Of a stretch of DNA of 64,000 nt, positions 1-64,000 are shown one piece after another. Below the pieces are notes generated by a model. The model ran no database searches, had not been told where the DNA came from, and was given only the letters and a program-made list of their open reading frames with translations. The translations under genes and the position numbers were made by a program. The DNA is from a virus: IMG/VR virus record IMGVR_UViG_3300042935_001018, positions 47,528-111,527 of that record; one strand, written 5' to 3'. How positions within the stretch are numbered: position 1 is the first letter of the stretch; each line of letters starts with the position of its first letter.

Positions 1-76
1 ATACAATCAAGGTGATTAACCACCTTCTTGTCATCATAGAGATTAAAAGTTTTTGAAATCCTGTACTTTGTTCCAT
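1..76 (-). CDS. Partial small protein, N-terminus only, possible membrane anchor
   Basis: An ATG at 76..74 opens a frame that runs off the left edge of the window after 25 codons. The visible peptide begins MEQSTGFQKLL and becomes hydrophobic (LITLIV) at the edge, which would fit the start of a membrane helix. It lies 38 bases after the stop of the next small gene in the same direction. Too little is visible to name it. Confidence 0.4.
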   Translation of the reverse strand, partial: MEQSTGFQKLLISMMTRRWLITLIV

Positions 77-114
77 AGCACTATTTTTATTAAATCTTAG
101 ATAAAGTAACTCCT

Positions 115-285
115 TTAATTAGATCCAACTGTTTGGGAGTATTTTGCGTAAGCTCTTTCGTATGCTAATGTCTTATCTTGGTACTGTTCTTCCTTGAGGT
201 ATCTTGAGGCCGTGTCTTGCCATTGTGGGAAGAATCCTTCCTTGTCAGCCAAAAAACCTAATTCCTCGACACGATTTGCATCCAT
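115..285 (-). CDS. Small hypothetical protein (56 aa)
   Basis: The frame is open from a TTG at 300, but the first ATG (285..283, MDANRVEELGF) is the more credible start and gives 56 residues. The protein is acidic to neutral, helical in appearance and rich in Tyr, Gln and Glu (for example LAYERAYAKYSQ), with no membrane segment or motif I recognise. It follows a 130-base non-coding stretch that holds GC-rich hairpins, so it probably starts a new transcription unit. Confidence 0.5.
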   Translation of the reverse strand: MDANRVEELGFLADKEGFFPQWQDTASRYLKEEQYQDKTLAYERAYAKYSQTVGSN

Positions 286-300
286 TGTTGATAACACCAA

Positions 301-429
301 AATTAAACTAGAGATAATACCCTAATAAATAGCCCGGGGTCCAAGGCCCGGTAGGAACTTTTATAGAAAATGCGCGTGGCACCTTCGGTGCGGGGAGGAG
401 ATCACGCCCCCTCTCCCGCCCCTTCGGCT
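301..429 (-). other. Non-coding stretch with GC-rich hairpins
   Basis: About 130 bases without a convincing frame between two minus-strand genes. Read on the minus strand it holds an imperfect GC-rich stem (GCGGG...CCCGC), a short perfect hairpin GCACC-GAA-GGTGC and a second hairpin CCGGG-N8-CCCGG. The last is followed at once by CTATTTATTA, close to the TATTTATA motif found elsewhere before late genes. A terminator plus promoter arrangement is the simplest reading; a structured RNA cannot be excluded. Confidence 0.4.
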
Positions 430-597
430 TTATCCAAATAGCATCTGCTTGTGTAACTGCTCGGCAAAGACCTCGTGAATGATTCCGGAAGCATCTTCAA
501 CTAAGATAATACTTCCTTTAATCTCCATCACCGTACACGGTAAGGTTGTAATACGAGAATCCAACAGCTTGACAGTATCGCCTAGTTGAAATTTCAT
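430..597 (-). CDS. Small hypothetical protein (55 aa)
   Basis: ATG at 597..595, TAA at 432..430. The product starts MKFQLGDTVKLLDSR and alternates short hydrophobic strands with polar turns (TVMEIKGSIILVEDASG), suggesting a small beta-barrel of the KOW/SH3 kind; that is an inference from pattern only. The start overlaps the stop of the preceding 46-codon gene as TAATG, so the two are probably translationally coupled and part of the groES-groEL transcript. Confidence 0.6.
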   Translation of the reverse strand: MKFQLGDTVKLLDSRITTLPCTVMEIKGSIILVEDASGIIHEVFAEQLHKQMLFG

Positions 598-737
598 TAC
601 TCTTGGGTTTTAAAGTCGTTACCGTGGGACTCTGAATTGGCTCTCTTTTTTCTTTTCATCGAAGAGTAGTGAGCTGAAGCCCACTTGTGCCATTCCATAA
701 ACGCCTCGTAACGGGCTTTGCTTGAAACTTTACTCAT
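597..737 (-). CDS. Small basic hypothetical protein (46 aa)
   Basis: ATG at 737..735 overlaps the groEL stop as TAATG, and its own stop overlaps the next gene in the same way. The product (MSKVSSKARYEAFMEW...) is basic, Trp- and Lys/Arg-rich with a KRKKR cluster, and may bind nucleic acid. No family is recognised. Its support is the double stop/start coupling and the otherwise unexplained 140 bases between groEL and the next gene. Confidence 0.55.
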   Translation of the reverse strand: MSKVSSKARYEAFMEWHKWASAHYSSMKRKKRANSESHGNDFKTQE

Positions 738-2371
738 TACATCATTGAATTAAAATCCATAGGATCGCTGCTCTTCTCTTTTAGGTTGCTTACAACACAT
801 TCGGTTGTTAGCATAGTACCTGCAATCGAAGCTGCATTTTCTAGCGCCAGGCGTGTTACCTTGGCAGGGTCGATAATACCTTCCTCAAACATATCAACAT
901 ACTCTTCGGTACGTAGATTAAATCCTTGCCAGAAATTATCTGAATTAAGGACCTCATTCATAATATCTTCTGAGTATCCTTGTTCGTATCCGGCATTGGA
1001 TAAAATCTTAAAGAAAGGTTTGTTGATAGCCTGTAGAAGGATTGTATAGCCGAGTTCTGCAGAAGTATTTGCAAACGGTACTAGTGTCTTGTTAGCATGC
1101 AGGTATTCAGCTGCATTTAAAAGAGCGGTACCACCACCTGGCAGAATACCTTCTTGAAGGGCTGCCTTAGTAGCATGCAATGCATCCTCTACTCGATCTT
1201 TCTTCTCTTTCATCTCAAGTTCTGATTGACCTCCGACGTAAACAATCGCTACACCGCCAATCAATCGTCCTAATCGATCCTGGAGAGTCTCTTTTTCGAA
1301 AGGAGATTTAGCATTATCGATCAGAGCTTTGATCTCATCTACCCGGGTTTCAATAGCTTCAGAAGCTCCTTTGCCATCCACAATCGTGGTTTCTTCTTTA
1401 CCGATGGTAACTTTGCGGGCTGAACCTAACCAATCAGGATTGAACTTATCCAGTCGCATTCCTTTCTCAGTTGATACAACTTGACCACCGGTCAGCGTAG
1501 CGATATCTTCTAGCATAGCTTTTTTACGATCTCCAAATTCTGGAGCCTTAACTGCTACTACTTGCAAGATTCCTCGCATCTTATTTACGACCAGGGTGGA
1601 GAGAGCCTCGCCATCGATATCATCGGCAATGATTAACAGAGCTTTGTTCTGAGCTGAACATGCTTCCAGGATTGGAAGAAGCTCTTTGGCGGCAGTGATC
1701 TTTTTATCTGCAATTAAAACCAGTGGGTTGCTCAATGCAGCCGTCATCGTGTTATTATCAGTTACAAAGTAAATTGATTTATATCCACGATTAAACTGCA
1801 TACCCTCTACCGTCTCTAGGTAGGTCTCGCCTGTGCGAGATTCTTCGATAGTCACTACGCCGTCACGCCCCACCTTGTCCATAGCTGCAGCGATTAGCTC
1901 TCCCACCTCAGGGTCGTTATTAGCTGAGATAGTTGCTACCTGACGAAGTTGATTTTCGTCGGTAATTTCTCGGGCTTGTTGCTCTAGGTAAGCTACAACC
2001 TCTTTGGTAGCCTTAGCCACACCTCGGCTAATGTCTACTGCGTTGTGCTTATCCAGATGCTTCAAACCTTCTTTGTAAATTTCGTATGCAAGGAGAGTTG
2101 AGGTAGTAGTACCATCACCGGCTCCGTCTGCAGTCTTGATTGAGGCCTGCTTCACAAGCTGGGCACCCATATTCTCGATAGTGTCTTCTAGCTCGATTGC
2201 TTTGGCTACCGTAACACCATCCTTGGTTGAGACCGGATTACCCATCTGCTGTTCGATAATAACATTCCGGCCGTTAGGACCGAGGGTGGAAGCTACTGCG
2301 TTAGCAAGCTTCTCAACTCCAGCAAGGAGCTGTTCGCGGGCTTGATTTGAAAATTCAATCTTCTTACTCAT
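737..2371 (-). CDS. groEL: GroEL-type chaperonin, 60 kDa subunit
   Basis: Full-length (544 aa) group I chaperonin, expected to form the double-ring folding chamber in the cytoplasm with the GroES encoded just upstream. Visible hallmarks are the nucleotide-binding segments LGPNGRNV near the N-terminus and DGAGDGTTTSTLL around residue 85, and the equatorial segment ALHATKAALQEGILPGGGTALL near residue 400. The C-terminus ends MDFNSMM and lacks the GGM-repeat tail of many bacterial GroELs. The ATG at 2371 overlaps the groES stop by 8 bases. Phage chaperonins are known in several large phages, where they are thought to help fold capsid or other phage proteins; which substrate is used here is unknown. 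Confidence 0.97.
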   Translation of the reverse strand: MSKKIEFSNQAREQLLAGVEKLANAVASTLGPNGRNVIIEQQMGNPVSTKDGVTVAKAIELEDTIENMGAQLVKQASIKTADGAGDGTTTSTLLAYEIYKEGLKHLDKHNAVDISRGVAKATKEVVAYLEQQAREITDENQLRQVATISANNDPEVGELIAAAMDKVGRDGVVTIEESRTGETYLETVEGMQFNRGYKSIYFVTDNNTMTAALSNPLVLIADKKITAAKELLPILEACSAQNKALLIIADDIDGEALSTLVVNKMRGILQVVAVKAPEFGDRKKAMLEDIATLTGGQVVSTEKGMRLDKFNPDWLGSARKVTIGKEETTIVDGKGASEAIETRVDEIKALIDNAKSPFEKETLQDRLGRLIGGVAIVYVGGQSELEMKEKKDRVEDALHATKAALQEGILPGGGTALLNAAEYLHANKTLVPFANTSAELGYTILLQAINKPFFKILSNAGYEQGYSEDIMNEVLNSDNFWQGFNLRTEEYVDMFEEGIIDPAKVTRLALENAASIAGTMLTTECVVSNLKEKSSDPMDFNSMM

Positions 2372-2663
2372 TTTCGATTACTTTACAAAGGATTTCTCTT
2401 GCTTGACCAATATAATACTCTTCACCATCGAATTCAACTCGGATGGTACCAATTTTAGGAAGGAGTACAATATCGCCAACGTTTACGTTCACTGGAACAA
2501 ACTTGCCGTATTCTGACATACGTCCAGGTCCTACTGCGATTACTTCGCCCATCTCTGGGCGCTCTCTGCCCATATCGGCAATAATGATGTTACCGTAAGT
2601 CTGCTCGACCTCTTCGATCGGCTTTACCACAATACGGTCGTTAAGTGGAATTAGTTTCTTCAT
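2364..2663 (-). CDS. groES: GroES-type co-chaperonin
   Basis: 99 residues, the normal size for GroES, which caps the GroEL ring. Family signatures are the N-terminal PLNDRIVVKPIEE, a mobile-loop region containing the hydrophobic GroEL-contact triplet (NIIIAD), the following GEVIAVGPGR strand and the C-terminal DGEEYYIGQAREILCKV. The ATG at 2663 overlaps the upstream stop as ATGA and its own stop overlaps groEL, so the pair is one translational unit. Having both subunits makes the phage system independent of host GroES. Confidence 0.96.
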   Translation of the reverse strand: MKKLIPLNDRIVVKPIEEVEQTYGNIIIADMGRERPEMGEVIAVGPGRMSEYGKFVPVNVNVGDIVLLPKIGTIRVEFDGEEYYIGQAREILCKVIENE

Positions 2664-2941
2664 ACCGGAATTCGGTCATTAATTTGCGTTAATACTTTAT
2701 CGTAAGCCTTTAAAAAGTCCGTCAGGTCAACTGTAGATTGATTAAGATTCTCCAGTACTTTGTATTTTGCAATACGTTTTACAGCTCCATCTAACCTACT
2801 GTAGTAGCCTAGCGGGAGAGTGGAACCTTCCACCTGAACGGTGAATTGATTCTCGTCCATACTAATATAGTAGGGAGTGATAGAGTCATCTTTAATAGTG
2901 ACTTGCGGCTTTACGTGGCCAACTTTTTTACCTCTTGCCAT
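2660..2941 (-). CDS. Hypothetical protein (93 aa), first gene of the groES-groEL unit
   Basis: ATG at 2941, ending four bases into groES (ATGA overlap). The product is basic at its N-terminus (MARGKKVGHVKPQ) and contains a two-part alternating region (ITPYYISMDENQFTVQVEG) followed by helices. I do not recognise a family. A Bacteroidota-type promoter lies 20 bases upstream, so this gene is probably the first of an early or middle operon that continues into groES and groEL. Confidence 0.75.
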   Translation of the reverse strand: MARGKKVGHVKPQVTIKDDSITPYYISMDENQFTVQVEGSTLPLGYYSRLDGAVKRIAKYKVLENLNQSTVDLTDFLKAYDKVLTQINDRIPV

Positions 2942-2960
2942 AACTGTTTTGATTAATACT

Positions 2961-2992
2961 TAAAGATACGAAAAAAATCGCAGGGGACCAAA
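2961..2992 (-). promoter_or_regulatory. Bacteroidota-type promoter for the groES-groEL unit
   Basis: Minus strand TTTG (2992..2989), exactly 20 bases, then TATCTTTA (2968..2961). This matches the TTTG / TAnnTTTG pattern of Bacteroidota housekeeping promoters and sits 20-50 bases upstream of the ATG at 2941. Confidence 0.75.
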
Positions 2993-2999
2993 TGTAACT

Positions 3000-3440
3000 T
3001 TACTTAATCTTTACTTCTTGAGGTTTATGTTCCTCGGTGTGAGGTAAGAAGATCTTAAGCAATCCGTCTTTCATCTGGGCGTCAATTGTGCTGAGGTCAA
3101 ACCTACGAGCAATTTTATAACCTAGATTGAATGATCGTCTACTAAGTCCTTTGTTGTAATAACGAACTTTAGTCTTATCGACCTGTTCTTCCACTTTATC
3201 GTGAATAATTCGAAGGATTTCACCTTCAATTGAGATTTTGATATCTTGCTTCGATAGCCCCGTTGCGGCGATCTCGAAGAATAACCCTTTTTCGGTTTCA
3301 TAAATGTCTACTGGATGTCCGATCTTTTGGTCGATCGGTGATACGAACGTTGAGTTCGTGTTAAAGAAATCCTTGAATAGGATGTCGAATGTGGATGACG
3401 TATAGTCTGCAGTCCACGGAGTGTACTTGATGTGTGTCAT
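3000..3440 (-). CDS. Small heat-shock protein (Hsp20 / alpha-crystallin family)
   Basis: 146 residues, typical for the family, which holds unfolding proteins in soluble oligomers. Visible features are the alpha-crystallin domain from about residue 42 (GHPVDIYETEKGLFFEIAATG), the conserved signature DGLLKIFLP near residue 128 and a C-terminal V-x-I motif (EVKIK) of the type that docks between dimers. It has its own short upstream gap and is followed by the groES-groEL promoter. Hsp20 genes are common in T4-like cyanophages; the role here is probably virion-protein folding during infection, which is inferred. Confidence 0.93.
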   Translation of the reverse strand: MTHIKYTPWTADYTSSTFDILFKDFFNTNSTFVSPIDQKIGHPVDIYETEKGLFFEIAATGLSKQDIKISIEGEILRIIHDKVEEQVDKTKVRYYNKGLSRRSFNLGYKIARRFDLSTIDAQMKDGLLKIFLPHTEEHKPQEVKIK

Positions 3441-3525
3441 AGTCCTTAGATCTATTTTTATTAATAAATTAGTATAACCCGGCTCCCAATCGGTAAGCCA
3501 TTTAGAGCGGTCCCCTGCTCTTTTA

Positions 3526-3533
3526 TATAAATA
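3526..3533 (-). promoter_or_regulatory. TATTTATA intergenic motif upstream of hsp20
   Basis: Minus-strand TATTTATA between the polymerase stop and hsp20, about 85 bases before the hsp20 ATG. A small hairpin GAGC-N8-GCTC lies just downstream of it. It is one of 13 intergenic copies in the window. Confidence 0.35.
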
Positions 3534-3548
3534 TATAAACTTTTTATT

Positions 3549-5882
3549 TTAGTGCCCATCTCTCCAATTGTTTGTAATCTCAGGAGGTGCTTTTAGAGTT
3601 ACTCCTTCTAGCTGGGTGGTGTTTTCCATGATCTCTTTTACGATAGGTGCTACTAACTCGGCTTGATGTTCAGGGACGTTAATTATAAGCTGGTCATGGA
3701 CCTGAGCCTGAACCCGGCCGTCAATCCCCATCTCTTTTAACTTACGATTGATCTGGATAGCAGCCCGGTTAACAACAGCCGCTGCTAGTGATTGCAGCTG
3801 ATAGTTCAAGCAGTTATTAAGTCCGTTGCGATAATCCCTATACATACTCATGACCTGTTCCTTGCCGTAGGTATTAGCGAGCTCATTCCTATATCTCCAG
3901 TCCATGATCTGATCTCCGTACTTCTGGTAGAGTCTCTGGACTTTAGGCAGGTGCCTTATCCGGCCTACTTTATTTTTGATAGAGCCGTGCTCTTTGACGT
4001 GCTGACGGGAGTTGATCCTCCAGGCTTTAAGTTCGGGGAACCCATCCAAGTAGCCGTCAACTAGGATCTGGGCTGCTTTCTGATCTATGTCCAAAGATTT
4101 TCCTAACGCGTAAGCCTCCATTCCGTAAGCTATTCCTAGCGAGTAAGCCTTGGCTTTATTCCTTTTAACGGGATCGATCTTCTTAAGGTAGACCGGAGAT
4201 TTTTTATCCGGACTAACTCCATTAGGGTAGTTGACTGTATCCTGTTCAAGCTTTTCGGCCTTAATAGCGACTGTAGAGTAAAAGTCCCACCCGTTATTAA
4301 AGATATCTTGCAGACCTCTATCCCCGGATACTGAAGCAAAGCAGTGAGGTTCCAGTGACTCATAGTCAGCATCGATAATCTTCCTTCCTTCTCCCGCTAT
4401 CAAGAAAGCCCTGACGGCGTTATTGTACTTAACGATAATTGGAACGTCCTCACCCTCTTCCTTGGGTTTGGGTAGCTGCTGGGCATCGGAGCCGTATCGG
4501 CCAGAAACCGTACCGTGCTGCTTGAAGTAGAAGAAGTACTTCCCATCTTCGGCATTATCAACAAACCGATCGATGTAAGTGGACTTAATCTTAAGAAGCT
4601 TATTATAAACCCGGAGGTTCTCAGCCCAGGAATGAGTCTTAGATAAGTCCTCTAGCATATCCATATCGAACTGATCCTGACCTTTAGCGGTCTGAGATCT
4701 AGCCCGGATATTCATATACTTGAATGCTATCTCTCCTAGGTGTTTTTTAGACTGGATGTTAACATAGTCACCGTCGTTCTTTTGCTTCCATAAAGACATC
4801 GAGATCTTCATAGCCTCCATAGTATCTAAGAGGTTTAGGTCCCCGGTCAGTAGGTACTCCTTAGCAGGAGAATCTTCCAGCTCCTCTAAAGTCTTTTTAG
4901 TAATAGAGAACTTACCAGTCTTATCAGATTTAGGCAGAGAGAGGGAGTATCGCTCGGCTAGTGTCTGTGCCCATGTACCTTTGTTAGAGGGCGGGAACTC
5001 ATTTAGAGCAGTGTCTACCACCCATTCCTGGCCGGCCTTAGTACCTATCAAAGATTTAAGAACGATCTGCTTATTCTCAGCTAAGTCTTTTAAAATCTCA
5101 TCCCTGGTCTCAAGCAGCAAATCTATATTCAAATCAACACCCATCTCCTCCATCGGGATAGTAACCTCCTTGTAAAGGGGCATTACTTCATCTTCGAAGA
5201 AGAATTTCTCAAGACCCTCTCGTTGAAGGACGTCCATAAAATGACTGCACAGACGAAGAGTAAGGTCGGTATCAGCAGCAGCATACTTACCCAGGAGCCC
5301 CATGTCGGCTTTATAAATCTCGTAGTTTTCCTTAGTAGCTGAACCTCCGTTGGCTTTAATAGATTCCTTGAGAAGGACCTGCTCTTCGTTAGCAGCTTTT
5401 TCGACGTCGAGTCCGATTTCATTTTGTACTGATATTGCTAGGGACTTAAGACCGAATACCCCCATCCCTGCACCCTCCTCTTGGACGGTGTGGACTAGTA
5501 AGGCAGTATCTACCCATAAACTCTCTAGGAGGTCCACCCCGTAGAAGTTTTTAGTAAACCGGCAGTCAAACGATGCGTTGTGCATCACAAGCCTCTTGCC
5601 GATAAGCATAGGTAAGATTTTTTTTGCTATAGAGTGGCAAGGTACCCCTTCAATATTAAGTTCATCTAGGGTACCGGTCTGGTGGTTCCAGGCCATAGTA
5701 GGGAGGTAGAACCCCATCCCGATATCCCCCGATACGGAGAATCCTATAATCTGACCTTTCCTCATGTTGAGGGAGTCAGTCTCGGTATCATAAGCGATAA
5801 CCTTTGATTCTTGGATGTGTTGAATAAGTAGGTTAACAGTCTCTTTGTCTGTAACCAGGTAGTACTTTTTTTCTATAGCCAT
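3549..5882 (-). CDS. polA: DNA polymerase I-like (family A) with 3'-5' exonuclease
   Basis: The phage replicative polymerase in all likelihood. The frame is open from a TTG at 5918, but that lies in the queF terminator; the ATG at 5882 (MAIEKKYYL) gives 777 residues. The N-terminal DnaQ-like proofreading domain shows AYDTETDSL (Asp32, Glu34). The polymerase domain shows motif A DADYESLEP, motif B RNKAKAYSLGIAYGM and motif C QAQVHDQLI. Motif C has HDQ where most family members have HDE; the aspartate is retained. There is no 5'-nuclease domain, but a separate flap endonuclease-like gene is at 36.9 kb. T4 itself uses a family-B polymerase, so this phage differs from T4 in this module. Confidence 0.95.
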   Translation of the reverse strand: MAIEKKYYLVTDKETVNLLIQHIQESKVIAYDTETDSLNMRKGQIIGFSVSGDIGMGFYLPTMAWNHQTGTLDELNIEGVPCHSIAKKILPMLIGKRLVMHNASFDCRFTKNFYGVDLLESLWVDTALLVHTVQEEGAGMGVFGLKSLAISVQNEIGLDVEKAANEEQVLLKESIKANGGSATKENYEIYKADMGLLGKYAAADTDLTLRLCSHFMDVLQREGLEKFFFEDEVMPLYKEVTIPMEEMGVDLNIDLLLETRDEILKDLAENKQIVLKSLIGTKAGQEWVVDTALNEFPPSNKGTWAQTLAERYSLSLPKSDKTGKFSITKKTLEELEDSPAKEYLLTGDLNLLDTMEAMKISMSLWKQKNDGDYVNIQSKKHLGEIAFKYMNIRARSQTAKGQDQFDMDMLEDLSKTHSWAENLRVYNKLLKIKSTYIDRFVDNAEDGKYFFYFKQHGTVSGRYGSDAQQLPKPKEEGEDVPIIVKYNNAVRAFLIAGEGRKIIDADYESLEPHCFASVSGDRGLQDIFNNGWDFYSTVAIKAEKLEQDTVNYPNGVSPDKKSPVYLKKIDPVKRNKAKAYSLGIAYGMEAYALGKSLDIDQKAAQILVDGYLDGFPELKAWRINSRQHVKEHGSIKNKVGRIRHLPKVQRLYQKYGDQIMDWRYRNELANTYGKEQVMSMYRDYRNGLNNCLNYQLQSLAAAVVNRAAIQINRKLKEMGIDGRVQAQVHDQLIINVPEHQAELVAPIVKEIMENTTQLEGVTLKAPPEITNNWRDGH

Positions 5883-5888
5883 ATATCT

Positions 5889-5916
5889 AAAAATAAGAAA
5901 GGAGCCCGTAGGCTCC
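5889..5916 (-). terminator. Rho-independent terminator after queF
   Basis: Minus-strand perfect 6-bp stem GGAGCC-TACG-GGCTCC (5916..5901) followed by TTTCTTATTTTT. It starts 4 bases after the queF stop and ends just before the polymerase ATG, separating the modification operon from polA. Confidence 0.85.
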
Positions 5917-5919
5917 AAC

Positions 5920-6834
5920 TTATTGACGTAAAGTTTTTTTCATCCGTTTATTCGAATCCTTAAACCATCCCGGGATCAATTCGGCATGAGTGGCTCGAAT
6001 AGGATTAATATCAATTCCTCCACGTCGCGTATAAAGACATGCAACCATCAGTTTTTCAGGCTGATAAGCTTGCATGAGATGAGTAAATATCATCTCACAG
6101 ATCTCTTCGTGGAAGTGAGAGACCTGGCGGTGAGATACAATGTACTGTGCTAGTGATGCTTCATCAGCTACGTTCTTACCTTCCATACGGATGTAAACAT
6201 CACCCCAGTCCGGCTGATTAGTTACCCGGCAGTTAGAACGTAGAAGGTCTGAATGAATCTCTTTAACAACGTTTTCTTCTTTTACCTCCCAGACCTTCAA
6301 TTGAGAAGCATCTGAGTGGAATGAAGTAAATTCTACTTCATCTAGGTTTACTAGACCGGCTAGGTCTTGGTAGCCATCGAATTGAAACTCAACTCCGTAA
6401 TCGTTACCGAAGAAGGTACAAATAACATCCCCTTGCAGAAGCTCGGTAAGGTCCTTAGCTACTTGAGTTTCGATAAACTTGATACACTCTTTGGCTGTCT
6501 TGCCAAAAGGAGTCATATTGAATGAGTTGAGGTAAAGCTTGATTGACTTTGACTCAACGTGGAATGGTGAATCGGCCGGGCATACAATCTTAAGCATGCC
6601 TGCTACCGGACGTCCCTTCTCTGTGATTGCTGATACTTCGTAGGCATTCCATGAATCAACTCCTACGAAAGGTAGGCTGTCTTCTTTGATGCCGTAAGCC
6701 TCTCGGTTGAGGTAACGAGGTACTGCTACTAGCAGTGAGGGATCGTATTTGTCTGAGTAGCCTGCACCACCTACCTGTCCGAGGTGTTTACTTGCAATCT
6801 CTACAACTGCGCTTTGATTCTTGTTAGCGTCCAT
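5920..6834 (-). CDS. queF: QueF, NADPH-dependent 7-cyano-7-deazaguanine (preQ0) reductase
   Basis: Catalyses the four-electron reduction of preQ0 to preQ1. At 304 residues it is the long, two-half form. The QueF signature ESKSIKLYLNSFN is at 94-106; the catalytic cysteine is Cys202 in RSNCRVTNQPDWGD, with the partner Asp209; the HFHEE segment is at 239-243 and YTRRGGIDINPIR at 268-280. The ATG overlaps the NTPase stop as TAATG and a terminator follows. In a phage with DpdA and all preQ0 genes, the likely product is preQ1 destined for DNA rather than tRNA. Confidence 0.96.
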   Translation of the reverse strand: MDANKNQSAVVEIASKHLGQVGGAGYSDKYDPSLLVAVPRYLNREAYGIKEDSLPFVGVDSWNAYEVSAITEKGRPVAGMLKIVCPADSPFHVESKSIKLYLNSFNMTPFGKTAKECIKFIETQVAKDLTELLQGDVICTFFGNDYGVEFQFDGYQDLAGLVNLDEVEFTSFHSDASQLKVWEVKEENVVKEIHSDLLRSNCRVTNQPDWGDVYIRMEGKNVADEASLAQYIVSHRQVSHFHEEICEMIFTHLMQAYQPEKLMVACLYTRRGGIDINPIRATHAELIPGWFKDSNKRMKKTLRQ

Positions 6835-7352
6835 TATTTAATGTATTTAAGGATTTGATTTACTCTTTGCATAGGTGAACCGGTTACAGTCAGGTAATGC
6901 CTGTCTGTTAGGTCTAATTGATACTTGAACTCTTCGTCGATAATTTTTCTCCAATCTTCATCAACACTTCTTTCTCCGTCATCGACTGCATCGAATTCGA
7001 TAGGAAAGTAGATATAATGAGTATATTCGTCTTGAACTCGCTGCCAGGTAGCTTCGATAAAATCTAAGCCTGATTGAGATAGTCCCGGCATATGACGAGA
7101 GTAAACTATTAGATCTAAGTAACAACGATCCAGAATAAGATTATAAGGTTTAAGCAATGCCTCTAAATGAAAGCTTGAGATAGCTAACTGAGTTTCTGTA
7201 GTACCTAGTTCATTGATAGGAAAGCCGTAACGAGCTACCGAACGAGTACTCTCATTTACAAACTCCCACTTCGGGAACTGATTCTTAAGAAGCTCATACA
7301 CAGTCGTCTTACCGGTACTACTAGCTCCTACTAATGCAACTCTTTTAATCAT
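6834..7352 (-). CDS. P-loop NTPase / kinase of the NadR-like AAA_28 type
   Basis: 172 residues. A Walker A motif GASSTGKTT lies at 9-17, followed by features seen in AAA_28 and nicotinamide-riboside or nucleotide kinases: VNESTRSVAR near 36 and a DRCYLDLIVYSRHM segment around 98-111 resembling the kinase DR(S/T) motif. The substrate cannot be told. Its stop overlaps queF and its start overlaps the formyltransferase stop by four bases, so it is embedded in the base-modification operon. It might act in that pathway, for example phosphorylating a nucleoside or nucleotide, but a general nucleotide kinase role is equally possible. Confidence 0.8.
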   Translation of the reverse strand: MIKRVALVGASSTGKTTVYELLKNQFPKWEFVNESTRSVARYGFPINELGTTETQLAISSFHLEALLKPYNLILDRCYLDLIVYSRHMPGLSQSGLDFIEATWQRVQDEYTHYIYFPIEFDAVDDGERSVDEDWRKIIDEEFKYQLDLTDRHYLTVTGSPMQRVNQILKYIK

Positions 7353-7885
7353 AGACGTTCTTTAAGGAATTCAATCCACATATTGACTGAAGTCTTATGT
7401 AATGTACGGAATAGTCCGTCAAGATCCAACAGTCTAATGCTAATTTCTTTTTCCATTAGAATCTCTCCTTCGTCTACTCCGGGAGTTACTTTATGAATCA
7501 CGCAACCACCAGTATTATAATCTCCTTCAAAAGCTCGCATCTGAGGATCTTTACCCTTCAGTTCAGGGTAGCGGGTAATCAAACCTGGATGACCGTTGTA
7601 AACTTCGTAACTGTCACAAACCTCTTCAGGAAGTACTCTAAGCCATCCGTGTAGAGTTACAATCGGATCTTTTGCCTGACGGAGATAATGTAAGTATTCG
7701 TAAGCTTCTGGCTTATTGGAGGTAAAGTACAGACGATCTTTAGGAAGAGCAGGACTAATAATTCTAGCATCAGTCGGTCGGCGATTACTAATAATCATAT
7801 CCGGCCACCGCCCTAGAGCTTCCGAGATCTGAACGATCTCAGAACCTGTCTGACTAAAGAATGTTACCCACGGGCGCGTTTCCAT
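7349..7885 (-). CDS. dpdN: PurN-fold formyltransferase, candidate DpdN (dPreQ1 formyltransferase)
   Basis: A formyltransferase of the phosphoribosylglycinamide formyltransferase fold. Counted from the upstream ATG at 7912, the catalytic triad of the fold is visible as Asn106 and His108 (VYNGHPGLITRYP) and Asp147 (PGVDEGEIL). The ATG at 7885 (METRPWVTFFSQTG, 178 aa) places the first beta strand right at the start, so I prefer it, but the longer form is possible. It overlaps the 3' end of the dpdA-like gene by 32 bases and sits two genes from queF. Published work on phage 7-deazaguanines proposed a formyltransferase, DpdN, that converts dPreQ1 to its formylamino form; this gene fits in fold and context. 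A purine-synthesis PurN is unlikely with no other pur gene here. Confidence 0.8.
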   Translation of the reverse strand: METRPWVTFFSQTGSEIVQISEALGRWPDMIISNRRPTDARIISPALPKDRLYFTSNKPEAYEYLHYLRQAKDPIVTLHGWLRVLPEEVCDSYEVYNGHPGLITRYPELKGKDPQMRAFEGDYNTGGCVIHKVTPGVDEGEILMEKEISIRLLDLDGLFRTLHKTSVNMWIEFLKERL

Positions 7886-8684
7886 TTGCAAACCATCTAA
7901 AGCGTGAAACATTATGACGAATGACCTCCATTTGCTTCTCCGTAACTTCGGAGTTAATCATGGTAAAGAGCTTCTGAGATTCTTTATTCCACAGTCCTTG
8001 GTCTTTGTAGTAAATCTCCTTCAGTCCGTGAACCACAGGATTGGAAGTATCTAGGGAGTAAATCCAATCGTACTTAGCCTCTCGGTAGAATTGAAACTCT
8101 TGAGGTAGTCCGCAACCTAAAAGGTGGTGAGGTACGTCAGGATTAATAACTCCGTCTTTAAGCATTCGACCTAGCAACTGTACCCGGCCTAGCATCCAGC
8201 TAACGTATTTGTTAGGATGAGGGAATTTCTCTTGGAAATAACTGTAATCGAAAGAGATTGCCACCATATCTACTTCGGCTATACTGACCATGTATTCGTA
8301 GCAATTGACTATCTGAGAGTAAGTCTTTCCCTGTACTACTCCAATCTTCTTACATTCTGCAGGAACTTTATCAGCATAGTGTATATTCCATTCTGCCATA
8401 TTAGACATAGTCTTCTCTACATTCTCTAACGAGTCAGGAACGATGTACCAGGTTGGCTTAAGTTCGTTAATCCAGTAAGCAAAACGATTAGCATCAAAAG
8501 CTTCTTCTAACTCAAAAATAGAATTATCTAGAATAACTTCTCGGCCGGCTGCCAGAGCATCCTTAAACTTCTGAAGGTATTCAGGATCCTCTTCAAAGAG
8601 GTGAACTAGAGCGTAGTCGTAGTCGGTAAGTTCTTGAATCTCTTTAAAAATAGCTTTTGGAGACTCATGGGCAATTTTAATCAT
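7854..8684 (-). CDS. dpdA: DpdA-like DNA guanine transglycosylase
   Basis: 276 residues, related to tRNA-guanine transglycosylases but shorter and lacking the zinc-cysteine cluster. Likely TGT-equivalent elements in order: ILDNSIFE (Asp53, first catalytic aspartate region), VPDSL at 83-87, GVVQGKT at 115-121 (base-binding Gln-Gly), HLLGCGLP at 187-194 and YSLDTSNPV at 209-217 with Asp212 as the likely nucleophile. DpdA enzymes swap guanine in DNA for a 7-deazaguanine base. Its ATG overlaps the preceding small gene by 8 bases and its end overlaps the formyltransferase. Residue roles are assigned by analogy with the TGT fold; the subfamily is not determined. Confidence 0.85.
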   Translation of the reverse strand: MIKIAHESPKAIFKEIQELTDYDYALVHLFEEDPEYLQKFKDALAAGREVILDNSIFELEEAFDANRFAYWINELKPTWYIVPDSLENVEKTMSNMAEWNIHYADKVPAECKKIGVVQGKTYSQIVNCYEYMVSIAEVDMVAISFDYSYFQEKFPHPNKYVSWMLGRVQLLGRMLKDGVINPDVPHHLLGCGLPQEFQFYREAKYDWIYSLDTSNPVVHGLKEIYYKDQGLWNKESQKLFTMINSEVTEKQMEVIRHNVSRFRWFANGNAPVGNIL

Positions 8685-8865
8685 TTATCTTGCTAATTAC
8701 TGTGTTGAGGTCTTGCATTACTTCTTCAAGTCTCTTCATACTAGCATCTACATCCTGGGCAGTTTTCATCTGAAGAGCTTCGTCTACAAAGATAAGAGGT
8801 ACAATCCATTGCTGCAACTCTTCTGAGAAGGTTTTATTTTGATCGATTAGCTGCTGGGGTGTCAT
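8677..8865 (-). CDS. Small helical hypothetical protein (62 aa)
   Basis: Coupled at both ends: its ATG overlaps the MazG-like gene stop (ATGA) and its stop overlaps dpdA by 8 bases. The product is acidic and predicted helical (MKRLEEVMQDLNTVISKIND), possibly a coiled coil. No family is recognised. Its position directly before dpdA makes an accessory role in base modification possible, but nothing in the sequence shows it. Confidence 0.7.
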   Translation of the reverse strand: MTPQQLIDQNKTFSEELQQWIVPLIFVDEALQMKTAQDVDASMKRLEEVMQDLNTVISKIND

Positions 8866-9356
8866 TGCTTGGAGTTTTTAATTTCTTCTTCGGTAAAAAA
8901 TTGCTCTAGGTTAGGAGCAAAGTAATTGATTGACTTCATTACCTTATCGTCCGATTCACGGTATACAACCCATCGATCTCCCACCTGGCGAGTGTAACAA
9001 GTACCATGGTCTTTATAATGAGCATCGATAGTTTCCATTGCTTCATCGTAGGTCTCACAGCTCTTAGACATATTCGATGCCTGTACCTCAGCGTAAGCTG
9101 CCTCTAACTTATCTTTGAGGCCAAAGACCATAGTAGCATTGCCCACGGCAACATACAGGAGATCACAAATAGCATCCAACACTTCCACGATGTCTTTATT
9201 TTCGATTGCTTCGGCGAGTTCATCGGTTTCTTCTTTAATAAAGTTAACAACAAAGTCTGTAAGCTTCTTATCATTAGGAATGATAGGGGTGTAGTTATTC
9301 GGCTTACCGAAGGTAGAATTAAATAGTTCTACTTCGTCAACAAATTTTACTTGCAT
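8862..9356 (-). CDS. MazG / PRA-PH-like nucleotide pyrophosphohydrolase
   Basis: 164 residues. The N-terminal two-thirds carry the all-alpha NTP pyrophosphatase pattern: an EETDELAEAI segment near 43-52 supplies the first acidic metal ligands and EVLDAICDLLYVAVG around 60-74 the second. This fold hydrolyses (d)NTPs or phosphoribosyl-ATP to monophosphates. The last 60 residues look like a separate small domain. It overlaps folE by 10 bases upstream. In this operon it could tune nucleotide pools, such as removing unwanted dGTP or modified triphosphates; that is inference. Confidence 0.8.
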   Translation of the reverse strand: MQVKFVDEVELFNSTFGKPNNYTPIIPNDKKLTDFVVNFIKEETDELAEAIENKDIVEVLDAICDLLYVAVGNATMVFGLKDKLEAAYAEVQASNMSKSCETYDEAMETIDAHYKDHGTCYTRQVGDRWVVYRESDDKVMKSINYFAPNLEQFFTEEEIKNSKQ

Positions 9357-10057
9357 GCGTATCCTTTTACAAATTCATAAAACTCTGCACGGGCTGAATC
9401 TTCTTCAAGGAAGCTGCCTGAAAGCTTTGATGTTTTCATTGATGCACCGGCGTGCTTGGTGCCTCGGCATGATACACAGTTATGACCTGCCTCAATCATT
9501 ACAGCTACTCCAAGGTTACCTTCACACACAGTATCAACTGCGTTATGGATAGCAACAGTAAGCTGCTCCTGAATAGCTCCTCGACGGCCGAAATGCTCTA
9601 CAATACGATTCAGTTTAGAAAGCCCGATTACCTTTCCGTCCTTAGAGGGGATGTAGCCGATATGAACTCGACCGGTAATGGTCTGATGGTGATGTGAACA
9701 CATCGAAGTCAAAGGAATATTTCCTTCAAATACAATGCCGTCGTAACCATCTGAAGGGAAGGCTGTGATAGCAGGCATAGGATTGAATCGGCCGTACCAT
9801 AAATCGTTTACATAAGCTTTTGCTACACGACGTGGAGTATCTGAAGAGTTAGGATCGTTCTTCCAATCAACTCCTAATGCATCGAGAAACTCACCGAATG
9901 CTTTAGCTGCTCTTTCAATAATAACGTATTTCTCTTGTTCGGTAAGAGAGATATCGTTCATCTTATGCATGTTAAATTTCTCTGCCAGTTGAGAGGAAAT
10001 ACCGTTGGCAAAGCCGGCTTGAGCTAACTCTACATCATAACGTTTTTTATCTGCCAT
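9347..10057 (-). CDS. folE: GTP cyclohydrolase I
   Basis: Converts GTP to dihydroneopterin triphosphate, the first step of both folate and 7-deazaguanine synthesis. At 236 residues it is of normal length. Zinc ligands are recognisable in SMCSHHHQT (Cys and His) and in HNCVSCRGTKH, and the segment GLSKLNRIVEHFGRR is the conserved substrate-binding helix. It has its own Bacteroidota-type promoter and a hairpin-bearing leader shared with another gene at 19.3 kb. With QueD, QueE and QueC encoded elsewhere in the window, the pathway from GTP to preQ0 is complete. Confidence 0.96.
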   Translation of the reverse strand: MADKKRYDVELAQAGFANGISSQLAEKFNMHKMNDISLTEQEKYVIIERAAKAFGEFLDALGVDWKNDPNSSDTPRRVAKAYVNDLWYGRFNPMPAITAFPSDGYDGIVFEGNIPLTSMCSHHHQTITGRVHIGYIPSKDGKVIGLSKLNRIVEHFGRRGAIQEQLTVAIHNAVDTVCEGNLGVAVMIEAGHNCVSCRGTKHAGASMKTSKLSGSFLEEDSARAEFYEFVKGYACK

Positions 10058-10090
10058 ATAATTGTTTTTTTAAGGTGGTGCTTCGAACAC
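10058..10090 (-). promoter_or_regulatory. 5' leader hairpin of folE, shared with the 19.26-kb gene
   Basis: The plus strand shares an identical 20-base block (tgtttttttaaggtggtgct, 10063..10082) with the leader at 19.26 kb. On the minus strand it reads as a hairpin AGGTG...CACCT followed by seven A residues and the ATG. The predicted transcript would begin almost exactly at the hairpin. Confidence 0.6.
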
Positions 10091-10096
10091 CTTTGT

Positions 10097-10128
10097 TTAA
10101 TATACGAAAACTTCTCTTACAGAGCAAA
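10097..10128 (-). promoter_or_regulatory. Bacteroidota-type promoter for folE
   Basis: Minus-strand TTTG (10128..10125), 20 bases, TATATTAA (10104..10097). The upstream element lies in the last codons of the phosphoribosyltransferase gene. Confidence 0.75.
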
Positions 10129-10629
10129 TACTCCATTGAGATTTCTTGAATAACCTTTTTCGTCATCCATTCCAAATCCTACTACCCATTCATCCTTGAT
10201 GGTGAATGCATGGTACTTGTAGAAGGCTTGATCCGGGATTGGAGAGGTTTCTCTACGGAGTAGAGTTACAATTGAGATAGAGGCGGGCTTTTTTACCTCT
10301 AGGTACTCAATTAATGCTTTCATAGTAGAGCCGGTATCGTAGATATCGTCTACCAGGTACACGTGCTTTCCTCTGATAGGAGTCTCGAGATCTTTAATAA
10401 TCTTAATATCTCCTTGCTTGAACTGGGCTGTGTAGCTTTTAACTCTCATGAAGTCACATTCCACATCAATGCCCATATTGCGTACCAGGTCTGCATAGAA
10501 CATAAATGCTCCGTTCAACAGTCCTACCATTACAACGGGAGTTTTGTCTCCTTGGTGTTCAGCTGAAATCTTCTTGGCAAGGATTTTAGTCTGGATTTCG
10601 ATCTCTTTAATATCAAATAGACTTTGCAT
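10117..10629 (-). CDS. hpt: Hypoxanthine/guanine phosphoribosyltransferase
   Basis: 170 residues, type I phosphoribosyltransferase fold. The PRPP-binding loop VYLVDDIYDTGST is at about 90-102, the N-terminal GLLNGAFMFYADLVR supplies the second PRPP contact, and the C-terminal KDEWVVGFGMDD matches the purine-binding KxxxxVGYGLD motif of HPRT. It joins free guanine or hypoxanthine to PRPP. This is unusual cargo for a phage. A plausible role is recycling guanine released by DpdA into GMP, and so into GTP for FolE. The gene overlaps the thioesterase by 17 bases. Confidence 0.93.
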   Translation of the reverse strand: MQSLFDIKEIEIQTKILAKKISAEHQGDKTPVVMVGLLNGAFMFYADLVRNMGIDVECDFMRVKSYTAQFKQGDIKIIKDLETPIRGKHVYLVDDIYDTGSTMKALIEYLEVKKPASISIVTLLRRETSPIPDQAFYKYHAFTIKDEWVVGFGMDDEKGYSRNLNGVFAL

Positions 10630-11020
10630 CTAAATACTTTTTTAAATTTTCTCTTACTGTATCTGAAATTGGAATAGCACTTCCTTCTTCGTCAATGCGG
10701 ACAAAGGTAATGTTGGTACTCAGCACTACATCCTCACCGTGGGTGTAGACGTTAAAGCTTCTTCCTTCCAGGTAAAGCGTTACGCTAGTAGTGCCGATAT
10801 GTAGGGTATCCCCGTATATCTTTAGCAGAGACCCTTCCTTTGCAGGCTTCTTAAACACACACTTATCAATGCAGACGGTAACCATTCTGCGATTGTGACA
10901 CACCTCCATTGCATAAGAGGCTGCTGCCGCATCGATCCAGGCCATAAGCTTTCCACCGAAGAGATTTCCGTGGAAGCCTAGGTCTGATTTCTTGATCGGG
11001 TGGGTGTTGATTAGTTGCAC
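10613..11020 (-). CDS. Hotdog-fold acyl-CoA thioesterase (YciA/BFIT type)
   Basis: 135 residues. GNLFGGKLMAWIDAAAASYA at about 19-38 is the hotdog signature, with the Gly-Gly and Asp (WID) typical of YciA-like acyl-CoA thioesterases; a second conserved strand is VDKCVFKKP-like at about 51-59. The start is a GTG at 11020, which aligns with the usual N-terminus of the family (QLINTHPI...); no better ATG exists. It overlaps the neighbouring genes on both sides. Phages rarely carry such enzymes; remodelling of host acyl-CoA or lipid pools is possible but not shown. Confidence 0.88.
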   Translation of the reverse strand: MQLINTHPIKKSDLGFHGNLFGGKLMAWIDAAAASYAMEVCHNRRMVTVCIDKCVFKKPAKEGSLLKIYGDTLHIGTTSVTLYLEGRSFNVYTHGEDVVLSTNITFVRIDEEGSAIPISDTVRENLKKYLDAKSI

Positions 11021-11919
11021 AGTACTTTTTCTACTTCACCGTTACTGTACCTTACTACGTAAAGTCCTTTCAACCCTTCTGACTTATCTCCTACAATCCG
11101 GCCGTACCAATCATATACCAGGTACTGTGTCTGAGAATCTTTAATATTTTCTTCTATACCTATAGTAGAGGGAACTACCAGAAAAGTCCACTGTGCTCGT
11201 TGAATGCCAATGACCTGTCCATTTCGCATATCTTTAATTTCAAACCCTGTTGCGTATCTGCCAAGAGTACCAGGTACCCAGCTAATGCTGTCATTACTTA
11301 CATACATAGGAATCTCAGTATGAATTTGAGGTACGAATACTCCGTTAGCATAACCTGAATGCAGGTCTGTCTGCGTAATGGACGTATTATCCCAGGTATC
11401 AGGATTAACTAAGAATGCATTTGTTCCCCAGATCGGTTTCATTGTATTGCGAGTACCTGTCTGCTGGTTAATAATAAAAGGCAGTCTAACGTACGGAGTT
11501 GAGTTAAGTGCGATATGCCAGTAATCAGCTGAAATAATAAATTCTGAGTTCATAGAACTGGTAGAATTACTTAGCATGCCCCAGCAGCAGTTCCTATAAA
11601 TAAACCGGTACTTATTAGAATCTAGATCCAGGTACTCTGAAGTATAGTTGGTAAGGATGTGTCCTTGGAAGGTCGCAGAGGTAGTTTTAGAGAGTGAGAT
11701 AGCTCCGTTTTGAACGTACCATCCTACCGAGTTCATCTCCCACTTCTCAACATTGATTGAGTTTGGCATTGGAAACCCTTGAGCATCCGAGACCAGCCAT
11801 ACTCCTACAGAGGTAGAATCTTTACTGGTTTGAAATACTCCTATACCGCCTCCTAGGAGGTGTGATGCACTTGAGGTAAACCCTAATACTAGGGTTAGTA
11901 GAATTAGTAATTTTTTCAT
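11011..11919 (-). CDS. Secreted protein with a T9SS-like C-terminal sorting domain
   Basis: The frame opens upstream, but the ATG at 11919 (MKKLLILLTLVLGF) gives a clean signal peptide and overlaps the nuclease stop as ATGA; 302 residues result. The mature N-terminus begins ASHLLGGGI, a start seen in secreted Bacteroidota proteins. The C-terminal 40 residues (YLVYDWYGRIVGD ... GLKGLYVVRYSNGE ... KVL) resemble the type A sorting domain of type IX secretion cargo. The middle is beta-rich with a paired cysteine (NCCWG). If exported, it would reach the host surface or medium; receptor masking is one idea. No enzymatic motif is seen. Confidence 0.7.
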   Translation of the reverse strand: MKKLLILLTLVLGFTSSASHLLGGGIGVFQTSKDSTSVGVWLVSDAQGFPMPNSINVEKWEMNSVGWYVQNGAISLSKTTSATFQGHILTNYTSEYLDLDSNKYRFIYRNCCWGMLSNSTSSMNSEFIISADYWHIALNSTPYVRLPFIINQQTGTRNTMKPIWGTNAFLVNPDTWDNTSITQTDLHSGYANGVFVPQIHTEIPMYVSNDSISWVPGTLGRYATGFEIKDMRNGQVIGIQRAQWTFLVVPSTIGIEENIKDSQTQYLVYDWYGRIVGDKSEGLKGLYVVRYSNGEVEKVLCN

Positions 11920-12509
11920 TGGATAACGTTTTTGCAAGTACATTTAAAAGCCTCCAAGTCCGAAGTAGACGGGGCTACGTTCTTAAAATAGTAACATTCT
12001 CTCTTATTTCCAACTTTTATTTCCTTATAGTACCCTAAAGGTATAGCAGCACCGGTTGTAACTCTAACAGGAGTAGTAGGGTATTCAACTCGGATAAAAA
12101 CTCGTACTGGTCCTGATGTAGCTAATTCTCTTTCTCTTACTTCGAGTTTTTTCCAAACTCCTCTATTTAGACTTTGTTGTTGAAGGCTAGAATTGACATA
12201 GGTGAAAGTACCGTATAGCATATCACGATTGCAATTAAAAGATGCCGCGGGGGCCATGTGCCCTTTATCCCATTCGTTTGCTTCATAGTCTTTGTGATCT
12301 GAGGTGTGAATCTTTTTCTCCTTGTAGAACTCCATACCCGATCTTGAAGCTGTGCCGGTCGGACAAAGCACTGTATAACGTATCGAACGAGGTCCTTCTA
12401 GGGTTTCGGAGTAGTTAACAATAAAATTGTTGTTATTAAAGTAAACACTATCACGGAGCTGTCCAAACAGCGAGATAGGAAATAAAAATAGTAGTATTAG
12501 TTTTTTCAT
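11916..12509 (-). CDS. Secreted DNA/RNA non-specific endonuclease (NUC1 family)
   Basis: 197 residues. The N-terminal 16 (MKKLILLFLFPISLFG) form a signal peptide. The active-site motif DKGHMAPAASF at 81-91 corresponds to the DRGH motif, with the general-base His84; downstream Asn106, Asn115 and Glu123 in YVNSSLQQQSLNRG and VWKKLE match the metal-binding helix of the family. The enzyme would cut DNA and RNA outside the cytoplasm. It forms a translationally coupled pair with the T9SS-like protein, so both may act in the periplasm or outside. It could degrade extracellular DNA, or incoming DNA of competing phages; this is inference. Confidence 0.9.
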   Translation of the reverse strand: MKKLILLFLFPISLFGQLRDSVYFNNNNFIVNYSETLEGPRSIRYTVLCPTGTASRSGMEFYKEKKIHTSDHKDYEANEWDKGHMAPAASFNCNRDMLYGTFTYVNSSLQQQSLNRGVWKKLEVRERELATSGPVRVFIRVEYPTTPVRVTTGAAIPLGYYKEIKVGNKRECYYFKNVAPSTSDLEAFKCTCKNVIQ

Positions 12510-12511
12510 AA

Positions 12512-13507
12512 TTAATTTGATAAAGGTGCTTTAATTGGGTCGTGGTGAATATAATTTTTTAGTTCTACCGATACACTACCTTCCAACAAATTTAGTTCTG
12601 TTATCTCTACTGTAGGTAATGTCATTGGCTTTCTAGTGATTTGTTCTTTTGCTTGTTCAATGTGATTTGAATACAAATGAACATCTCCTAAATTACCAAT
12701 CAATTCGTCAGGTACCATGTTTACTTCTTTAGCAATCATTTCAAGCAATAGTCCGTAAGAGGCAATATTGAAAGGTAAACCTAAGAATGTATCTACTGAA
12801 CGTTGATTCCACATTAAAGAGATTGCTCTACGAGGAATACCGTAAGCATCCATATGCTCGTGAAAATAATCGCTACTTTGATTCATGGGAATTCTATCAC
12901 CATTATAAATGTCAATTCGCTCATCCAAATGTAATTCACGAGTATAGACTTGAAATCCATAATGACAAGGCGGAAGAACCATTTGATGCTGATAGGATGG
13001 ATTCCAAGCTGTAACCATTAATCGTCTTGAGTCTGGGTTTGTTTTGAGGTCGTTAATTAGGTTTTGGATTTGGTCTATACCACCCCATTCCTCTTCATCA
13101 AATGCTCTCCATTGCTTACCGTAAATTGGACCTAATTCACCCCACTTCTTAGCAAACTTATCATCAGTTTTGATTCGTTCAATGAAATGATTCAGATCTG
13201 AATGAGGTTCCCATGGTTGAACTTTACTTGAATAATTCTTATAAGCATCCCCAGTCCATATGTTACATCCATTCTCAACCAAATACTTGATATTGGTATC
13301 TCCTTTCAAAAACCATAGTAACTCAGTTACCATAGTCTTGAATGCCATTTTCTTGATAGTAAGCAAAGGATAACCTTCGGACATTTTATGTCTAATTTGA
13401 CGACCAAATACTGAGATAGTTCCAGTACCTGTTCTGTCTTCCTTTTTCACTCCGTTATCTAGGATGTCCTGTAGGAGTGCCTGGTATGCTTTATCTAAGT
13501 TGTTCAT
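12512..13507 (-). CDS. thyA: Thymidylate synthase
   Basis: Makes dTMP from dUMP with methylene-tetrahydrofolate. The ATG at 13507 (MNNLDKAYQALLQDIL) overlaps the HAD gene stop as TAATG and gives 331 residues. Signatures include EDRTGTGTISVFG near the N-terminus, the catalytic cysteine in VLPPCHYGFQVY, the RRAISLMWNQRS segment and FNIASYGLLLEM. The protein is longer than E. coli ThyA because of an insertion around the active-site helix region (RELHLDERIDIYNGD...), as in many phage enzymes. It supports DNA synthesis along with the ribonucleotide reductase. Confidence 0.97.
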   Translation of the reverse strand: MNNLDKAYQALLQDILDNGVKKEDRTGTGTISVFGRQIRHKMSEGYPLLTIKKMAFKTMVTELLWFLKGDTNIKYLVENGCNIWTGDAYKNYSSKVQPWEPHSDLNHFIERIKTDDKFAKKWGELGPIYGKQWRAFDEEEWGGIDQIQNLINDLKTNPDSRRLMVTAWNPSYQHQMVLPPCHYGFQVYTRELHLDERIDIYNGDRIPMNQSSDYFHEHMDAYGIPRRAISLMWNQRSVDTFLGLPFNIASYGLLLEMIAKEVNMVPDELIGNLGDVHLYSNHIEQAKEQITRKPMTLPTVEITELNLLEGSVSVELKNYIHHDPIKAPLSN

Positions 13508-13872
13508 TACTGAAAGGTTTGTATTCTTGCATCTACTTCTGTTAGTTCGGACCAAGTACCAAGATAGGTGATTGCTCTAACTTTCCTGTTATCAATCCAG
13601 ACATACTCCTGTCCATCTTTAATTCTAGGCTTGTCCATTACAAGCCCGTGGTACTTGAAACCGTGGCGGTGAAGCCACTCCTCTGTTACTGCTCTATCTT
13701 TGGATTCTCGGGCAGTAAAGAAAGTAATTACGCTACCTTCATCGTACCATTTATTGATAATATCCCTAGCATTGGGCAAAGGGTTAGCGGCCGGGTACAG
13801 GTGGCTTTCTTCGTTCTTGATATCATCGCAGATTGTACCGTCGATGTCAATTAAAAAAACTTTACTCAACAT
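13507..13872 (-). CDS. HAD-family phosphatase
   Basis: The ATG at 13872 (MLSKVFLIDIDGTICDD) gives 121 residues and places the HAD motif I (DIDGT) at the N-terminus, where it belongs; motif II is ITFFTARES and motif III/IV VWIDNRK. Such short cap-less HADs in phages act as nucleotidases or sugar-phosphate phosphatases. It overlaps the oxygenase gene by 11 bases and thyA by one base. Given the neighbouring sugar genes, a sugar-phosphate or nucleotide substrate is possible; the sequence does not decide. Confidence 0.88.
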   Translation of the reverse strand: MLSKVFLIDIDGTICDDIKNEESHLYPAANPLPNARDIINKWYDEGSVITFFTARESKDRAVTEEWLHRHGFKYHGLVMDKPRIKDGQEYVWIDNRKVRAITYLGTWSELTEVDARIQTFQ

Positions 13873-14536
13873 CAAAAAAGAAAATTTGAAAGAACCTGCT
13901 AGAAGGAATATCCCATCCAAAGTAATCATTACCGGAGTGAATAAGCTTTCCATCAAAAATAACAAGCCTGTTATAAACGTTACCAACTGTATCTACTCTC
14001 TCAAAAGGAGTAGGATCAACAAAGGTCTTTTGATTAAATGTGGCCAGTTCTTCCCCGGTACCCCAAGCAATCTCAGAACTATGTCTAACTTTAGTCTCCT
14101 TATGTCGGTAGAAGCTAGTACCGCTCTGGGGAGGAGCATCTGGAGTTAGATAGAGAACTGCAGCCCATTGCTGGCTATCGCAGTGAAATACCGTCTTAGT
14201 TCCTGCTTCACAGGCCTGGAAGCGTCCGTTAATACCTACATCGTACCAGCCGGTTCCTTCCGGGGTATGATCTAAAATCTTCTTGTTTGTAATTTTTTCA
14301 AACTGCTCTTTGAGTCCATCAAAAAGGAACTGCTTACGGGTTCTCCAACCCACTGCTCCTTCCCCCTCAAAGTATACTTGCGAGAGACCGTACTCCCTAA
14401 TTTGGTCGGGATTCTTATAAAAATTATCAACCACCCAGAATCGTGGATTCTGCTGAGGGTTGTGTTGTGCTAAATTTCCTGTAATGATTCCCCACTGTGA
14501 ATCCGGTTCAGCGTCGTATAAAGTATATTCGTCCAT
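13862..14536 (-). CDS. Putative 2-oxoglutarate/Fe(II)-dependent oxygenase (DUF6445-like)
   Basis: 224 residues with the order expected of a 2OG oxygenase: an iron-binding HxD in VFHCDSQQWAAVLYL, a distal His in KLIHSGNDYFG, and an arginine in SSRFFQIFFFDVE that would hold 2-oxoglutarate. The N-terminal FWVVDNFYKNPDQIREYGL segment is common in phage proteins of this class. It belongs to a run of sugar- and surface-related genes. Substrate unknown; hydroxylation of protein or a glycan is possible. Confidence 0.7.
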   Translation of the reverse strand: MDEYTLYDAEPDSQWGIITGNLAQHNPQQNPRFWVVDNFYKNPDQIREYGLSQVYFEGEGAVGWRTRKQFLFDGLKEQFEKITNKKILDHTPEGTGWYDVGINGRFQACEAGTKTVFHCDSQQWAAVLYLTPDAPPQSGTSFYRHKETKVRHSSEIAWGTGEELATFNQKTFVDPTPFERVDTVGNVYNRLVIFDGKLIHSGNDYFGWDIPSSRFFQIFFFDVE

Positions 14537-14537
14537 A

Positions 14538-15314
14538 TTAAAAGCCTAAATGTTTTTTGCGTACAAATTCTAAATCAAAAGTAGTTGTTGAGATAGGAGT
14601 TCCTTCTATATCAAAAGGTGTAGGTAGTGGGTTTACCCATCTCCAACCTTCACCCCACTTTTTAAACATATATTCAAAATTTATTTCGTTAACCTGATCT
14701 AATTTTGCTGCTAGTGCAGGTTCTCCTTTTTTGGTTTGACTTCCGTGTTCGTAGTAATCTACACCAGGGCCGTGGTAATAAATACTGTCTAGCTGCTTTA
14801 CTACTTTTATAGGCCTATGCACAAATCTCATAAAATAATCTGCATCTTCGCAGTAAGCTGGGGTTAAGTTTTCGTCAAAGAGTCCGTACTGCTGTACTAC
14901 CCAGTCTTTAATTAGGAATACATCCCAGCTCGGTAAATCAAAATCACCTGCTTTACCATGTACCATTCCTACTTCCGGGTCAGAAGCTTTCTCTGCCATC
15001 TCTTTTAAGAAGCCTGGTCCAAAAGCTACATCGTAGTTTACTATCAACCAGCTAGGAGAATTTATATAACTTTTTATAATAAGGTTAAATGCTCCAGGCA
15101 CACCTAGATTAGCAGGTAAGTGGCATACTGTAATTTTCTTAATAAACTTATGAGAGAGTTTAGCTAGATTGTCAAGCTCTTCTGTGATTTCTCCTCGACC
15201 GTTGTTATTAAAGATAACAAAGTTATCCACCGGGTAGTCTACACTAGCAATCAGCCGGTATAGCCAGTAGGGCGTGTTTACAATTGCTGTTCCTATTACT
15301 GGGATTGAATTCAT
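14538..15314 (-). CDS. Glycosyltransferase, GT-A fold (family 2-like)
   Basis: 258 residues. IPVIGTAIVNTPYWLYRLIASV at the start and FVIFNNNGRGE match the nucleotide-sugar binding half of GT2 enzymes; NLGVPGAFNLIIKSY and WLIVNYDVAFGPGFL show the typical xxD metal-binding area, and CEDADYFMRF is an ED-containing acceptor-side motif. It would transfer a sugar in the cytoplasm to a glycan, protein or DNA. It overlaps the methyltransferase gene by 4 bases. Confidence 0.85.
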   Translation of the reverse strand: MNSIPVIGTAIVNTPYWLYRLIASVDYPVDNFVIFNNNGRGEITEELDNLAKLSHKFIKKITVCHLPANLGVPGAFNLIIKSYINSPSWLIVNYDVAFGPGFLKEMAEKASDPEVGMVHGKAGDFDLPSWDVFLIKDWVVQQYGLFDENLTPAYCEDADYFMRFVHRPIKVVKQLDSIYYHGPGVDYYEHGSQTKKGEPALAAKLDQVNEINFEYMFKKWGEGWRWVNPLPTPFDIEGTPISTTTFDLEFVRKKHLGF

Positions 15315-16543
15315 GATAGTACTTTATAAGAAGGTAAACACACAACAAACTTACCTTCATATCCTTCGTCTTTAAGACTTTTTATGATATGATCACTAAA
15401 ATTATGAGAGAGTATAAGAATGTAATCAATTTGTTCAAAATCTACATCTCCTCTCCCTTTAATTTCTAGTCCGGTACCCGGCATAAATTTGCCTTGTTTT
15501 ATATCAGTATCATCGATAATGAAATCAAGTACTTTACAATCTATCCCGGCACTGTTTAGAAAGACACATCCCTTAGCACTTGCAGCAAATCCTACCAGGG
15601 TCTTACCTTTACCTTTTAGGTACTTTAGTTCACTCTCACAGGATACCAAATGCTGTTTAATTTTTGCTCCCCACTGCTGGTAGAACTTGGGTGTAAGTTT
15701 AGATTCTCTCTTTAGGTAAACTTCTACACTACTATCTTTTAGGTGTTGATTACCTCCTAAATGCCCTATGATTAGACGCAAAGTACCTCCATGTATTTTT
15801 TGAGGAACTACTCGTAAAACTTCCAACTCGTGTTTTTGCATCATTGCTACTAGCGGAGTAACTGTGTAGTAGTACATATGCTCATGGTACACCTGGTCAA
15901 ATTGCTTGGTCTTCATATCATGAAGCCAGTACGGAAATTCTAGTACCCATACACCGTCTGATTGTAGAAGTTTTTTTACCCCTCTAACAAAAGAATTAGT
16001 ATCCTGTAAATGTTGAAAAACATTTGTGGATACAACAACTTTGGCTAAAGTTTTAACTCGGGTAGGGGTATCTTCATTAAAAAACTCGCAGAGTGTATTA
16101 ATTCCCTGTTCTTTAGAGTACTGTGTGATGTTTTCAGAACCATCAATATTTAGGTACTGTAGGGATGTTTTAGAAGTTTCTCGAAAAGTTTTAAGAAGTG
16201 TTCCATCATTACCTCCAATGTCTACAATAAGGTCCTGGTCTTTAAGTTGTAAGAGCTTCCGTACATCTTTGAACATTTTTCTACTATGAGAAATGTAGGG
16301 AGTGTTAACTCCAGACTTGTAAAGGTAGTTACTAAACAAAGACTGACTGTCTACAAAAGTAGTTAAAGCAGTAAGTTTTGATTCTGCAAAATAGTTTAGT
16401 TCTAAAGGAATCTTTTTGCAGGTTAAAGATTCTTCTAAAGTATCGGCAAGATTATTAACAAGCGGCATTTCGCCTAGAGAAAAGTACTTAAGTCTTTCTG
16501 AAGTTCCGGTTATCGGGCATGAATCACTCTGGGAAATTCTCAT
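15311..16543 (-). CDS. Sugar C-methyltransferase-like SAM enzyme
   Basis: 410 residues in three parts, as in NovU/TylC3-type sugar C-methyltransferases: an N-terminal segment (CPITGTSERLKYFSLGEMPLVNNL) matching the small zinc-binding domain, though with only one obvious cysteine in place of the usual CxxC; a central SAM domain with LIVDIGGNDGTLLKTF near 97-112 and VVVSTNVFQHL; and a C-terminal domain starting near 310 (GKTLVGFAASAKG). It probably methylates a nucleotide sugar made with the neighbouring reductase. The start overlaps the reductase by 20 bases. Confidence 0.82.
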   Translation of the reverse strand: MRISQSDSCPITGTSERLKYFSLGEMPLVNNLADTLEESLTCKKIPLELNYFAESKLTALTTFVDSQSLFSNYLYKSGVNTPYISHSRKMFKDVRKLLQLKDQDLIVDIGGNDGTLLKTFRETSKTSLQYLNIDGSENITQYSKEQGINTLCEFFNEDTPTRVKTLAKVVVSTNVFQHLQDTNSFVRGVKKLLQSDGVWVLEFPYWLHDMKTKQFDQVYHEHMYYYTVTPLVAMMQKHELEVLRVVPQKIHGGTLRLIIGHLGGNQHLKDSSVEVYLKRESKLTPKFYQQWGAKIKQHLVSCESELKYLKGKGKTLVGFAASAKGCVFLNSAGIDCKVLDFIIDDTDIKQGKFMPGTGLEIKGRGDVDFEQIDYILILSHNFSDHIIKSLKDEGYEGKFVVCLPSYKVLS

Positions 16544-17198
16544 TATATTTTGCTGTGTTTAGGCTAAAATCTTTACTATGTTCTAATTGAATTTTGTCAA
16601 CCTTGCTGTACTGTGATGCGTAAATATATGAACTTTTTCTGTAACCTCCTACATTTACAATTCCGTTAAGTTTACTCTGTATAATTTTTAAGATTTGAGG
16701 AGCAAGCACACCTACGTATTCTTTACTTGTAAATAAATTTATATATGCAGCAGGATAAGGAAATTTTCTACTTCCAAAACTAGTACGAATTATACAATGA
16801 TCTTTCACCAATCTAGAAGAACATTCTCCCCCTAATTTAGTCCACGCATATTCGTTATTTGGGTATAGAGCATCATCCTCTACATGGTTACCAGTTCCGG
16901 GATAGACGTAGTCTGTGCTAATATATACCAATCTCTTACCATATTGCTGACAGTACTTAGCTATATTAGCAGCACCTATAATATTAACGTCTATAGCAGG
17001 AATAGGATTCTCAGAAACCTCTATGGAATTTGTTATTGCAGCTGCGTTGACTACAGTATCCGGGTTTACTTTATTAAGGTAGTAGAAGACTTCTTTAAAG
17101 TTAGTAATATCAATTTCCCGGCCCGTACAGACTAAGGAAGAATCTAGCTTTTGTAACTCTTTTCCCAGCAACCCTGTTCCTCCTAGTATTGCAATCAC
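16524..17198 (-). CDS. NAD(P)-dependent sugar epimerase/reductase (RmlD-like)
   Basis: 224 residues, GTG start at 17198 that overlaps the previous stop as GTGA. The N-terminal Rossmann motif is AILGGTGLLGKEL, followed by NAAAITNS, the STDYVYPG segment and the catalytic YAWTK (YxxxK). The length is shorter than full RmlD (around 300), with a reduced substrate domain. Likely role is reduction or epimerisation of a nucleotide sugar used by the adjacent glycosyltransferase. Confidence 0.85.
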   Translation of the reverse strand: MIAILGGTGLLGKELQKLDSSLVCTGREIDITNFKEVFYYLNKVNPDTVVNAAAITNSIEVSENPIPAIDVNIIGAANIAKYCQQYGKRLVYISTDYVYPGTGNHVEDDALYPNNEYAWTKLGGECSSRLVKDHCIIRTSFGSRKFPYPAAYINLFTSKEYVGVLAPQILKIIQSKLNGIVNVGGYRKSSYIYASQYSKVDKIQLEHSKDFSLNTAKYNENFPE

Positions 17199-17386
17199 TC
17201 TGTTATTTCTTCAAATTCAACTTTTTCAATCGCTCGGCAAAAATAGAGTAAACCATCCTTACGGAAGGTATGCGAACAAAACCAGTACTGTTTAAGAAGT
17301 TCAACATCCCATTCACGACCTTCTCTAACTGTTCTAATAACCTGGTACCAATCATCTCCTACTGTTATAACCTGTCCTAATGTCAT
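17195..17386 (-). CDS. Small hypothetical protein (63 aa)
   Basis: ATG at 17386, stop overlapping the reductase start. The product is rich in aromatic and acidic residues (DDWYQVIRTV, KQYWFCSHTF, FEEITE) and looks like a small beta-sheet protein. No family recognised. It is one of three consecutive small genes that link queE to the sugar module by stop/start overlaps or gaps of a few bases. Confidence 0.6.
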   Translation of the reverse strand: MTLGQVITVGDDWYQVIRTVREGREWDVELLKQYWFCSHTFRKDGLLYFCRAIEKVEFEEITE

Positions 17387-17388
17387 TA

Positions 17389-17562
17389 CTATTCTCTGTA
17401 CTTGAACTCAAACCTTTCGTTTTCTTTTCCTACTCCGATCCCATTTAAGGTAAGGTAGTTTAGTTTGTACCCGTAAGGATGTATAGCGGCGATAACGCCT
17501 GCTGGCTCAAGAACGCCAAGAGCCCACAACTGATGTAGGTTTGCTAGATATCCGTGTGGCAT
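17389..17562 (-). CDS. Small hypothetical protein (57 aa)
   Basis: ATG 17562..17560 overlaps the previous stop as TAATG; TAG at 17391..17389, two bases before the next ATG. The product starts MPHGYLANLHQLWALGVLE and ends with a charged tail (GKENERFEFKYRE). No motif recognised. Support comes from the tight coupling on both sides. Confidence 0.55.
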   Translation of the reverse strand: MPHGYLANLHQLWALGVLEPAGVIAAIHPYGYKLNYLTLNGIGVGKENERFEFKYRE

Positions 17563-17741
17563 TATTTTAACTGTTTTACTTCGTAAATATTTCCTGAGGT
17601 AGTATTGGCTTGAAAGATCTCTGCTAGTTTCAAAGCAGCATCTGCAGATTCAAATTCCATAGCAATACCCTCGCTATCATTCACGATGATAGTACGAGGG
17701 GTTCCTTGGATGCTAGTATGCTTAAGAATGACGAAAGACAT
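17562..17741 (-). CDS. Small hypothetical protein (59 aa)
   Basis: ATG 17741..17739 overlaps the queE stop as TAATG and the stop overlaps the next ATG. The product is MSFVILKHTSIQGTPRT... with a central MEFESADAALKLAEIF helix; the strand-helix-strand layout resembles small modules elsewhere in this phage (19.3 kb and 60.6 kb). Function unknown. Confidence 0.6.
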   Translation of the reverse strand: MSFVILKHTSIQGTPRTIIVNDSEGIAMEFESADAALKLAEIFQANTTSGNIYEVKQLK

Positions 17742-18523
17742 TAAACTTCTCTTTTAGTATCAAAAGCAATGATGTGTTCACGGCCGGTGAAGTTGTACAT
17801 ATTGTCTGTACACCATTGAATTACCGCTGGGTAAACTCGGATAAGTTCCTGACGATTATCCCCCGGAGGCATGATCCAAATCTTATGCTTAGGTACCTGT
17901 AGTTCATCTAGGAAAGACTTAATCTCTGCCCATGTCTGAGGGTCCTCCACTGGGTTTACTACTACCTTCATATGGTAGTCCGAATGGTAAGTCATTGACT
18001 TAGCAATCGACTCTTTATTGAGACGGTAACGGTTGTGAGTCTTGATAAGTTTCTCGTCTACAATATCCCCAAGAGGTGTAGTAGTCCCAAGTACAGGCAC
18101 GCTGTTGCTAAATTTAGGGCTGAAAGATATAAGCCCAATAGGATGATCTGTTTCGAGGAAAGCAGACCCTTCTGTTTCGATTGTGATGATAATTTGCCTT
18201 TCATTTGCAAAGTGAGTTAGTTCATTTACAAGCTTAGGGTGCATGGTCGGTGAACCGCCCGTCAGCATCATCTCCTTAATTTCAGGATTCTGATCGTAAA
18301 TGTTGATAATATCCTGGAAAGTGTATTTACCTTTCTCCGGATGGATTGAAGTGTACCAGCTATCACACCATCCGCCTTCTCCGAAGTAGCAGCGGTGGGT
18401 ACAGCCTGTAGTACGGACTGCAACAGTAGGACGGCCGGCACGGCTGCCTTCTGACTGGATGCAAGTGTAAAGCTCTACAATCGGTAGAACTTTACTATAA
18501 TCTTCTATTCTTCCTAATGGCAT
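17741..18523 (-). CDS. queE: QueE, 7-carboxy-7-deazaguanine synthase (radical SAM)
   Basis: 260 residues. Converts 6-carboxytetrahydropterin to 7-carboxy-7-deazaguanine. The iron-sulfur cluster cysteines are Cys41, Cys45 and Cys53 in TTGCTHRCYFGEGGWCDSW, a CX3CX7C arrangement with an insertion compared with the classic CX3CX2C. N-terminal VELYTCIQSEGSRAGRPTV is the family start and EMMLTGGSPTMHP the SAM-binding GGEP-like segment. It lies 2 bases after queD in the same operon. Confidence 0.94.
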   Translation of the reverse strand: MPLGRIEDYSKVLPIVELYTCIQSEGSRAGRPTVAVRTTGCTHRCYFGEGGWCDSWYTSIHPEKGKYTFQDIINIYDQNPEIKEMMLTGGSPTMHPKLVNELTHFANERQIIITIETEGSAFLETDHPIGLISFSPKFSNSVPVLGTTTPLGDIVDEKLIKTHNRYRLNKESIAKSMTYHSDYHMKVVVNPVEDPQTWAEIKSFLDELQVPKHKIWIMPPGDNRQELIRVYPAVIQWCTDNMYNFTGREHIIAFDTKREV

Positions 18524-18525
18524 AA

Positions 18526-18990
18526 TTAACCTTTATAAAATGCTGTGTTCTTTTCGTGCTCACGAAATTCAACTTGAACTACTTTAACACGATTATCTGT
18601 TTCTTCTTGAATAAATGTATTCAGTTTATTGTAGAAATACTCTGCAAAACGCTCTGCTCCAGTAGCTGGAATAACTCGTAATTGAATCATACCTTCTGTG
18701 TACATATTCTGGAAGTAAGAAAGATACGGATCATCTTCTGCAATAATTGTAGTATGGTCGAGCATATGATCCATCCATGCTTTAGGATTCATACCGTCAA
18801 TAGTTCCAGTAGCACGTTTCATACCTCCGAAATCCCATACCCAGTTACGTTCGTCAAGTTCACCTTCGAACCATACTTTTAAACTTACTCCATAGCCGTG
18901 AAGGAATCTGCAGTGTGTTCCTTCGGCTTTCCATTGACGGAATACTGTTGAGTAACCATCAAATACTTTTGTTGATCTAAATGTGCTCAT
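18526..18990 (-). CDS. queD: QueD-like 6-carboxytetrahydropterin synthase
   Basis: 154 residues of the 6-pyruvoyl-tetrahydropterin synthase fold, the step before QueE. Compared with E. coli QueD, Cys27 (THCRFLHGYG) and the catalytic His in MLDHTTI are kept, as is the VEFREHE acidic segment. Of the three zinc histidines only the first of HGH is kept (His31); the second is Tyr33 and the N-terminal one is replaced by Phe17 (STVFRQW). I believe this belongs to a known divergent subfamily with the same HGY and DERNWVWDFGG pattern, so function in the pathway is likely but the metal site differs. Confidence 0.88.
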   Translation of the reverse strand: MSTFRSTKVFDGYSTVFRQWKAEGTHCRFLHGYGVSLKVWFEGELDERNWVWDFGGMKRATGTIDGMNPKAWMDHMLDHTTIIAEDDPYLSYFQNMYTEGMIQLRVIPATGAERFAEYFYNKLNTFIQEETDNRVKVVQVEFREHEKNTAFYKG

Positions 18991-19262
18991 ACTAATTCTT
19001 CAATAATACCGATTACTTCACTAAATATAAGAACGATTGCAGCTGCTACCAAATCAAAAGGAATGATTCCGTAGCCTACAATTCGAACGCCAGATTTAAT
19101 AAAAGAAATAATTTGATGCCATTTTTGATCAGGCATCTTCTCCAAGTGCTTAAACTTGGTATCAATCTTAGAATTGGTCCCTTTTACCTTGTGGTAGAGT
19201 TCGGGATTGATAATACTGTCCTTAGGAAGGACCGGTTCAGTCAATAACTGCTTTTTTGCCAT
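18987..19262 (-). CDS. Hypothetical protein with C-terminal membrane segment (91 aa)
   Basis: A polar, Lys-rich N-terminal half (MAKKQLLTEPVLPKDS) is followed by a hydrophobic C-terminal half (VRIVGYGIIPFDLVAAAIVLIFSEVIGII) that could form one or two membrane helices. A holin or membrane-tether role is possible but unproven. Its start overlaps nothing; it has its own promoter and the same leader hairpin as folE, and its stop overlaps queD by 4 bases, so it heads the queD-queE operon. Confidence 0.65.
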   Translation of the reverse strand: MAKKQLLTEPVLPKDSIINPELYHKVKGTNSKIDTKFKHLEKMPDQKWHQIISFIKSGVRIVGYGIIPFDLVAAAIVLIFSEVIGIIEELV

Positions 19263-19295
19263 ATTAGTGTTTTTTTAAGGTGGTGCTACGACACC
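19263..19295 (-). promoter_or_regulatory. 5' leader hairpin, near-copy of the folE leader
   Basis: Holds the same 20-base block as the folE leader (19268..19287 on the plus strand), followed by acgacacct instead of tcgaacacct. The hairpin and the A7 run before the ATG are preserved on the minus strand. It heads the queD-queE operon. Confidence 0.6.
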
Positions 19296-19298
19296 TAT

Positions 19299-19330
19299 AC
19301 AATATAAGAATAAATAGTTGAATCTACAAC
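19299..19330 (-). promoter_or_regulatory. Bacteroidota-type promoter for the queD-queE operon
   Basis: Minus-strand GTTG (19330..19327), 20 bases, TATATTGT (19306..19299), directly upstream of the leader hairpin. The GTTG is at the very end of the preceding gene. Confidence 0.7.
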
Positions 19331-19518
19331 TATTCGGCTGTTTTTACTATAAAGGCCTGTATATTATATGTTCCTTCTGAACCGCTAGCTTCAATAAAAG
19401 CATTAGCTTCTTCTATAGAAGAAAAGGTGACTATATCTGTGTGATTTTTATTGATTTGACCATCTGATCCTATTGGCCAATCTTTTAAACTTAGTTGGTA
19501 TATCGTATTAGTTGACAT
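19330..19518 (-). CDS. Small hypothetical protein (62 aa)
   Basis: ATG at 19518, following the fibre-associated gene by 11 bases. The product MSTNTIYQLSLKDWPIG... has a strand, then FSSIEEANAFIEASG, then another strand; the same layout (strand, aromatic-Ser/Thr-x-EEA helix, strand) is seen in the 43-residue protein at 60.6 kb. Probably a virion-associated accessory of the fibre genes, by position only. Confidence 0.6.
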   Translation of the reverse strand: MSTNTIYQLSLKDWPIGSDGQINKNHTDIVTFSSIEEANAFIEASGSEGTYNIQAFIVKTAE

Positions 19519-19529
19519 AGCTTGATTAT

Positions 19530-20216
19530 TTAAGACCAGTTAGTTGAGTGTAGTGTAATTCTTCTATCTGAGGAGTCTACAATTACGTGAGTAATTCCTG
19601 TGTAGTCTGGGTATTTATCCGAAGCATATACGTTAGATGTCATAGTTACAGTGTTCTCGTAGGCATAGTTAGCAGTAGAAACTGTCCCGGTCCAACGAGT
19701 AGTCCATGCAGCACCACTTGCCCAAACCGCTCTAGCTCTAAGACCTACTGGATTTTGCTGGGTAGTAATGAATGTAAAGCTAGCAAAGTTCATACCTGCT
19801 GTAGCTAAGGTTGTAGTATCTAAGTCTATTGTGGTGCTCACGCTATTGATATAAAACTCCCACAATCCTCCGTTTAACCTATCCCAACCTAATCCTGAAG
19901 TACTTCCTATAACTTGGTTTCCTGCTCCTAAATAAATTCGTCTGCCACCTGAAAATATGTTAAAAGGGTACATAAACCCTATTCTACCTCCTGTTGTAGT
20001 TCCTAGTACTGTCCCTGCTAGGTTATCCCAGTCTGTACTAGACATATAAGAAGCAGCAGCCGGACCTATAAAAGTAGAACCTGAGAAGTATGTATTATCT
20101 CTTAGAAAAGTATCGTTATTAAAGATACTAGTTCCGGTTGTAGTAGTTGCCAGGCTAGAAGAAAACTCAGCAGCTCCTATAGATGTTATACCTTCTGTTG
20201 CTTGAAATTTACCCAT
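19530..20216 (-). CDS. Putative tail-fibre accessory or tip protein
   Basis: 228 residues, Ser/Thr/Gly-rich with little charge, as in virion adhesins. The N-terminus (MGKFQATEGITSIGAAEFSSSLATTTTG) is repetitive and beta-like; no lectin motif is certain. It follows the collagen-like fibre gene by 11 bases and precedes a small gene, so it is most likely part of the same fibre module. A distal receptor-binding or fibre-assembly role is an inference. Confidence 0.65.
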   Translation of the reverse strand: MGKFQATEGITSIGAAEFSSSLATTTTGTSIFNNDTFLRDNTYFSGSTFIGPAAASYMSSTDWDNLAGTVLGTTTGGRIGFMYPFNIFSGGRRIYLGAGNQVIGSTSGLGWDRLNGGLWEFYINSVSTTIDLDTTTLATAGMNFASFTFITTQQNPVGLRARAVWASGAAWTTRWTGTVSTANYAYENTVTMTSNVYASDKYPDYTGITHVIVDSSDRRITLHSTNWS

Positions 20217-20227
20217 GTTGTTTTATA

Positions 20228-23200
20228 TTATATTTTCTTAAAGAGCTTATAATCTCCTATAATTCTACCACCTGAAAGGTAATTAGTTAACCTTATTTGA
20301 ATATTACCGGCAGAGATAACACCAGTTAGTATATGAGAGGCATTTATAGATCCCAAATCTGGAGCTCCAGAATTAGTATAGAAAATACCACTACCGTTAT
20401 CCCAATGACAAATAAACCTTTGCGATCTAGTAAACGCATAAGATGAATCTGAGGTTGTGTAGTCTATTACTACTGAGTGGTATGTGGTTTGAGGGACAGT
20501 GAGAACTGTATAGGTTGTAGGAGGAGAGTTAACCAGTGACGAGCGGGCGAAATATCCGTACTCTATCTCGTTATCAATACTGTATCCGTCATTTAATACC
20601 AGATAAGTCTTATCACTAACTCCACCGCTCCCACTAGGATTATATGCGTTAGTATCTACGCTTATTTTGGGAATGTACTGTACTTCATCTGTAGCACTAT
20701 TCCAAGATACTATATTAGAATTATCAGAAGTACTAGATAATTCAGCTCCTAAAGTACCGTTTACATCTACCTTAAAAGCTGGAGTAAATGTATCAATACC
20801 AATATTACCTGTAGAACCTGTAGCAAAAATTCTTACTTGACCAGCTCCATCTGATATAAAAATATTTGAATTTTGTGAAACATATCCTGTAGCAGCTCCA
20901 CCAAACCCACCAATTACAACATTATTATTACCTGTTGTAAAAGAAACTCCGGCGCTCCTACCTACAAAAGTATTCGTAATACCTGTAGTCACAAGTTCCC
21001 CCGCTTCAGTACCTAAAAAAGTATTATGAGTTCCAGTAGATACAGTTCTGCCTGCATCCGCACCTAAGAAAACATTATCGGCTCCACTAGATACACTACT
21101 ACCGGCTAAATTACCTATAGCTATATTATTAGATACGTTGCCTAAAAGAGTACTGAGAGTGCTAGTTCCTATAGCAATATTATTACCACCATCACTTGCA
21201 ATTCCTCCAGCCATTGCATTATCTCCAATGGCTATATTTTTACCAGTACCTGCTGGGACAGTATTTCCTGCAATTAAAGCACTGTTACCAATAGCAATAT
21301 CTTTATTAGATCCCCCAGTTCCTAATGCATTATATCCTATAGCTACAGCTAGAGTATTTGTACTATCCCCAGTATTTCGCAAAGCACCATATCCTACTAC
21401 AGTATTTTTAATACTTTCTACACTTTCACCAGCGGCTGGGAGCTCTAAAGTAAAAGCGCCTAAAGTAGTATTTTCTCTACCGTAGTTTGTTCTTTGAGAA
21501 AAATATCCTACAGCTGTATTATAATTGCCTGAATTGTCTCCTAAAGTAAAGAAACCTAGGGCAGTACTGCCCGTTACAATGGGAGAACCTCCCCAAAGGT
21601 AAATTTGTCTATTAGGATCATCCCCAATAGATAATCTATTTAAGGTTGGATTATAAATAAAAGAGCTGGTAGCATATAATGTTTCACCTGTATTTCCCGA
21701 GGCATCAATTAATAGACTTCTATACTCAACATCCCCTGTAGCATTAGCTATATCTACGCTTATAGCATTTGGGTTTGAAGGACCTTGAATTCCTTGAGTA
21801 CCTTGAATACCTGTTATACCTTGAATACCTTGAGTTGCAGTTCCAGTGGTACCTTGTGTACCCTGACCTCCGGTAATACCCTGGATTCCTTGAGTACCGT
21901 CGGTTCCTTGAGTGCCTGTTATTCCCTGTATGCCCTGTGTAGCAGTTCCGGTAGTGCCCTGTGTTCCTTGAATGCCTTGAGTAGCAGTTCCGATAGTACC
22001 TTGAATGCCTTGTATACCTTGTGTGGCAGTTCCGGTAGTGCCTTGTGTTCCCTGAATACCTTGAGTAGCGGAACCAGTAGTACCTTGTATTCCTTGAGTT
22101 GCAGTTCCTGTTGTGCCCTGGGTACCTTGTGTACCTTGAGTTGCAGTTCCAGTGGTACCTTGTGTTCCTTGAATGCCTTGAGTAGCGGAACCAGTAGTAC
22201 CTTGTATACCCTGGCTTCCAATAATGCCCTGGATGCCTTGAGTAGCAGTTCCAGTGGTACCTTGTGTTCCTTGAATACCTTGTGTAGCAGTTCCAGTGGT
22301 ACCTTGTGTTCCCTGTATGCCCTGTGTAGCAGTTCCAGTAGTACCTTGAATACCTTGTGTAGCAGTTCCAGTGGTACCTTGTGTTCCTTGAATACCTTGT
22401 GTAGCAGTTCCAGTAGTACCTTGAATACCTTGTGTAGCAGTTCCAGTGGTACCTTGTGTTCCTTGAATACCTTGTGTAGCAGTTCCTGTAGTACCTTGAA
22501 TGCCTTGGTTACCATCAATACCTTGAATACCCTGGGTTGCTGAACCTGTCGTTCCCTGAGTACCTTGGATGCCTTGTGTAGCAGTTCCGGTAGTACCTTG
22601 TGTTCCTTGAGTTCCAGCTCCGGTAATACCTTGAATACCTTGGGTACCATCGGTACCTTGTGCTCCGGTTATTCCTTGGATGCCTTGGGTTCCGGCTCCG
22701 GTAATACCCTGGATACCTTGAGTACCGTTGTTACCCTGAGTACCTGTTGTACCCTGAATACCTTGAGTACCTGCTCCGGTAATACCTTGTATGCCTTGAG
22801 TACCGTTAGTACCTTGAGTACCTTGAATACCTTGTAAGCCTGTACCAGTAATACCCTGTATACCTTGAGTTCCATCAGTACCTTGAGTACCTGTCGTGCC
22901 TTGAATACCTTGAGCTCCAGTAATACCTTGAATACCTTGAGTACCGTTGGTGCCCTGGGTGCCGGTAGTTCCCTGAACACCTTGAGGACCTGTGTCACCT
23001 TTATCTCCGGTAGTTATAAATGATATTGTTATATCTTCCAGATTGGTGAATGGAGAGGTAGCTGAAGAAGCCTGGTTTGTAATGTCTATAGTCCACCAAC
23101 CTGTATTGTCTGTCAGGTTTGAAATCTGAAATAATAGATATTGAGTAGCGTCGGTACGATTAGCTATTCTAGCATAACCTTTAACTGTAGAGGTTACGCT

Positions 23201-24661
23201 GTCAATGGTTTGCATGAATGAGGAAATATCATTTCCAAAATCATCCAAATCATCAATATACATCTGCGTAGATGTATTTTCGTTAGAATTACTTAGTCTA
23301 ATTTTTCCTTGCCCTGGATCTCCTGAAGTAGTAGTGGAGTCGAAAGTGTAGTCAAAGGTAGCTCCACCAAAAGAACCGTCGGTACCTTGTACACCTTGAA
23401 CGCCCTGTACGCCGTAAGTACCTTGTATACCTTGAGTACCCTGTGTGCCTGTAATACCTTGAATACCTTGAGTACCCTGTAGTCCGTCTGTACCCTGTAC
23501 TCCGGTAACACCTTGAATGCCTTGAGTACCTGTTATACCCTGGGCTCCTTGAGTTCCTTGGGTGCCTTGAGTTCCTTGAGTTCCCTGGATGCCTGTAATA
23601 CCTTGTACCCCCTGGGTGCCTGTTATACCTTGGATACCTTGTAAGCCGTCAGTGCCCTGAGTACCTGTTGTACCTTGTACCCCCTGGGTGCCGGTTATTC
23701 CTTGAATTCCTTGGATACCTTGAGTTCCCTGGGTACCTTGAGTACCCTGGGTACCTGTTATACCTTGAGTACCCTGGGTACCTGTTATACCTTGAATGCC
23801 CTGTAAGCCATCGGTGCCCTGAGTACCTTGAGTACCCTGGGTTCCCTGGGTGCCGGTTATTCCTTGAATACCTTGAGTACCTGTTGTACCCTGTACGCCC
23901 TGAGCTCCTACTATAGAAGTTCTTTTCTTTAAAGTTCCGTCTCCGGCAAGTACAACAAAGTCTGTAAGTGCGTTATCTGTTGCTACTGTAGAGACGTTCA
24001 GGGTACCTGTAACTCCTAAATCAGTGGAAGTTTTTAAACGTGAATTAGTATGATCCCAAGTAACAGATTGATTTGCGCCGGCGATTTGAATACCGGCTCC
24101 GTCTGCTTGAGCTGAGGTAGTAGATCCTGAGGCGACTGTGATGAGCTTATCCTCTACATTAAGTTCAGTAACCTGAAGCTCTGTTCTAGTTCCCTGTACT
24201 GTAAGGTCTCCTGTAAGTATTAGGTTTGCTGTCTGCAGAGTGTTTGAATCCGGATTATATACAATAGAGGAATCTGCTCTAAGATCTTGGTGACCTGAAG
24301 TAGCTTCTGCAAAAACTAAGTAGTAACCCTGGCTGCTACTAGTATTTGTAATATTGACTTTAGAAGCAGATGCTACATTAGTAACAGTAACATCGAATGT
24401 ACTTCCATCTACTTTTTCAAAAGTAATTACACCTCCGGCAGCGGATGCCGATGCCATAAATGAGCCTGAATCTACATTTCCTCCGAAAGAGCTTAAGTCT
24501 ACGGAATGACTAACGCTACCGGTGGTGTAAAGTATGAGCGTGTTATTCGCAAAAGAACTAGAAATATAGAAAGATTCTAGATTGCTATCCATTTCAGTAA
24601 AGGTAAGCCTACTTCCTTTACCGGTATTTGTAGCAGTATTTTGCCTTAATATGATAGCCAT
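20228..24661 (-). CDS. Collagen-like giant tail-fibre protein with YadA-like head repeats
   Basis: 1,477 residues. The N-terminus (MAIILRQNTATNTGKG) matches virion attachment domains in similar phage fibres. Two long collagen-like regions of Gly-X-Y repeats rich in GTQ, GIQ and GIT follow, separated by a beta domain near 430-550; in the second the triplets are interrupted every few repeats by a five-residue GTATQ unit. Around 1,060-1,300 there are repeats of the NIAIGxxA / NTFLGxxAG kind like the beta-roll head of YadA-type trimeric adhesins, then a C-terminal beta domain. It is probably a trimeric long fibre that binds the host surface. Confidence 0.9.
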   Translation of the reverse strand: MAIILRQNTATNTGKGSRLTFTEMDSNLESFYISSSFANNTLILYTTGSVSHSVDLSSFGGNVDSGSFMASASAAGGVITFEKVDGSTFDVTVTNVASASKVNITNTSSSQGYYLVFAEATSGHQDLRADSSIVYNPDSNTLQTANLILTGDLTVQGTRTELQVTELNVEDKLITVASGSTTSAQADGAGIQIAGANQSVTWDHTNSRLKTSTDLGVTGTLNVSTVATDNALTDFVVLAGDGTLKKRTSIVGAQGVQGTTGTQGIQGITGTQGTQGTQGTQGTDGLQGIQGITGTQGTQGITGTQGTQGTQGTQGIQGIQGITGTQGVQGTTGTQGTDGLQGIQGITGTQGVQGITGIQGTQGTQGTQGTQGAQGITGTQGIQGVTGVQGTDGLQGTQGIQGITGTQGTQGIQGTYGVQGVQGVQGTDGSFGGATFDYTFDSTTTSGDPGQGKIRLSNSNENTSTQMYIDDLDDFGNDISSFMQTIDSVTSTVKGYARIANRTDATQYLLFQISNLTDNTGWWTIDITNQASSATSPFTNLEDITISFITTGDKGDTGPQGVQGTTGTQGTNGTQGIQGITGAQGIQGTTGTQGTDGTQGIQGITGTGLQGIQGTQGTNGTQGIQGITGAGTQGIQGTTGTQGNNGTQGIQGITGAGTQGIQGITGAQGTDGTQGIQGITGAGTQGTQGTTGTATQGIQGTQGTTGSATQGIQGIDGNQGIQGTTGTATQGIQGTQGTTGTATQGIQGTTGTATQGIQGTQGTTGTATQGIQGTTGTATQGIQGTQGTTGTATQGIQGTQGTTGTATQGIQGIIGSQGIQGTTGSATQGIQGTQGTTGTATQGTQGTQGTTGTATQGIQGTTGSATQGIQGTQGTTGTATQGIQGIQGTIGTATQGIQGTQGTTGTATQGIQGITGTQGTDGTQGIQGITGGQGTQGTTGTATQGIQGITGIQGTQGIQGPSNPNAISVDIANATGDVEYRSLLIDASGNTGETLYATSSFIYNPTLNRLSIGDDPNRQIYLWGGSPIVTGSTALGFFTLGDNSGNYNTAVGYFSQRTNYGRENTTLGAFTLELPAAGESVESIKNTVVGYGALRNTGDSTNTLAVAIGYNALGTGGSNKDIAIGNSALIAGNTVPAGTGKNIAIGDNAMAGGIASDGGNNIAIGTSTLSTLLGNVSNNIAIGNLAGSSVSSGADNVFLGADAGRTVSTGTHNTFLGTEAGELVTTGITNTFVGRSAGVSFTTGNNNVVIGGFGGAATGYVSQNSNIFISDGAGQVRIFATGSTGNIGIDTFTPAFKVDVNGTLGAELSSTSDNSNIVSWNSATDEVQYIPKISVDTNAYNPSGSGGVSDKTYLVLNDGYSIDNEIEYGYFARSSLVNSPPTTYTVLTVPQTTYHSVVIDYTTSDSSYAFTRSQRFICHWDNGSGIFYTNSGAPDLGSINASHILTGVISAGNIQIRLTNYLSGGRIIGDYKLFKKI
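21780..22990 (-). repeat. Collagen-like coding repeat, second block
   Basis: About 1.2 kb of tandem in-frame repeats encoding Gly-X-Y triplets with regular GTATQ interruptions. DNA units such as caaggtactactgg-like stretches recur with few changes, making the block prone to recombination and to length variation between relatives. Confidence 0.85.
23372..23910 (-). repeat. Collagen-like coding repeat, first block
   Basis: About 0.54 kb of in-frame GTQ/GIQ/GIT triplets near the N-terminal end of the fibre gene, here almost uninterrupted, unlike the second block. Confidence 0.85.
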
Positions 24662-24672
24662 TCTTTACTTAG

Positions 24673-24948
24673 TTAAAATTGCGGATCTAAATAATCTTCT
24701 TCTAGATAATCTATAAACAGGTAGCGTTCTGGAGTACCGCTGTAAACGGTTCTTGGTATAAGATTAGTTCCGTTAACAGCGACATTATAAGTTTGGAAGA
24801 CACTAGATACTGGTTCGAGCTGTCGCATGAATACAACATCTGCTACCGTACCACGGGTTGCTACCATAGCTTCTAGGTAGCGTGGCTTAGGAGAACCTCC
24901 TAGGCGAGCTTCCTGCTGCTGTAGTAACTTTAGTAGTTTATCTGCCAT
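24673..24948 (-). CDS. Hypothetical protein (91 aa), first gene of the fibre unit
   Basis: Starts MADKLLKLLQQQEARLGG and ends with a very acidic, aromatic tail (FIDYLEEDYLDPQF). The middle (YLEAMVATRGTVADVVF) is hydrophobic and may be a small fold. It lies 11 bases before the giant fibre gene and follows a terminator and a TATTTATA motif, so it opens a late unit. A structural or fibre-attachment role is suggested only by position. Confidence 0.6.
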   Translation of the reverse strand: MADKLLKLLQQQEARLGGSPKPRYLEAMVATRGTVADVVFMRQLEPVSSVFQTYNVAVNGTNLIPRTVYSGTPERYLFIDYLEEDYLDPQF

Positions 24949-24956
24949 AACTTATA

Positions 24957-24964
24957 TATAAATA
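24957..24964 (-). promoter_or_regulatory. TATTTATA motif before the fibre unit
   Basis: Minus-strand CCTATTTATATATAAG, 8 bases before the ATG at 24948 and immediately after the hairpin at 24985..24970. Confidence 0.5.
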
Positions 24965-24985
24965 GGAAAGAGGGCAAATGCCCTC
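24965..24985 (-). terminator. Rho-independent terminator after queC
   Basis: Minus-strand stem GAGGGC-ATTT-GCCCTC (24985..24970) followed by TTTCC. It lies 25 bases after the queC stop and separates it from the fibre genes. Confidence 0.7.
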
Positions 24986-25009
24986 CTCCTTCTTAGATAT
25001 TACTACCTT

Positions 25010-25885
25010 TTACTTTGTATGCGATTCAAGTACTTTAGATACTTCGGTCACAACGTGCTCCCAGGTCACAGGGCCAGTCTCGTCAGCATAAGGTGCAGGA
25101 TCAGGACGCCCTAGCTTGATAAATGCTTCAACTCGTTCTACTGAAGAAGCTGATTTGTAGTCTGAGTACCATTCGTATGCATTGGTTTCTTTGCGACTGT
25201 ACCACTTAATGGGTTTATAAGAGGTATTAGTGCGCTTATAGACTTCATCAAATTCAAGTCCTAGTTCCTCACATAACTTCTCTCCATCTTCTAAGATAGT
25301 AAACTTATTACCTTCCAGGTAAGGAGTCCAATAAGATACCCGATCGTTATCCCAGTTACCCATACGAAACGCATGATCGTCGGCGTCGCGGAACTCCTGT
25401 CGGCAGTCTGGGTAGATGTCATGGTCTCCGGCATGGATACCGAGAGCGATGGAGCATTCTTCTTTTGTTTCATTTGCGATAGATAAAGCGATTGCCTGGG
25501 TGATTGAACTGAAGATTTTATTTCGGTTAGGTACTACGGTAGCTTTCATGTTCTCGGCAGCATAGTGACCTTCCGGTACTTCATCACCTCCAGTTACTAG
25601 AGCCGAGTTTAGTAGTTGACTCAAGCCGTCAAGTTTAATTAACTGGTAGTTAACTTTAGGAAAGTGATGCATAATAACTTCAGCTACATCGCTTTTATAC
25701 TTAGTCTCATCAGCTCTAAGATTCAAATAGTTAACCAGGTCTTGAGCTCGTTCAAGCTCTACTCGGTGTTTTTGACCGTAGTCAAACGATACTGCTGTTA
25801 CAGTATCAAATTCACTCAATGCTCTAAGCAAGAGTGTTGAGGAATCCATTCCTCCAGATAACGAAACTACAACGTGTTTTGCCAT
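25010..25885 (-). CDS. queC: QueC-like 7-cyano-7-deazaguanine synthase
   Basis: 291 residues; converts carboxy-deazaguanine to preQ0 with ATP and ammonia. The ATP-pyrophosphatase loop SGGMDSSTLLL is at 9-19, followed by FDYGQKHRVELE, VVPNRNKIFSSI and IYPDCRQEF, all typical of QueC. The C-terminal zinc-knuckle cysteines of bacterial QueC are missing: TxTCY is TNTSY, and the CxxC region is SASSVERVEAF. The rest of the terminal segment, including LGRPDPAPY, is kept. Function is likely retained with a metal-free C-terminus. The gene stands apart from the other deazaguanine genes and has its own terminator. Confidence 0.92.
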   Translation of the reverse strand: MAKHVVVSLSGGMDSSTLLLRALSEFDTVTAVSFDYGQKHRVELERAQDLVNYLNLRADETKYKSDVAEVIMHHFPKVNYQLIKLDGLSQLLNSALVTGGDEVPEGHYAAENMKATVVPNRNKIFSSITQAIALSIANETKEECSIALGIHAGDHDIYPDCRQEFRDADDHAFRMGNWDNDRVSYWTPYLEGNKFTILEDGEKLCEELGLEFDEVYKRTNTSYKPIKWYSRKETNAYEWYSDYKSASSVERVEAFIKLGRPDPAPYADETGPVTWEHVVTEVSKVLESHTK

Positions 25886-25943
25886 TTTAAATATAATTTA
25901 TAACTGCCAGGTATTATAAGGGTATAGGCAAACCCTATAAATC

Positions 25944-26057
25944 TTAACTTCTGTGCTTACCTTGAGCTACCTCAACTAGAAACTTCACTACGTAAAATAC
26001 GAGAAGTCCGCCAGCAGTAGCAGCCATGCCTTGGAGTAAATAAACTAGTGCTTCCAT
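25944..26057 (-). CDS. Small membrane protein (37 aa)
   Basis: ATG 26057..26055, TAA 25946..25944. The product is one hydrophobic helix (ATAGGLLVFYVVKFLVEVA) with short polar ends and a basic tail (GKHRS). A Bacteroidota-type promoter ends 19 bases upstream. It could be a holin-like or regulatory micro-protein; nothing beyond the helix is visible. The 58 bases between it and queC hold only a weak hairpin (TATAGG-GTTTG-CCTATA). Confidence 0.55.
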   Translation of the reverse strand: MEALVYLLQGMAATAGGLLVFYVVKFLVEVAQGKHRS

Positions 26058-26188
26058 ATCCTTTTTAAGTTATACTTAATATACGAAATAACCGGCAAGG
26101 AGCCAACACCCGTTGCTATAATATTAAATAGATTTAGGTGCCAGTGCTCACCGCAAAAGCCTAGGGTATGTTTAATAACTTCAACCAT
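26045..26188 (-). CDS. Small membrane-like protein (47 aa)
   Basis: ATG 26188..26186, two bases after the previous stop, TAG at 26047..26045. The product has a hydrophobic middle (LFNIIATGVGSLPVISYI) flanked by basic residues (KYNLKRIWKH). It overlaps the next gene by 13 bases and contains that gene's promoter inside its frame. The close coupling suggests it is real, but its small size keeps confidence modest. Confidence 0.4.
   Translation of the reverse strand: MVEVIKHTLGFCGEHWHLNLFNIIATGVGSLPVISYIKYNLKRIWKH
26076..26107 (-). promoter_or_regulatory. Bacteroidota-type promoter for the 37-aa membrane protein
   Basis: Minus-strand GTTG (26107..26104), 20 bases, TATATTAA (26083..26076). Confidence 0.7.
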
Positions 26189-26190
26189 TC

Positions 26191-26436
26191 TTAAAATGCT
26201 TCGTCGTAGGTGGCCGGTCTAATGTTCTTGTTGTAAAGATAATTACCTTTTTCCGAATCTGCAACTTTGGGTTCAGGCTTGGGTGCTGATTTAATTTCTG
26301 CACCTTTAAGCATTTCGGGTTTGTTTTGGTATATCCAGTTTAGGTACCCGGGTGCTGTATCAAATACATCCCTAATGGTCCAGCCGGCGTATTTGCCGGA
26401 TCTGAACTTAAAGTTTGGATTTAGTTTCTCCTTCAT
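26191..26436 (-). CDS. Small protein resembling the DUF3820 fold (81 aa)
   Basis: The ATG at 26436 (MKEKLNPNFKF) gives 81 residues. The segment FRSGKYAGWTIRDVFDTAPGYLNWIYQNKPE matches the F-G-K-Y-x-G-x-T-I ... YLxW pattern of DUF3820-like proteins and of small modules found on exonucleases. The tail (KSAPKPEPKVADSEKG) is flexible. It overlaps the previous gene by 29 bases. Function unknown; a nucleic-acid role is suggested by the module's usual company. Confidence 0.65.
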   Translation of the reverse strand: MKEKLNPNFKFRSGKYAGWTIRDVFDTAPGYLNWIYQNKPEMLKGAEIKSAPKPEPKVADSEKGNYLYNKNIRPATYDEAF

Positions 26437-26659
26437 CGTACATATCCTCTCCTTTGTAGTCTGGATGGAATTCCTCCATGTAGTCAATTCCTCTAACGTA
26501 GTGGTAGGCTAGAGAGAATACTAAGAAGAGTACTCCTGCAAGCAGTACAAAAATAAACTCTTGGAAGAATCCTTGTGTGATTGCTATTGCAGTTGTTATC
26601 ATACCTAAGCTAAAGAATGTTAGGTACATGATTACGTAATGCCATTTATTTTCGTCCAT
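26408..26659 (-). CDS. Two-helix membrane protein (83 aa)
   Basis: The ATG at 26659 overlaps the preceding stop as TAATG. Two hydrophobic helices are clear (YVIMYLTFFSLGMITTAIAI and FIFVLLAGVLFLVFSLAYHY), followed by an acidic cytosolic tail (DYKGEDMYDEGETKSKL). A two-helix small protein in a phage cluster of membrane proteins is a holin candidate, but other roles are open. Confidence 0.65.
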   Translation of the reverse strand: MDENKWHYVIMYLTFFSLGMITTAIAITQGFFQEFIFVLLAGVLFLVFSLAYHYVRGIDYMEEFHPDYKGEDMYDEGETKSKL

Positions 26660-26748
26660 TATCCTAAGTCCCAACTAAAGTGATGAAAAATATTTGCTAA
26701 AAAGAATAATGCAAATAAAATAAGAAATCCTGCTTTTAACCATTCCAT
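26659..26748 (-). CDS. Membrane micro-protein (29 aa)
   Basis: ATG 26748..26746, TAA overlapping the next ATG as TAATG. Nearly the entire product is one hydrophobic helix (AGFLILFALFFLANIF) ending HHFSWDLG. It lies 3 bases after the previous stop. Support is the tight packing in a run of membrane proteins. Confidence 0.5.
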   Translation of the reverse strand: MEWLKAGFLILFALFFLANIFHHFSWDLG

Positions 26749-26751
26749 AAT

Positions 26752-27036
26752 TTATTTTGTTTTTAATTCGTTAATTGCATCTTCAGCATACTTGTCGTTT
26801 TGCTGTTGAAGATATTCAATCCGGTCTAACATAAGTTGTTTATTATCTTTTGCTGTTTGCTCTATATAAGCTTTCTGGTCCTCATATAGCTTTTGCCAAT
26901 AATTAACTCTTTCTTCCATCAGTTTACCTTGATACCAAATAATACCTATCATAAGGACTATGGTGAAAGATTGCTCTTTTAGTTTAGATAAAAATGTATC
27001 CGTGAATCCTGATACCGGCTTTGCTGGTTCTTTCAT
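26752..27036 (-). CDS. Membrane-anchored coiled-coil protein, spanin-like (94 aa)
   Basis: A single N-terminal membrane helix (FTIVLMIGIIWYQG) is followed by a long charged helix (KLMEERVNYWQKLYEDQKA ... DRIEYLQQQNDKYAE) predicted to be a coiled coil. This layout is that of inner-membrane spanins, which help disrupt the envelope at lysis, but also of other phage membrane proteins. Its start overlaps the preceding gene (ATGA). The lone plus-strand lipoprotein at 31.6 kb could be an outer-membrane partner; this is speculative. Confidence 0.6.
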   Translation of the reverse strand: MKEPAKPVSGFTDTFLSKLKEQSFTIVLMIGIIWYQGKLMEERVNYWQKLYEDQKAYIEQTAKDNKQLMLDRIEYLQQQNDKYAEDAINELKTK

Positions 27037-27203
27037 GTCTTAGCTGTAATTTCTCTATAAGCTGTTTCATAATACTCGTCTGTCATTATGCTTACTCTAC
27101 TGCCTGGGTGCTTTAGTGCAGCTAGGAAAGTAGGGTAGTGGTAGATGTGATCGTCTGAATCAATCACAACCCACTTTTCTGCTACCTGTTTTTTCTTAAC
27201 CAT
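27033..27203 (-). CDS. Small hypothetical protein (56 aa)
   Basis: ATG 27203..27201 overlaps the end of the preceding gene by 8 bases; the TGA overlaps the next ATG. The product (MVKKKQVAEKWVVIDSDDH ... HYPTFLAALKHPG) has a WVVIDSDDHIY strand and a helix. No family recognised. Confidence 0.55.
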   Translation of the reverse strand: MVKKKQVAEKWVVIDSDDHIYHYPTFLAALKHPGSRVSIMTDEYYETAYREITAKT

Positions 27204-27447
27204 TGGTATTGTTTCGAATGATACGAACCAAATCCTCTAAATCACCTGAACCTTTAATTTTAAGAGTCATTGAATCAAAGATAGAACATTCCCAACCATC
27301 CTTAGCTGCTTCGTCATCTGAATTTGACATAATACAGATGTCACCAATATCTATAGAGTAGTAGTAAAACCCACGTTCATCTCCTGCTTCTTCAGCAGAC
27401 ACATCAACACGTTCAAAACCCAATTTTTCAAAAATTTCCTCTGTCAT
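27196..27447 (-). CDS. Small acidic hypothetical protein (83 aa)
   Basis: ATG at 27447 with a Bacteroidota-type promoter 20 bases upstream. The product is acidic and starts MTEEIFEKLGFERVDV; alternating strands (GFYYYSIDIGDICIMSN) and a C-terminal helix (GDLEDLVRIIRNN) suggest a small alpha/beta fold. No known domain is recognised. It heads a run of small coupled genes down to 26.2 kb. Confidence 0.65.
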   Translation of the reverse strand: MTEEIFEKLGFERVDVSAEEAGDERGFYYYSIDIGDICIMSNSDDEAAKDGWECSIFDSMTLKIKGSGDLEDLVRIIRNNTNG

Positions 27448-27451
27448 AACA

Positions 27452-27601
27452 TTATTTCTTATGTCCCCAAGATACGGAAAAACCTTTACGTCCCCAAATA
27501 AAATCTACACATTTAAAACCAAATAGTATCTTATCGTAAGTGTATTTGATTGTAGGAGTTATAAAAAACTCGTAGGATTGATGGTAGCGTTCGATTTTCA
27601 T
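27452..27601 (-). CDS. Small basic hypothetical protein (49 aa)
   Basis: ATG 27601..27599 overlaps the previous stop as ATGA. The product is basic and aromatic (MKIERYHQSYEFFITPTIK ... GFKCVDFIWGRKGF). The promoter of the downstream gene lies within its last third, so its 3' end carries a double load. Function unknown. Confidence 0.45.
   Translation of the reverse strand: MKIERYHQSYEFFITPTIKYTYDKILFGFKCVDFIWGRKGFSVSWGHKK
27467..27498 (-). promoter_or_regulatory. Bacteroidota-type promoter inside the 49-aa gene
   Basis: Minus-strand TTTG (27498..27495), 20 bases, TATCTTGG (27474..27467), reading into the gene starting at 27447. Confidence 0.7.
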
Positions 27602-27909
27602 TTTTTATCTAGTTTATGATAATCTTCCCAGTTACTGTAAGTCAAACCCCATTGTAGATTAAACCACGACATTTCACGTTCTGCTGATTTAGCTGATTCG
27701 CGTAATTCCTTCATAAGGTATTTTTTACCCCATTTTTTAAATTCTTCACCCTGTTCAACAGTCATTGTGTATTCTCTAAACCAATCCTTTACACCTACAA
27801 TATCATCATAGGTAACATTATGACCAGCAATAATAAACATTTGATTGATTAGATCAATGATTGCTTTGTCTTTTTTTTGTTCTCGAGTTAATCGTTTCCT
27901 TTTTTCCAC
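27598..27909 (-). CDS. Hypothetical protein (103 aa)
   Basis: GTG start at 27909, overlapping the end of the previous gene by 22 bases; stop overlaps the next ATG. The product is basic and helical: KRKRLTREQKKDKAIIDL at the start and several Trp/Tyr near the C-terminus (MSWFNLQWGLTYSNWEDY). It may bind nucleic acid or a protein partner; no family recognised. Confidence 0.6.
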   Translation of the reverse strand: MEKRKRLTREQKKDKAIIDLINQMFIIAGHNVTYDDIVGVKDWFREYTMTVEQGEEFKKWGKKYLMKELRESAKSAEREMSWFNLQWGLTYSNWEDYHKLDKK

Positions 27910-28241
27910 AATTCGTATACTGAGTTCTTAGTCTTAAATTTAAGAAAATTTTCTCGTTTTTCCAACACCTCTGTAATGGGAGTTGTTTGCCAAGTAAAAA
28001 ACTGGTTGAATGGAGACATAATCAATGAATAACCAATTGCTGGTTTATCGTGTCGGGCTTTAAATGTTCTATCTTCATTCCACTCAACCCACATTACTTC
28101 TTTAGATTGATTGGTTAGTCCGTCTCGTTCACGAACTAATTTCCAATTGAATTCGTTTTCAATTACATTTTGTTCAAGAGCAACCTTCATAACATTATCT
28201 TCTAATGTCATTGGAATTTTAGTTTGTTTGAGTTTGCTCAT
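27888..28241 (-). CDS. Hypothetical protein (117 aa)
   Basis: ATG at 28241, preceded by a 16-base sequence that is repeated before the gene at 28481. The product mixes strands and turns (NWKLVRERDGLTNQSKEVMWVEWNEDRTF; YSLIMSPFNQFFTWQTTPI) and looks like a compact beta-rich protein. No motif recognised; one of a run of small early-type genes. Confidence 0.65.
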   Translation of the reverse strand: MSKLKQTKIPMTLEDNVMKVALEQNVIENEFNWKLVRERDGLTNQSKEVMWVEWNEDRTFKARHDKPAIGYSLIMSPFNQFFTWQTTPITEVLEKRENFLKFKTKNSVYELWKKGND

Positions 28242-28254
28242 TTCTCGTTGGTGT
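28239..28254. repeat. 16-base direct repeat, copy 1
   Basis: Plus-strand catttctcgttggtgt, identical to 28479..28494. On the minus strand both copies end in an ATG start, reading ACACCAACGAGAAATG. Confidence 0.7.
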
Positions 28255-28481
28255 CAAAGATTCTCGTTTTTATATTCATTGTCAAAAGCATCAGAAATCT
28301 GTTGAAGGGTCAAGTTTCCATACTTGTAGGCAAAGTCAACCATTCGATCTTTTTCCTCTTGTTCAAATGTCGCAACCTCTTTCGCTGCCATCATCAATGC
28401 CTCGCACTGTGCGGTGTGTTTAGACCACTCTCCAGCTAATTCGTCTAGGCGGTCTGCAATTACAAATGTTAGTGTTTTCAT
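28254..28481 (-). CDS. Hypothetical helical protein (75 aa)
   Basis: ATG at 28481 overlaps the preceding stop as ATGA. The product is mostly helical (IADRLDELAGEWSKHTAQCEALMMAAKEVATFEQEEKDR in two stretches) with a C-terminal segment (LTLQQISDAFDNEY) like a short helix-turn-helix half. Function unknown. Confidence 0.6.
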   Translation of the reverse strand: MKTLTFVIADRLDELAGEWSKHTAQCEALMMAAKEVATFEQEEKDRMVDFAYKYGNLTLQQISDAFDNEYKNENL

Positions 28482-28624
28482 TTCTCGTTGGTGTTAAAGG
28501 TTTCGGTATAATTTTTAATTACCTCATCTTGGATTAAGTCAAGCATTCGGGTGTGTGAAAGTTCACCTCTTCTAACCTGTTGTTCTAGTTCTCTCACAAA
28601 TGCGGTTTTAAGATATTTAGGCAT
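28478..28624 (-). CDS. Small hypothetical protein (48 aa)
   Basis: ATG 28624..28622, TGA overlapping the next ATG. The product is helical and charged (FVRELEQQVRRGELSH ... LDLIQDEVIKNY). It starts 3 bases after the stop of the 194-residue gene. Its last codons carry the 16-base repeat shared with 28239..28254. Confidence 0.55.
   Translation of the reverse strand: MPKYLKTAFVRELEQQVRRGELSHTRMLDLIQDEVIKNYTETFNTNEK
28479..28494. repeat. 16-base direct repeat, copy 2
   Basis: Identical to 28239..28254; both cover the last codons of one gene and the start codon of the next. Confidence 0.7.
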
Positions 28625-28626
28625 TT

Positions 28627-29211
28627 TTATTTTAAAATAATATCATAGTAATCAACCTTTTTAATACCACCATCAATGTTATTGATAGTATATTTTTGGG
28701 GGTAATCTTTCTTACACTGTTTAATACGTTCTTGCTTACTTCCTTTAGTATGGTACTGATAGTACAACCAAGCCTCCCAGTATTGAGAGACACACTCACG
28801 TTCTGGAGAAGTAAATACTAGAGCAATTTGGTATTTAAAAAATACAAAAGACCAAATAGGATTCCATTCGTGTCTGTAATCGGTTTCACTCCATTTAGTT
28901 TTATAGCCCAATCCTACGAAATCAAATCCAATCTTTTTAGGAACTGGGAATCGGTAACGTAGTTTTTCTTTATACATTTCATCAAGTGGTTTGATATCTT
29001 GTTTAAATTGAACATCGGGATTTGCGTTATTCCACTTCTCCCTACGTGCTAATTCCCTTATAGCTTCATCCATAGCCATTTTAGGGGTTGGTTTAACCAA
29101 TTTGCGTGGATGAAAATATGGTGTACCAATAGCTACCTTACCAATATAAAACTTAACTCGAGGTATCTTAAACGGGGAGTTAAGTATTTTTAAAAATTCA
29201 AATTGACTCAT
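28627..29211 (-). CDS. Hypothetical protein (194 aa)
   Basis: ATG at 29211, two bases after the phosphoesterase stop. The product is basic and rich in Tyr and Trp, with segments such as ITK-free strands VKFYIGKVAIGTPYFHP and a C-terminal half containing YWEAWLYYQYHTKGSKQER and CKKDYPQKYTINN. No known domain is recognised and no membrane segment is visible. It is coupled to the small genes below it. Confidence 0.65.
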   Translation of the reverse strand: MSQFEFLKILNSPFKIPRVKFYIGKVAIGTPYFHPRKLVKPTPKMAMDEAIRELARREKWNNANPDVQFKQDIKPLDEMYKEKLRYRFPVPKKIGFDFVGLGYKTKWSETDYRHEWNPIWSFVFFKYQIALVFTSPERECVSQYWEAWLYYQYHTKGSKQERIKQCKKDYPQKYTINNIDGGIKKVDYYDIILK

Positions 29212-29213
29212 AA

Positions 29214-29900
29214 CTAAATAAATTCTAATTCGTTTGTTTCAGGATCCCAGTCAATAGTAACAGGTTTATTTGCGTATTTGTAACGCTCATTTAACACAGC
29301 AGCGTTGATAAAGTGGGTATCATTATGGAATTTGTAACCATAACCTGAATGGATATGTCCAAACACGTGAATTTTAGGTTTGATTTCATCTACTCGAACC
29401 CTGAGTAACTCACAGCCTACATTTAGGTTACCCGAAGGGGTAACATCACAATGTCCAAATGGAGGACCATGAGTTATTAAAATATCAGTGTCGTTTGGAA
29501 TTGCATTCCATTTTTCTTGCAATTCAACACCATTACGAGGTAAATTAAAAGCCCAATCGCAAAATTCTGGTTGCCAAGGTGAACCATAAATTTTTACCCC
29601 ATCAATAACGTGAGTTTGATCTTTTAAGTAAATCAATCCACCACTGTAGGCATCCATCAACTCTTTAGCTAAATTAGGATAATCTTCAAACATTCGATCG
29701 TGATTACCAGCAATAAACACTCGGTGTTTGTAATCCATTGTAAGCAATGAACTATACCAGTTAACAAAATCAGCTACGTCTTGTGACTCATAACCTGAAT
29801 TCATAAAATCACCAGCGTGAATGATCAAGTCACCACCAGGAAGATCTTTATTGATTTCCCTGTGTTTAGTGTGAGTGTCGCTGATGAATGTGATTTTCAT
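29214..29900 (-). CDS. Calcineurin-like metallophosphoesterase
   Basis: 228 residues with the full set of metallophosphoesterase motifs in order: ISDTHTKH at 6-13, HAGDFMN near 28, AGNHDRMF near 65, ITHGPPFG near 142 and VFGHIHSGYG near 179. Two metals held by these Asp, His and Asn residues would cleave a phosphodiester or phosphomonoester. Substrate unknown; phage members include nucleic-acid and cyclic-nucleotide phosphodiesterases. A counter-defence role against nucleotide signals is possible but nothing here proves it. Confidence 0.92.
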   Translation of the reverse strand: MKITFISDTHTKHREINKDLPGGDLIIHAGDFMNSGYESQDVADFVNWYSSLLTMDYKHRVFIAGNHDRMFEDYPNLAKELMDAYSGGLIYLKDQTHVIDGVKIYGSPWQPEFCDWAFNLPRNGVELQEKWNAIPNDTDILITHGPPFGHCDVTPSGNLNVGCELLRVRVDEIKPKIHVFGHIHSGYGYKFHNDTHFINAAVLNERYKYANKPVTIDWDPETNELEFI

Positions 29901-29901
29901 T

Positions 29902-29973
29902 TTACTTAGTCTTAGGCATCTTCCCTAAAATAGCTAGTAGAAGTACAATTACGATTATTCCTAGTGCAAACAT
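29902..29973 (-). CDS. Membrane micro-protein (23 aa)
   Basis: ATG 29973..29971, TAA 29904..29902, one base before the phosphoesterase ATG. The product is a single hydrophobic helix (FALGIIVIVLLLAILG) with a basic tail (KMPKTK). A well-formed promoter sits 20 bases upstream, which supports expression of this very short gene. Confidence 0.5.
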   Translation of the reverse strand: MFALGIIVIVLLLAILGKMPKTK

Positions 29974-29992
29974 ATTTTTTTTTAATAATACT

Positions 29993-30024
29993 TAAAGATA
30001 TAAACTTATTTAGCTGTATCCAAC
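29993..30024 (-). promoter_or_regulatory. Bacteroidota-type promoter for the 23-aa gene and phosphoesterase
   Basis: Minus-strand GTTG (30024..30021), 20 bases, TATCTTTA (30000..29993); the upstream element is in the end of the previous gene. Confidence 0.7.
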
Positions 30025-30314
30025 TCTGCGGTAACTTTCTTTACCGTGTCTTTGACGACTGGAGGAGGAGGAGGCGGTGGAACTGCAACCGGTTTCTTGA
30101 CTACCGGGGCCGGTGGTGCTACTTTCTCTACTTCCTTAACTACGATCACGGTATCTGCTTTAACAGCCTCTGGAGCTGATGCTTCGATAGATTCTGCAAG
30201 ATCTTCTTGAGGATAGCTAGGAAAGTAAAAAGCCATCACTGCTAAGGATACTAAGATAGCCGGTGAGGCTAGTACCAAAGTACCGGTCAGTTGTAAACGT
30301 TTAAACTTGTTCAT
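30006..30314 (-). CDS. Membrane-anchored proline-rich protein, TonB-like layout (102 aa)
   Basis: A basic start and one membrane helix (LVLASPAILVSLAVMAFYF) are followed by an acidic stretch and a long Pro/Val/Lys region (VAPPAPVVKKPVAVPPPPPPP). That is the layout of the TonB N-terminal half and of some phage envelope-spanning proteins; no TonB C-terminal domain is present. It could reach across the periplasm and interfere with TonB or act in lysis. It overlaps the previous gene by 14 bases. Confidence 0.6.
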   Translation of the reverse strand: MNKFKRLQLTGTLVLASPAILVSLAVMAFYFPSYPQEDLAESIEASAPEAVKADTVIVVKEVEKVAPPAPVVKKPVAVPPPPPPPVVKDTVKKVTAELDTAK

Positions 30315-30717
30315 TGATCAGGGCCTGGTAAATATTAGACAGTGAGTGTTTGATGTTAGCTCGAATTTCAGCTTCCATTACATTGCGGCGAGCCTCTACC
30401 TCCATATCAAACATCCGGATAAGACGTTCATGAGATTTACCCTCTACCGGGATAACGTAACTATAGGAGTGATTTACGATAGTAATCAAATGTCCTTCGA
30501 TAATAACGTGGATCTGATTATCCTTACTGCGGATGTAGCGCTTGCCTGAAATCGGAGACATTAGTAAAGTACTGGACTTTCTACAAGCTAGTCGCTTGCA
30601 AATTGCTAGAGCTTCTACCTCGTACTCATTCTTAGGAGCCTGGTACTTAGAAGGGTCTATCAAACGGAATAGGCCGATGCCTACTCGCTGGGTAAAACGT
30701 TTTAATTTATGTTGCAT
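30301..30717 (-). CDS. Hypothetical protein (138 aa)
   Basis: ATG at 30717 with a Bacteroidota-type promoter 20 bases upstream. The product has a basic N-terminus (MQHKLKRFTQRVG), a central beta part (IHVIIEGHLITIVNHSYSYVIPV) and a C-terminal helix (ERLIRMFDMEVEARRNVMEAEI). No family recognised. It is probably soluble. Confidence 0.65.
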   Translation of the reverse strand: MQHKLKRFTQRVGIGLFRLIDPSKYQAPKNEYEVEALAICKRLACRKSSTLLMSPISGKRYIRSKDNQIHVIIEGHLITIVNHSYSYVIPVEGKSHERLIRMFDMEVEARRNVMEAEIRANIKHSLSNIYQALINEQV

Positions 30718-30735
30718 AACCTTGATTTAACTTTA

Positions 30736-30767
30736 TAAAGATACGAACTTAAAACTTCTCTTTCAAC
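30736..30767 (-). promoter_or_regulatory. Bacteroidota-type promoter for the 138-aa gene
   Basis: Minus-strand GTTG (30767..30764), 20 bases, TATCTTTA (30743..30736); the upstream element is in the last codons of the hydrolase gene. Confidence 0.7.
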
Positions 30768-31306
30768 TTTTCAGCTAACTTTCTTACTTTAGCTACGTAG
30801 TGAGGATCTTCGGCATAGCTGCCGGACAGGTAGCTGTAGTACTGAGCTTCTGTTCCAATAGCACTTAGGTATCGGCATTGGTAGAAAGCATAGTCGTAGA
30901 CCGAACTCTCCCAAGTGTCGTAGTAAGCATGATTGCGGTTGGTACCGCGGGCAGTACTGATTCGAGCCCGAGCTTCTTTCATTCCGAACAGGTTGTGATT
31001 CTCCCGGAAGATACCCGACTGGAAGTTATTGGTCTCAAGCTTGGATTGAGCCAGTACAATGTGAGGAAACTTAATTCCTAAATCCTTCATGAGAGCAACT
31101 AGTTCGTCCTCAGTGAAGGGAGTTTGTTTCATATTAATAAGAAGAATGTTCTTCTCGTATTCGGACAAATTATTAATCCAAGTAAATCGTCCGATGCCGT
31201 ATGAGATTGCTAGAGATAATCCCAGTATCATTCCTAAAGTAACGCCTACTTTAGTACGCAGCAGTTTCTTAAACTGAAGTTGGTTTTTGTCGTAGATGTA
31301 AAACAT
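30749..31306 (-). CDS. Membrane-anchored peptidoglycan hydrolase (glucosaminidase, GH73-like)
   Basis: 185 residues. A hydrophobic segment at about 20-37 (VGVTLGMILGLSLAISYG) would act as signal anchor. The catalytic part shows AQSKLETNNFQSGIF with the likely catalytic Glu91, then HNLFGMKEA, the family's NLFGIK segment, and a C-terminal YCRYLSAIGTEAQYYSYL-like region resembling bacterial beta-N-acetylglucosaminidase domains. It would cut the glycan of peptidoglycan from the periplasmic face and is the best endolysin candidate in the window. The anchor suggests a signal-arrest type endolysin, which is inferred. Confidence 0.82.
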   Translation of the reverse strand: MFYIYDKNQLQFKKLLRTKVGVTLGMILGLSLAISYGIGRFTWINNLSEYEKNILLINMKQTPFTEDELVALMKDLGIKFPHIVLAQSKLETNNFQSGIFRENHNLFGMKEARARISTARGTNRNHAYYDTWESSVYDYAFYQCRYLSAIGTEAQYYSYLSGSYAEDPHYVAKVRKLAEKLKEKF

Positions 31307-31308
31307 GA

Positions 31309-31509
31309 TTATTTTTCTTCGTTTAACTTAGCCAGACGCTCGTCCAATCGACCGAGTTCTCGCTCTAGTTCAGCCTTTTGAGCTATCAGGCTCTCAAGCT
31401 GTTCAACACTCTTAAAAGCGAGAGTATCCATTTGACTTGCCAGTATGAAGAGCTTATCAAGCTTTTCAGATCGGGTGTACTCTAAAAGTTCTTTTCTAGT
31501 CATAACCAT
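31309..31509 (-). CDS. Small coiled-coil protein (66 aa)
   Basis: The ATG at 31509 (MVMTRKELLEYTRSEK) gives 66 residues, another ATG is two codons later. The C-terminal 35 residues (SLIAQKAELERELGRLDERLAKLNEEK) form a clear heptad coiled coil. A promoter lies 12 bases upstream. It ends 2 bases before the hydrolase ATG, so the two are probably co-transcribed. Confidence 0.65.
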   Translation of the reverse strand: MVMTRKELLEYTRSEKLDKLFILASQMDTLAFKSVEQLESLIAQKAELERELGRLDERLAKLNEEK

Positions 31510-31520
31510 TTTTATTTCGA

Positions 31521-31552
31521 TAAAGATAAGAAGAAAAAACTTAATATACAAC
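31521..31552 (-). promoter_or_regulatory. Bacteroidota-type promoter for the coiled-coil and hydrolase genes
   Basis: Minus-strand GTTG (31552..31549), 20 bases, TATCTTTA (31528..31521), in the divergent gap before the only plus-strand gene. Confidence 0.7.
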
Positions 31553-31604
31553 TTCTCCAAGTTTAAGAGAAGTTTAACTATATATTAATATAATATTAAG
31601 ACCC

Positions 31605-31814
31605 ATGAAAAAAGTACTCCTTTTCCTTTCAGGGTTGACCTTGATGGTGTCATGTTCAACCCCACGAGCAGTCTCAGTTGGCACTCAAAAGCCAAGCCAT
31701 ACCCGTGTCGCCTACATCTATGATGATAAAGTGGTGATTGTAACTTCCAGGGAGCTTACCAGAGAGCAATATGCTCAAATGGTAGCTTTAAATGATCAGA
31801 ATAAACAGAAATAA
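31605..31814 (+). CDS. Small lipoprotein, the only plus-strand gene (69 aa)
   Basis: MKKVLLFLSGLTLMVSCS is a lipoprotein signal peptide with a lipobox (LMVSC, Cys17). The mature part is about 50 residues (HTRVAYIYDDKVVIVTSREL...) with an acidic to basic mix. It is transcribed against all other genes, starting from an AT-rich divergent gap and ending in a shared bidirectional terminator. Candidates are an outer-membrane spanin partner or a superinfection-exclusion or surface-masking lipoprotein; the sequence does not choose. Confidence 0.8.
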   Translation: MKKVLLFLSGLTLMVSCSTPRAVSVGTQKPSHTRVAYIYDDKVVIVTSRELTREQYAQMVALNDQNKQK

Positions 31815-31815
31815 A

Positions 31816-31838
31816 AAAAGGGCCGCAAGGCCCTTCTC
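31816..31838. terminator. Bidirectional terminator between convergent genes
   Basis: Stem GGGCC-GCAA-GGCCC (31820..31833) flanked by an A run on the left and a T-rich run on the right, so it can end transcription from both the plus-strand lipoprotein and the minus-strand gene at 31841. Confidence 0.85.
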
Positions 31839-31840
31839 TT

Positions 31841-32209
31841 TTAATCTATTGAGCGTCCGGCTTCTCGTTCGCCGGCTATGTAATCTCGCATTCCCTGATC
31901 GCGATCTTTTCGAGCTTCTAATTCTTTATCTGAAAGTTTAAAAGCGAGGTAAGGTGCTTTTGTCATAGAATCTGTTTTGATTCCTTCAATACCTGCAAGG
32001 GCATCGCCTTTTTCTTTTACATAAGTATTAATTCTATCGAATAGAAACATTCGTAGCACTCTATCTTGCTTCAAGACGTTTACGGAACCGCCTGGGGCCG
32101 GTACTTGAACTTCTTTACCGTCTTTAAGGAGTTCTACAAGTTCTTCGATGTACTTGTCTAATTCCCTAGGGTTAACTCCTTCTGTTAGGATGATATCGCT
32201 TAATTTCAT
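31841..32209 (-). CDS. Hypothetical phage protein (122 aa)
   Basis: Starts MKLSDIILTEGVNPREL, an N-terminus shared by various marine T4-like phage proteins. The body is helical and charged (IEELVELLKDGKEVQVP; LRMFLFDRINTYVKEKGDALAG) with a short Gly-rich loop (PAPGGSVNVL). It ends with a very charged tail. Function unknown. A TATTTATA motif lies 15 bases upstream and a terminator follows, so it may be a single-gene late unit. Confidence 0.65.
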   Translation of the reverse strand: MKLSDIILTEGVNPRELDKYIEELVELLKDGKEVQVPAPGGSVNVLKQDRVLRMFLFDRINTYVKEKGDALAGIEGIKTDSMTKAPYLAFKLSDKELEARKDRDQGMRDYIAGEREAGRSID

Positions 32210-32223
32210 ACGAAAAGATTTAT

Positions 32224-32231
32224 TATAAATA
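32224..32231 (-). promoter_or_regulatory. TATTTATA motif before the 122-aa gene
   Basis: Minus-strand GTCTATTTATAATAAA in the 24-base gap between the nrdA stop and the next ATG. Confidence 0.5.
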
Positions 32232-32233
32232 GA

Positions 32234-33949
32234 CTAGCCGTCACAAGAAAGGCAATCTTCTGAAGTACGGCTACCAATATCCCCGTTAATAACTGAGTCG
32301 GTACGTAGGTAGTAAAGAGTCTTGATGCCAAGCTTCCAAGCTGTCTGGTGTACCAGGTTAATAAACTTAGGAGAATCGGTAGGATCGAATGACAGATTCA
32401 GTGATTGAGTCTGGTCAATATACTTCTGACGGATAGCAGCCTGCTCTACTAATGCTAGCTGATTGATCTCGGTAAAAGTATAGAAGATCTCCTTATCGTA
32501 AGCTGAAATAATATCGTCCGGTAGACCTGCTACAGAACCTCTATCTCTGATAATCTGATCCCATACCTCTTCGGTGTTGTGACCTCTCTCCTCTAGGTAC
32601 GCTTCCAGCACCGGGTTCTTACGAATGAACGTACCCTTGCCGCTGTTGAACGTATAAATGTTGGCAGGTATCGGCTCAATACCAGCAGATACACCTCCGG
32701 AAATAGTACTATTAGAAACAGTCGGCGCAATCGCAAGCAGGTGCGTGTTGCGCATTCCCGTGCCTTTGCACCATTCGGGTTCTCCATATTCGATGGCTAA
32801 TTTTCTCGAAGCTGCTTCGGCCTGAGTTCTGATTTGTGAGAAGATTGTATTGGTCCAGCCCGTTGAAGCGATTGAGTTGAATGGTAAGCCTTTTTGCTGT
32901 AAGAAAGTATGCCAGCCTAGTACCCCTAGTCCGATTGCACGTCCTTTCTTAGCTGAACGATGTGAACGGATCAGCGAATCCTTTCCGTCGGTCTTGTGAA
33001 GAAACTCTTCCATTACTCCGTCCAGGAAGTAGATTGCAGTCTCAATCAAGTCTGTATCTTTCCATTCCTCGTACTTGGCTAGGTTTACCGAAGATAAGCA
33101 GCAGATAAACGAGTGTTCTTCATCGGTATGAAGAGTAATTTCGGTACAGATGTTAGTCATCGATACCTCTAAGTTGTTCTTAACGTAGGCTGTAGGATTG
33201 TCGTTGTTGACATTATCCTTAAACATGATATAAGGTTCTCCCGTCTCTACTCTTGACTTAAGGATTTCGACCCAGAGTTCGACTGCTTCTGGGTTTCGTC
33301 TTTCAAGTTTGCGCATAAACTCGTCATCGACAACCACGCATTGATGTAGGTTGAGACATTGACGGTTGGGATCTCCTTTAGGTCTCCTAATTTGGAGGAA
33401 TTCTTTAATATCTCCATGATTAATGTCTAGGTTTACCGAAGCAGCTCCTCTGCGAACGGCTCCTTGGTTAGTGGCGATAATAGTTGAATCGTAGATTTTA
33501 GCCCAGGGCACGATTCCTTCTGAGTAGCCGTTGCCGGTGATAGGTGTTCCTCTTTCTCTAACACGAGATAATCCGATACCTACACCACCACCCAGTGAGG
33601 AGAGTCGCATTAGCTCTGCATTTGTAAGCCCGATTCCTCTAATGCTATCGGGTGTATCGATACCAAAGCATGAGATAGGTAGACCTCTTTCTGTTCCTGT
33701 GTTTGAAAGCACGGGAGAAGCTAGATTTAACCATCCCTTCCACATATATTTAAAGAACTTCGGAGCTAGGTCCGGTCTCTTAAGTCTAGCCGCTACAGCG
33801 TTAGCAACACGCTGGTAGGCTTTCTTCGGGGTTTCGCCTGGCAGCAAGTATCCTTTCGAGATAGTTGCTAGAGACATATCGTTCATCCATTCGGGAAAAT
33901 CCTTCCCTGCCTCCCACTGAGAGGAGTCTACGTAAATGCTATTATTCAT
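32234..33949 (-). CDS. nrdA: Ribonucleotide reductase class I alpha subunit
   Basis: 571 residues; reduces ribonucleotides to deoxyribonucleotides. Catalytic features in order: ASPVLSNTGTERGLPISCF with the first active-site cysteine, the radical-site triad in MTNICTEI (Asn, Cys, Glu), the second redox cysteine in FICCLSSVNL, the PTVSNSTISGG segment, the electron-path tyrosines in TLYYLRTDS, and the C-terminal redox pair CLSC. No ATP-cone domain is present at the N-terminus, so overall allosteric activity control is probably absent, as in many phage enzymes. Confidence 0.97.
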   Translation of the reverse strand: MNNSIYVDSSQWEAGKDFPEWMNDMSLATISKGYLLPGETPKKAYQRVANAVAARLKRPDLAPKFFKYMWKGWLNLASPVLSNTGTERGLPISCFGIDTPDSIRGIGLTNAELMRLSSLGGGVGIGLSRVRERGTPITGNGYSEGIVPWAKIYDSTIIATNQGAVRRGAASVNLDINHGDIKEFLQIRRPKGDPNRQCLNLHQCVVVDDEFMRKLERRNPEAVELWVEILKSRVETGEPYIMFKDNVNNDNPTAYVKNNLEVSMTNICTEITLHTDEEHSFICCLSSVNLAKYEEWKDTDLIETAIYFLDGVMEEFLHKTDGKDSLIRSHRSAKKGRAIGLGVLGWHTFLQQKGLPFNSIASTGWTNTIFSQIRTQAEAASRKLAIEYGEPEWCKGTGMRNTHLLAIAPTVSNSTISGGVSAGIEPIPANIYTFNSGKGTFIRKNPVLEAYLEERGHNTEEVWDQIIRDRGSVAGLPDDIISAYDKEIFYTFTEINQLALVEQAAIRQKYIDQTQSLNLSFDPTDSPKFINLVHQTAWKLGIKTLYYLRTDSVINGDIGSRTSEDCLSCDG

Positions 33950-33950
33950 C

Positions 33951-34472
33951 TTATTTTCTTTTAACTAATATAAAACCGTTTCTGTAAGTATCAAACCCGA
34001 AATCGATAATCTGTTGCAACTGTTTTTTGATAAAAGCTTGATACAGGTTAGATTTTTGAGAAGTATCTTTACTGTCTGTATCCTTAGCTGTACCTCTTAT
34101 GTATAACCCGTCTACATCGTTCTTATCTAGAAAGTCCTTTACGATATCTACAACTGTTGATAAGATTGTAAGTAAAGTCTTTAAATCAGATTTAGCTAGT
34201 TGAAGTTCAGTTCCCGATACAGCATATCCTACGTTGTATACATCTTCTAGGTCTCTGTATTTCTGAGGTAGGTAAAACTGTTTAGTCTCGGGTTCTATAA
34301 GTTTGTCGAAATCTACCGTTACTACTTCAGTAAAGTCACCTACATCTACTAGGAATTTGTACCTAGTTAGGGCTACTTGAGTCCACTTCAGAGGTTGAAT
34401 GTTTGCTTCTCCAATTTCTTTGACAAGCATCTCCTTAATTAAAGGAACTAATAAAGTACTGTGAGAAGCCAT
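33951..34472 (-). CDS. Hypothetical protein between nrdB and nrdA (173 aa)
   Basis: Lies with one-base gaps between the two ribonucleotide reductase subunits. It is alpha/beta: MASHSTLLVPLIKEMLVKEIG, then strands (YKFLVDVGDFTEVVTVDFD), then a helix-rich end with YIRGTAKDTDSKDTSQKSNLYQAFIKK and FGFDTYRNGFILVKR. No enzyme motif recognised. The tight placement suggests co-translation with the reductase but similar proteins may be unrelated to it. Confidence 0.7.
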   Translation of the reverse strand: MASHSTLLVPLIKEMLVKEIGEANIQPLKWTQVALTRYKFLVDVGDFTEVVTVDFDKLIEPETKQFYLPQKYRDLEDVYNVGYAVSGTELQLAKSDLKTLLTILSTVVDIVKDFLDKNDVDGLYIRGTAKDTDSKDTSQKSNLYQAFIKKQLQQIIDFGFDTYRNGFILVKRK

Positions 34473-34473
34473 C

Positions 34474-35457
34474 TTAGAAGATAGAGCTTGAATCCCACTC
34501 CATATGACCTTTTGAGTAGTTTGTTACTCTGCTAGCAAAGAAGTCTGTGTGCTGCTTGCCGGCGATAACCATATCAAACCACTTCATAGTCTTCAGTGCT
34601 CCCTTGTCAATCTCTGAAGAAGGAATAAGAGGCTTTAATCCCAGGTCACCCATCTTGGTATTTACCCGGTGCTTGATGAAGTTCTTAAGCTCGTCTTTGC
34701 TTAAGTTCTCTAGATCACCCATCTCAAAGATCTTATCGATAAACTTAAACTCTAGATCCAAAGCCATCAAAGCAGCTTTTTCGATCTCGCTAACAAGCTC
34801 CGGAGTCTTAAGCTCAGGATGCTCTTTGATCAGCTGACGGAATAACCAGCACCCGGCTTCCGAATGAAGAGATTCATCACGTACTGACCATTCAACGATC
34901 TGACCAACACCCTTTAGCTTGTTTCTCATCTTAAAAGAAAGCAGTACGGCGAAAGAGCTGAATAGATTTACTCCTTCGGTGAATGCTGAGAAGATGGCTA
35001 AAGATCTTGCAACTTCGGTATAGTCGATAGCTCCGTTGTGACCATCACGAACTTTCATTAGCGATTCGATCTTATTCTTAGTAGCTTCGTCCTCCATAAA
35101 TTCGGCAAAGTTATCTAAACCTAACTCCTCGTTTAATAGAGAGTAAGCCTCGGCATGGATAGTTTCGAATGATCCGAACGTAGTTGCCATCATAATGATC
35201 TCGGGCTTGCGGAACCACTTAGTAACAAGTCCGGTCCAGTAATCGTTTACCACAGTCTCGGTCTGGGCGAAGCCTTTTAGGATTCCTCCTATTACATTCT
35301 TTTCGTGATCCTTTAAGTTTGACTTCCAGTCAGTGATATCGTTGGCAATGGGTACTTCGGTGTGCAGCCAGTGGGCTTGCTGTTGCTTTAACCAGTACTC
35401 GTAGGCCTGGGGATATTCGAAGGGTTTGTAGACGATACGCTCTTGAAGGATGCTCAT
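34474..35457 (-). CDS. nrdB: Ribonucleotide reductase class I beta subunit
   Basis: The ATG at 35457 (MSILQERIVYKPF) gives 327 residues; the longer open frame runs into the upstream terminator and is not used. It carries the di-iron site and tyrosyl radical: SFETIHAEAYSLL holds Glu-x-x-His and the radical Tyr, and WSVRDESLHSEAG supplies Glu-x-x-His of the second half, with FTEGVNLFSSF between them. The C-terminus SSIF resembles peptides that dock on the alpha subunit. Confidence 0.96.
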   Translation of the reverse strand: MSILQERIVYKPFEYPQAYEYWLKQQQAHWLHTEVPIANDITDWKSNLKDHEKNVIGGILKGFAQTETVVNDYWTGLVTKWFRKPEIIMMATTFGSFETIHAEAYSLLNEELGLDNFAEFMEDEATKNKIESLMKVRDGHNGAIDYTEVARSLAIFSAFTEGVNLFSSFAVLLSFKMRNKLKGVGQIVEWSVRDESLHSEAGCWLFRQLIKEHPELKTPELVSEIEKAALMALDLEFKFIDKIFEMGDLENLSKDELKNFIKHRVNTKMGDLGLKPLIPSSEIDKGALKTMKWFDMVIAGKQHTDFFASRVTNYSKGHMEWDSSSIF

Positions 35458-35485
35458 ATCTTTATATATTTGATAGATGGTTAGA

Positions 35486-35517
35486 CAAAAACAGCCCTCG
35501 GGGTTCATCCCTCGGGC
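35486..35517 (-). terminator. Terminator between the helicase gene and nrdB
   Basis: Minus-strand stem GCCC...GGGC with an inner GGG/CCC pairing and a two-base internal mismatch, followed by TGTTTTTGTC. It separates replication genes from the reductase unit. Confidence 0.65.
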
Positions 35518-35524
35518 CGTGTGT

Positions 35525-35532
35525 TATAAATA
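35525..35532 (-). promoter_or_regulatory. TATTTATA motif after the helicase gene
   Basis: Minus-strand CGTATTTATAACAC, here located just before the hairpin rather than after it, about 68 bases upstream of the nrdB ATG. Confidence 0.3.
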
Positions 35533-35542
35533 CGGCTCGGGG

Positions 35543-36907
35543 CTATATTTTTGCCTGTAGTTCGAAAAATTTATTTGCTAAAAGTTTACGGTCCAGGGTA
35601 TCAACTCCGCTAACTGAGGTAGGTGCGGCAGTTGGCATTTCTTCGAGATGTATATCTTCTGAGATGTCGATGTGTCCGTTATTGGTGTTGACCTTAGCAC
35701 CGTAAGTCATACCATCCATACCGTAGCGGTTTTTCATGATATGTACCCGGCCGGTACCGTTGACCTTATCCTCTTTCTTACGTGAAAGCGAGATTGCAAT
35801 ATCTGCAACCATCATCTTGTCGTAAGATCCGGCAGCCTTATCGCCTTCAATAACGTCGTCTTTAGCACCCATTCTGTTAACCTGTGATGGTGTTAAGATA
35901 GGAATTTTTAGCTCCTTAGCCAACCCTTTTACGGCAACAAATACGTCATCGATTTCGTCTTTACGTTCAGCGTACTTCCGGGAGGGAGCTCGGAGATAGT
36001 CAACGTAGTCGATTATCACTAGATCAGGCTTATGACCCATATCAGTACATTTCTGAAGATGGGACTTGATAGTAGTAACGGTAGCTGCTTTAGGAGCATA
36101 CTCCTTAACTATAAGCTTTCCTTTCAAGCCATTAACGATCTTCTCTACTTCGGGTCTATGCTTATTGACTTCGTCGATACTGTAGCCGGTGAAGTAGCAG
36201 TCAAACCTCTTACCTACATAGTCTTCTCCTAGCTCTAGGGTATAGTAGACGACGTTGAAGCCTTGCTGGACTGCATGAGCACCAGCAGCAACCATCATCC
36301 AAGATTTACCGCCACCCGGGTTACCGAAGATGATAGCGAGGTCTCCGGGTCCCCACCCCCCTTGTATGGCTTGGTTGATGGTAGCCCAGGGGGTGGAGAC
36401 AGTCGGTCGGTAGTCTTCTCGGTATCGGCTCTCGATATCCTTAAGGTACTCATGACCGATATTTTTATCCATACCTGCTTTTAAAGCAGCCTCAATCATT
36501 CCTCGGATAGAGTCGTAGTCACCTGCATTAAGCAGATCGGCGCTATCCATAAGTGCTTGCTTAAGCTTCTGATTTTTGCAGAAGGTATTAAACTCTTCCT
36601 GGACGTACTTTAGGTCTTCTTGGGAGGCTTGGTAAGAGTTTCGAAGCTCTTCCTTGATAGCAGTCTTAAGGACATCGTTTTCAACTTTCTGAAGTTCGAT
36701 CCTTAGAACATCTAGCGAGATAGTAGTATGGTACTTATCGAAATACGATAAAGTATTCTTGATGATCCATTTATGGGAATCAGCATCAAAGTATTCTTCG
36801 ATAATAGTATCCCTAACATTGAGTAGGAATGTTTTATCAGTAAGTAGTGAACCCAGTACTTTAATCTGAAAACCTTTACCGTATTGACTGAGTTTTTGTA
36901 GTGTCAC
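35543..36907 (-). CDS. Replicative DNA helicase (gp41/DnaB-like)
   Basis: 454 residues. The RecA-like motor has Walker A FGNPGGGKSW at about 194-203, the YYTLELGEDYVGKRFDC segment after it, Walker B PDLVIIDYVDYLRAP and the PILTPSQVNRMG sensor region, all in the DnaB/gp41 order; an N-terminal helical domain (about 1-160) precedes it. It unwinds DNA at the phage fork. GTG start at 36907 overlaps the previous stop as GTGA. No primase domain is fused. Confidence 0.94.
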   Translation of the reverse strand: MTLQKLSQYGKGFQIKVLGSLLTDKTFLLNVRDTIIEEYFDADSHKWIIKNTLSYFDKYHTTISLDVLRIELQKVENDVLKTAIKEELRNSYQASQEDLKYVQEEFNTFCKNQKLKQALMDSADLLNAGDYDSIRGMIEAALKAGMDKNIGHEYLKDIESRYREDYRPTVSTPWATINQAIQGGWGPGDLAIIFGNPGGGKSWMMVAAGAHAVQQGFNVVYYTLELGEDYVGKRFDCYFTGYSIDEVNKHRPEVEKIVNGLKGKLIVKEYAPKAATVTTIKSHLQKCTDMGHKPDLVIIDYVDYLRAPSRKYAERKDEIDDVFVAVKGLAKELKIPILTPSQVNRMGAKDDVIEGDKAAGSYDKMMVADIAISLSRKKEDKVNGTGRVHIMKNRYGMDGMTYGAKVNTNNGHIDISEDIHLEEMPTAAPTSVSGVDTLDRKLLANKFFELQAKI

Positions 36908-37923
36908 TTTTTAACTGTTAAGATGTATCTGAAGGTTTCTAACCAACTTTCTGTGTTTTTCGTAATCCCATGTTGGATGTTGTCTTGCTGGAGCATTAAC
37001 ATAAATGCTGTTGCATTTAACTGCTGGCAGGGCGATCCTAGGACATCTAATATAATACTAATCTGGGTGTCTGACAACTGTGGCTCCATGAGATTCATCA
37101 GTCCGTAGTTTTGATCTACTACGTGCTTACGTTCTAGGATCTTTGCAAGGATTTTAGTCTTCTGCACACCCTCTTCACACACCTCGTAAACATAGTCTAG
37201 GTCGGTGTTAGGGATAGTGGCGAGGTTCGGGAAATGTTTGAGGACACCCTTTATTCCTAGCCCCTTAACACCTTGTAGGTTATCGGAATTATCTCCTAGC
37301 AATGATTTTACAATCAAGTAATTGCTTGGGAGAACACCCTGCTCCTCTAGCACCTCTGCAGGTCCGTAGTTTTTCTTCTTTATAGGGGAGTGGACCCGGA
37401 CGTTATCATTGACAACCTGCATGAAGTCCTTATCCGAAGATACGATCGTGACCTTGCTCTGACTAAATTCCTTAGCTATAAAAGCAATCACGTCATCAGC
37501 CTCTACCTTGTTGATCGCAAGCAGGTCTACCGGTAGCATATGCAGGTATTCGACCAGTCGCTCGATCTGTGCGGACATAGAAGCGTACTCCTGATCCTTG
37601 TTGTCGTACATCTCCCAGTTGGTGATCCGACTAAGGTTCCGGTTGGCTTTATAGTCTGAGTTGACTAGCTTCCGGGCGGCTGTAGAGCCGGGTCCGTCAA
37701 AGACAATTATAATCCGGGTGGGATCAAAAGTCCTAACTAGAAATCCTAAGCTCTTAAGGAACCCAACAAGACCCCCGACATGGGAGCCTTGCGGATTCAT
37801 AAGATTAATCATCGTGAAATTCCTTATAAAGGTATTCATCGCGTCGATAACTAGGATGTTATCATTAAGTCTTCTGGGTTCCGATACCTGGATCTTAGCC
37901 AGTATATCGTCGTACTTACCCAT
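36904..37923 (-). CDS. 5'-3' exonuclease / flap endonuclease (T4 RNase H-like)
   Basis: 339 residues. The PIN-like FEN domain shows ILVIDAMNTFIRN near 23-35, RIIIVFDGPGSTAARK, NKVEADDVIAF and VTIVSSDKDFMQVV, which hold the acidic metal ligands, followed by the helix-hairpin-helix region GVKGLGIKGVLKHFP. It removes RNA primers and flaps, doing the job missing from the phage polymerase. Coupled to uvsX (ATG overlaps stop) and to the helicase gene. Confidence 0.93.
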   Translation of the reverse strand: MGKYDDILAKIQVSEPRRLNDNILVIDAMNTFIRNFTMINLMNPQGSHVGGLVGFLKSLGFLVRTFDPTRIIIVFDGPGSTAARKLVNSDYKANRNLSRITNWEMYDNKDQEYASMSAQIERLVEYLHMLPVDLLAINKVEADDVIAFIAKEFSQSKVTIVSSDKDFMQVVNDNVRVHSPIKKKNYGPAEVLEEQGVLPSNYLIVKSLLGDNSDNLQGVKGLGIKGVLKHFPNLATIPNTDLDYVYEVCEEGVQKTKILAKILERKHVVDQNYGLMNLMEPQLSDTQISIILDVLGSPCQQLNATAFMLMLQQDNIQHGITKNTESWLETFRYILTVKK

Positions 37924-39011
37924 TACACTTCCATGTTAAGGCCGAACTCTATTCCGATGTCTCGGATGTCCTCTTCCATACTGCCTTCCTCTACCAGCAC
38001 AAAATCGGTTGAACCGAGGGTCGTGAGCCAGTAGTCGGAATGTTCCTTTTTATAATTATCGATTGCTTTTTTTTCGTCTTCTAAGAAGCCGTGAGTAGTC
38101 ATGACGATCGCACCTCGGGTAGTGATACCGTTGATGTGGTTCTTATCTACCTGGATCTTAGTACGCTTGGCAAATTCTACCTGCTTACCTCCTTTGATAG
38201 CCTTGATCTTGCTGGTGCCGGAGTTGGTGATGTTACCAAAAGTGATTACCAAAGTAGCATCATACCACATCGCCATACCGCCCTTGTTCTGAAGCTTGGG
38301 CTGTTCCATCGGCATGCCGGGTTTCATAGTCCAAACCTTGTTGATAGCAACTAGAGTGTTGGTGTAAGGTTGACCTTCCTTCCTAGATAGGAGGATTTTC
38401 TGGTTGACGTTATTACCGAACTGGGTGCTCATAGCGCCGGCATTCCACTCGTTGTTGTTCTTGTTAGAACGAACTGATAGCTCACATGGTACCGAACCGA
38501 TTGAATCCCACAGGAACAAAAGGTTATGGGGTAGTTCTCCTTTCTTCTGCTCATCAATTAGATCGAGAATAAACGTTGATACGTCTTCGATAGTATTGAT
38601 GTTGCCTCGGTCTACGTAAAGGAAGAAACCTTCGAAGTCAATGATCTCTCCGGTGTCCTTATCAACAACCTCTTGGAACTGCAGACCCATCTCCCGGGCA
38701 TGCTCCCAGCTCCACTTCATCTCCGTGATAATGAATACTGGAAGTACTCCCATCTTCTGGGCTGCTACTGCAGCTTCTAGCAAAGCGGTAGTCTTTCCAG
38801 TATCACTATGACCTCGCAAAAGCGTGATGTGACCTTGAGGGATGCCAGGAATCGAAGTGATGTCCTGGAAAGCTTTAGATAGAGGAATCCATCTCTGCTC
38901 TTTGAACTTAACGCTAGCAGATGCTAGTCCCTTGTTCTTCTTAAACTTCCCGAGGTCGAAGTTATTCTTGATCGCTGCTTGAGCGACTTCAGAAATGCCT
39001 TTTTTAGCCAT
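37923..39011 (-). CDS. uvsX: UvsX/RecA-like recombinase
   Basis: 362 residues. Walker A RGHSDTGKTT is at 66-75 and Walker B LLFLWDSIGS near 163-172. A loop region ELSVRSNKNNNEWNAGAMS and the later TLVAINKVWTM, GGMAMWYDATLVITF segments match the UvsX branch rather than bacterial RecA. It drives strand exchange for recombination-dependent replication and repair with the gp32-like protein encoded 2 bases upstream. Confidence 0.94.
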   Translation of the reverse strand: MAKKGISEVAQAAIKNNFDLGKFKKNKGLASASVKFKEQRWIPLSKAFQDITSIPGIPQGHITLLRGHSDTGKTTALLEAAVAAQKMGVLPVFIITEMKWSWEHAREMGLQFQEVVDKDTGEIIDFEGFFLYVDRGNINTIEDVSTFILDLIDEQKKGELPHNLLFLWDSIGSVPCELSVRSNKNNNEWNAGAMSTQFGNNVNQKILLSRKEGQPYTNTLVAINKVWTMKPGMPMEQPKLQNKGGMAMWYDATLVITFGNITNSGTSKIKAIKGGKQVEFAKRTKIQVDKNHINGITTRGAIVMTTHGFLEDEKKAIDNYKKEHSDYWLTTLGSTDFVLVEEGSMEEDIRDIGIEFGLNMEV

Positions 39012-39013
39012 CC

Positions 39014-39835
39014 TTAGAAAGGTAGGTCGTCAGTATCCTTGAACAGATCGTCGAACTGACTTACTGCGTCTTTCTTCTCTGCGACTACACTCTCAAGAGT
39101 AAACGACTGCTTAGGTGCTTGGACGGCAGCAGGAGCTGATTGGATAGGAGCTGGTGCTGATTCTTCAGCAGTCTCTTCTCCGCCTGATAAGTAGCTTTCC
39201 AGCTGCTTTTTAATAAAGTTAAAATCGTACTTAGAGAATGAATCAACAGCTACGGGCTGATTTTTAATCCATGACTCTACTTTTGAGCTATCATCAGAAA
39301 GAGGAGTCTGCTTAGGACGAATACGTACTGATGTCGAAGGGTAAGGGTTACCTTGGGTAAGCTCTAGAGTCATATCCCATCCGTTGACAACATCGGTGTA
39401 GTCACCGATCTCCTCGTCTTCTGCAAGCTGTAAGAGAGTCTTATAAACCTCCTTACCGAAGCTCCATAGACGAACTCCTTTGTCTTCTTCACCTCGTACT
39501 ACTACTGGTGCGAAAACTCGCATCTTAGGGGAGATCTTTCCTGACAGAGACCAGTTGTCTTTGTCGGAAGTCTTACGAAGTTCATTTACGAAGTTAACGA
39601 TTGGATCTTGCTCTCCAAAATTGGTAAGAGCAATCATTGGGTATTTTCCAATACCGTAGTGGAAATACAGCTCCTTGAAAGGATAAGCTGGATTGTCGAA
39701 AGCCGGTACGATTCGGATCTGGTGCTTGCCGAAAGCCGGCTTCCAGAAGATCTTTTCGTAGTCTACTTTTTCGCGTTCTTGACGACCGCCACTCTGCATG
39801 GCGGACATCTTTTGTTTAATGAGGGATAAATCCAT
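39014..39835 (-). CDS. gp32-like single-stranded DNA-binding protein
   Basis: 273 residues. An N-terminal segment (MDLSLIKQKMSAMQSGG) is followed by the DNA-binding core with KIFWKPAFGKHQIRIVP and YPFKELYFHYGIGKYP, typical of T4 gp32 relatives. A flexible Ala/Pro/Gln linker (PAPIQSAPAAVQAPK) leads to an acidic tail ending DDLFKDTDDLPF, the kind that recruits replication partners. It has its own promoter and is expected to be expressed early and strongly. Confidence 0.93.
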   Translation of the reverse strand: MDLSLIKQKMSAMQSGGRQEREKVDYEKIFWKPAFGKHQIRIVPAFDNPAYPFKELYFHYGIGKYPMIALTNFGEQDPIVNFVNELRKTSDKDNWSLSGKISPKMRVFAPVVVRGEEDKGVRLWSFGKEVYKTLLQLAEDEEIGDYTDVVNGWDMTLELTQGNPYPSTSVRIRPKQTPLSDDSSKVESWIKNQPVAVDSFSKYDFNFIKKQLESYLSGGEETAEESAPAPIQSAPAAVQAPKQSFTLESVVAEKKDAVSQFDDLFKDTDDLPF

Positions 39836-39868
39836 AATAATAATAACTGATTAATAACTGTTACATAA

Positions 39869-39900
39869 CTAATTTAAGAAAAAAACCTTTACGATCCAAC
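39869..39900 (-). promoter_or_regulatory. Bacteroidota-type promoter for the gp32-like gene
   Basis: Minus-strand GTTG (39900..39897), 20 bases, TAAATTAG (39876..39869), in a 65-base gap. The A-rich stretch before the ATG is otherwise empty. Confidence 0.65.
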
Positions 39901-40356
39901 TTACAGCTCAACTATTTTGTGGAGTCTGGTATTGATTCGTTTTAGTTCATTACCGCGGGTCAGCAAGATGCAGTTGCGGTAGTCGTTCCAGTCTACTTTG
40001 TAGCTGGGGTCAAGGTACCCGTCATTCAGCTCTTTGATGAGCGTGTTAAGGGCGTTGATAGTGTAAAGGGTGTTAGATTCTTTTTTACGATGAACCAAAA
40101 TCGTATTATCTAAAAAGTTAGCAACGTTGTTAAAGTCAACGTTATAAGTGCAAATAAACTCATCGTTGCTTTTTGCATGGAGTACAAAAATCTTGCTATA
40201 TAGAATAGTATACCTCTTACTGATCGTAGAGATTAGTTCTTCAAGATGTTCTTCTGTGGTAAAGGTACAGAACAGTTTATTACTCATGTCGTCATTCCAG
40301 GTTAAGGTTTCACTGACGAAGTCATAACCGGATATAGGTGGGAATTTAACTTCCAT
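39901..40356 (-). CDS. Hypothetical protein (151 aa)
   Basis: ATG at 40356. The product is alpha/beta with several strands (YDFVSETLTWNDDMSNKLFC; YTILYSKIFVLHAKSNDEF) and a positively charged end (NDYRNCILLTRGNELKRINTR). No domain recognised. It sits between the polymerase-like gene and the gp32-like gene, so a replication-associated role is possible from context only. Confidence 0.65.
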   Translation of the reverse strand: MEVKFPPISGYDFVSETLTWNDDMSNKLFCTFTTEEHLEELISTISKRYTILYSKIFVLHAKSNDEFICTYNVDFNNVANFLDNTILVHRKKESNTLYTINALNTLIKELNDGYLDPSYKVDWNDYRNCILLTRGNELKRINTRLHKIVEL

Positions 40357-40364
40357 TATAAATA
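40357..40364 (-). promoter_or_regulatory. TATTTATA motif abutting the ATG at 40356
   Basis: Minus-strand TTATATTTATAATGG: the motif ends exactly where the start codon begins, which is hard to reconcile with a promoter -10 element at this copy. Confidence 0.3.
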
Positions 40365-40371
40365 TAATTTA

Positions 40372-41712
40372 CTAGTCTAAAACTAGATTATTGCCAAACT
40401 TAAACTTAACAGGATATTTTCCCCCCTGTTCTAGGATTTTCTTTAGATTCTCTAACGTCTCTTTACCGTCCTCAAGGAAGAAGTCAAACAAGATAGCATC
40501 ATAAGTATATAACGTAACCTTTGTTTTTTTGGCTTGGAGGTACTTTAGCACCTCTTTTAATATAAGAACGTTCCGGCTAGTTTCCAAGCTCTGGATGACA
40601 TAATTAAAAAGTTTCTGAGGATTCATATCCTTTAGGGTACTATAAAAGGGCTTCTTGGAGATAGGAGCATATACGACTCCGTTCTCAAGGAACTCCTTCC
40701 ATAACTGGGTAGTGTAAATAGATACCCTATCAAAGAATTCGATATGACGCCATTTGTCCGGCACACCTCCGTACATGATCTGGAAGGTATTGGTCTTGGA
40801 TTGACGGTATTCGTCTTCGGTTAATTCCTCTTTATTGAAGTACAGACGTCCTAGCTGGGTATGAACACTTTCAGGTGTAAACTCGTATCCTAGAATCTCT
40901 GCAATCAGACGGATGTGGTAGCCGTCAAAGTCAAACTCTACAAATCGTCCACTACGCGGGATAAAGCATTTTCGGTACTCGTCTTTTTTGGGGATCGCGG
41001 CGAAGTTAACACTATTAAAGGCAGAAGTAGGACGGCTAGTGGGATTATACAGATTGTAGCTAGTAAAGCAAATGTTATCTGAAATGCTAAATTTTGGATT
41101 CGCAGGAGTAAACTTTTCAATAAATTTGTCATAAATAATTCTAATTCCAGATTGTTCAGCTAAATAAAAAACTCCGGTAGTTAACCGGTTGTAGAACTCC
41201 CAGGCCGGTAGCTCCAGTATATAACTATACTCGGTAATGACTTCCTCTAGGGATCTGTAATTTCTCTCACATCTCTCAAATAATTTAGAGATAGGGATGA
41301 TAGAGTTTAGGTCGGGCTTATCCCTGTAATGATTATAGTACCAGCTTATAACCTGAGGAGGGTTCGGTAGTTCCAAACTCTCGTACTCTGCCATAGAGTA
41401 CATCAGGTTAATATCGTTGATATTACCGTGAGAGAAATGATATAAGAAGTTCTTCTTATTAAACGTATATAGGGTAGTAAAGCAGTTTAATAACTGCTGT
41501 ATGCGTTCTTTAGGTACGTTAATTCCTTCGGAATGATTTACGGGAATAATGTATCCGGAGTCGTGTTGGTTAGGGCGTACGTAAACACAAACAGCAGTAT
41601 TAAGTATAGGATGGTAGTAGTCGTTACCTGAAACGATCTCGACATAGCCACCTTGTCTACCAAGGGCTTGTAGGTAGTTAAACTGCTCTTGACTCTCGAC
41701 GATATAAAACAT
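40372..41712 (-). CDS. Divergent DNA polymerase A-like protein (second copy)
   Basis: 446 residues. The C-terminal half has the three polymerase-A palm motifs in weakened form: motif A VEFDFDGYHIRL around 269-280, motif B RQSKTNTFQIMYGG around 312-325 (Arg, Lys, Phe and Tyr-Gly kept), and motif C LYTYDAILFDF around 406-416, where the usual HDE reads YDA. The two catalytic aspartates remain. The N-terminal half is not a clear exonuclease. It could be a repair or priming polymerase, a replisome accessory or a decayed paralogue. It has its own early-type promoter. Confidence 0.75.
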   Translation of the reverse strand: MFYIVESQEQFNYLQALGRQGGYVEIVSGNDYYHPILNTAVCVYVRPNQHDSGYIIPVNHSEGINVPKERIQQLLNCFTTLYTFNKKNFLYHFSHGNINDINLMYSMAEYESLELPNPPQVISWYYNHYRDKPDLNSIIPISKLFERCERNYRSLEEVITEYSYILELPAWEFYNRLTTGVFYLAEQSGIRIIYDKFIEKFTPANPKFSISDNICFTSYNLYNPTSRPTSAFNSVNFAAIPKKDEYRKCFIPRSGRFVEFDFDGYHIRLIAEILGYEFTPESVHTQLGRLYFNKEELTEDEYRQSKTNTFQIMYGGVPDKWRHIEFFDRVSIYTTQLWKEFLENGVVYAPISKKPFYSTLKDMNPQKLFNYVIQSLETSRNVLILKEVLKYLQAKKTKVTLYTYDAILFDFFLEDGKETLENLKKILEQGGKYPVKFKFGNNLVLD

Positions 41713-41733
41713 AACCCATTTCCATAACCTTTC

Positions 41734-41764
41734 CTAATATACGAAAGAAGTTTCATTGCGCAAA
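41734..41764 (-). promoter_or_regulatory. Bacteroidota-type promoter for the second polymerase-like gene
   Basis: Minus-strand TTTG (41764..41761), 19 bases, TATATTAG (41741..41734). The upstream element lies in the last codons of the preceding gene, so early-type replication genes begin here after the late tail genes. Confidence 0.72.
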
Positions 41765-42349
41765 CTGTGCTAAGTCGGTTAATACTGCTGATATACCGGG
41801 TAGTGTCTTCTCAGCTTGCTCTAGCTGTTTTCTGTTTTTTGATTTAATTCCCGGTATAATATAAGCACCACTTGTTGTATCTTCAACAGATCCTTGAATA
41901 ATCCACATCATTTCAAGAATATCGTAACCTGGATGAAAGTAAAGAGTGGATTTCTTTTTTAATGCTTGGTATGTAGATTTTGAAATCTCAATAATTTGAC
42001 CAGTTACTTTCTCTTTTGCAAAATATCGCATGATTGCACTCTCCTGTGTAGAAGGCATCGGATAGTGAGGAGGTAAAGGTAAAGTTTTTCTTAAAGCAAA
42101 TAAATTAGGATCGTTTACAAGTACATCATAGTCCGTTAGGTAGGGCTGGTCTCGTTCAAAATCTGTTCTAAAATCTCTACTCACATTTAAAAGCGTGTTT
42201 TCACCGTCTCCCGGTGCTTTACCGGTATAGGCTTGTCCGGTACTGCTTTTAAAATAAAAGCCTGTATAAACTAGTCCTGTAGTGGATAGCTCATATTCAT
42301 CTCCGTAAGTGTACTGAGGTTCTGTTACTTTAAATTTAGGCAGGTACAT
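41753..42349 (-). CDS. Hypothetical structural protein (198 aa), baseplate region
   Basis: ATG at 42349, one base after the hub gene stop. The product has a beta-rich N-terminal half (YTYGDEYELSTTGLVYTGFYF) and a helical C-terminal half (QLEQAEKTLPGISAVLTDLAQ) with the segment YFAKEKVTGQIIEISKSTYQ between them. No domain is recognised, but its place at the end of the baseplate gene run suggests a baseplate component. Confidence 0.65.
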   Translation of the reverse strand: MYLPKFKVTEPQYTYGDEYELSTTGLVYTGFYFKSSTGQAYTGKAPGDGENTLLNVSRDFRTDFERDQPYLTDYDVLVNDPNLFALRKTLPLPPHYPMPSTQESAIMRYFAKEKVTGQIIEISKSTYQALKKKSTLYFHPGYDILEMMWIIQGSVEDTTSGAYIIPGIKSKNRKQLEQAEKTLPGISAVLTDLAQFAQ

Positions 42350-42350
42350 A

Positions 42351-45305
42351 CTAGTCTAATCCGTGAATTTTTCTTGCTTCTGCTACTAGAGTAGCTCTAT
42401 CTTTTCCAGCATATTGTACGTGAGCAACATCCCAGCCCATCCCATATTCTTTCCAAGTTGGATCAGTTTGTGCGAAATCTCCTCCCCATTCTAGTCCTAG
42501 CTGCTTGGCGTATTTACCAACAGCTTTAAAGAACTCTGCAGGAATATCGTAGGATCCGTTTACCTGATTCCATGAATACCTCCTGTCTATAATATCAGCA
42601 GCTAAAGATGCTCTTCGTGGATTATCTGAAGTACCTACAACTACGTTATGAAACCCAAGAGTAACCTTGCTCTTACCTTCTCTATATTTCTGAGCCTGAT
42701 CTGAAACGCTTCTATATCCGTTACCGATAGTAGGTTGCCATTCTGTGGCGGCAACTCCTGTGTTTAGTCCATCTCTCTCAAGTAGGGTCAAAAGTACTGT
42801 AATTTTGTCTCTAAATTTAGGATGCAGATCTTCTATAGCTCTAGTAGTGGTAAGATCTCTAGAAGGAGAGCTTATCTGCTTAACCTGTTTTCTAGCAGTG
42901 TCTAGTACATCTGCTACTCCTACTGTAAAGTACGTACCTGTTTTACCTTCAGAAATAAACATCTGAGATCTTAAAGAGGTAGTCCAGCTGGTCGGGTTAA
43001 TAGTGTGTTCAACTCCGGTAAGTAGAAAAGCTACAGCAGCTTTATCTTTATTCACTTTATAAGGAGCTGGCAGTATATTAGGGTTTATATCGAAACTACT
43101 TCCGATTACCATTCCTGATGTTCCGTCTAAAGTGAATCCTAATTCAAACGGAATCACAAAAGAAGCCTGTCGACCGGTCTTTGCTGAAACTCTATTGATA
43201 AACTCCATGTATGTTTGTCGTACTATTTCAGGATCTTCTTCTACAACAATTCTGCCCAGGTTATAAACTTCGTCGTAATATCTCAGTACCTTATACGGGA
43301 TTCCTCCTGCTAGTTCAATTTCTTCTACACCTTCAATCGGTACTACTTTTGAAGTGAAGTCAGCCTTAACTGGGATTATATTATCTATAAGTCCTTCGTT
43401 TAACTGTGAGAAGGCTGTTGCTTCCATTCCTAGAGATTCCGCACCGGCTTGAGCCGAGATTGCAATCATGGTTGTAATCTTAGGAGAGAGTTTACTTTCT
43501 AAAGATACATTTCGGATTATGGACTTATTTCCTAGTAATTCGATCTTAGGACGGGTAGGATCAATACGAATATAGTTACGGTCTACAATCCTGTATACTG
43601 CTCTAGCTTCATCATAATCAATATCGAAAGCATTCATCTGCCCTAAAGCTGATTGAACATCTTTCATAATACTCATTACTAGTTCGTAAATAGAAACTTC
43701 ATTATTAGTACTGTTGCTAAAGTTACTATCGTATACCTGTAGGATATGATCTAGGTTAAGCCAGATACTTCTGATTAACGGTGTGTCTAGGTCAGGGTCC
43801 TTAGCTTTAAAATCTTCTGCTATTCCCAAAAGCAGTTGCATAGTACTCCGAGGAATAAAACATACTTTAGGGTCAACAGAAAAATGTAAGTCAAAAGAAC
43901 GGTACCTGCGGTAGCCTGATTCGTCTATATCAAAAGTAACGATATTATCAGCTCCGCTTTTAAGAGCTAGCTTATTTAGGATAGTCAAGAAAGTATCTAG
44001 TTTTATGTAGACAGGATCTCTATCGGTAGGTTGCTTAAAATGAGAAGGGTCTGTGATGTTAGTAGAAACGAGTATGTATTTACCGTAGGAAGGAGCTTGA
44101 TCTACTAAAGTATTGAGAACATCTAATTTAAATTCTCGCTGGGGAATGCTTTTATCGGTGGAGGATAATGTAGTTATTTCATCCTGTAGAAGTCCGTCTA
44201 GATCAGGAGCAGATAGTTGAATACCTGTTGCTATATTCTCTCCTTCTTCTGCTAATGTATCAGCATAATCTTTAACCTTCTTACCTGCTTTAAAAGCTAT
44301 TTTTTGCTTTTCTTTTTTAGGTAAAGAGAGGTACTCTGCTCTATCGGAAATTGTTTGAGCGTTTCCTCCACCCGCATTAGTAAAAACTACAGCTGCACTT
44401 ACTGCCCAGGATTTTAGCGTTGTAAGAGCGTAATGCAGTACTGTCTTTTCTGAGTAGTAGTTATCTAATAGACTTCCTATCGGGCCGCCGGTAAAAGAAT
44501 TGTTTCTACTATTCTTGGCATCTTCCTGTGCCTGTTCTCTGTTTGCGGTAGAAGGGAAGGTAAACGTTGACTTTAATGATTCGATAATCTCTCCAAATGT
44601 AATAATGGAAGTTGTACATTCGTAACTTCCATCAGGATTTAAACTCCAAGAGAAGTTTTTAACAAATCCAAAAATAGCATCGTACTGGTAGTTGTAATCT
44701 TTTTTTCTAGTTTCGATCGCATTAAGTAAGGAGTTTTTAGTCCACTTCTTAGAATTATCGTATAGGTTTAACGGAACCATGTCCGTCTTCACTTTTCCAT
44801 CTGAATCTACGTAGGTACTTGTACCGAACTCCAGAAGGACTGTATACCCCGGTCTCATATAGAGCACGTCCATTATCTCAAGCTGCTCTACTGACCAGCA
44901 TTTAAACTGTACGCTAGCTGTTCTCAGGGTACCGAATCTCTGGTGAGCTTTTATACTGACCTGAGTAATACCGGGTTTTGGACGGATACCGAACTGTGGG
45001 GTGTTTTGATATCCTGCTGCTAGATCGGTAGGATCATTATTGGGATTATACCCTTCTAATACATTTGTTCTTGCAAGTTCGGTACCTGTCTTACCGAAAA
45101 TTTGAGCTTTTGAAGAATTAGGAGTAACAGATACTGAGGAGCTTAGACGTACCCAGGGTACTCTAGAACTAACATACTTAATTCTAGATTGAGGATCTAA
45201 AACAGTTCCATTGAATTCTGAAGACTGAGCTAGTACTGCTTGTCTTAGTTCAATACTGTCAGAGACACCTTTATCAAATGCATCACCAATTCTTAAAACT
45301 CCCAT
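42351..45305 (-). CDS. Baseplate hub protein with C-terminal M15-like peptidase domain
   Basis: 984 residues. Most of the protein is a beta-rich hub-like region (for example FGTLRTASVQFKCWSVEQLEIMD and LYMRPGYTVLLEFGTS, typical of gp27/gpD-like hub proteins). The last 150 residues resemble D-Ala-D-Ala carboxypeptidase/endopeptidase M15: GNGYRSVSDQAQKYREG, a likely zinc His in VTLGFHN, Asp in SLAADIID, WGGDF, and a final His in WDVAHVQYAG near residue 962. A loop of about 12 residues separates the first His from the Asp. It would open peptidoglycan during DNA entry. LysM and other baseplate genes precede it. Confidence 0.85.
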   Translation of the reverse strand: MGVLRIGDAFDKGVSDSIELRQAVLAQSSEFNGTVLDPQSRIKYVSSRVPWVRLSSSVSVTPNSSKAQIFGKTGTELARTNVLEGYNPNNDPTDLAAGYQNTPQFGIRPKPGITQVSIKAHQRFGTLRTASVQFKCWSVEQLEIMDVLYMRPGYTVLLEFGTSTYVDSDGKVKTDMVPLNLYDNSKKWTKNSLLNAIETRKKDYNYQYDAIFGFVKNFSWSLNPDGSYECTTSIITFGEIIESLKSTFTFPSTANREQAQEDAKNSRNNSFTGGPIGSLLDNYYSEKTVLHYALTTLKSWAVSAAVVFTNAGGGNAQTISDRAEYLSLPKKEKQKIAFKAGKKVKDYADTLAEEGENIATGIQLSAPDLDGLLQDEITTLSSTDKSIPQREFKLDVLNTLVDQAPSYGKYILVSTNITDPSHFKQPTDRDPVYIKLDTFLTILNKLALKSGADNIVTFDIDESGYRRYRSFDLHFSVDPKVCFIPRSTMQLLLGIAEDFKAKDPDLDTPLIRSIWLNLDHILQVYDSNFSNSTNNEVSIYELVMSIMKDVQSALGQMNAFDIDYDEARAVYRIVDRNYIRIDPTRPKIELLGNKSIIRNVSLESKLSPKITTMIAISAQAGAESLGMEATAFSQLNEGLIDNIIPVKADFTSKVVPIEGVEEIELAGGIPYKVLRYYDEVYNLGRIVVEEDPEIVRQTYMEFINRVSAKTGRQASFVIPFELGFTLDGTSGMVIGSSFDINPNILPAPYKVNKDKAAVAFLLTGVEHTINPTSWTTSLRSQMFISEGKTGTYFTVGVADVLDTARKQVKQISSPSRDLTTTRAIEDLHPKFRDKITVLLTLLERDGLNTGVAATEWQPTIGNGYRSVSDQAQKYREGKSKVTLGFHNVVVGTSDNPRRASLAADIIDRRYSWNQVNGSYDIPAEFFKAVGKYAKQLGLEWGGDFAQTDPTWKEYGMGWDVAHVQYAGKDRATLVAEARKIHGLD

Positions 45306-45610
45306 TATCTTTCTCTATTTTCTTTTCTAAAAAGCTCTTCTGCTAGACCTGCCTGTGAAGGTATTCTCAGCTGTAGGCCTGGTTCGATAAATAAAGTGTC
45401 TTTTCTAACTTGCGGGTTTGCACTAGCGATAATCCACCAAAGATCTGAATCTCCGTAGAATTGCTTGGCTAGTATATCAAAGCGATCTCCTACCGTAGTA
45501 ATTACGTAGTAGTCTTGAGTAGATGCTGCCGGTGCTACATAAACAGTAGTCTGTTTGTATTCAGTTCCGTCGTCGGTCTTGGTAACAGGTATGGAATTGT
45601 ATCTACTCAT
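45305..45610 (-). CDS. Small LysM-domain baseplate protein (gp53 / tail-protein-X-like)
   Basis: 101 residues. After a polar N-terminus, a LysM-type fold is visible: DYYVITTVGDRFDILAKQFYGDSDLWWIIASAN then GLQLRIPS. In contractile tails such small LysM proteins bind the hub to the wedge or sheath. It overlaps both flanking baseplate genes. Confidence 0.85.
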   Translation of the reverse strand: MSRYNSIPVTKTDDGTEYKQTTVYVAPAASTQDYYVITTVGDRFDILAKQFYGDSDLWWIIASANPQVRKDTLFIEPGLQLRIPSQAGLAEELFRKENRER

Positions 45611-46839
45611 GTCTTATAAAAAACAGATAATGCAGTACTAAGCTGATTTCTAAATTGCTGTGCTGCTGTGTCGTGTCCTAAAAACTGTCTACCTACTAAT
45701 GGACTCCAAACTTGAGGAATATCTTTGTGAAGTACTTTCATACTAACTGAGAGTTTGTGCAGCTGCGGTAGTAGTAAGAGGTCGCTTCCTACACTCCACG
45801 GTACATCGTTCTCTATAGTCTGATTAACTCCTGTCAATACTACATAAGTCGTATCATCCCCAATCAAATCTCCTATTCTAAGTTTGCAGAATGTAGCAAC
45901 CGGTAGGTTATTTTTATATTTAGGAAGTACTGCTGATTTCAACGCATTTACTTTATTTAGTACAGGAGTTTGTTCTTGAGAGCTGAATATCGGTATTTGG
46001 AAGCTTAAGTTTATTCCTCTAGAGAAGCCTGAGTAGCTGTATAGTTCTTCTGCTCTACCAATATAGCGAATATTATCCCAGTTACCGGACATATCGTCTG
46101 ATAAACTTTCAATAAATCCCCTAAATACTAGGGTAGCTGTAATATCTGTTCCGTTGTAAAGGGTAAACTTAATAGGAACTGAATCGCTTAAGGTTTCGTT
46201 ATCGATATCCTGTAAGCCTACTTTATCGGATTTGTTAGCTTCTGCAAAACCGTATCTAGTATCTAAAGAACCTGAACCTTTGAAACTATTAATTGTTATT
46301 GTTGATTTAGATTGGACATCTAAAATAGCTTCTGTAGGTCTTGTATATTCAAATCCGGGTGTATAGTCGATATACTCTCCTAGGTCGGATGTAAAGCTAG
46401 CTCTTTGGTAGGCACTTACTCTATCTACAGCACGGCTAGGTCTATTATAGGGCCTGCCTGAGGGTGTTCCGATAGCACCGCCTTGCAATGCTCTTGAACT
46501 TGCATTAGTTACCCCGGTATAGTAAGCTGAATCACTAATTGGTAGGAAGTGTGTACCTGTTCCGTTTACAGGAACCTGTGCTATGATGTTAGCTAGGATG
46601 TTTGCTGCTTGAGGAATAGCTCCTAGACCTTTTGTACTTGCTAGCAGTAGGGCTTGCTTGCCTGTAAATACAGCACCTTTATCTGCTAAAAGTCTTAGCA
46701 TTCTAGTAGTGTCGTCAACCCTGCCTTGAATATACCCTGATGCTGGGTTACCTGGATTGTTAATATCTTTCTGTACGTACGGACCGTTTCCGTTGTACGA
46801 AAGAGACTTGAGGTTGGTTTGTAAATTAATTAACGGCAT
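45607..46839 (-). CDS. Putative baseplate/tail-tube junction protein (410 aa)
   Basis: ATG at 46839 just after the tape-measure stop. The N-terminal third is Gly/Asn/Pro-rich (LSYNGNGPYVQKDINNPG), the rest beta-rich (DSVPIKFTLYNGTDITATLVFRG; HKLSVSMKVLHKDIPQVWSP). Its position between tape measure and LysM protein and its beta-sandwich style match baseplate proteins such as the tube-initiator group in T4-like tails; the exact homologue cannot be told. Confidence 0.65.
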   Translation of the reverse strand: MPLINLQTNLKSLSYNGNGPYVQKDINNPGNPASGYIQGRVDDTTRMLRLLADKGAVFTGKQALLLASTKGLGAIPQAANILANIIAQVPVNGTGTHFLPISDSAYYTGVTNASSRALQGGAIGTPSGRPYNRPSRAVDRVSAYQRASFTSDLGEYIDYTPGFEYTRPTEAILDVQSKSTITINSFKGSGSLDTRYGFAEANKSDKVGLQDIDNETLSDSVPIKFTLYNGTDITATLVFRGFIESLSDDMSGNWDNIRYIGRAEELYSYSGFSRGINLSFQIPIFSSQEQTPVLNKVNALKSAVLPKYKNNLPVATFCKLRIGDLIGDDTTYVVLTGVNQTIENDVPWSVGSDLLLLPQLHKLSVSMKVLHKDIPQVWSPLVGRQFLGHDTAAQQFRNQLSTALSVFYKT

Positions 46840-46841
46840 AA

Positions 46842-49067
46842 TTATCCAAGTTGTGCGCTACCCATTGTGTATGAATAAGAACCTAGCATGTTGTTTACCT
46901 GACCTACTTTATTGGTATCCATGTAAACATTACCACCTTTTGATACTGCAGCAATTAGTGCGTCTAATCTACTCTCTACTCCTTTGCTTGTAGTATTCAA
47001 GGATTTATCTAACGGCACAACAGCTTCAGGACCTGCTTCACCTACAAGCGCTGTGGTTGGCTTGGTTACAATACCGCCTTTCGCTAGAGCTACTTTAGGC
47101 CCTGCTTGTTCAGCACTTTGAGCAGCTCCTTCTTGAGCTTGATTTAAAGCAGCCATACCTGTTGCAATGCCTGCTGCAATAGAGACAAGTCCTATTCCAA
47201 GGGTTGTAGCAGAAGCTAGGGTAATTGCTGAACCTGCTGCGATTGCTGTCTGAATTGCTACAACTGATGTTTGAATAGCTAAAAATCCTGCCCTGGTTGC
47301 AGAGAGTGCTAATGCTGTGGCAATTGCTCCGGCTGCTCCTGCAATAAGCGGGAAACCTTTCATCATGAAGTCTACAGCTCCGACTAGTGGGCCGACAATT
47401 CTAGAAATAGGTTCTGCTAGATCAGCAAACAGTGATTTGAGTTTTTCAACAGCTGCATTAAATTTAGCTTGCTCGTCAACTCTTTTTAGAGCAGCTAAAG
47501 CTTCTTCTTCGTTACCTATTGAGGCTAGAAGCTGGTTTGCTTTTTCTACCTCTCCTCTTTTTCTTAAAGCTTCTGCTTCACGCTCAATTTCCTGTCTAGT
47601 CTGAGTTCCTAGCTTAGCTAGGTTTTCTCTCTGTATTAAGGAGTTAGCAAGTTCGTCTGCTGATAGTCCTACAGCGTCCGCAAAGGCATCTTGCTGAAGT
47701 ACGTTCATTCTTCCAAACTCAGCTGCAGAGCCTACTTGGCGGGCAATTTCGGCTGTTGCTTCAACTGTCTTACCCTGTAGTGCTAGTGCTCTAGCTCTTT
47801 CAAGATTAAGGTCTTTACCGGTTAGTAATTCTGCTTCTAACTCATTTCCAATAGATTGCTCGAAATCTAGCAGACCTTTAGCAGCTTTTTTAGTCTGCTC
47901 AACTGTTAAGCCTAGCTGCTTGGCCTGTACTACTGCTTTAGCAATAAGTCCGGGGTTATTTTGGTAGATAAGTCTTAACTGACCTTCTACTTTAGCAACA
48001 TCGGAGATAACTTTTCTATTATCAAGCTGTATACCTGTTTGTTTTGCAAGAGAGGCTGTTTGTCCTACAATCGCTGCAAGATTCTCTTCTGCAGTCTTAC
48101 CGTTAGCAAGTCCAAACTCCTGAATAGCTTGTGCTGATTCAGCTTGCAGACCTACTTGCTTGGTCAGCATAATCTGATCTTCCAACTGACCTCTAGTAAA
48201 TCTTGCGGAAGCTCCTAAAGAATCCTGTAATTGTGTCTGTGCTTCAAATAAGCTATTAGTGTTTACTAGTACATTTCCTGAGGTTATGCTTATGCTTTCG
48301 AAATTATCTCTGACGAGTCTTGATTGCTCTTCCGAAAGTCCCATTGACTTCCCGATTTCAGTAACTTGCTTACTTACCTGGAATCCTAGCTGTACAAGCA
48401 TCTGAAAAGCTTTTACCAGTCCTGTGATCACAGCAACAGGTCCTAGCATTTCCTTAAAGCTCGAAGCAAGAGCTTTTCCTCCGGCAGCAAATCCTTCGGC
48501 GGACGACTTGCCTGCTGCTACTGTCCTTCTTGCAGCTTCTTCGGCTTGCTTGAAAGGTCCCGCAAAAGCTCTAAGTCCTGGGATAGTACCGATGAACGTG
48601 CTAAGAGTTCCGAAGAACTGGGTTGATTTATCCAGTCGAGCAGCTTCATCAGCTAGTTCCTGGTAGAGTTTTTCGAGCTCTCTAGTCTCATTTCTAGCGT
48701 TAGAAAGATTCTCAGCAAGTTTTAGTGTATTTTCCCTAGTTTGCCCAGTCTGTCTTACAGCAGTAGCAGTTAATCTATTAATCTCTGCTGTAAGTTCTCT
48801 TTCTTTATTTTGAATCTTTGACTTCTCTTGTAGAATTTTTTGAGTGCCTTCGCTACTTCGTCTAGCCTGTTCCTGTAGCTCGGCTACTTTACTGGCAGAA
48901 GCTATAAGTCCTCTATAGGTGGAACCAATATTTGTAGTACTTTCTCCAGCTGTTCGCAAAGCACGATTCAAACTAGCAGTAGAACTAACAATATCTCCGA
49001 AGATTGATTTAATCTCCGAAGCTCTGTCGATAAACTGCTGATCTATGTTTGGAGTTTCGTCTGCCAT
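46842..49067 (-). CDS. Tape-measure protein
   Basis: 741 residues. The N-terminal half is long helix with coiled-coil character (KLAENLSNARNETRELEKLYQ), the middle holds membrane-like helices (FPLIAGAAGAIATALAL; GLVSIAAGIATGMAAL), and the end has the frequent tape-measure signature GGIVTKPTTALVGEAGPEAVVPL. It sets tail length and is expelled into the cell at infection. The arrangement tube, chaperone pair, tape measure matches the conserved order in phage tails. Confidence 0.9.
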   Translation of the reverse strand: MADETPNIDQQFIDRASEIKSIFGDIVSSTASLNRALRTAGESTTNIGSTYRGLIASASKVAELQEQARRSSEGTQKILQEKSKIQNKERELTAEINRLTATAVRQTGQTRENTLKLAENLSNARNETRELEKLYQELADEAARLDKSTQFFGTLSTFIGTIPGLRAFAGPFKQAEEAARRTVAAGKSSAEGFAAGGKALASSFKEMLGPVAVITGLVKAFQMLVQLGFQVSKQVTEIGKSMGLSEEQSRLVRDNFESISITSGNVLVNTNSLFEAQTQLQDSLGASARFTRGQLEDQIMLTKQVGLQAESAQAIQEFGLANGKTAEENLAAIVGQTASLAKQTGIQLDNRKVISDVAKVEGQLRLIYQNNPGLIAKAVVQAKQLGLTVEQTKKAAKGLLDFEQSIGNELEAELLTGKDLNLERARALALQGKTVEATAEIARQVGSAAEFGRMNVLQQDAFADAVGLSADELANSLIQRENLAKLGTQTRQEIEREAEALRKRGEVEKANQLLASIGNEEEALAALKRVDEQAKFNAAVEKLKSLFADLAEPISRIVGPLVGAVDFMMKGFPLIAGAAGAIATALALSATRAGFLAIQTSVVAIQTAIAAGSAITLASATTLGIGLVSIAAGIATGMAALNQAQEGAAQSAEQAGPKVALAKGGIVTKPTTALVGEAGPEAVVPLDKSLNTTSKGVESRLDALIAAVSKGGNVYMDTNKVGQVNNMLGSYSYTMGSAQLG

Positions 49068-49071
49068 ATAT

Positions 49072-49079
49072 TATAAATA
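49072..49079 (-). promoter_or_regulatory. TATTTATA motif before the tape-measure gene
   Basis: Minus-strand TTTCTATTTATAATATATGG: the motif is 4 bases before the ATG and directly follows the hairpin at 49102..49084. Confidence 0.45.
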
Positions 49080-49102
49080 GAAAGTCCCTAGTTTTTAGGG
49101 AC
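49080..49102 (-). terminator. Terminator after the frameshift extension
   Basis: Minus-strand stem GTCCCTA-AAAAC-TAGGGAC (49102..49084), then TTTC. The stop codon TAG of the extension frame is part of the hairpin. Confidence 0.75.
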
Positions 49103-49360
49103 CTTTGTAGAGTAAGTAGCAGGTTTTATGTTCGGCTTAGCAACTGTAGGGGCTGCTTTCTCAATTCCCTTAGCTTTACTGTAAGCTTCTTCTTCTGCTT
49201 CTTTCTTCTCTTCGTAGTATTTTCTCAAACTTTCAAAGGTAAACTTTCTAAGCCAGATCGGCATTCCGTAAACGGTCTCCCAAGTATACCCTCCATTGCC
49301 ATGAAATACAATCTCATGGATTTGATTAAATACCGAGGTTCTATAGTGCGGCGTCAGGCC
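49088..49360 (-). CDS. C-terminal extension made by +1 frameshift from the gp26-like gene
   Basis: This frame (FFGLTPHYRTSVFNQIHEIVFHGNGG... then YGMPIWLRKFTFESLRKYYEE) has no ATG near its start; the only starts are a GTG at 49405 inside the gp26-like gene and an internal ATG after 46 codons. The frame joins the gp26-like frame by a +1 shift (or -2) in the T7 run, giving a fused protein of about 332 residues (242 + 90). Such extensions upstream of the tape measure act as tail-assembly chaperones in many phages. The C-terminal tail is basic and Pro/Ala-rich. Confidence 0.65.
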   Translation of the reverse strand, partial: GLTPHYRTSVFNQIHEIVFHGNGGYTWETVYGMPIWLRKFTFESLRKYYEEKKEAEEEAYSKAKGIEKAAPTVAKPNIKPATYSTKVPKN

Positions 49361-50087
49361 AAAAAAAGTTAACTCCGATTGGCAGGGCAGCCTCCTTCTC
49401 TGCACCTGTACCGTCGGTATAAGTAAACTTAAGGTTGATATCCGGACTTATTCTGGTGTACTCTTCTCTGAGTGCTCTTGCATCTCTAGCAAGTAATCCC
49501 TGCTCTACAAAGTCTCTAACATCTTTCTTATCTGAGGATCCGTTAACGGATGTGATAAGGTACTTAAGACGGGAAGTAACTTCTGAGATATTATCTTTGT
49601 TAATCTTTTGTAGACCTTTAATTTCCTGGTCAATCTTCTTTTCGTCACCGTGAGTAAGTACTTTGAAGGTAACTACGTTGCTGGTATGAGGTAGTGTAAA
49701 AGTAAATTCGTTTTGTCCTCTTGTGTAAAGACTTTCATCAAGTTCTTTATTCTCCATTGTAGATAAATCTACATTTTGAGGATATCCGTCGTAATTAAAT
49801 TCATAGTCCTTACCGTATGAAAGGATACGAGCAGCTACCATGATAGCATTTTTATCACCGATAAGCAAATCGTCATAATTAAACTCCGTTATAATCATCG
49901 ACTGTAGGAGCTTATCAATAACCGTACCGTTCTTAATGTAGTTTTGGTTGGTTAGGATGTCTTCCTCTTTTGCGGTCATGTATTTCATTTCAATACTGCC
50001 GGCGGCTAGAGGATGACCTTCGGGATATAGCAAACCTTTTGAAGGAAGTTCTACTGTTTCAGTAGGTAACTTAAATTTTGACTCCAT
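49341..50087 (-). CDS. T4 gp26-like baseplate/tail assembly protein
   Basis: 248 residues resembling the T4 baseplate protein family of gp26 (PF12322-type). Visible segments are the N-terminal LPTETVELPSKGLLYPEGHPLA, MKYMTAKEEDILTNQNYI, EFNYDDLLIGDKNAIMVAARILSYG and EFTFTLPHTSNVVTF. It ends FFWPDAAL, with a T7 slippery run six codons before the stop that leads into a C-terminal extension frame. It is the likely short form of a tail chaperone pair. Confidence 0.85.
   Translation of the reverse strand: MESKFKLPTETVELPSKGLLYPEGHPLAAGSIEMKYMTAKEEDILTNQNYIKNGTVIDKLLQSMIITEFNYDDLLIGDKNAIMVAARILSYGKDYEFNYDGYPQNVDLSTMENKELDESLYTRGQNEFTFTLPHTSNVVTFKVLTHGDEKKIDQEIKGLQKINKDNISEVTSRLKYLITSVNGSSDKKDVRDFVEQGLLARDARALREEYTRISPDINLKFTYTDGTGAEKEAALPIGVNFFWPDAAL
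49361..49367 (-). other. T7 slippery run, putative +1 frameshift site
   Basis: Minus-strand GTT AAC TTT TTT TGG in the gp26-like frame; skipping one T gives TTT TTT GGC CTG in the extension frame. Phe-tRNA can pair in either frame. The unshifted frame stops 9 codons later (WPDAAL). Confidence 0.6.
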
Positions 50088-50106
50088 ATAACTTTATTAA
50101 TTTATA

Positions 50107-50114
50107 TATAAATA
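50107..50114 (-). promoter_or_regulatory. TATTTATA motif before the gp26-like gene
   Basis: Minus-strand CATATATTTATATATAAATT, about 20 bases before the ATG at 50087 and right after a terminator hairpin. Confidence 0.5.
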
Positions 50115-50120
50115 TATGAA

Positions 50121-50148
50121 AATAAAAAACCCGGCCATAAAGACCGGG
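50121..50148 (-). terminator. Terminator after the tail-tube gene
   Basis: Minus-strand stem CCCGG-N9-CCGGG (50148..50130) followed by TTTTTTATTTT. Confidence 0.8.
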
Positions 50149-50173
50149 CTTGCGCTGTTTGACAGGGCGGGGT

Positions 50174-50659
50174 TTAGAAGTTCAATACGCAGTAGTCCAT
50201 TGCAAGCTGCAGCTCAACGTTGATGGCATCTTCTGTAGACCAGTTATACTGACCGAAGTTAGAAGAGACTACAAATGCACCTTTAATGATCCATTCACCA
50301 ACGATATCACCTACAGGTCCTAGTACGTTTAGGGTTACGTCTTTCTTGTAGAAGTCTGAGTATCCAGCACGGCCAGTTACTGATTCGTATCCTAGACGAG
50401 CCCACTCCATAACTGCCTGAGCACCTGAGGGAGTGATTGGATCGTAAAGGTTTAGAGTCATGTTCTGCCACTCTCTTTTACCACGGATTTTTCTGTAAGT
50501 GTTGATGTGGTCAAGCTTGATAACACCATCAGTGAATGAAGGTGAAGTTGCACTCTTAACCAAGTATGATGGAATTCCATCGATGTACATGATAAACCTG
50601 TTAGCTACCTTCGGCTCGAAGGCGGTGAACATGATTTCGTTTGGATCTAGTACTGGCAT
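50174..50659 (-). CDS. Tail tube protein (gp19-like)
   Basis: 161 residues, the usual size of T4 gp19 relatives. Segments matching the family: PNEIMFTAFEPKVANRFIMYIDGIPSYLVKS at the start, a central strand KREWQNMTLNLYDPI and the end YNWSTEDAINVELQLAMDYC. Stacked hexameric rings of it form the inner tube. It is preceded by the sheath gene and followed by a terminator, so it may be expressed at high level. Confidence 0.93.
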   Translation of the reverse strand: MPVLDPNEIMFTAFEPKVANRFIMYIDGIPSYLVKSATSPSFTDGVIKLDHINTYRKIRGKREWQNMTLNLYDPITPSGAQAVMEWARLGYESVTGRAGYSDFYKKDVTLNVLGPVGDIVGEWIIKGAFVVSSNFGQYNWSTEDAINVELQLAMDYCVLNF

Positions 50660-50680
50660 TTTGCTGTCTGATTATTTAAT

Positions 50681-50688
50681 TATAAATA
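50681..50688 (-). promoter_or_regulatory. TATTTATA motif before the tail-tube gene
   Basis: Minus-strand AGCTATTTATAATTAAATA, 21 bases before the tube ATG. Confidence 0.5.
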
Positions 50689-50690
50689 GC

Positions 50691-52418
50691 TTATACGTTA
50701 AATGTTGCTCCTGTAGGTTGAACTACGAAGTCAAGTACGATGAATTCCGCAGTCTTGGTAGGTTGGATGAAGATCTGACCTACTAACTGGTTTCTATCGA
50801 TAACGTCAGCAGTGTTGTTGGTGTCGTCCATTACAACTCTGTAAGCGTACAAGCCTTGGCGCTGTACTACTGTGTCTAAGTAAGGATTTACTAGAGCAAG
50901 GAATCTGTTACGAGTTGTGATTGTGTTCTGTTCGAATACTAGGTTGTTAGCCTGATCACCAATGAAGTTCTTAAGGTTGATAAGTAATCTTCTTACGTTT
51001 ACTCTGTCTAGAGCTGAAGACTTAGTCTGTAAAGTCTTCTGACCGTAAGCAACTACTCCTGTTCCTGGGAATGTAGCAAGTGGGTTAACTTTGGCTAAGT
51101 AAAGAGTGTCTCTGTCTGATTGAGAAAGCTTTCTTGCTGCCATAGTCACGCCTGGGATACCACCTCTTAGTAGGCCTGCTGGTGCGAACCATTCAGCACC
51201 TACTTTGTCGTTGAAGGCAAATACACCGCCTAATACTGTAGAGGCTGGAGACCAGATGTCTCTTCCTAGTTCCTGACTTCTAACTTTAACCCAAGGCCAG
51301 TAAGTGGCTGCGAATGAGCTGTTAAGTGCAGAAGCTTGAGTAGTTGCACCTGTTAATGTACCTGCGTAAGGAACGGTGTCAAGAATATAGATTAAATCTC
51401 CTCTTTCTTCTGCAAGGTCTACAAAAGCCCCTACTCGTGAAGAGTGTACGCTATCGTAGATACCTGGGGTTAGAAGTACGTTGAATTTGTACTCGTCTCT
51501 GTTCCCTAGAGTTAGTTTAGCAAGAGCGTAAGCACTGCTATTAGAAGGATCAATACCTTGTGATTCTGTTGCAGATGGAGCTGATGATCCGAATGCTGCA
51601 GCTACGTTGTTGAATAGGGTACCAGTTGCTCCTGTGAATGAACCGTGAGCTGAACCAGAAGCTCCTGCTAGTCCTGCAGCGAAGTATGGAGTGTAGGCTG
51701 ATTTAGCAGTACCGTTGTTATCAAAGTAATCTGGGGTCTTAACTGCTACAGAGTCTACGTAAACGTACTTAGAAGCGTTTTGGTATTCTCCGTTGATTGA
51801 TACAGCTCCGTCTACACCTACTGTTTTGTACATATCACCGATCTGCTTAGAAACGTAGTTTGGTGATTTAGGGTCAAGAGATAGGTTAGAGTAAGACTCG
51901 AGAATGATTTTATTTCTTTCGTTATCGTCACCTCTTCTAACTACAAGCGAGAAAGTACCGAGAGAAGAATTGGCAGAAGTAATCTCCCATCTTACATTAT
52001 CTACTGAACCTGTACCAAGTGCGTTGTTGCTGCCTACGCTACCGCTGTTGTTCATGATCGTACCCTCGCCGATAGTAGCAAGAGTGAAGAGCGTTGTACT
52101 AGCACTTGCTACAGTAGCAGTAGCAGGAGAGAACGACTGGTCAGATACTCTGGTTACTAGAAGGCTTGTACCGCCCTGCTCGAAATACTTCTCGGCAGTT
52201 AATGCAGTGAAGTGTGAGTAGTAGTCGCTACCTGATTTGAATGAGCCACCGAATACGTTTAAGTACTCGCCATATGAACGAACTACAGTCGGGATGCTAA
52301 CAGGACCTCTTGCGGTAGGTCCTACAAGCGCTGTAGAAATTTCAGCAGCAGCTGGGGTTACGAAAGACAGGTCATTCTCTCTTGAAAAAACGCCTGGTGA
52401 TAAAATTCTTTCTGCCAT
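50691..52418 (-). CDS. Contractile tail sheath protein (gp18-like)
   Basis: 575 residues. N-terminal ERILSPGVFSRENDLSFV and ISTALVGPTARGPVSIPTVV match sheath proteins, and near the end VNVRRLLINLKNFIGDQANNLVFEQN and FIQPTKTAEFIVLDFVVQPTGA are the typical C-terminal domain that connects subunits. Defines this as a contractile-tailed phage. It is followed in the operon by the tube gene, the normal T4-like order. Confidence 0.96.
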   Translation of the reverse strand: MAERILSPGVFSRENDLSFVTPAAAEISTALVGPTARGPVSIPTVVRSYGEYLNVFGGSFKSGSDYYSHFTALTAEKYFEQGGTSLLVTRVSDQSFSPATATVASASTTLFTLATIGEGTIMNNSGSVGSNNALGTGSVDNVRWEITSANSSLGTFSLVVRRGDDNERNKIILESYSNLSLDPKSPNYVSKQIGDMYKTVGVDGAVSINGEYQNASKYVYVDSVAVKTPDYFDNNGTAKSAYTPYFAAGLAGASGSAHGSFTGATGTLFNNVAAAFGSSAPSATESQGIDPSNSSAYALAKLTLGNRDEYKFNVLLTPGIYDSVHSSRVGAFVDLAEERGDLIYILDTVPYAGTLTGATTQASALNSSFAATYWPWVKVRSQELGRDIWSPASTVLGGVFAFNDKVGAEWFAPAGLLRGGIPGVTMAARKLSQSDRDTLYLAKVNPLATFPGTGVVAYGQKTLQTKSSALDRVNVRRLLINLKNFIGDQANNLVFEQNTITTRNRFLALVNPYLDTVVQRQGLYAYRVVMDDTNNTADVIDRNQLVGQIFIQPTKTAEFIVLDFVVQPTGATFNV

Positions 52419-52444
52419 TTTGATGAAAGGTTAATTGATCTTAA

Positions 52445-52452
52445 TATAAATA
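52445..52452 (-). promoter_or_regulatory. TATTTATA motif before the sheath gene
   Basis: Minus-strand CACATATTTATATTAAGA, 26 bases before the sheath ATG. Confidence 0.5.
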
Positions 52453-52472
52453 TGTGTCTTTAGTACAAACCA

Positions 52473-53480
52473 TTAGTTTCTCAAATAGCCATCGACGTAG
52501 GTCAAGCTTCCGGTTACTACCATTAGAGGACGTGAATACCTAGCCTGACTTCCTGTAGTTTCTACTACAGCGTTGTTGAATGTATAGGTCCTTAGTTGAG
52601 GGGTTGCTGTTTCTGCAGGTTTATCGCGTAATGCTATATCTCCCCAGGTCTGGTTAGGAAGGTAGCTACCGCTTGTAAACGTAATAGAAGCAATAGAGCC
52701 TGAGAAATAACTATTTTTAGCTGGAGATCCTCCAATATAGAAGTGTGTATTATTGGTAGTATTAAAATTTGGGTTTATCTCAATTGGGAAGCTTGTCTTG
52801 TTTCCTACTCCTCCAAAAGTCATTATATTCCCTTTCAATATAACAAAAGTAGAAGCGACGTATATTGGGTTCATTCTATTTGCATAATAGGTATACTGAT
52901 TGGTTGTATGTTCAGCATATCCAGCTGCCTTAGCCCAGCCTAGATCTGTGCTTGTATACCAGGTATAAGGTACTGTTTGTCCATTTAAGGTAGTTACGTC
53001 GTGAGTCATCTCTAAATAGAGAGTAGGACCTATTGTATAAAGTTCTAAAGATTGACTCATTGCACTTCCACTGTAGGTATGAAAGATTGTACGGCGGGTG
53101 TTGTCTGAGAAAAGTACCGGTTTGAATACTAGTGCAATTTCAATCTGGTTGTTAGCAGCTCTTCCAGTACCTGCCTCATTACCTCCTACTAGGGAAGCTG
53201 ATAGGGCAGTTGCTCCGTCGAAGAATGCTGCCTTCTTAAAAATTGAAGGTGTTGTTCCGGAACCCTGTGAGGTGTCTGATCCTTGTGATGAACCGCCTGT
53301 AGTTGGGCCGGCCGGAGGTGGTGCTAGCGTAGAGACAGCAGGTCTGCTGATAGGCTGTGCAGCCTGTCCGCTAGTAATGGTACGGGCTGCTCTCGATGTT
53401 AGATTAGAGAACTGTAGTCTGTACTGCTGTGCCTGTACAGAGCTAGGTTGTAATCCAGATTTTTTGTCTCCTAAAGCCAT
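52473..53480 (-). CDS. Putative virion protein with concanavalin/LamG-like domain (335 aa)
   Basis: After a Ser/Thr/Gly/Pro-rich N-terminus (PISRPAVSTLAPPPAGPTTGG), the body is a beta-sandwich pattern like LamG domains: AAFFDGATALSASLVGG, IEIALVFKPVLFSDNTRRTIFHTYSG, LELYTIGPTLYLEMTH and NTHFYIGGSPAKNSYFSGSIASITF. The C-terminus is unlike the LamG array to the right. It lies between the sheath gene and small genes; a head or tail decoration, or an adhesin, is likely. Confidence 0.65.
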   Translation of the reverse strand: MALGDKKSGLQPSSVQAQQYRLQFSNLTSRAARTITSGQAAQPISRPAVSTLAPPPAGPTTGGSSQGSDTSQGSGTTPSIFKKAAFFDGATALSASLVGGNEAGTGRAANNQIEIALVFKPVLFSDNTRRTIFHTYSGSAMSQSLELYTIGPTLYLEMTHDVTTLNGQTVPYTWYTSTDLGWAKAAGYAEHTTNQYTYYANRMNPIYVASTFVILKGNIMTFGGVGNKTSFPIEINPNFNTTNNTHFYIGGSPAKNSYFSGSIASITFTSGSYLPNQTWGDIALRDKPAETATPQLRTYTFNNAVVETTGSQARYSRPLMVVTGSLTYVDGYLRN

Positions 53481-53495
53481 GTGGGGAAAGTTTTA

Positions 53496-53503
53496 TATAA
53501 ATA
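53496..53503 (-). promoter_or_regulatory. TATTTATA motif before the 335-aa virion gene
   Basis: Minus-strand TTTCTATTTATATAAAAC, 15 bases before the ATG and right after a hairpin. Confidence 0.5.
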
Positions 53504-53526
53504 GAAAAAGAGGGCCGAAACCCTCT
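53504..53526 (-). terminator. Terminator after the 54-aa gene
   Basis: Minus-strand stem AGAGGG-TTTCGG-CCCTCT (53526..53509) followed by TTTTC. Confidence 0.78.
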
Positions 53527-53563
53527 GGTGTGTGCATGGCATGCAAGTCGTTAAAAATACGTG

Positions 53564-53728
53564 TTATTTTGTAGTACTGTAAGGGAAGAGATTATTTAAT
53601 TGCTCTTGTCTTTTCTTGCATCCGCAGTCCGGAATACCGACTGCATGAGTTACTGTTTCTACAGCCTTTGCAATTCCTGTTACCTGTGTTACTTTTGCGA
53701 TTGAATCGCCGAGTCCTTTTGATTCCAT
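53564..53728 (-). CDS. Small cysteine-containing virion-region protein (54 aa)
   Basis: ATG 53728..53726, TAA 53566..53564. The product has a helical N-terminal half (DSIAKVTQVTGIAKAVETVTHAVG) and a conserved-looking GIPDCGCKKRQEQLNNLFPY end. The CGCKKR...LNxLFP pattern is one I recognise from small proteins in other tailed phages, with unknown role. A metal or disulfide role of the CxC is possible. Confidence 0.65.
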   Translation of the reverse strand: MESKGLGDSIAKVTQVTGIAKAVETVTHAVGIPDCGCKKRQEQLNNLFPYSTTK

Positions 53729-53741
53729 AACTTAAAAAATA

Positions 53742-54089
53742 TTAAATTGGTGCTCCTTCAGTTCTAGGGGCAGTCCACTCTTCGGTAGCTAGGATTGCTA
53801 GAATCTCAGAATGATTATATTCCGTTACTACGTCGTAGTCCAGAAAGTCCGGACGGCCGTAAGTTCCGGCCAGAGTCACAGAGGTCCTCTCCTCACCGGT
53901 TTCAATGTCGGTAAAGGTGTGGGTGATGTCCTGGGGTATGATATTGATTTCATACTTGATGAAGGTCTTAGAACCGTCTACCGAATGCCGGAGGCTTTCA
54001 GGGGAAGATTCCATTACTTGACTGAAGTCGATGTTGGTTACTTCGGTGACCGGGATGATCACCCAGCGCCTGTTTTCAAACATACTCAT
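53742..54089 (-). CDS. Hypothetical tail-region protein (115 aa)
   Basis: Starts MSMFENRRWVIIPVTEV. The product is beta-rich with FIKYEINIIPQDITHTFTD and a C-terminal helix YNHSEILAILATEEW that recurs in other T4-like phage proteins. Function unknown; the location among fibre and sheath genes suggests a virion or assembly role. Confidence 0.65.
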   Translation of the reverse strand: MSMFENRRWVIIPVTEVTNIDFSQVMESSPESLRHSVDGSKTFIKYEINIIPQDITHTFTDIETGEERTSVTLAGTYGRPDFLDYDVVTEYNHSEILAILATEEWTAPRTEGAPI

Positions 54090-54105
54090 GGTTTTTTAGT
54101 TTAAT

Positions 54106-54113
54106 TATAAATA
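54106..54113 (-). promoter_or_regulatory. TATTTATA motif before the 115-aa gene
   Basis: Minus-strand TTGATATTTATAATTAAAC, 16 bases before the ATG at 54089. Confidence 0.5.
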
Positions 54114-54121
54114 TCAATATC

Positions 54122-55342
54122 TTATATCTTATACCGGGCTCTATAAGTGCTAAAATTCTGTAGAATCTCTGAGGTTGTCAGAGCTCTATTGTACGTTTTA
54201 ACTACTGGTATTTTTCCGTTAAAGAAGTAATTGTCCGGATCCCCTCCTACTCTGAGGGCTGAGCTTATAGTGACTCTGGAAGCGTGAGTGGTTCCGCTTA
54301 ACGGGTATGTAATTTCTTTGTCTCCGTCCACCCAAATATCGTAGCTGCTTCCATTCCAGTTAAACAGTACGTGGTGGTACCCTACTGGACGGGCAGTTTG
54401 TGTAGAGGTCGCACCTCCTCCGTTCCAGATATGTATTGCTTCATTACTAAATCCACCTGTCCATGCTCCTAGGTGGACTCCGTTACTAGTTCCGTTCCAT
54501 GAAATAGGAGTCTGGTAGGTTGAAGGTCCTCCAATAGCGGTGTCGTTCCCGGGAATAGCGTTGTTGTTGTACAGCACCATCTCCAGGCAATACATCTCCC
54601 CGCTACAGGCTGCTGTAATCGAATCGTTTGTGCCGTCAAACTCCATATTACCGGGTGAAACAAATGAAGCATTCGAAACGTCGAAAGTAAAACTGTTCTT
54701 TACATCCAATAAACTTCTAGTTGCTGTTCTTTCACCGTTTACAAAGGCTGTACTGTATGCCCTGTATTCAACTCTTGGGTTTTTCATGTAAAGGGTACCG
54801 CTTGATGCCATGCGGGGTCCGCAGCCTCCCGGGTAGACTAGCATTCTAAGGGTGCCGGCTCCGCCTGTTGGACCGGAAGTAAAAGTGAGGGTGCGCCAAA
54901 CACCTACCTCCGAGTTTACATTAGTAGATCCTCCTAAGGCGTTTTCAAAAACAAGTAGAGTTGAGTTTTCCGGAAAGCCTGTAGCATCAGGAGTTACGTA
55001 GTAATCCATCGTGAAGGTTGCATAGGTTCCACCGGGTATTGCTAGGTCATTGCCGTGGTAGTGACATCCATTCGATCCTAGAGTGTACTTGTAGACTACG
55101 TCCCCGGGCTGTGTGAGGTAGTCCCCTATCATCTGCCCCCAACCCAGTCTCACAAACGTACCGTTTCCGTTTACTTCAAATCCAACGTTGTTGTCTGAGG
55201 CTGGGCCTGGTCCGGCTGTACCCGGGAGTGCGAACTTGTTGATGGTTGGTTGACCTCTAAAGCTGTTGATAGTATCTGCGGTATCATACCCGAGTATGAG
55301 TCCGTCGGTGACTGTTTTGCTGAAGCCTGCTGCTATTGCCAT
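54122..55342 (-). CDS. LamG-like adhesin/fibre protein, copy 1
   Basis: 406 residues. The shared N-terminal start is KTVTDGLILGYDTADTINSFRG. A central beta region is followed by NSFTFDVSNASFVSPGNMEFDGTNDSI and a LamG-like beta-sandwich with GYHHVLFNWNGSSYDIWVDGDKE, ending in the family's PVVKTYNRALTTSEILQNF signature. It is the first (leftmost) of five complete paralogues that share these ends. Likely exposed on the virion and involved in binding host glycans. Confidence 0.75.
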   Translation of the reverse strand: MAIAAGFSKTVTDGLILGYDTADTINSFRGQPTINKFALPGTAGPGPASDNNVGFEVNGNGTFVRLGWGQMIGDYLTQPGDVVYKYTLGSNGCHYHGNDLAIPGGTYATFTMDYYVTPDATGFPENSTLLVFENALGGSTNVNSEVGVWRTLTFTSGPTGGAGTLRMLVYPGGCGPRMASSGTLYMKNPRVEYRAYSTAFVNGERTATRSLLDVKNSFTFDVSNASFVSPGNMEFDGTNDSITAACSGEMYCLEMVLYNNNAIPGNDTAIGGPSTYQTPISWNGTSNGVHLGAWTGGFSNEAIHIWNGGGATSTQTARPVGYHHVLFNWNGSSYDIWVDGDKEITYPLSGTTHASRVTISSALRVGGDPDNYFFNGKIPVVKTYNRALTTSEILQNFSTYRARYKI

Positions 55343-55345
55343 AAC

Positions 55346-55353
55346 TATAAATA
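55346..55353 (-). promoter_or_regulatory. TATTTATA motif between fibre copies 2 and 1
   Basis: Minus-strand TAAATATTTATAGTTATGG, only 3 bases before the ATG at 55342. Confidence 0.4.
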
Positions 55354-55354
55354 T

Positions 55355-56482
55355 TTAGAGACCGTAACGTCCTTTGATTGCGTTGAAGTTTTGCTGGATT
55401 TCTGAGGCTGGTAGTGCTCTGTTATAAACTTTAGCTACTGGTACTTTACCGTTAAAGTAGTAGTAATTGTATTGGTAGTCCCATCTTCCTAATACTATTG
55501 GTCTGTTTGTAAATTTTACAGTTTTAGTTAAAACAAAAGTAGAATCTAAGGCACCATTAACATATAGTTTAACTGTATTTGAAGGCTGGTCGAAGGTCAT
55601 TACAAGATGAAAAGGAGTCCCTATAGTAGCGGCATATGTTGTATATTTGGAATCATATTCTCTAGTATTGTCTGTGTATCCTATAGATATTCCTATTCTA
55701 TTACTACTTATATGGTTAAGTCCAAAATTACTTGTATTAGCATAATCGTGATTTGAGATTATACCTGCTGGGGATTGTGGTCCTCCGGAGATTGTTGTTA
55801 TAACTTCAAATGTCTGAGATCCGTTTAGTGTTATATTTTCAGAAGTCAGTATGTGGTCATCCGTACCATCAAAAGTTATTTGAGCATTTGCATCAAATGA
55901 TACATTTGTTAGATCGATGGTTGATCTGCCGGTTAAGTCTTTGAGGCCTTGGGTGACGGAACGGGTTCCGGCGGTGAACTGGGTTGGATGTGTTTTTTCT
56001 TCAATCTGTGGGGCGGCGATATCGATCGTACCTAGTTGATTGTACCGGTATACTGTAACCTGAGAGATTGTACCGGTCATATCACTCCTACTATAAGAGT
56101 ACTTATTCCAGTCTTGAGTAAGAGGTCCGTCACCAAAATACCACCACCCACCGTCAGGACCGGTTCCTGTGTATACATACATTAGGTAGGTACTAGAGGT
56201 AGCAGATCTAGATCGCATCCACACTGAGTAGGTAAAGGTTTTACCTGTAGCTGCAGTATTTGTAGTATTTCTAGGGTTTACAAAATAGCCACTGCTATAT
56301 TGAGCAAACCCGATAACGTTAGTTTGAGGGGGGATATCAGACGTGATAACATTAGCATTACCGTCTGGTGAAATTACAAGATTAACCGTCGGCTCTCCTA
56401 AATACGAACGCTTGATATTCGCTAGATCATAAGCAAACACCAGTCCGGTATTATCTACGTACGGGGATATTCTACTTGCCAT
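55355..56482 (-). CDS. LamG-like adhesin/fibre protein, copy 2
   Basis: 375 residues. Starts VDNTGLVFAYDLANIKRSYLG, close to copy 4, and contains FTAGTRSVTQGLKDLTGRST and FDANAQITFDGTDDHI, segments nearly identical to copy 4 (57.2-58.4 kb). The LamG part differs (TLNGSQTFEVITTISGGPQS) and it ends PVAKVYNRALPASEIQQNF. Shared ends with different middle parts suggest domain exchange. Confidence 0.75.
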   Translation of the reverse strand: MASRISPYVDNTGLVFAYDLANIKRSYLGEPTVNLVISPDGNANVITSDIPPQTNVIGFAQYSSGYFVNPRNTTNTAATGKTFTYSVWMRSRSATSSTYLMYVYTGTGPDGGWWYFGDGPLTQDWNKYSYSRSDMTGTISQVTVYRYNQLGTIDIAAPQIEEKTHPTQFTAGTRSVTQGLKDLTGRSTIDLTNVSFDANAQITFDGTDDHILTSENITLNGSQTFEVITTISGGPQSPAGIISNHDYANTSNFGLNHISSNRIGISIGYTDNTREYDSKYTTYAATIGTPFHLVMTFDQPSNTVKLYVNGALDSTFVLTKTVKFTNRPIVLGRWDYQYNYYYFNGKVPVAKVYNRALPASEIQQNFNAIKGRYGL

Positions 56483-57222
56483 TACTTACCGAATCTAGAT
56501 TTAGTCATGTTGTAGTTCTGTAGAATTTCTGAGGCTGTGAGTACTCGGTTGTATAGTTTAATACTAGCTCGTCTTCCGTAATGTTTCCATCCGTACAGGC
56601 TTCCGAATACTATTCCTCCTCCATCATACACAGCGGTTCCGGCAGTGTTAGGAGTACTTGCAGCACCCATGTAAATTCCGTCCATATAAAGTCCTACCTG
56701 ACTAGCTCCTCTGTTCCAGATCATTGTACGAGCTCTCCAGGTGTTAGTCTGGTTAATAACTCCTGTTGAAATGTACACATCGTCTTCGTAGGATCCTCCT
56801 GAGTTACTGCTCATACCAAATCTTACAGAATTTAAACCATTGCCATGGTTCCAATCAAATCCAGTAGCGCCTCCTCCGTAAGCTATATCACTGGCTACAC
56901 TACCTCCGTCTGCTTCCGGATAATCTACAGAATTAGTCCAGATAATTTCTTCAATAGTCCATCCGCCCGTGGTTGTAGTAAGTGCAGAATTTAAGCTAGT
57001 ACTATGTGGAATACTAATTGTAAAAAAGTTAGATACGTTTCCAGAATTTCTTAAGTATCTTTGACTGGTAACAAATTCTCCATTGCTTATAGTTCCGTTA
57101 TTACCGTTCCCGCTCACATCATACCAGGTAGCTCCAGATCCCGGATAAGATCTCACATTACCGGCATCCAGGGATAGTACCAGTCCTTCTCTTATAATAT
57201 TCGGTCCTCTTCTAATTCCCAT
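56482..57222 (-). CDS. LamG-like adhesin/fibre protein, copy 3 (short)
   Basis: 246 residues. It has the familiar N-terminus NIIREGLVLSLDAGNVRSYPGSGATW and YDVSGNGNNGTI, then a LamG-like sandwich and the common end IKLYNRVLTASEILQNYN. It is shorter than its neighbours because it lacks the inserted domain between the N-terminal segment and the LamG part. Overlaps copy 2 by one base. Confidence 0.75.
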   Translation of the reverse strand: MGIRRGPNIIREGLVLSLDAGNVRSYPGSGATWYDVSGNGNNGTISNGEFVTSQRYLRNSGNVSNFFTISIPHSTSLNSALTTTTGGWTIEEIIWTNSVDYPEADGGSVASDIAYGGGATGFDWNHGNGLNSVRFGMSSNSGGSYEDDVYISTGVINQTNTWRARTMIWNRGASQVGLYMDGIYMGAASTPNTAGTAVYDGGGIVFGSLYGWKHYGRRASIKLYNRVLTASEILQNYNMTKSRFGK

Positions 57223-57223
57223 C

Positions 57224-58411
57224 TTATCCTATGTTAAAACGTGATTTAATCGCGTTATAGTTTCTTGCCACTTCGTCGGCTGTTAATGCTCGGTTGAAAA
57301 TCTTTACAGACGGTACCTGGCAGGGTAGGTAAGAGTATACCGATTCGCCACCGCCGTCTACCTGAGCTTTGCTGATTCCGATATTGCCAGCGGATGGGGT
57401 CAGGCTAGGATTATACTCCTGAGTGGCGGTAGTAGCTGATCCATTCAAAGTACCGTTTGCATAAAGTTTTATAGTTCCTCCAGAGTAATCATTTACCAGT
57501 ACTAAATGATGGTAGCGACCTGGTGTTAGATTAAACCCTGCAGTATTTCTATAAGCATCTGCTCCCCTGATATAGCCGTAGATTGTACATGCTGTACCGG
57601 AACTATTTCCGTACCAGTATAGAGCGGTTCCGCTGTAGTATGTAGCTCCTACTAAAACCCCAGCTCTAGTAGTGTTGTTGTAAAAGTTAGGAGGTGCAGC
57701 TGTAGGATATGCGTCAATCTTTACCGTACATTCAATAGTGAAGTTTGAAAGAGCCGGTAGGGTAGTCAAGGGGATTCCGGTATCAAGAGTATCGTCAGTT
57801 CCATCAAAAGTCATTTGAGCATTTGAGTCAAATGATACAGTAGATAGGTCGATTGTCTTATTTCCTGTCAAGTCTTTTAATCCCTGGGTTGCTGATCGGG
57901 TTCCGGCTACAAAGGGGGTAACGTGTGATTTGTATTCAACCTGCGGATTATATAAAGTTACAGCTCCTCCGGAATCAAAATTAATATCCAGAAAATAGTA
58001 AGGTCCGTCGTACGTACCCCGGGTACCGTATCCACCTAGCCTCCCTGATACGTTAGTTGAATAGTTTAAACCTGTTATGCCGGTATCACACCAGTCTATG
58101 CCTATACCACCTACTAAATTTTCGTAGTATACACTGCATGCATATGTTGCTCCGTTTATTAAATCCCCCTGGTTGGTATAAACTCTGACAGTACTAACTC
58201 CTGTTCCGTTATTTACAAACCTGTACTTTCCGTTGCCTAGATCAGTTCTAGTACATCTACCGTATATGTCAGTAGCTCCGTCTATAAGGTTATAAGCGCC
58301 GGCACTGTATAGCAAATTAACCGTCGGCTCTCCCAGATACGAACGTACAGTATTACCGGTATCGTAATGAAATACCAGACCGTCGGCAGATGTTTTAGGA
58401 GAGAAGAACAT
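57224..58411 (-). CDS. LamG-like adhesin/fibre protein, copy 4
   Basis: 395 residues. Starts TSADGLVFHYDTGNTVRSYLGEP and shares GTRSATQGLKDLTGNKTIDL and SFDSNAQMTFDGTDD with copy 2. LamG-like core includes RYHHLVLVNDYSGGTIKLYAN, and it ends PSVKIFNRALTADEVARNYN. Same family, probably a virion adhesin. Confidence 0.75.
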   Translation of the reverse strand: MFFSPKTSADGLVFHYDTGNTVRSYLGEPTVNLLYSAGAYNLIDGATDIYGRCTRTDLGNGKYRFVNNGTGVSTVRVYTNQGDLINGATYACSVYYENLVGGIGIDWCDTGITGLNYSTNVSGRLGGYGTRGTYDGPYYFLDINFDSGGAVTLYNPQVEYKSHVTPFVAGTRSATQGLKDLTGNKTIDLSTVSFDSNAQMTFDGTDDTLDTGIPLTTLPALSNFTIECTVKIDAYPTAAPPNFYNNTTRAGVLVGATYYSGTALYWYGNSSGTACTIYGYIRGADAYRNTAGFNLTPGRYHHLVLVNDYSGGTIKLYANGTLNGSATTATQEYNPSLTPSAGNIGISKAQVDGGGESVYSYLPCQVPSVKIFNRALTADEVARNYNAIKSRFNIG

Positions 58412-58426
58412 AGTTTGCTATTATAA

Positions 58427-60547
58427 TTAGGACACCACCCATAAGCTCCACTGAGTAGTAGAAGCATAGACAGAAGATTCAGACCATCCTGCATATCCAA
58501 CAACTGCTGTTTTTAACGGGTTACCTCCGTTAACTCCTATACCGAAAGCTGAGCCGGCTGTACCGTAGCTTAAAGCTCCTGTATTCCCTGTGCTTTCATC
58601 CAGAATACTTCCTGCTCTGATTCTACCGCCTGAGTTTCCAGCACCGCCTCCGTAGTGACCTTCGTGTTTAAGATCCATTCCGTACATATAGATTTCTGTT
58701 CCCATAGTAGCAGTAATACCTGCGTCAGCGCCTTGGACTGTCCTGTAGTCCTGATTCATTCCGTAGTGAGGAGTGCTTCTGTTTCCGGAATCATTCCAGC
58801 TTCGTTGCTGGGCTACTAGCATACTAGAAGCAGCAGTTGCTAACCTAAACGTTACTGGGTAGTTTGTAGCTCCTAGTTTAAAGTAAAATTCCGATAGAGG
58901 AACTGTATGGTAGCTTGCATATTTACTTGCTACGTTACTATTTAAATCAAAGTCTGATGTGTTTTGAGTGCTGCTATTCTCCCATAGGGCATTATCTGGA
59001 AGAAATCCGTTTCCTCCTCCTCCTTTCATAACACAGATCATACCTTTACCGGCATGAAACATTACTGGTGCCTGGAAGGTCGATCCTCCTATTGTAAACC
59101 AGTAGATACCGTCCTGGGCGTCTGGGTTTGCTGTTTTAATATCCGAAGCTGAAGAGGCAGGGTAGTTTTGAGTTCCTATGGTGATATTGTGAGGATATCT
59201 CTTAGCATAGTTCTTATAATTTTCTGCAATTTCTGCTGCTGTTAGTTCCCGGTTATACGTGTTGAGTACCGGTACAGTTCCCTTATGGTAATAGTTTGTA
59301 GAAGATCCATTATTAGTGTATGCTCCTATAACCATAGAAGTGTAAGTAGGTATAGCTGAAGTCTGACCTGAGTTTGTAGACCATAGTACTCCATCTCTAT
59401 ATATATTCATAATACCGGTACTTACATTTTTTGTAAATACCCAGTGGTGCCAACCTAGTACTTCGTTACCTGCATACTTATAGTTACGGTTAAAAGGATG
59501 TCCACAGTCCCAGTAGATGTTACCATCTGACCAGGGTAGGTGAATATTAAAGCTCTGATCTGAACCGTTATGAGACCCTGCTATAACAGAAGAGCTTCTA
59601 ATTTCATCTCCGTAATTTACAATCTCTACTGTTACCTGGCTTCCTGCCGGTACTACTTTTGAAGCATGTGAGGTCAACTGTATGTAATCATTTGTACCAT
59701 CGAAGACAAAGCTTCCTCCTCTACTTGGACTCCACTGTATTCCGTTTACAAGCTCTCCAAGGGCGTAGGGGCCGGCTGGGTTTCGAGTGGCGCCTGCTGG
59801 TCCTTTTAGAAGCTCTCTAATTTTAGGTTCAGTACCGTCTACTAGATCTACTCTAGGATCATAAAACTGTAGACGGGTTGTACTATCCCCGCAGTAGTAG
59901 TGGTAAGTTCTATGATTAAGAGAAGTCGTAGAAGGACCTGATTTACAGTCGTTGCCGATGTTACATCCGTTTATACCGCCTACTTTTTGACCTCCGTTCT
60001 CAACAGTCCAAAACCCTGTATCCGGGTGGCCGGCTGAGCTATTATAAGTATACGGGAAACAATGTCCTACAACTAAGTACCACTGATTTTGAGTTAAACC
60101 TCCAGCTCCGCCACAATGCCAGTATGGGTTACATTCCTCTCCTCCGTCTGATAATCTTAATACGCATTGTCCGCCGCCGTTTGTACCCAGGTAAAATGTT
60201 CCGCCGCCTGTACTAGAGGTTCTCTTAACCCATACGGAAGTTCTATAAAGTTTTGTATTATCTATACCAAACCCGTCAGCGTTCCATCCGCCGTCGGCGT
60301 TGCCATCGCCGCTTGCTCTTGTTTCCCAGACGATAGCATTATTCCCCCAAGGGTCTGTACCCCAGACTCTTTCGTTTTCGTTAGTATTTCCGTTTTGAGA
60401 ATATCCCGATGCTCCGCCGGATCCTAATCCCCATGACGACATGTTTTTAAAAGTAGACCAGCGAGTAATAGTATTGGTGTCTGCTGCATCTAAAGCAAAC
60501 GCTAGGCTGGTTGCTAGGCTATTCCTAGGTCCGGACGATGATCCCAT
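58427..60547 (-). CDS. Large LamG-like fibre protein, copy 5 (706 aa)
   Basis: The largest plain LamG member. N-terminus SLAFALDAADTNTITRW; a LamG core near 270-430 with SFVFDGTNDYIQLTSH, HHWVFTKNVSTGIMNIYRDG and VLNTYNRELTAAEIAENYK; then a C-terminal extension of about 250 residues (PHYGMNQDYRTVQGADAG; DLKHEGHYGGGAGNSGGR) found in phage fibre tips or in fibrinogen-like domains. It may carry a second receptor-binding domain. Confidence 0.75.
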   Translation of the reverse strand: MGSSSGPRNSLATSLAFALDAADTNTITRWSTFKNMSSWGLGSGGASGYSQNGNTNENERVWGTDPWGNNAIVWETRASGDGNADGGWNADGFGIDNTKLYRTSVWVKRTSSTGGGTFYLGTNGGGQCVLRLSDGGEECNPYWHCGGAGGLTQNQWYLVVGHCFPYTYNSSAGHPDTGFWTVENGGQKVGGINGCNIGNDCKSGPSTTSLNHRTYHYYCGDSTTRLQFYDPRVDLVDGTEPKIRELLKGPAGATRNPAGPYALGELVNGIQWSPSRGGSFVFDGTNDYIQLTSHASKVVPAGSQVTVEIVNYGDEIRSSSVIAGSHNGSDQSFNIHLPWSDGNIYWDCGHPFNRNYKYAGNEVLGWHHWVFTKNVSTGIMNIYRDGVLWSTNSGQTSAIPTYTSMVIGAYTNNGSSTNYYHKGTVPVLNTYNRELTAAEIAENYKNYAKRYPHNITIGTQNYPASSASDIKTANPDAQDGIYWFTIGGSTFQAPVMFHAGKGMICVMKGGGGNGFLPDNALWENSSTQNTSDFDLNSNVASKYASYHTVPLSEFYFKLGATNYPVTFRLATAASSMLVAQQRSWNDSGNRSTPHYGMNQDYRTVQGADAGITATMGTEIYMYGMDLKHEGHYGGGAGNSGGRIRAGSILDESTGNTGALSYGTAGSAFGIGVNGGNPLKTAVVGYAGWSESSVYASTTQWSLWVVS

Positions 60548-60548
60548 G

Positions 60549-60680
60549 TTATAGGCTGGCTAAAAATTCTTCGGCTTGTTCCCGGGTCGGGAAAGCTCCT
60601 ATAGGATTTCCATTACGTACATAAGCAACTAAAAAGATAGTAGCTTGTCCGGTTCCTAATTCAAAAATTTCAGGTGTCAT
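60549..60680 (-). CDS. Small hypothetical protein (43 aa)
   Basis: ATG 60680..60678 overlaps the previous stop as ATGA; TAA at 60551..60549. The product MTPEIFELGTGQATIFLVAYV... has the strand-helix pattern (FPTREQAEEFLASL) seen in the 62-residue protein at 19.4 kb, also next to fibre genes. A small fibre chaperone or accessory is conceivable. Confidence 0.6.
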   Translation of the reverse strand: MTPEIFELGTGQATIFLVAYVRNGNPIGAFPTREQAEEFLASL

Positions 60681-62359
60681 AGTCCAAATCTTGTTTTAAT
60701 CAAAGAATAATTTCTTGCAACTTCGGTAGCAGATAAAGCTCTATTATAAACTCTAAATATAGCAAAAGCACCTCTGTACAGGGATCCTCCTCCACTATAT
60801 GTTCCTAATGCGTATCCGTTAGATCCTCTACCCATGCCACTATTGTGGAAATTATAATTAGAAGTTCCTGAGTTGTATGCTCCGTTTATGTAGGTTTTAA
60901 GATCTCCGGTAGTGTTATCCGTAACAGTATTTTTAAATACCCATGTAAAAATATTCCAAGTATCATTACTCCAATACCCCATACCGCCGGGGTAAGCCCC
61001 GCTAGGACTATCGGGGAAGTAGTGAGATCCCATACAGGAACCGTGGCAGTAGAACATTGGGCCGTAGTTACCATTAGCGCCCATTGATAAAACACCGTAA
61101 GAGCCGCCCTGGTCTAAGCCATTATGGTAGAACATTAACTCTAATGTAAAATCTGACCATCCCCCTGTTAGTGTTGTATTACCAATCCAGTCACTTGTTC
61201 CATCTAAGTTTACACTCGGTACTCCTTTAATAGTTTCAAAAGTACATCCTCCGTATAAAGTTGCATGGTGTCCATTTCCTGAGGTATCGTACCAGACTGT
61301 GTCTTGAGTTGAACCATAAGGGGTAAAAGTACCGCTAGAGGTAAAGGTATGAAACGATACTCCATTAGAAAAAGAATAAGTTCCTCCTGTAGCTGCTTGA
61401 GGTCCGTTGTAACGAACAATTACAATTCCTGAACCCCCTTCTCCTCCTTTGTTGTTGGCGTTGTAGTGAGATCCTCCTCCGCCTCCACCTCCGGTATTAG
61501 CTCCTGCGTTACCTCCTGGCTGTTGATTACCTAATCCGCCATTGCTGCCGGCATTCCTGCCGTTAGTATCTCCAAACCCTACAGTGTTTCCGTTTCCACC
61601 AGCTGCTCCGCCTCCTCCTCCTCCGAGCCCGCCGTCGCCGCCCTTGGTTCCGGAGTAGCAAGAACCGCCTCCACCGCCGCTGTAGTAGTAAGGACTCATT
61701 CTTGATATAAGAATCCCAGGACCTCCGTGGCCGGCGTTACCGCTAGGAGCAACGTGACCTGGTCCACTAGTACCTCTTCCTCCGGCTCCTCCGCCGCCTC
61801 CTGACCAATGGTCGTCGGCACCTGTAGTCGGATTACCGGAGTTCCCGCCCGGATATCCCTGACCTACAATATTGTTTGTATCAACGTACCGCTCTCCTCC
61901 GTGAGTGTATGCTGAACATCCTCCTCCGGATGCTCCTGAACCTCCTATACCTGAATTTGGAGTGTATCCGTAGTATGAGCTTGCTCCAAATCCTCCTCCT
62001 TTTGCAGTTAAGTTTCCAAATACTGAATCGGATCCGTTGGTTGCTGAGATAGTGAATTGGTGACTGTTCGGTTGCGGACCTGCTCCATCGGTTCTGTAAC
62101 CGCCATTGCCTGCTGGTGCTCCGAAGCCTCCAGCTCCTACAGTGACTGTGATGCCTACACCCGGGGTGACTTTGTAGTTAGGGTCGTAAAGCACTCCGCC
62201 GCCGCCTCCACCACCGCCCATATCCATACCACCGCCTCCGCCTCCGCCAACGACCATAACTTCAACTGATCTTACGGTCCGGGCTGATGTTAGGTCAGCA
62301 GCATCGAGATTCAGAATAAGCCCATCTCTTTGTATCTGTGGATTGCTTGAAAACGCCAT
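60677..62359 (-). CDS. Glycine-rich fibre protein with LamG-like C-terminus (560 aa)
   Basis: N-terminal QRDGLILNLDAADLTSART matches the other copies. Residues about 35-320 are extremely Gly-rich (GGGGGGGMDMGGGGGGGGV and many later runs), like the polyglycine-helix regions of phage adhesins such as gp38-type tips. The C-terminal part is LamG-like (TVWYDTSGNGHHATLYGG; LELMFYHNGLDQGG) and ends in FRVYNRALSATEVARNYS. It joins a glycine-rich tip type to a lectin-like domain. Confidence 0.78.
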   Translation of the reverse strand: MAFSSNPQIQRDGLILNLDAADLTSARTVRSVEVMVVGGGGGGGMDMGGGGGGGGVLYDPNYKVTPGVGITVTVGAGGFGAPAGNGGYRTDGAGPQPNSHQFTISATNGSDSVFGNLTAKGGGFGASSYYGYTPNSGIGGSGASGGGCSAYTHGGERYVDTNNIVGQGYPGGNSGNPTTGADDHWSGGGGGAGGRGTSGPGHVAPSGNAGHGGPGILISRMSPYYYSGGGGGSCYSGTKGGDGGLGGGGGGAAGGNGNTVGFGDTNGRNAGSNGGLGNQQPGGNAGANTGGGGGGGSHYNANNKGGEGGSGIVIVRYNGPQAATGGTYSFSNGVSFHTFTSSGTFTPYGSTQDTVWYDTSGNGHHATLYGGCTFETIKGVPSVNLDGTSDWIGNTTLTGGWSDFTLELMFYHNGLDQGGSYGVLSMGANGNYGPMFYCHGSCMGSHYFPDSPSGAYPGGMGYWSNDTWNIFTWVFKNTVTDNTTGDLKTYINGAYNSGTSNYNFHNSGMGRGSNGYALGTYSGGGSLYRGAFAIFRVYNRALSATEVARNYSLIKTRFGL

Positions 62360-62370
62360 TCTTTTTTCTT

Positions 62371-62378
62371 TATAAATA
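62371..62378 (-). promoter_or_regulatory. TATTTATA motif before the glycine-rich fibre gene
   Basis: Minus-strand GTCCTATTTATAAAGAAA, 11 bases before the ATG at 62359, after the short palindrome GGCGCC. Confidence 0.5.
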
Positions 62379-62396
62379 GGACGGCGCCTTAAGGTG

Positions 62397-63644
62397 TTAG
62401 AGTTTTCCTAGCATGTAATCCTGAGCTTGCTTGGTTTTATCGCAAGTATTCTTCATTAATTCGATAGTCTCAGGGTCAATAAGCTGTGGGTGAACCCACC
62501 AATCCTCGTAACTACTATTCTTATCTACCGAAATGTTAGTTACTAAAAGTTCGTATCCTTTCTCTTGCAGATACTTTCTAGACTTGTCTCTATAGGTTTT
62601 TGTAGAGTCGTAGTAGTAATCATGCTCATAGGTAATTACTGCAAATCGATACTCATCAAACGGTATAGCTTCTAGGATAGCGTAGGTATTGTACTCCGGG
62701 TCGCAGTCAAGCTGTAGGAAATCAATATCCTTTCCTAGATCTATCTTGCGTAGGAAGTCTCTATAGTCGGTGGCTACTGCATCCTGGCAGTATACCGGGT
62801 TTTTCCTAGCAGCTTTAAACTTATCAGTCACTGCCTGATCAATATCAATTGATGCTCCTTTCCATCCGTAGGATTCTTCCAGAAGAGCGGTATTGTTGTT
62901 GTGGTGAGGATCTCCTGATCCAATCTCCAGGTAGGTTCCGTTCTTTTTACCTTTCAGTGCTGCTAGCACAAACATATCCTGGTAGGCTTGTGCAAAATTC
63001 TTTTCAATCTTTTCAGATCCTGGGAATTTATATTTAAGTTCCGGGTGCTGTTCTTTAGTATACGGGGTGATTGGGAATAACTCTCCTTTGAGTTTAATGA
63101 TATTATCTCTAGTAACATTTGCGAATAAGTCACTCATGTAGTAACTGTCCATGATCCAGCGCAGCATACCTCTTGATTCATCGCATTTACCAATCCACCA
63201 AGCCGAAACTGCTTTTTGGAAATAGAGAGCGTACTCTGCCGGGTACTCTACATCGGTTACTAGTGAACGATACTCATGCTTGATAAACTGCAGACCGGTA
63301 CAGGCGGTTGTATAGCATTCCTGCCATTTTTGCTCACGTTCGTAGTACCGGCTGAGGAGGAAGTAACCTTCCGGACGGTCCGGACGAACGGAAATAGCAT
63401 GCAGAAGTTGTCCGGTGGCAGAATGCTTACGTTCTTTTTGCTTATTAATGTTTAAGAAGTTACGAAGCAGGCATTCATACTGCAGATCTTTATCGGTTGT
63501 AGTTTCAGCAACTCGTAAGTAAAAGGATAGAGCGGCAGCAATCTGACCTCTTATGTCGTATTCGTACCCGATAAGAAAATTTACACCTGGATCTCCTGGA
63601 GATTGTATAAATGTCTCAATCGCTTTTTGTAAATTACTGTCCAT
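62397..63644 (-). CDS. TPR-like plus FkbM-type methyltransferase protein
   Basis: 415 residues. The N-terminal half contains TPR-like helices (VNFLIGYEYDIRGQIAAALSFYL; PEGYFLLSRYYEREQKWQECY). The C-terminal half is an FkbM-type SAM methyltransferase: TYLEIGSGDPHHNNNTALLEE with the Gly-rich SAM loop, WKGASIDIDQ, and DFLQLDCDPEYNTYAILEAIPF. Such enzymes O-methylate sugars. It starts after an 11-base overlap with the glycosidase-like gene, and together they may adjust surface glycans. Confidence 0.82.
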   Translation of the reverse strand: MDSNLQKAIETFIQSPGDPGVNFLIGYEYDIRGQIAAALSFYLRVAETTTDKDLQYECLLRNFLNINKQKERKHSATGQLLHAISVRPDRPEGYFLLSRYYEREQKWQECYTTACTGLQFIKHEYRSLVTDVEYPAEYALYFQKAVSAWWIGKCDESRGMLRWIMDSYYMSDLFANVTRDNIIKLKGELFPITPYTKEQHPELKYKFPGSEKIEKNFAQAYQDMFVLAALKGKKNGTYLEIGSGDPHHNNNTALLEESYGWKGASIDIDQAVTDKFKAARKNPVYCQDAVATDYRDFLRKIDLGKDIDFLQLDCDPEYNTYAILEAIPFDEYRFAVITYEHDYYYDSTKTYRDKSRKYLQEKGYELLVTNISVDKNSSYEDWWVHPQLIDPETIELMKNTCDKTKQAQDYMLGKL

Positions 63645-64000
63645 CTATAAAATCTTGTATAACTTTCTTAGGAGTTTTTAAAATATACGCAGTATTATCC
63701 TGAAATCCAAAAGTAATGAGGATATCTCCCTGGTATTCTGCAATCCCGCAGGTAAATTCTACGTGACCGGTCAAGTATTTAAACTCTTTTGATATCTTAA
63801 CAAGATTCCAGTCTTTATCCCAAACCAAGAACCGGTGGTAGTAGTGACAGTCTTTATTACCTACTTCGTTATACCACATATCTACTTCGTGGGTAACAGT
63901 GATGTAACCGCCTTCCCAAGGAATGACCTGAGAACCTCCTCTAAAATCTCGGTAACCTTGTAGGTAGTTTTGACTCTGATGGATAATCTTGCTTGATTTT
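63634..64000 (-). CDS. Glycosidase-like protein (GH130-like), 5' end outside the window
   Basis: The reading frame stays open to the right edge, so the ATG at 63879 is internal and the true start lies beyond 64000. The visible 121 residues include GGSQVIPWEGGYITVTHEVD, HRFLVWDKDWNLVKIS, and GHVEFTCGIAEYQGDILITFGFQD, resembling the repeated blade ends of the GH130-like fold found next to glycosyltransferases. It may act as phosphorylase or as a binding domain. Only the C-terminal part is visible. Confidence 0.65.
   Translation of the reverse strand, partial: KSSKIIHQSQNYLQGYRDFRGGSQVIPWEGGYITVTHEVDMWYNEVGNKDCHYYHRFLVWDKDWNLVKISKEFKYLTGHVEFTCGIAEYQGDILITFGFQDNTAYILKTPKKVIQDFIDGQ

Follow-up and report, generated by a model that had tools for sequence, protein, structure and literature searches.

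The window analysed here, a stretch of 64,000 nucleotides of viral DNA (IMG/VR record IMGVR_UViG_3300042935_001018, positions 47,528 to 111,527), carries on one strand a homologue of the 7-cyano-7-deazaguanine (preQ0) synthase QueC together with other genes of deazaguanine metabolism. Their positions in the window are as follows.

25010..25885, minus strand: QueC homologue without the zinc cysteines, 291 amino acids (PF06508, 127.6 bits)
25211..25231, minus strand: TNTSYKP, residues 219-225 of QueC, with Ser222 at the first zinc cysteine and Tyr223 kept, from alignments
25121..25165, minus strand: SDYKSASSVERVEAF, residues 241-255 of QueC, with Asp242, Ser245 and Ser248 at CxxCxxC, from alignments
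18526..18990, minus strand: QueD (PF01242, 55.2 bits; QueD-like phrog_2389)
17741..18523, minus strand: QueE, radical SAM (PF04055 at the cut-off; QueE-like phrog_2076; 67% identity to the annotated immuto QueE)
9347..10057, minus strand: FolE, GTP cyclohydrolase I (PF01227, 149.4 bits)
7854..8684, minus strand: DpdA-like DNA guanine transglycosylase (71% identity to the annotated DpdA of Flavobacterium phage immuto_2-6A)
7349..7912, minus strand: formyltransferase, possibly a preQ1-DNA formyltransferase (PF00551, 49.1 bits; 58% identity to the immuto homologue)
6834..7352, minus strand: P-loop AAA_28 protein between the formyltransferase and QueF (PF13521, 57.4 bits)
5920..6834, minus strand: QueF of the two-domain type (PF14819, 113.4 bits, and PF14489, 73.3 bits)

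The reading frame of the QueC homologue starts with ATG and is intact; its PF06508 score exceeds the curated cut-off of 22, and it is the sole match to this model in the 111,527-base virus record, which is itself possibly incomplete. In alignments with cysteine-type QueCs, 16 of them from named phages and one a close relative that reads TCYKPNSQGQSCGRCGSCNER, the zinc-cysteine columns of the window protein hold S222, D242, S245 and S248; the C(x)8CxxCxxC zinc motif is absent, and no CxxC is present. The alignment with named-phage QueCs, which the original prediction had proposed as a check, thus bears out its claim that the zinc cysteines are lost. The coordinated replacement by serine that it described applies to positions 222, 245 and 248, and it missed the aspartate at position 242. 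It was also right that the ATP loop and its surroundings are kept, as SGGxDS (S10-S15), YxQxHxxE, VPxRN, YPDC and the tyrosine of TxT(C/S)Y are all present. Against TIGR00364, the NCBIfam QueC equivalog, the window protein scores 130.9 bits, below the cut-off of 150.3, and the cysteine-type relative (L299) also lies just under it, with 148.1. Because it lacks the zinc motif and falls short of the NCBIfam cut-off, we did not file the window protein as a canonical QueC; it is a PF06508 member that most likely acts like QueC.

The AlphaFold model (mean pLDDT 85.1; 78, 86 and 87 for the 10-residue blocks over 221-250) has QueC 3bl5 as its best structural match (Z 18.3, rmsd 3.0 over 196 residues) and matches QueC 2pg3 with Z 17.3 (rmsd 3.0, 200 residues). 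Between and after the two halves of the motif, this metal-free model predicts two strands, at 226-231 and at 236-242, and then a helix starting at residue 246. The model is nearly as near to QatC and Cap9 (Z 16.8 each), with which the 17.3 of 2pg3 is tied, and QueC-fold proteins have been repurposed for protein deazaguanylation, according to the available text of Libby et al. (2026; PMC13329287). The enzyme might accordingly have a changed partner or product, as the original prediction suggested, either stopping at the amide (ADG) or transferring a deazaguanine to protein like Cap9 or QatC. We find this improbable, since the protein retains the canonical motifs for substrate and ATP, of which QatC has lost those for the substrate according to the same available text; since PADLOC, run at E up to 1, matches the protein to the QueC model PDLC00911 only; and since the same phage encodes QueF and bacteria with QueF, TGT and QueA, described below, have no other strong PF06508 protein.

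A defence-type role was a candidate of its own and was rejected, as PADLOC matched the window protein to no model of QatC or Cap9. Among 28 window proteins scanned with Pfam, a subset of the ORFs, there was no CD-NTase or QatA/B/D.

Deazaguanine genes of the phage and its likely host

QueD and QueE lie 6-7 kb from QueC in the window, and QueF lies 18 kb away. The DpdA-like protein has no Pfam match, and its PHROGs matches are all of unknown function. QueF scores 260 bits against TIGR03138, below the cut-off of 293, and contains LRSNCRVTNQPDWG, which we take to be the site of the catalytic Cys and Asp of this enzyme. The same genes recur around related QueCs: in the flanks of 160 viral loci, which are of limited length, we found DpdA in 137, QueD in 117, FolE in 89, QueE in 77, QueF in 24 and the formyltransferase in 17. 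QueF was not within the available flank in 136 of the 160 loci, nor in 27 of the 28 that are 18 kb or longer. In a distant phage locus, L339, the gene order is DpdA, formyltransferase, AAA_28, QueF, QueC, QueD, GroEL, QueE, and in L110, on a contig of a gammaproteobacterial MAG, QueF directly precedes QueC. Homologues of the AAA_28 protein (6834-7352) hold the same position in immuto_2-6A and L339, and this protein may have a part in base modification.

The presence of FolE, QueD, QueE, QueF, the DpdA-like protein and the formyltransferase in one phage makes its QueC most likely the supplier of preQ0, and the best hint of the QueC product is the putative preQ0-consuming QueF. Sequence alone does not distinguish whether a phage QueF reduces or aminates preQ0, and the available text of Hutinet et al. 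(2019; PMC6884629) mentions a possible amidotransferase; were the phage QueF such an enzyme, the DNA base would differ, yet preQ0 would still be needed.

Several other features of the window were recorded. A GroEL-type chaperonin (737-2371, minus strand; PF00118, 244 bits) has a 51% identical homologue in the L339 module, at 5290-6912. The protein of 1477 residues encoded downstream of QueC at 20228-24661 (minus strand), with one small ORF in between, has long collagen-like GTQGIQG repeats and probably belongs to the tail or a fibre. Sugar genes (14538-17198, minus strand: glycosyltransferase, C-methyltransferase and RmlD-like epimerase) adjoin QueE; Immutovirus is credited with nucleotide-modification and surface-glycosylation genes in the available text of a review (PMC11500664). 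A DNA comparison of window positions 1-25000 gave matches limited to short thymidylate synthase and chaperonin stretches.

The closest named phages infect Flavobacterium, and by analogy with the immuto phages the host of the window phage is likely to belong to the Flavobacteriaceae. In a sample of 60 genomes of this family, that of the uncultured Flavobacteriaceae genome G002, searched without selecting on the zinc site, 58 had no PF06508 match above 32 bits; as a control, the model does detect QueC in Bacteroides genomes. One of the two remaining matches lies on the L106 contig, which is presumably phage because DpdA adjoins its QueC, and the other, in G055, is a QueC-like protein of 205 residues with the cysteines kept. 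As most sampled Flavobacteriaceae are without QueC, the phages probably cannot borrow one. The original prediction had named cysteine-free QueCs in the hosts as the observation that would count against it, and this was borne out in part: such QueCs occur in Pseudomonadota, as described below, and not in the likely Flavobacteriaceae hosts.

The supply of QueC by the host was also considered as a candidate in its own right, and we judged it unlikely on the same count of 58 of 60 genomes.

Conservation of the replaced residues

Ser/Asp/Ser/Ser was found in 75 of 75 distinct proteins of our first set and in 160 of 160 viral loci (140 distinct proteins) from two scans of viral contigs. Scan 1, with the window protein as query, matched at least 599 stretches and contributed the best 80 of them; scan 2, with a bacterial member as query, contributed the best 80 of 311. 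The 80 loci of each scan were ranked by similarity to the Ser-type query. In scan 3, with a cysteine-type relative as query, 80 loci were kept, one of them already known, and the other 79 all have Ser, Asp, Ser and Ser. The peptides used in the viral scans cover no ligand position, with KETNAYEW (scan 1) and EAFEIIGK (scan 3) lying nearby. The counts of viral loci given here and below include five with Ala at position 241 and one protein reading TSYDN. The QueC of immuto_2-6A also has Ser/Asp/Ser/Ser. Chance, or an error of sequencing or assembly, is ruled out by the invariance across all 160 viral loci.

Across 162 distinct Ser-type proteins, SGG, D14, S15, Y36, Q38, H40, E43, R121, N122, Y158, D160 and Y223 are invariant, while deviations occur at P119 (1 protein), P159 (4 proteins) and C161 (2 proteins). 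The four replaced residues are invariant as well, which is partly a result of how the set was chosen; no viral-scan locus was excluded from the alignment, whose 163 rows count the window protein twice. S247 is Ala in 33 of these rows, so this neighbour varies more than the former ligand positions do. The Ser/Asp motif ranks with the best-conserved regions of the clade, and the segment between its halves is highly variable in length and sequence.

In five of the nine gene pairs formed by the window gene and its relatives dN/dS is 0.09-0.27, the other four being saturated, and over the 22 motif codons of the nine pairs pN is 0-0.045 and pS 0.06-0.63. The replaced site itself is under purifying selection. 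The loss of four ligands at once would suit a broken site, in a gene decaying because a host QueC or salvage meets the need. The chance of this is negligible in our estimation, given the intact reading frame, the low dN/dS of the five computable pairs, a motif that is invariant in the 140 distinct viral proteins of the two scans, and the absence of QueC from most sampled Flavobacteriaceae. The suggestion in the original prediction of adaptation rather than decay is therefore supported by the conservation of the motif, by these dN/dS values and by a motif pN lower than pS.

The cysteines are missing from a second phage lineage. Of 24 QueCs of named phages, 18 of which were aligned first, 19 have CY...CxxCxxC and five are without it. 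QueCs with T[AS]YDG are found in the Rhizobium phages RHEph04 and RHph_Y55, the Dinoroseobacter phage R5C and the Pseudomonas phages Baskent_P4_1 and PBPA162, and they form a separate clade (100/100) that adjoins the CAjan-type QueC. In a viral scan of this lineage (L303-L338) the cysteines are absent from 34 of 36 loci and kept in L331 and L337; L097, L098 and L201-L203 are further loci of the lineage, and a viral-contig scan with PBPA162 as query confirmed none. The former ligand sites of the lineage read A/S; T/V/N/K/S/E/A; D/N; and S/N/T.

The invariance of all four former ligand positions as Ser/Asp/Ser/Ser in the viral scans could also indicate a shared site in which the metal is swapped and not lost, either bound through Ser/Asp oxygens or exchanged for another metal such as Mg. 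This seems quite improbable to us, as the second cysteine-free lineage has varied residues at these positions, the AlphaFold model predicts an ordered hairpin at the site in the absence of metal, and a serine hydroxyl makes a poor ligand for structural zinc.

For the second lineage there is some indication of the product. PBPA162 is an Iggyvirus, and the genome announcement of the Iggyvirus Knedl (PMC11008142) describes, in its available text, dPreQ0 genes and similarity to phage Iggy; the title of Olsen 2023, as cited there, places dPreQ0 in the Iggyvirus lineage. Because a Pseudomonas host may own a QueC, this dPreQ0 is supportive only as regards the function of a cysteine-free QueC.

Bacterial carriers and descent of the Ser-type branch

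A scan of bacterial and archaeal genomes with a Ser-type search gave 21 loci; one of its peptides holds the Ser motif, so the scan cannot gauge the frequency of the type. The PF06508 searches of genomes G003-G012, of the order and of the Flavobacteriaceae were made without selecting on the zinc site. Five of the 21 loci (L103, L105, L106, L108 and L109) are phage-like, with DpdA, and further loci belong to genome records of Cysteiniphilum, Facilibium, Fangia, two Thiotrichales bacteria and Legionella gresilensis. Four bacterial loci are on contigs longer than 280 kb, amid ordinary bacterial genes.

The ten genomes G003-G012 have no PF06508 match above 29 bits other than the zinc-cysteine-free QueC, and QueD, TGT, QueF and QueA are each present in all ten (the TGT match of G011 with one stop); in eight of them queC and queD are neighbours on one contig. 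The Ser-type protein is the only strong QueC of L. gresilensis. In the cellular loci L111-L119, queD and queE adjoin queC, which they do not in L120 and L122. The Ser-type queC of G019 adjoins folE and an ordinary queD (PTPS, 104 bits), with a possible queE fragment before them. A wider search for QueA found it in 13 of 14 Ser-type genomes, G018 being without it. QueF was not found in the MAGs G001 and G002, whose QueC is on phage-like contigs.

Of the 33 genomes in the order of G004 (Cysteiniphilum sp. JM-1), 13 have a Ser-type QueC, which is their only strong QueC, two have a cysteine-type QueC, and 18 have nothing above 31 bits (G010 was counted from locus L119, leaving out L130 of the same genome). 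At the level of the class that contains G004, a hit of E 1e-40 or better to the Ser-type profile was seen in five of 274 sampled genomes, two with a Ser-type and three with a cysteine-type protein, which makes the type rare among bacteria. That some bacteria seemingly rely on the Ser-type gene to make queuosine is the strongest indication of a functional enzyme.

In a tree of 77 rows, the Ser-type proteins form one clade (100/100) within the cysteine-type QueCs. Their closest cysteine-type relative is L299, from a genome of the same class as G004; its contig neighbours accA, tilS, pyrG and kdsA, named by eye from the starts of the ORFs, indicate a chromosomal location, and its TCYKPNSQGQSCGRCGSCNER aligns in exact register with TSYKPNTDGISDYKSASSVQR of Legionella. 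The nested position of the clade and the exact register with L299 indicate that the loss of the cysteines is derived. Support for a clade of the bacterial Ser-type rows is 98/88, or 89/90 once L339 is added (L109 was labelled cellular in the 77-row tree and, having DpdA, was treated as phage in later trees). L339 is then the first Ser-type branch, and the bacterial clade falls within the viral sequences. In an AU test on an earlier tree, a grouping of all viral Ser-type rows was not rejected (p 0.056). Capture by bacteria from phages is the likely direction suggested by these trees, and it is graded only as likely because of the AU result, because L339 may be part recombinant and because L299 is chromosomal.

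L339 (3983-4786) encodes a QueC with a cysteine-type-like middle and a Ser-type C-terminal motif, possibly a natural module swap.

The cysteine-free C-terminal module could have moved between QueC lineages by recombination, instead of arising by substitution in one ancestor. Residues 61-160 of L339 are nearer to the cysteine-type L299 (0.70; the best Ser-type sequence reaches 0.58 and 0.65), and its residues 208-235 have 0.96 identity to the best Ser-type sequence. Residues 1-60 and 161-190 are, however, also nearer to the best Ser-type sequence, the Ser-type rows including L339 form one clade (96/93), and strong constraint on the motif could produce the same pattern. We therefore consider recombination a doubtful origin, though one compatible with a functional zinc-free preQ0 synthase.

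A broader account, in which our confidence is evenly balanced, is that zinc is dispensable in QueC chemistry and that the zinc-free enzyme had a single origin, in a viral lineage, from which it spread among phages of Bacteroidota with preQ1-type DNA modification and entered Gammaproteobacteria by capture (Fastidiosibacteraceae, related Thiotrichales and Legionella gresilensis), to serve there as the sole preQ0 synthase for tRNA queuosine.

Proposed reaction and comparison with known systems

We consider it very likely that the window protein is a working ATP-dependent preQ0 synthase (QueC) in which a metal-independent Ser/Asp/Ser/Ser element replaces the C-terminal zinc site. Gene content, conservation of the catalytic residues, purifying selection, the single-clade origin and the sole copy in bacteria with queuosine genes are observed; from them we infer the catalysis, the absence of metal, a role of the Ser/Asp residues in holding the C-terminal element, and the final DNA base. 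FolE, QueD and QueE would make 7-carboxy-7-deazaguanine, and QueC, after activating it with ATP, would turn it by way of the amide into preQ0, the nitrile. Reduction of preQ0 to preQ1 would fall to QueF and insertion of the base into the DNA of the phage to the DpdA-like transglycosylase, with a possible formylation by the formyltransferase. Formyl-preQ1 in phage DNA was reportedly described in a 2023 Nucleic Acids Research paper, in which the formyltransferase is said to be named DpdN.

That the cysteine-free branch is large and conserved, and is the sole copy in some bacteria, suggests that the metal site is probably dispensable for QueC chemistry. The literature searched, which covered few subscription papers, held no report of a zinc-free QueC branch. 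The cysteine-free QueC is a probably functional variant of a known enzyme, in phages and, as the sole strong copy, in some bacteria. With two natural lineages without the cysteines, the role of the metal in QueC becomes directly testable, and since the bacterial carriers have no second strong QueC, a clean genetic test is possible. The three such enzymes that we scored all fall below the NCBIfam QueC cut-off and might be misread as broken or defence proteins.

In the available text of Libby et al. (2026; PMC13329287), canonical QueC is defined by SGGxDS, YxQxHxxE, VPxRN, YPDC, the tyrosine of the zinc region and C(x)8CxxCxxC, the last treated as a hallmark; ATP and zinc are both needed, mutagenesis finds three Tyr and one Arg of the motifs essential, and a zinc-free canonical branch does not figure in that text. 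The window protein resembles canonical QueC (PF06508 cluster 1) in its fold, in SGGxDS, YxQxHxxE, VPxRN, YPDC and the catalytic Tyr, and, in bacteria, in the linkage of its relatives to queD and queE. It differs in being longer (291 amino acids), with a predicted and variable hairpin that joins the two motif halves, in having Ser/Asp/Ser/Ser and no zinc motif, and in its score below the TIGR00364 cut-off. Cap9 (CBASS type IV) and QatC (Qat defence) share its fold, with the Z of 16.8 given above, but keep a cysteine motif of their own, according to the text available for PMC13329287, that the window protein lacks.

Among phages, the QueCs of the Mycobacterium phage Rosebush group and of Arthrobacter phage Mufasa8, with about 33% identity to the window QueC, are among its nearest named-phage relatives after immuto and keep all four cysteines; Rosebush DNA contains dPreQ0, according to the available text of Hutinet et al. 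(2019; PMC6884629). In Rhizobium phage RHEph04 and the Iggyvirus PBPA162, the zinc cysteines of QueC are also absent and the Tyr is kept, in a separate clade whose replacement residues differ from those of the window QueC. Closest among the named phages is Flavobacterium phage vB_FspM_immuto_2-6A, which shares the set of FolE, QueD, QueE, QueF, DpdA and formyltransferase with the window, and whose QueC, annotated as 7-cyano-7-deazaguanine synthase, has 77% identity and the same Ser/Asp motif, with sequence divergence as the only difference.
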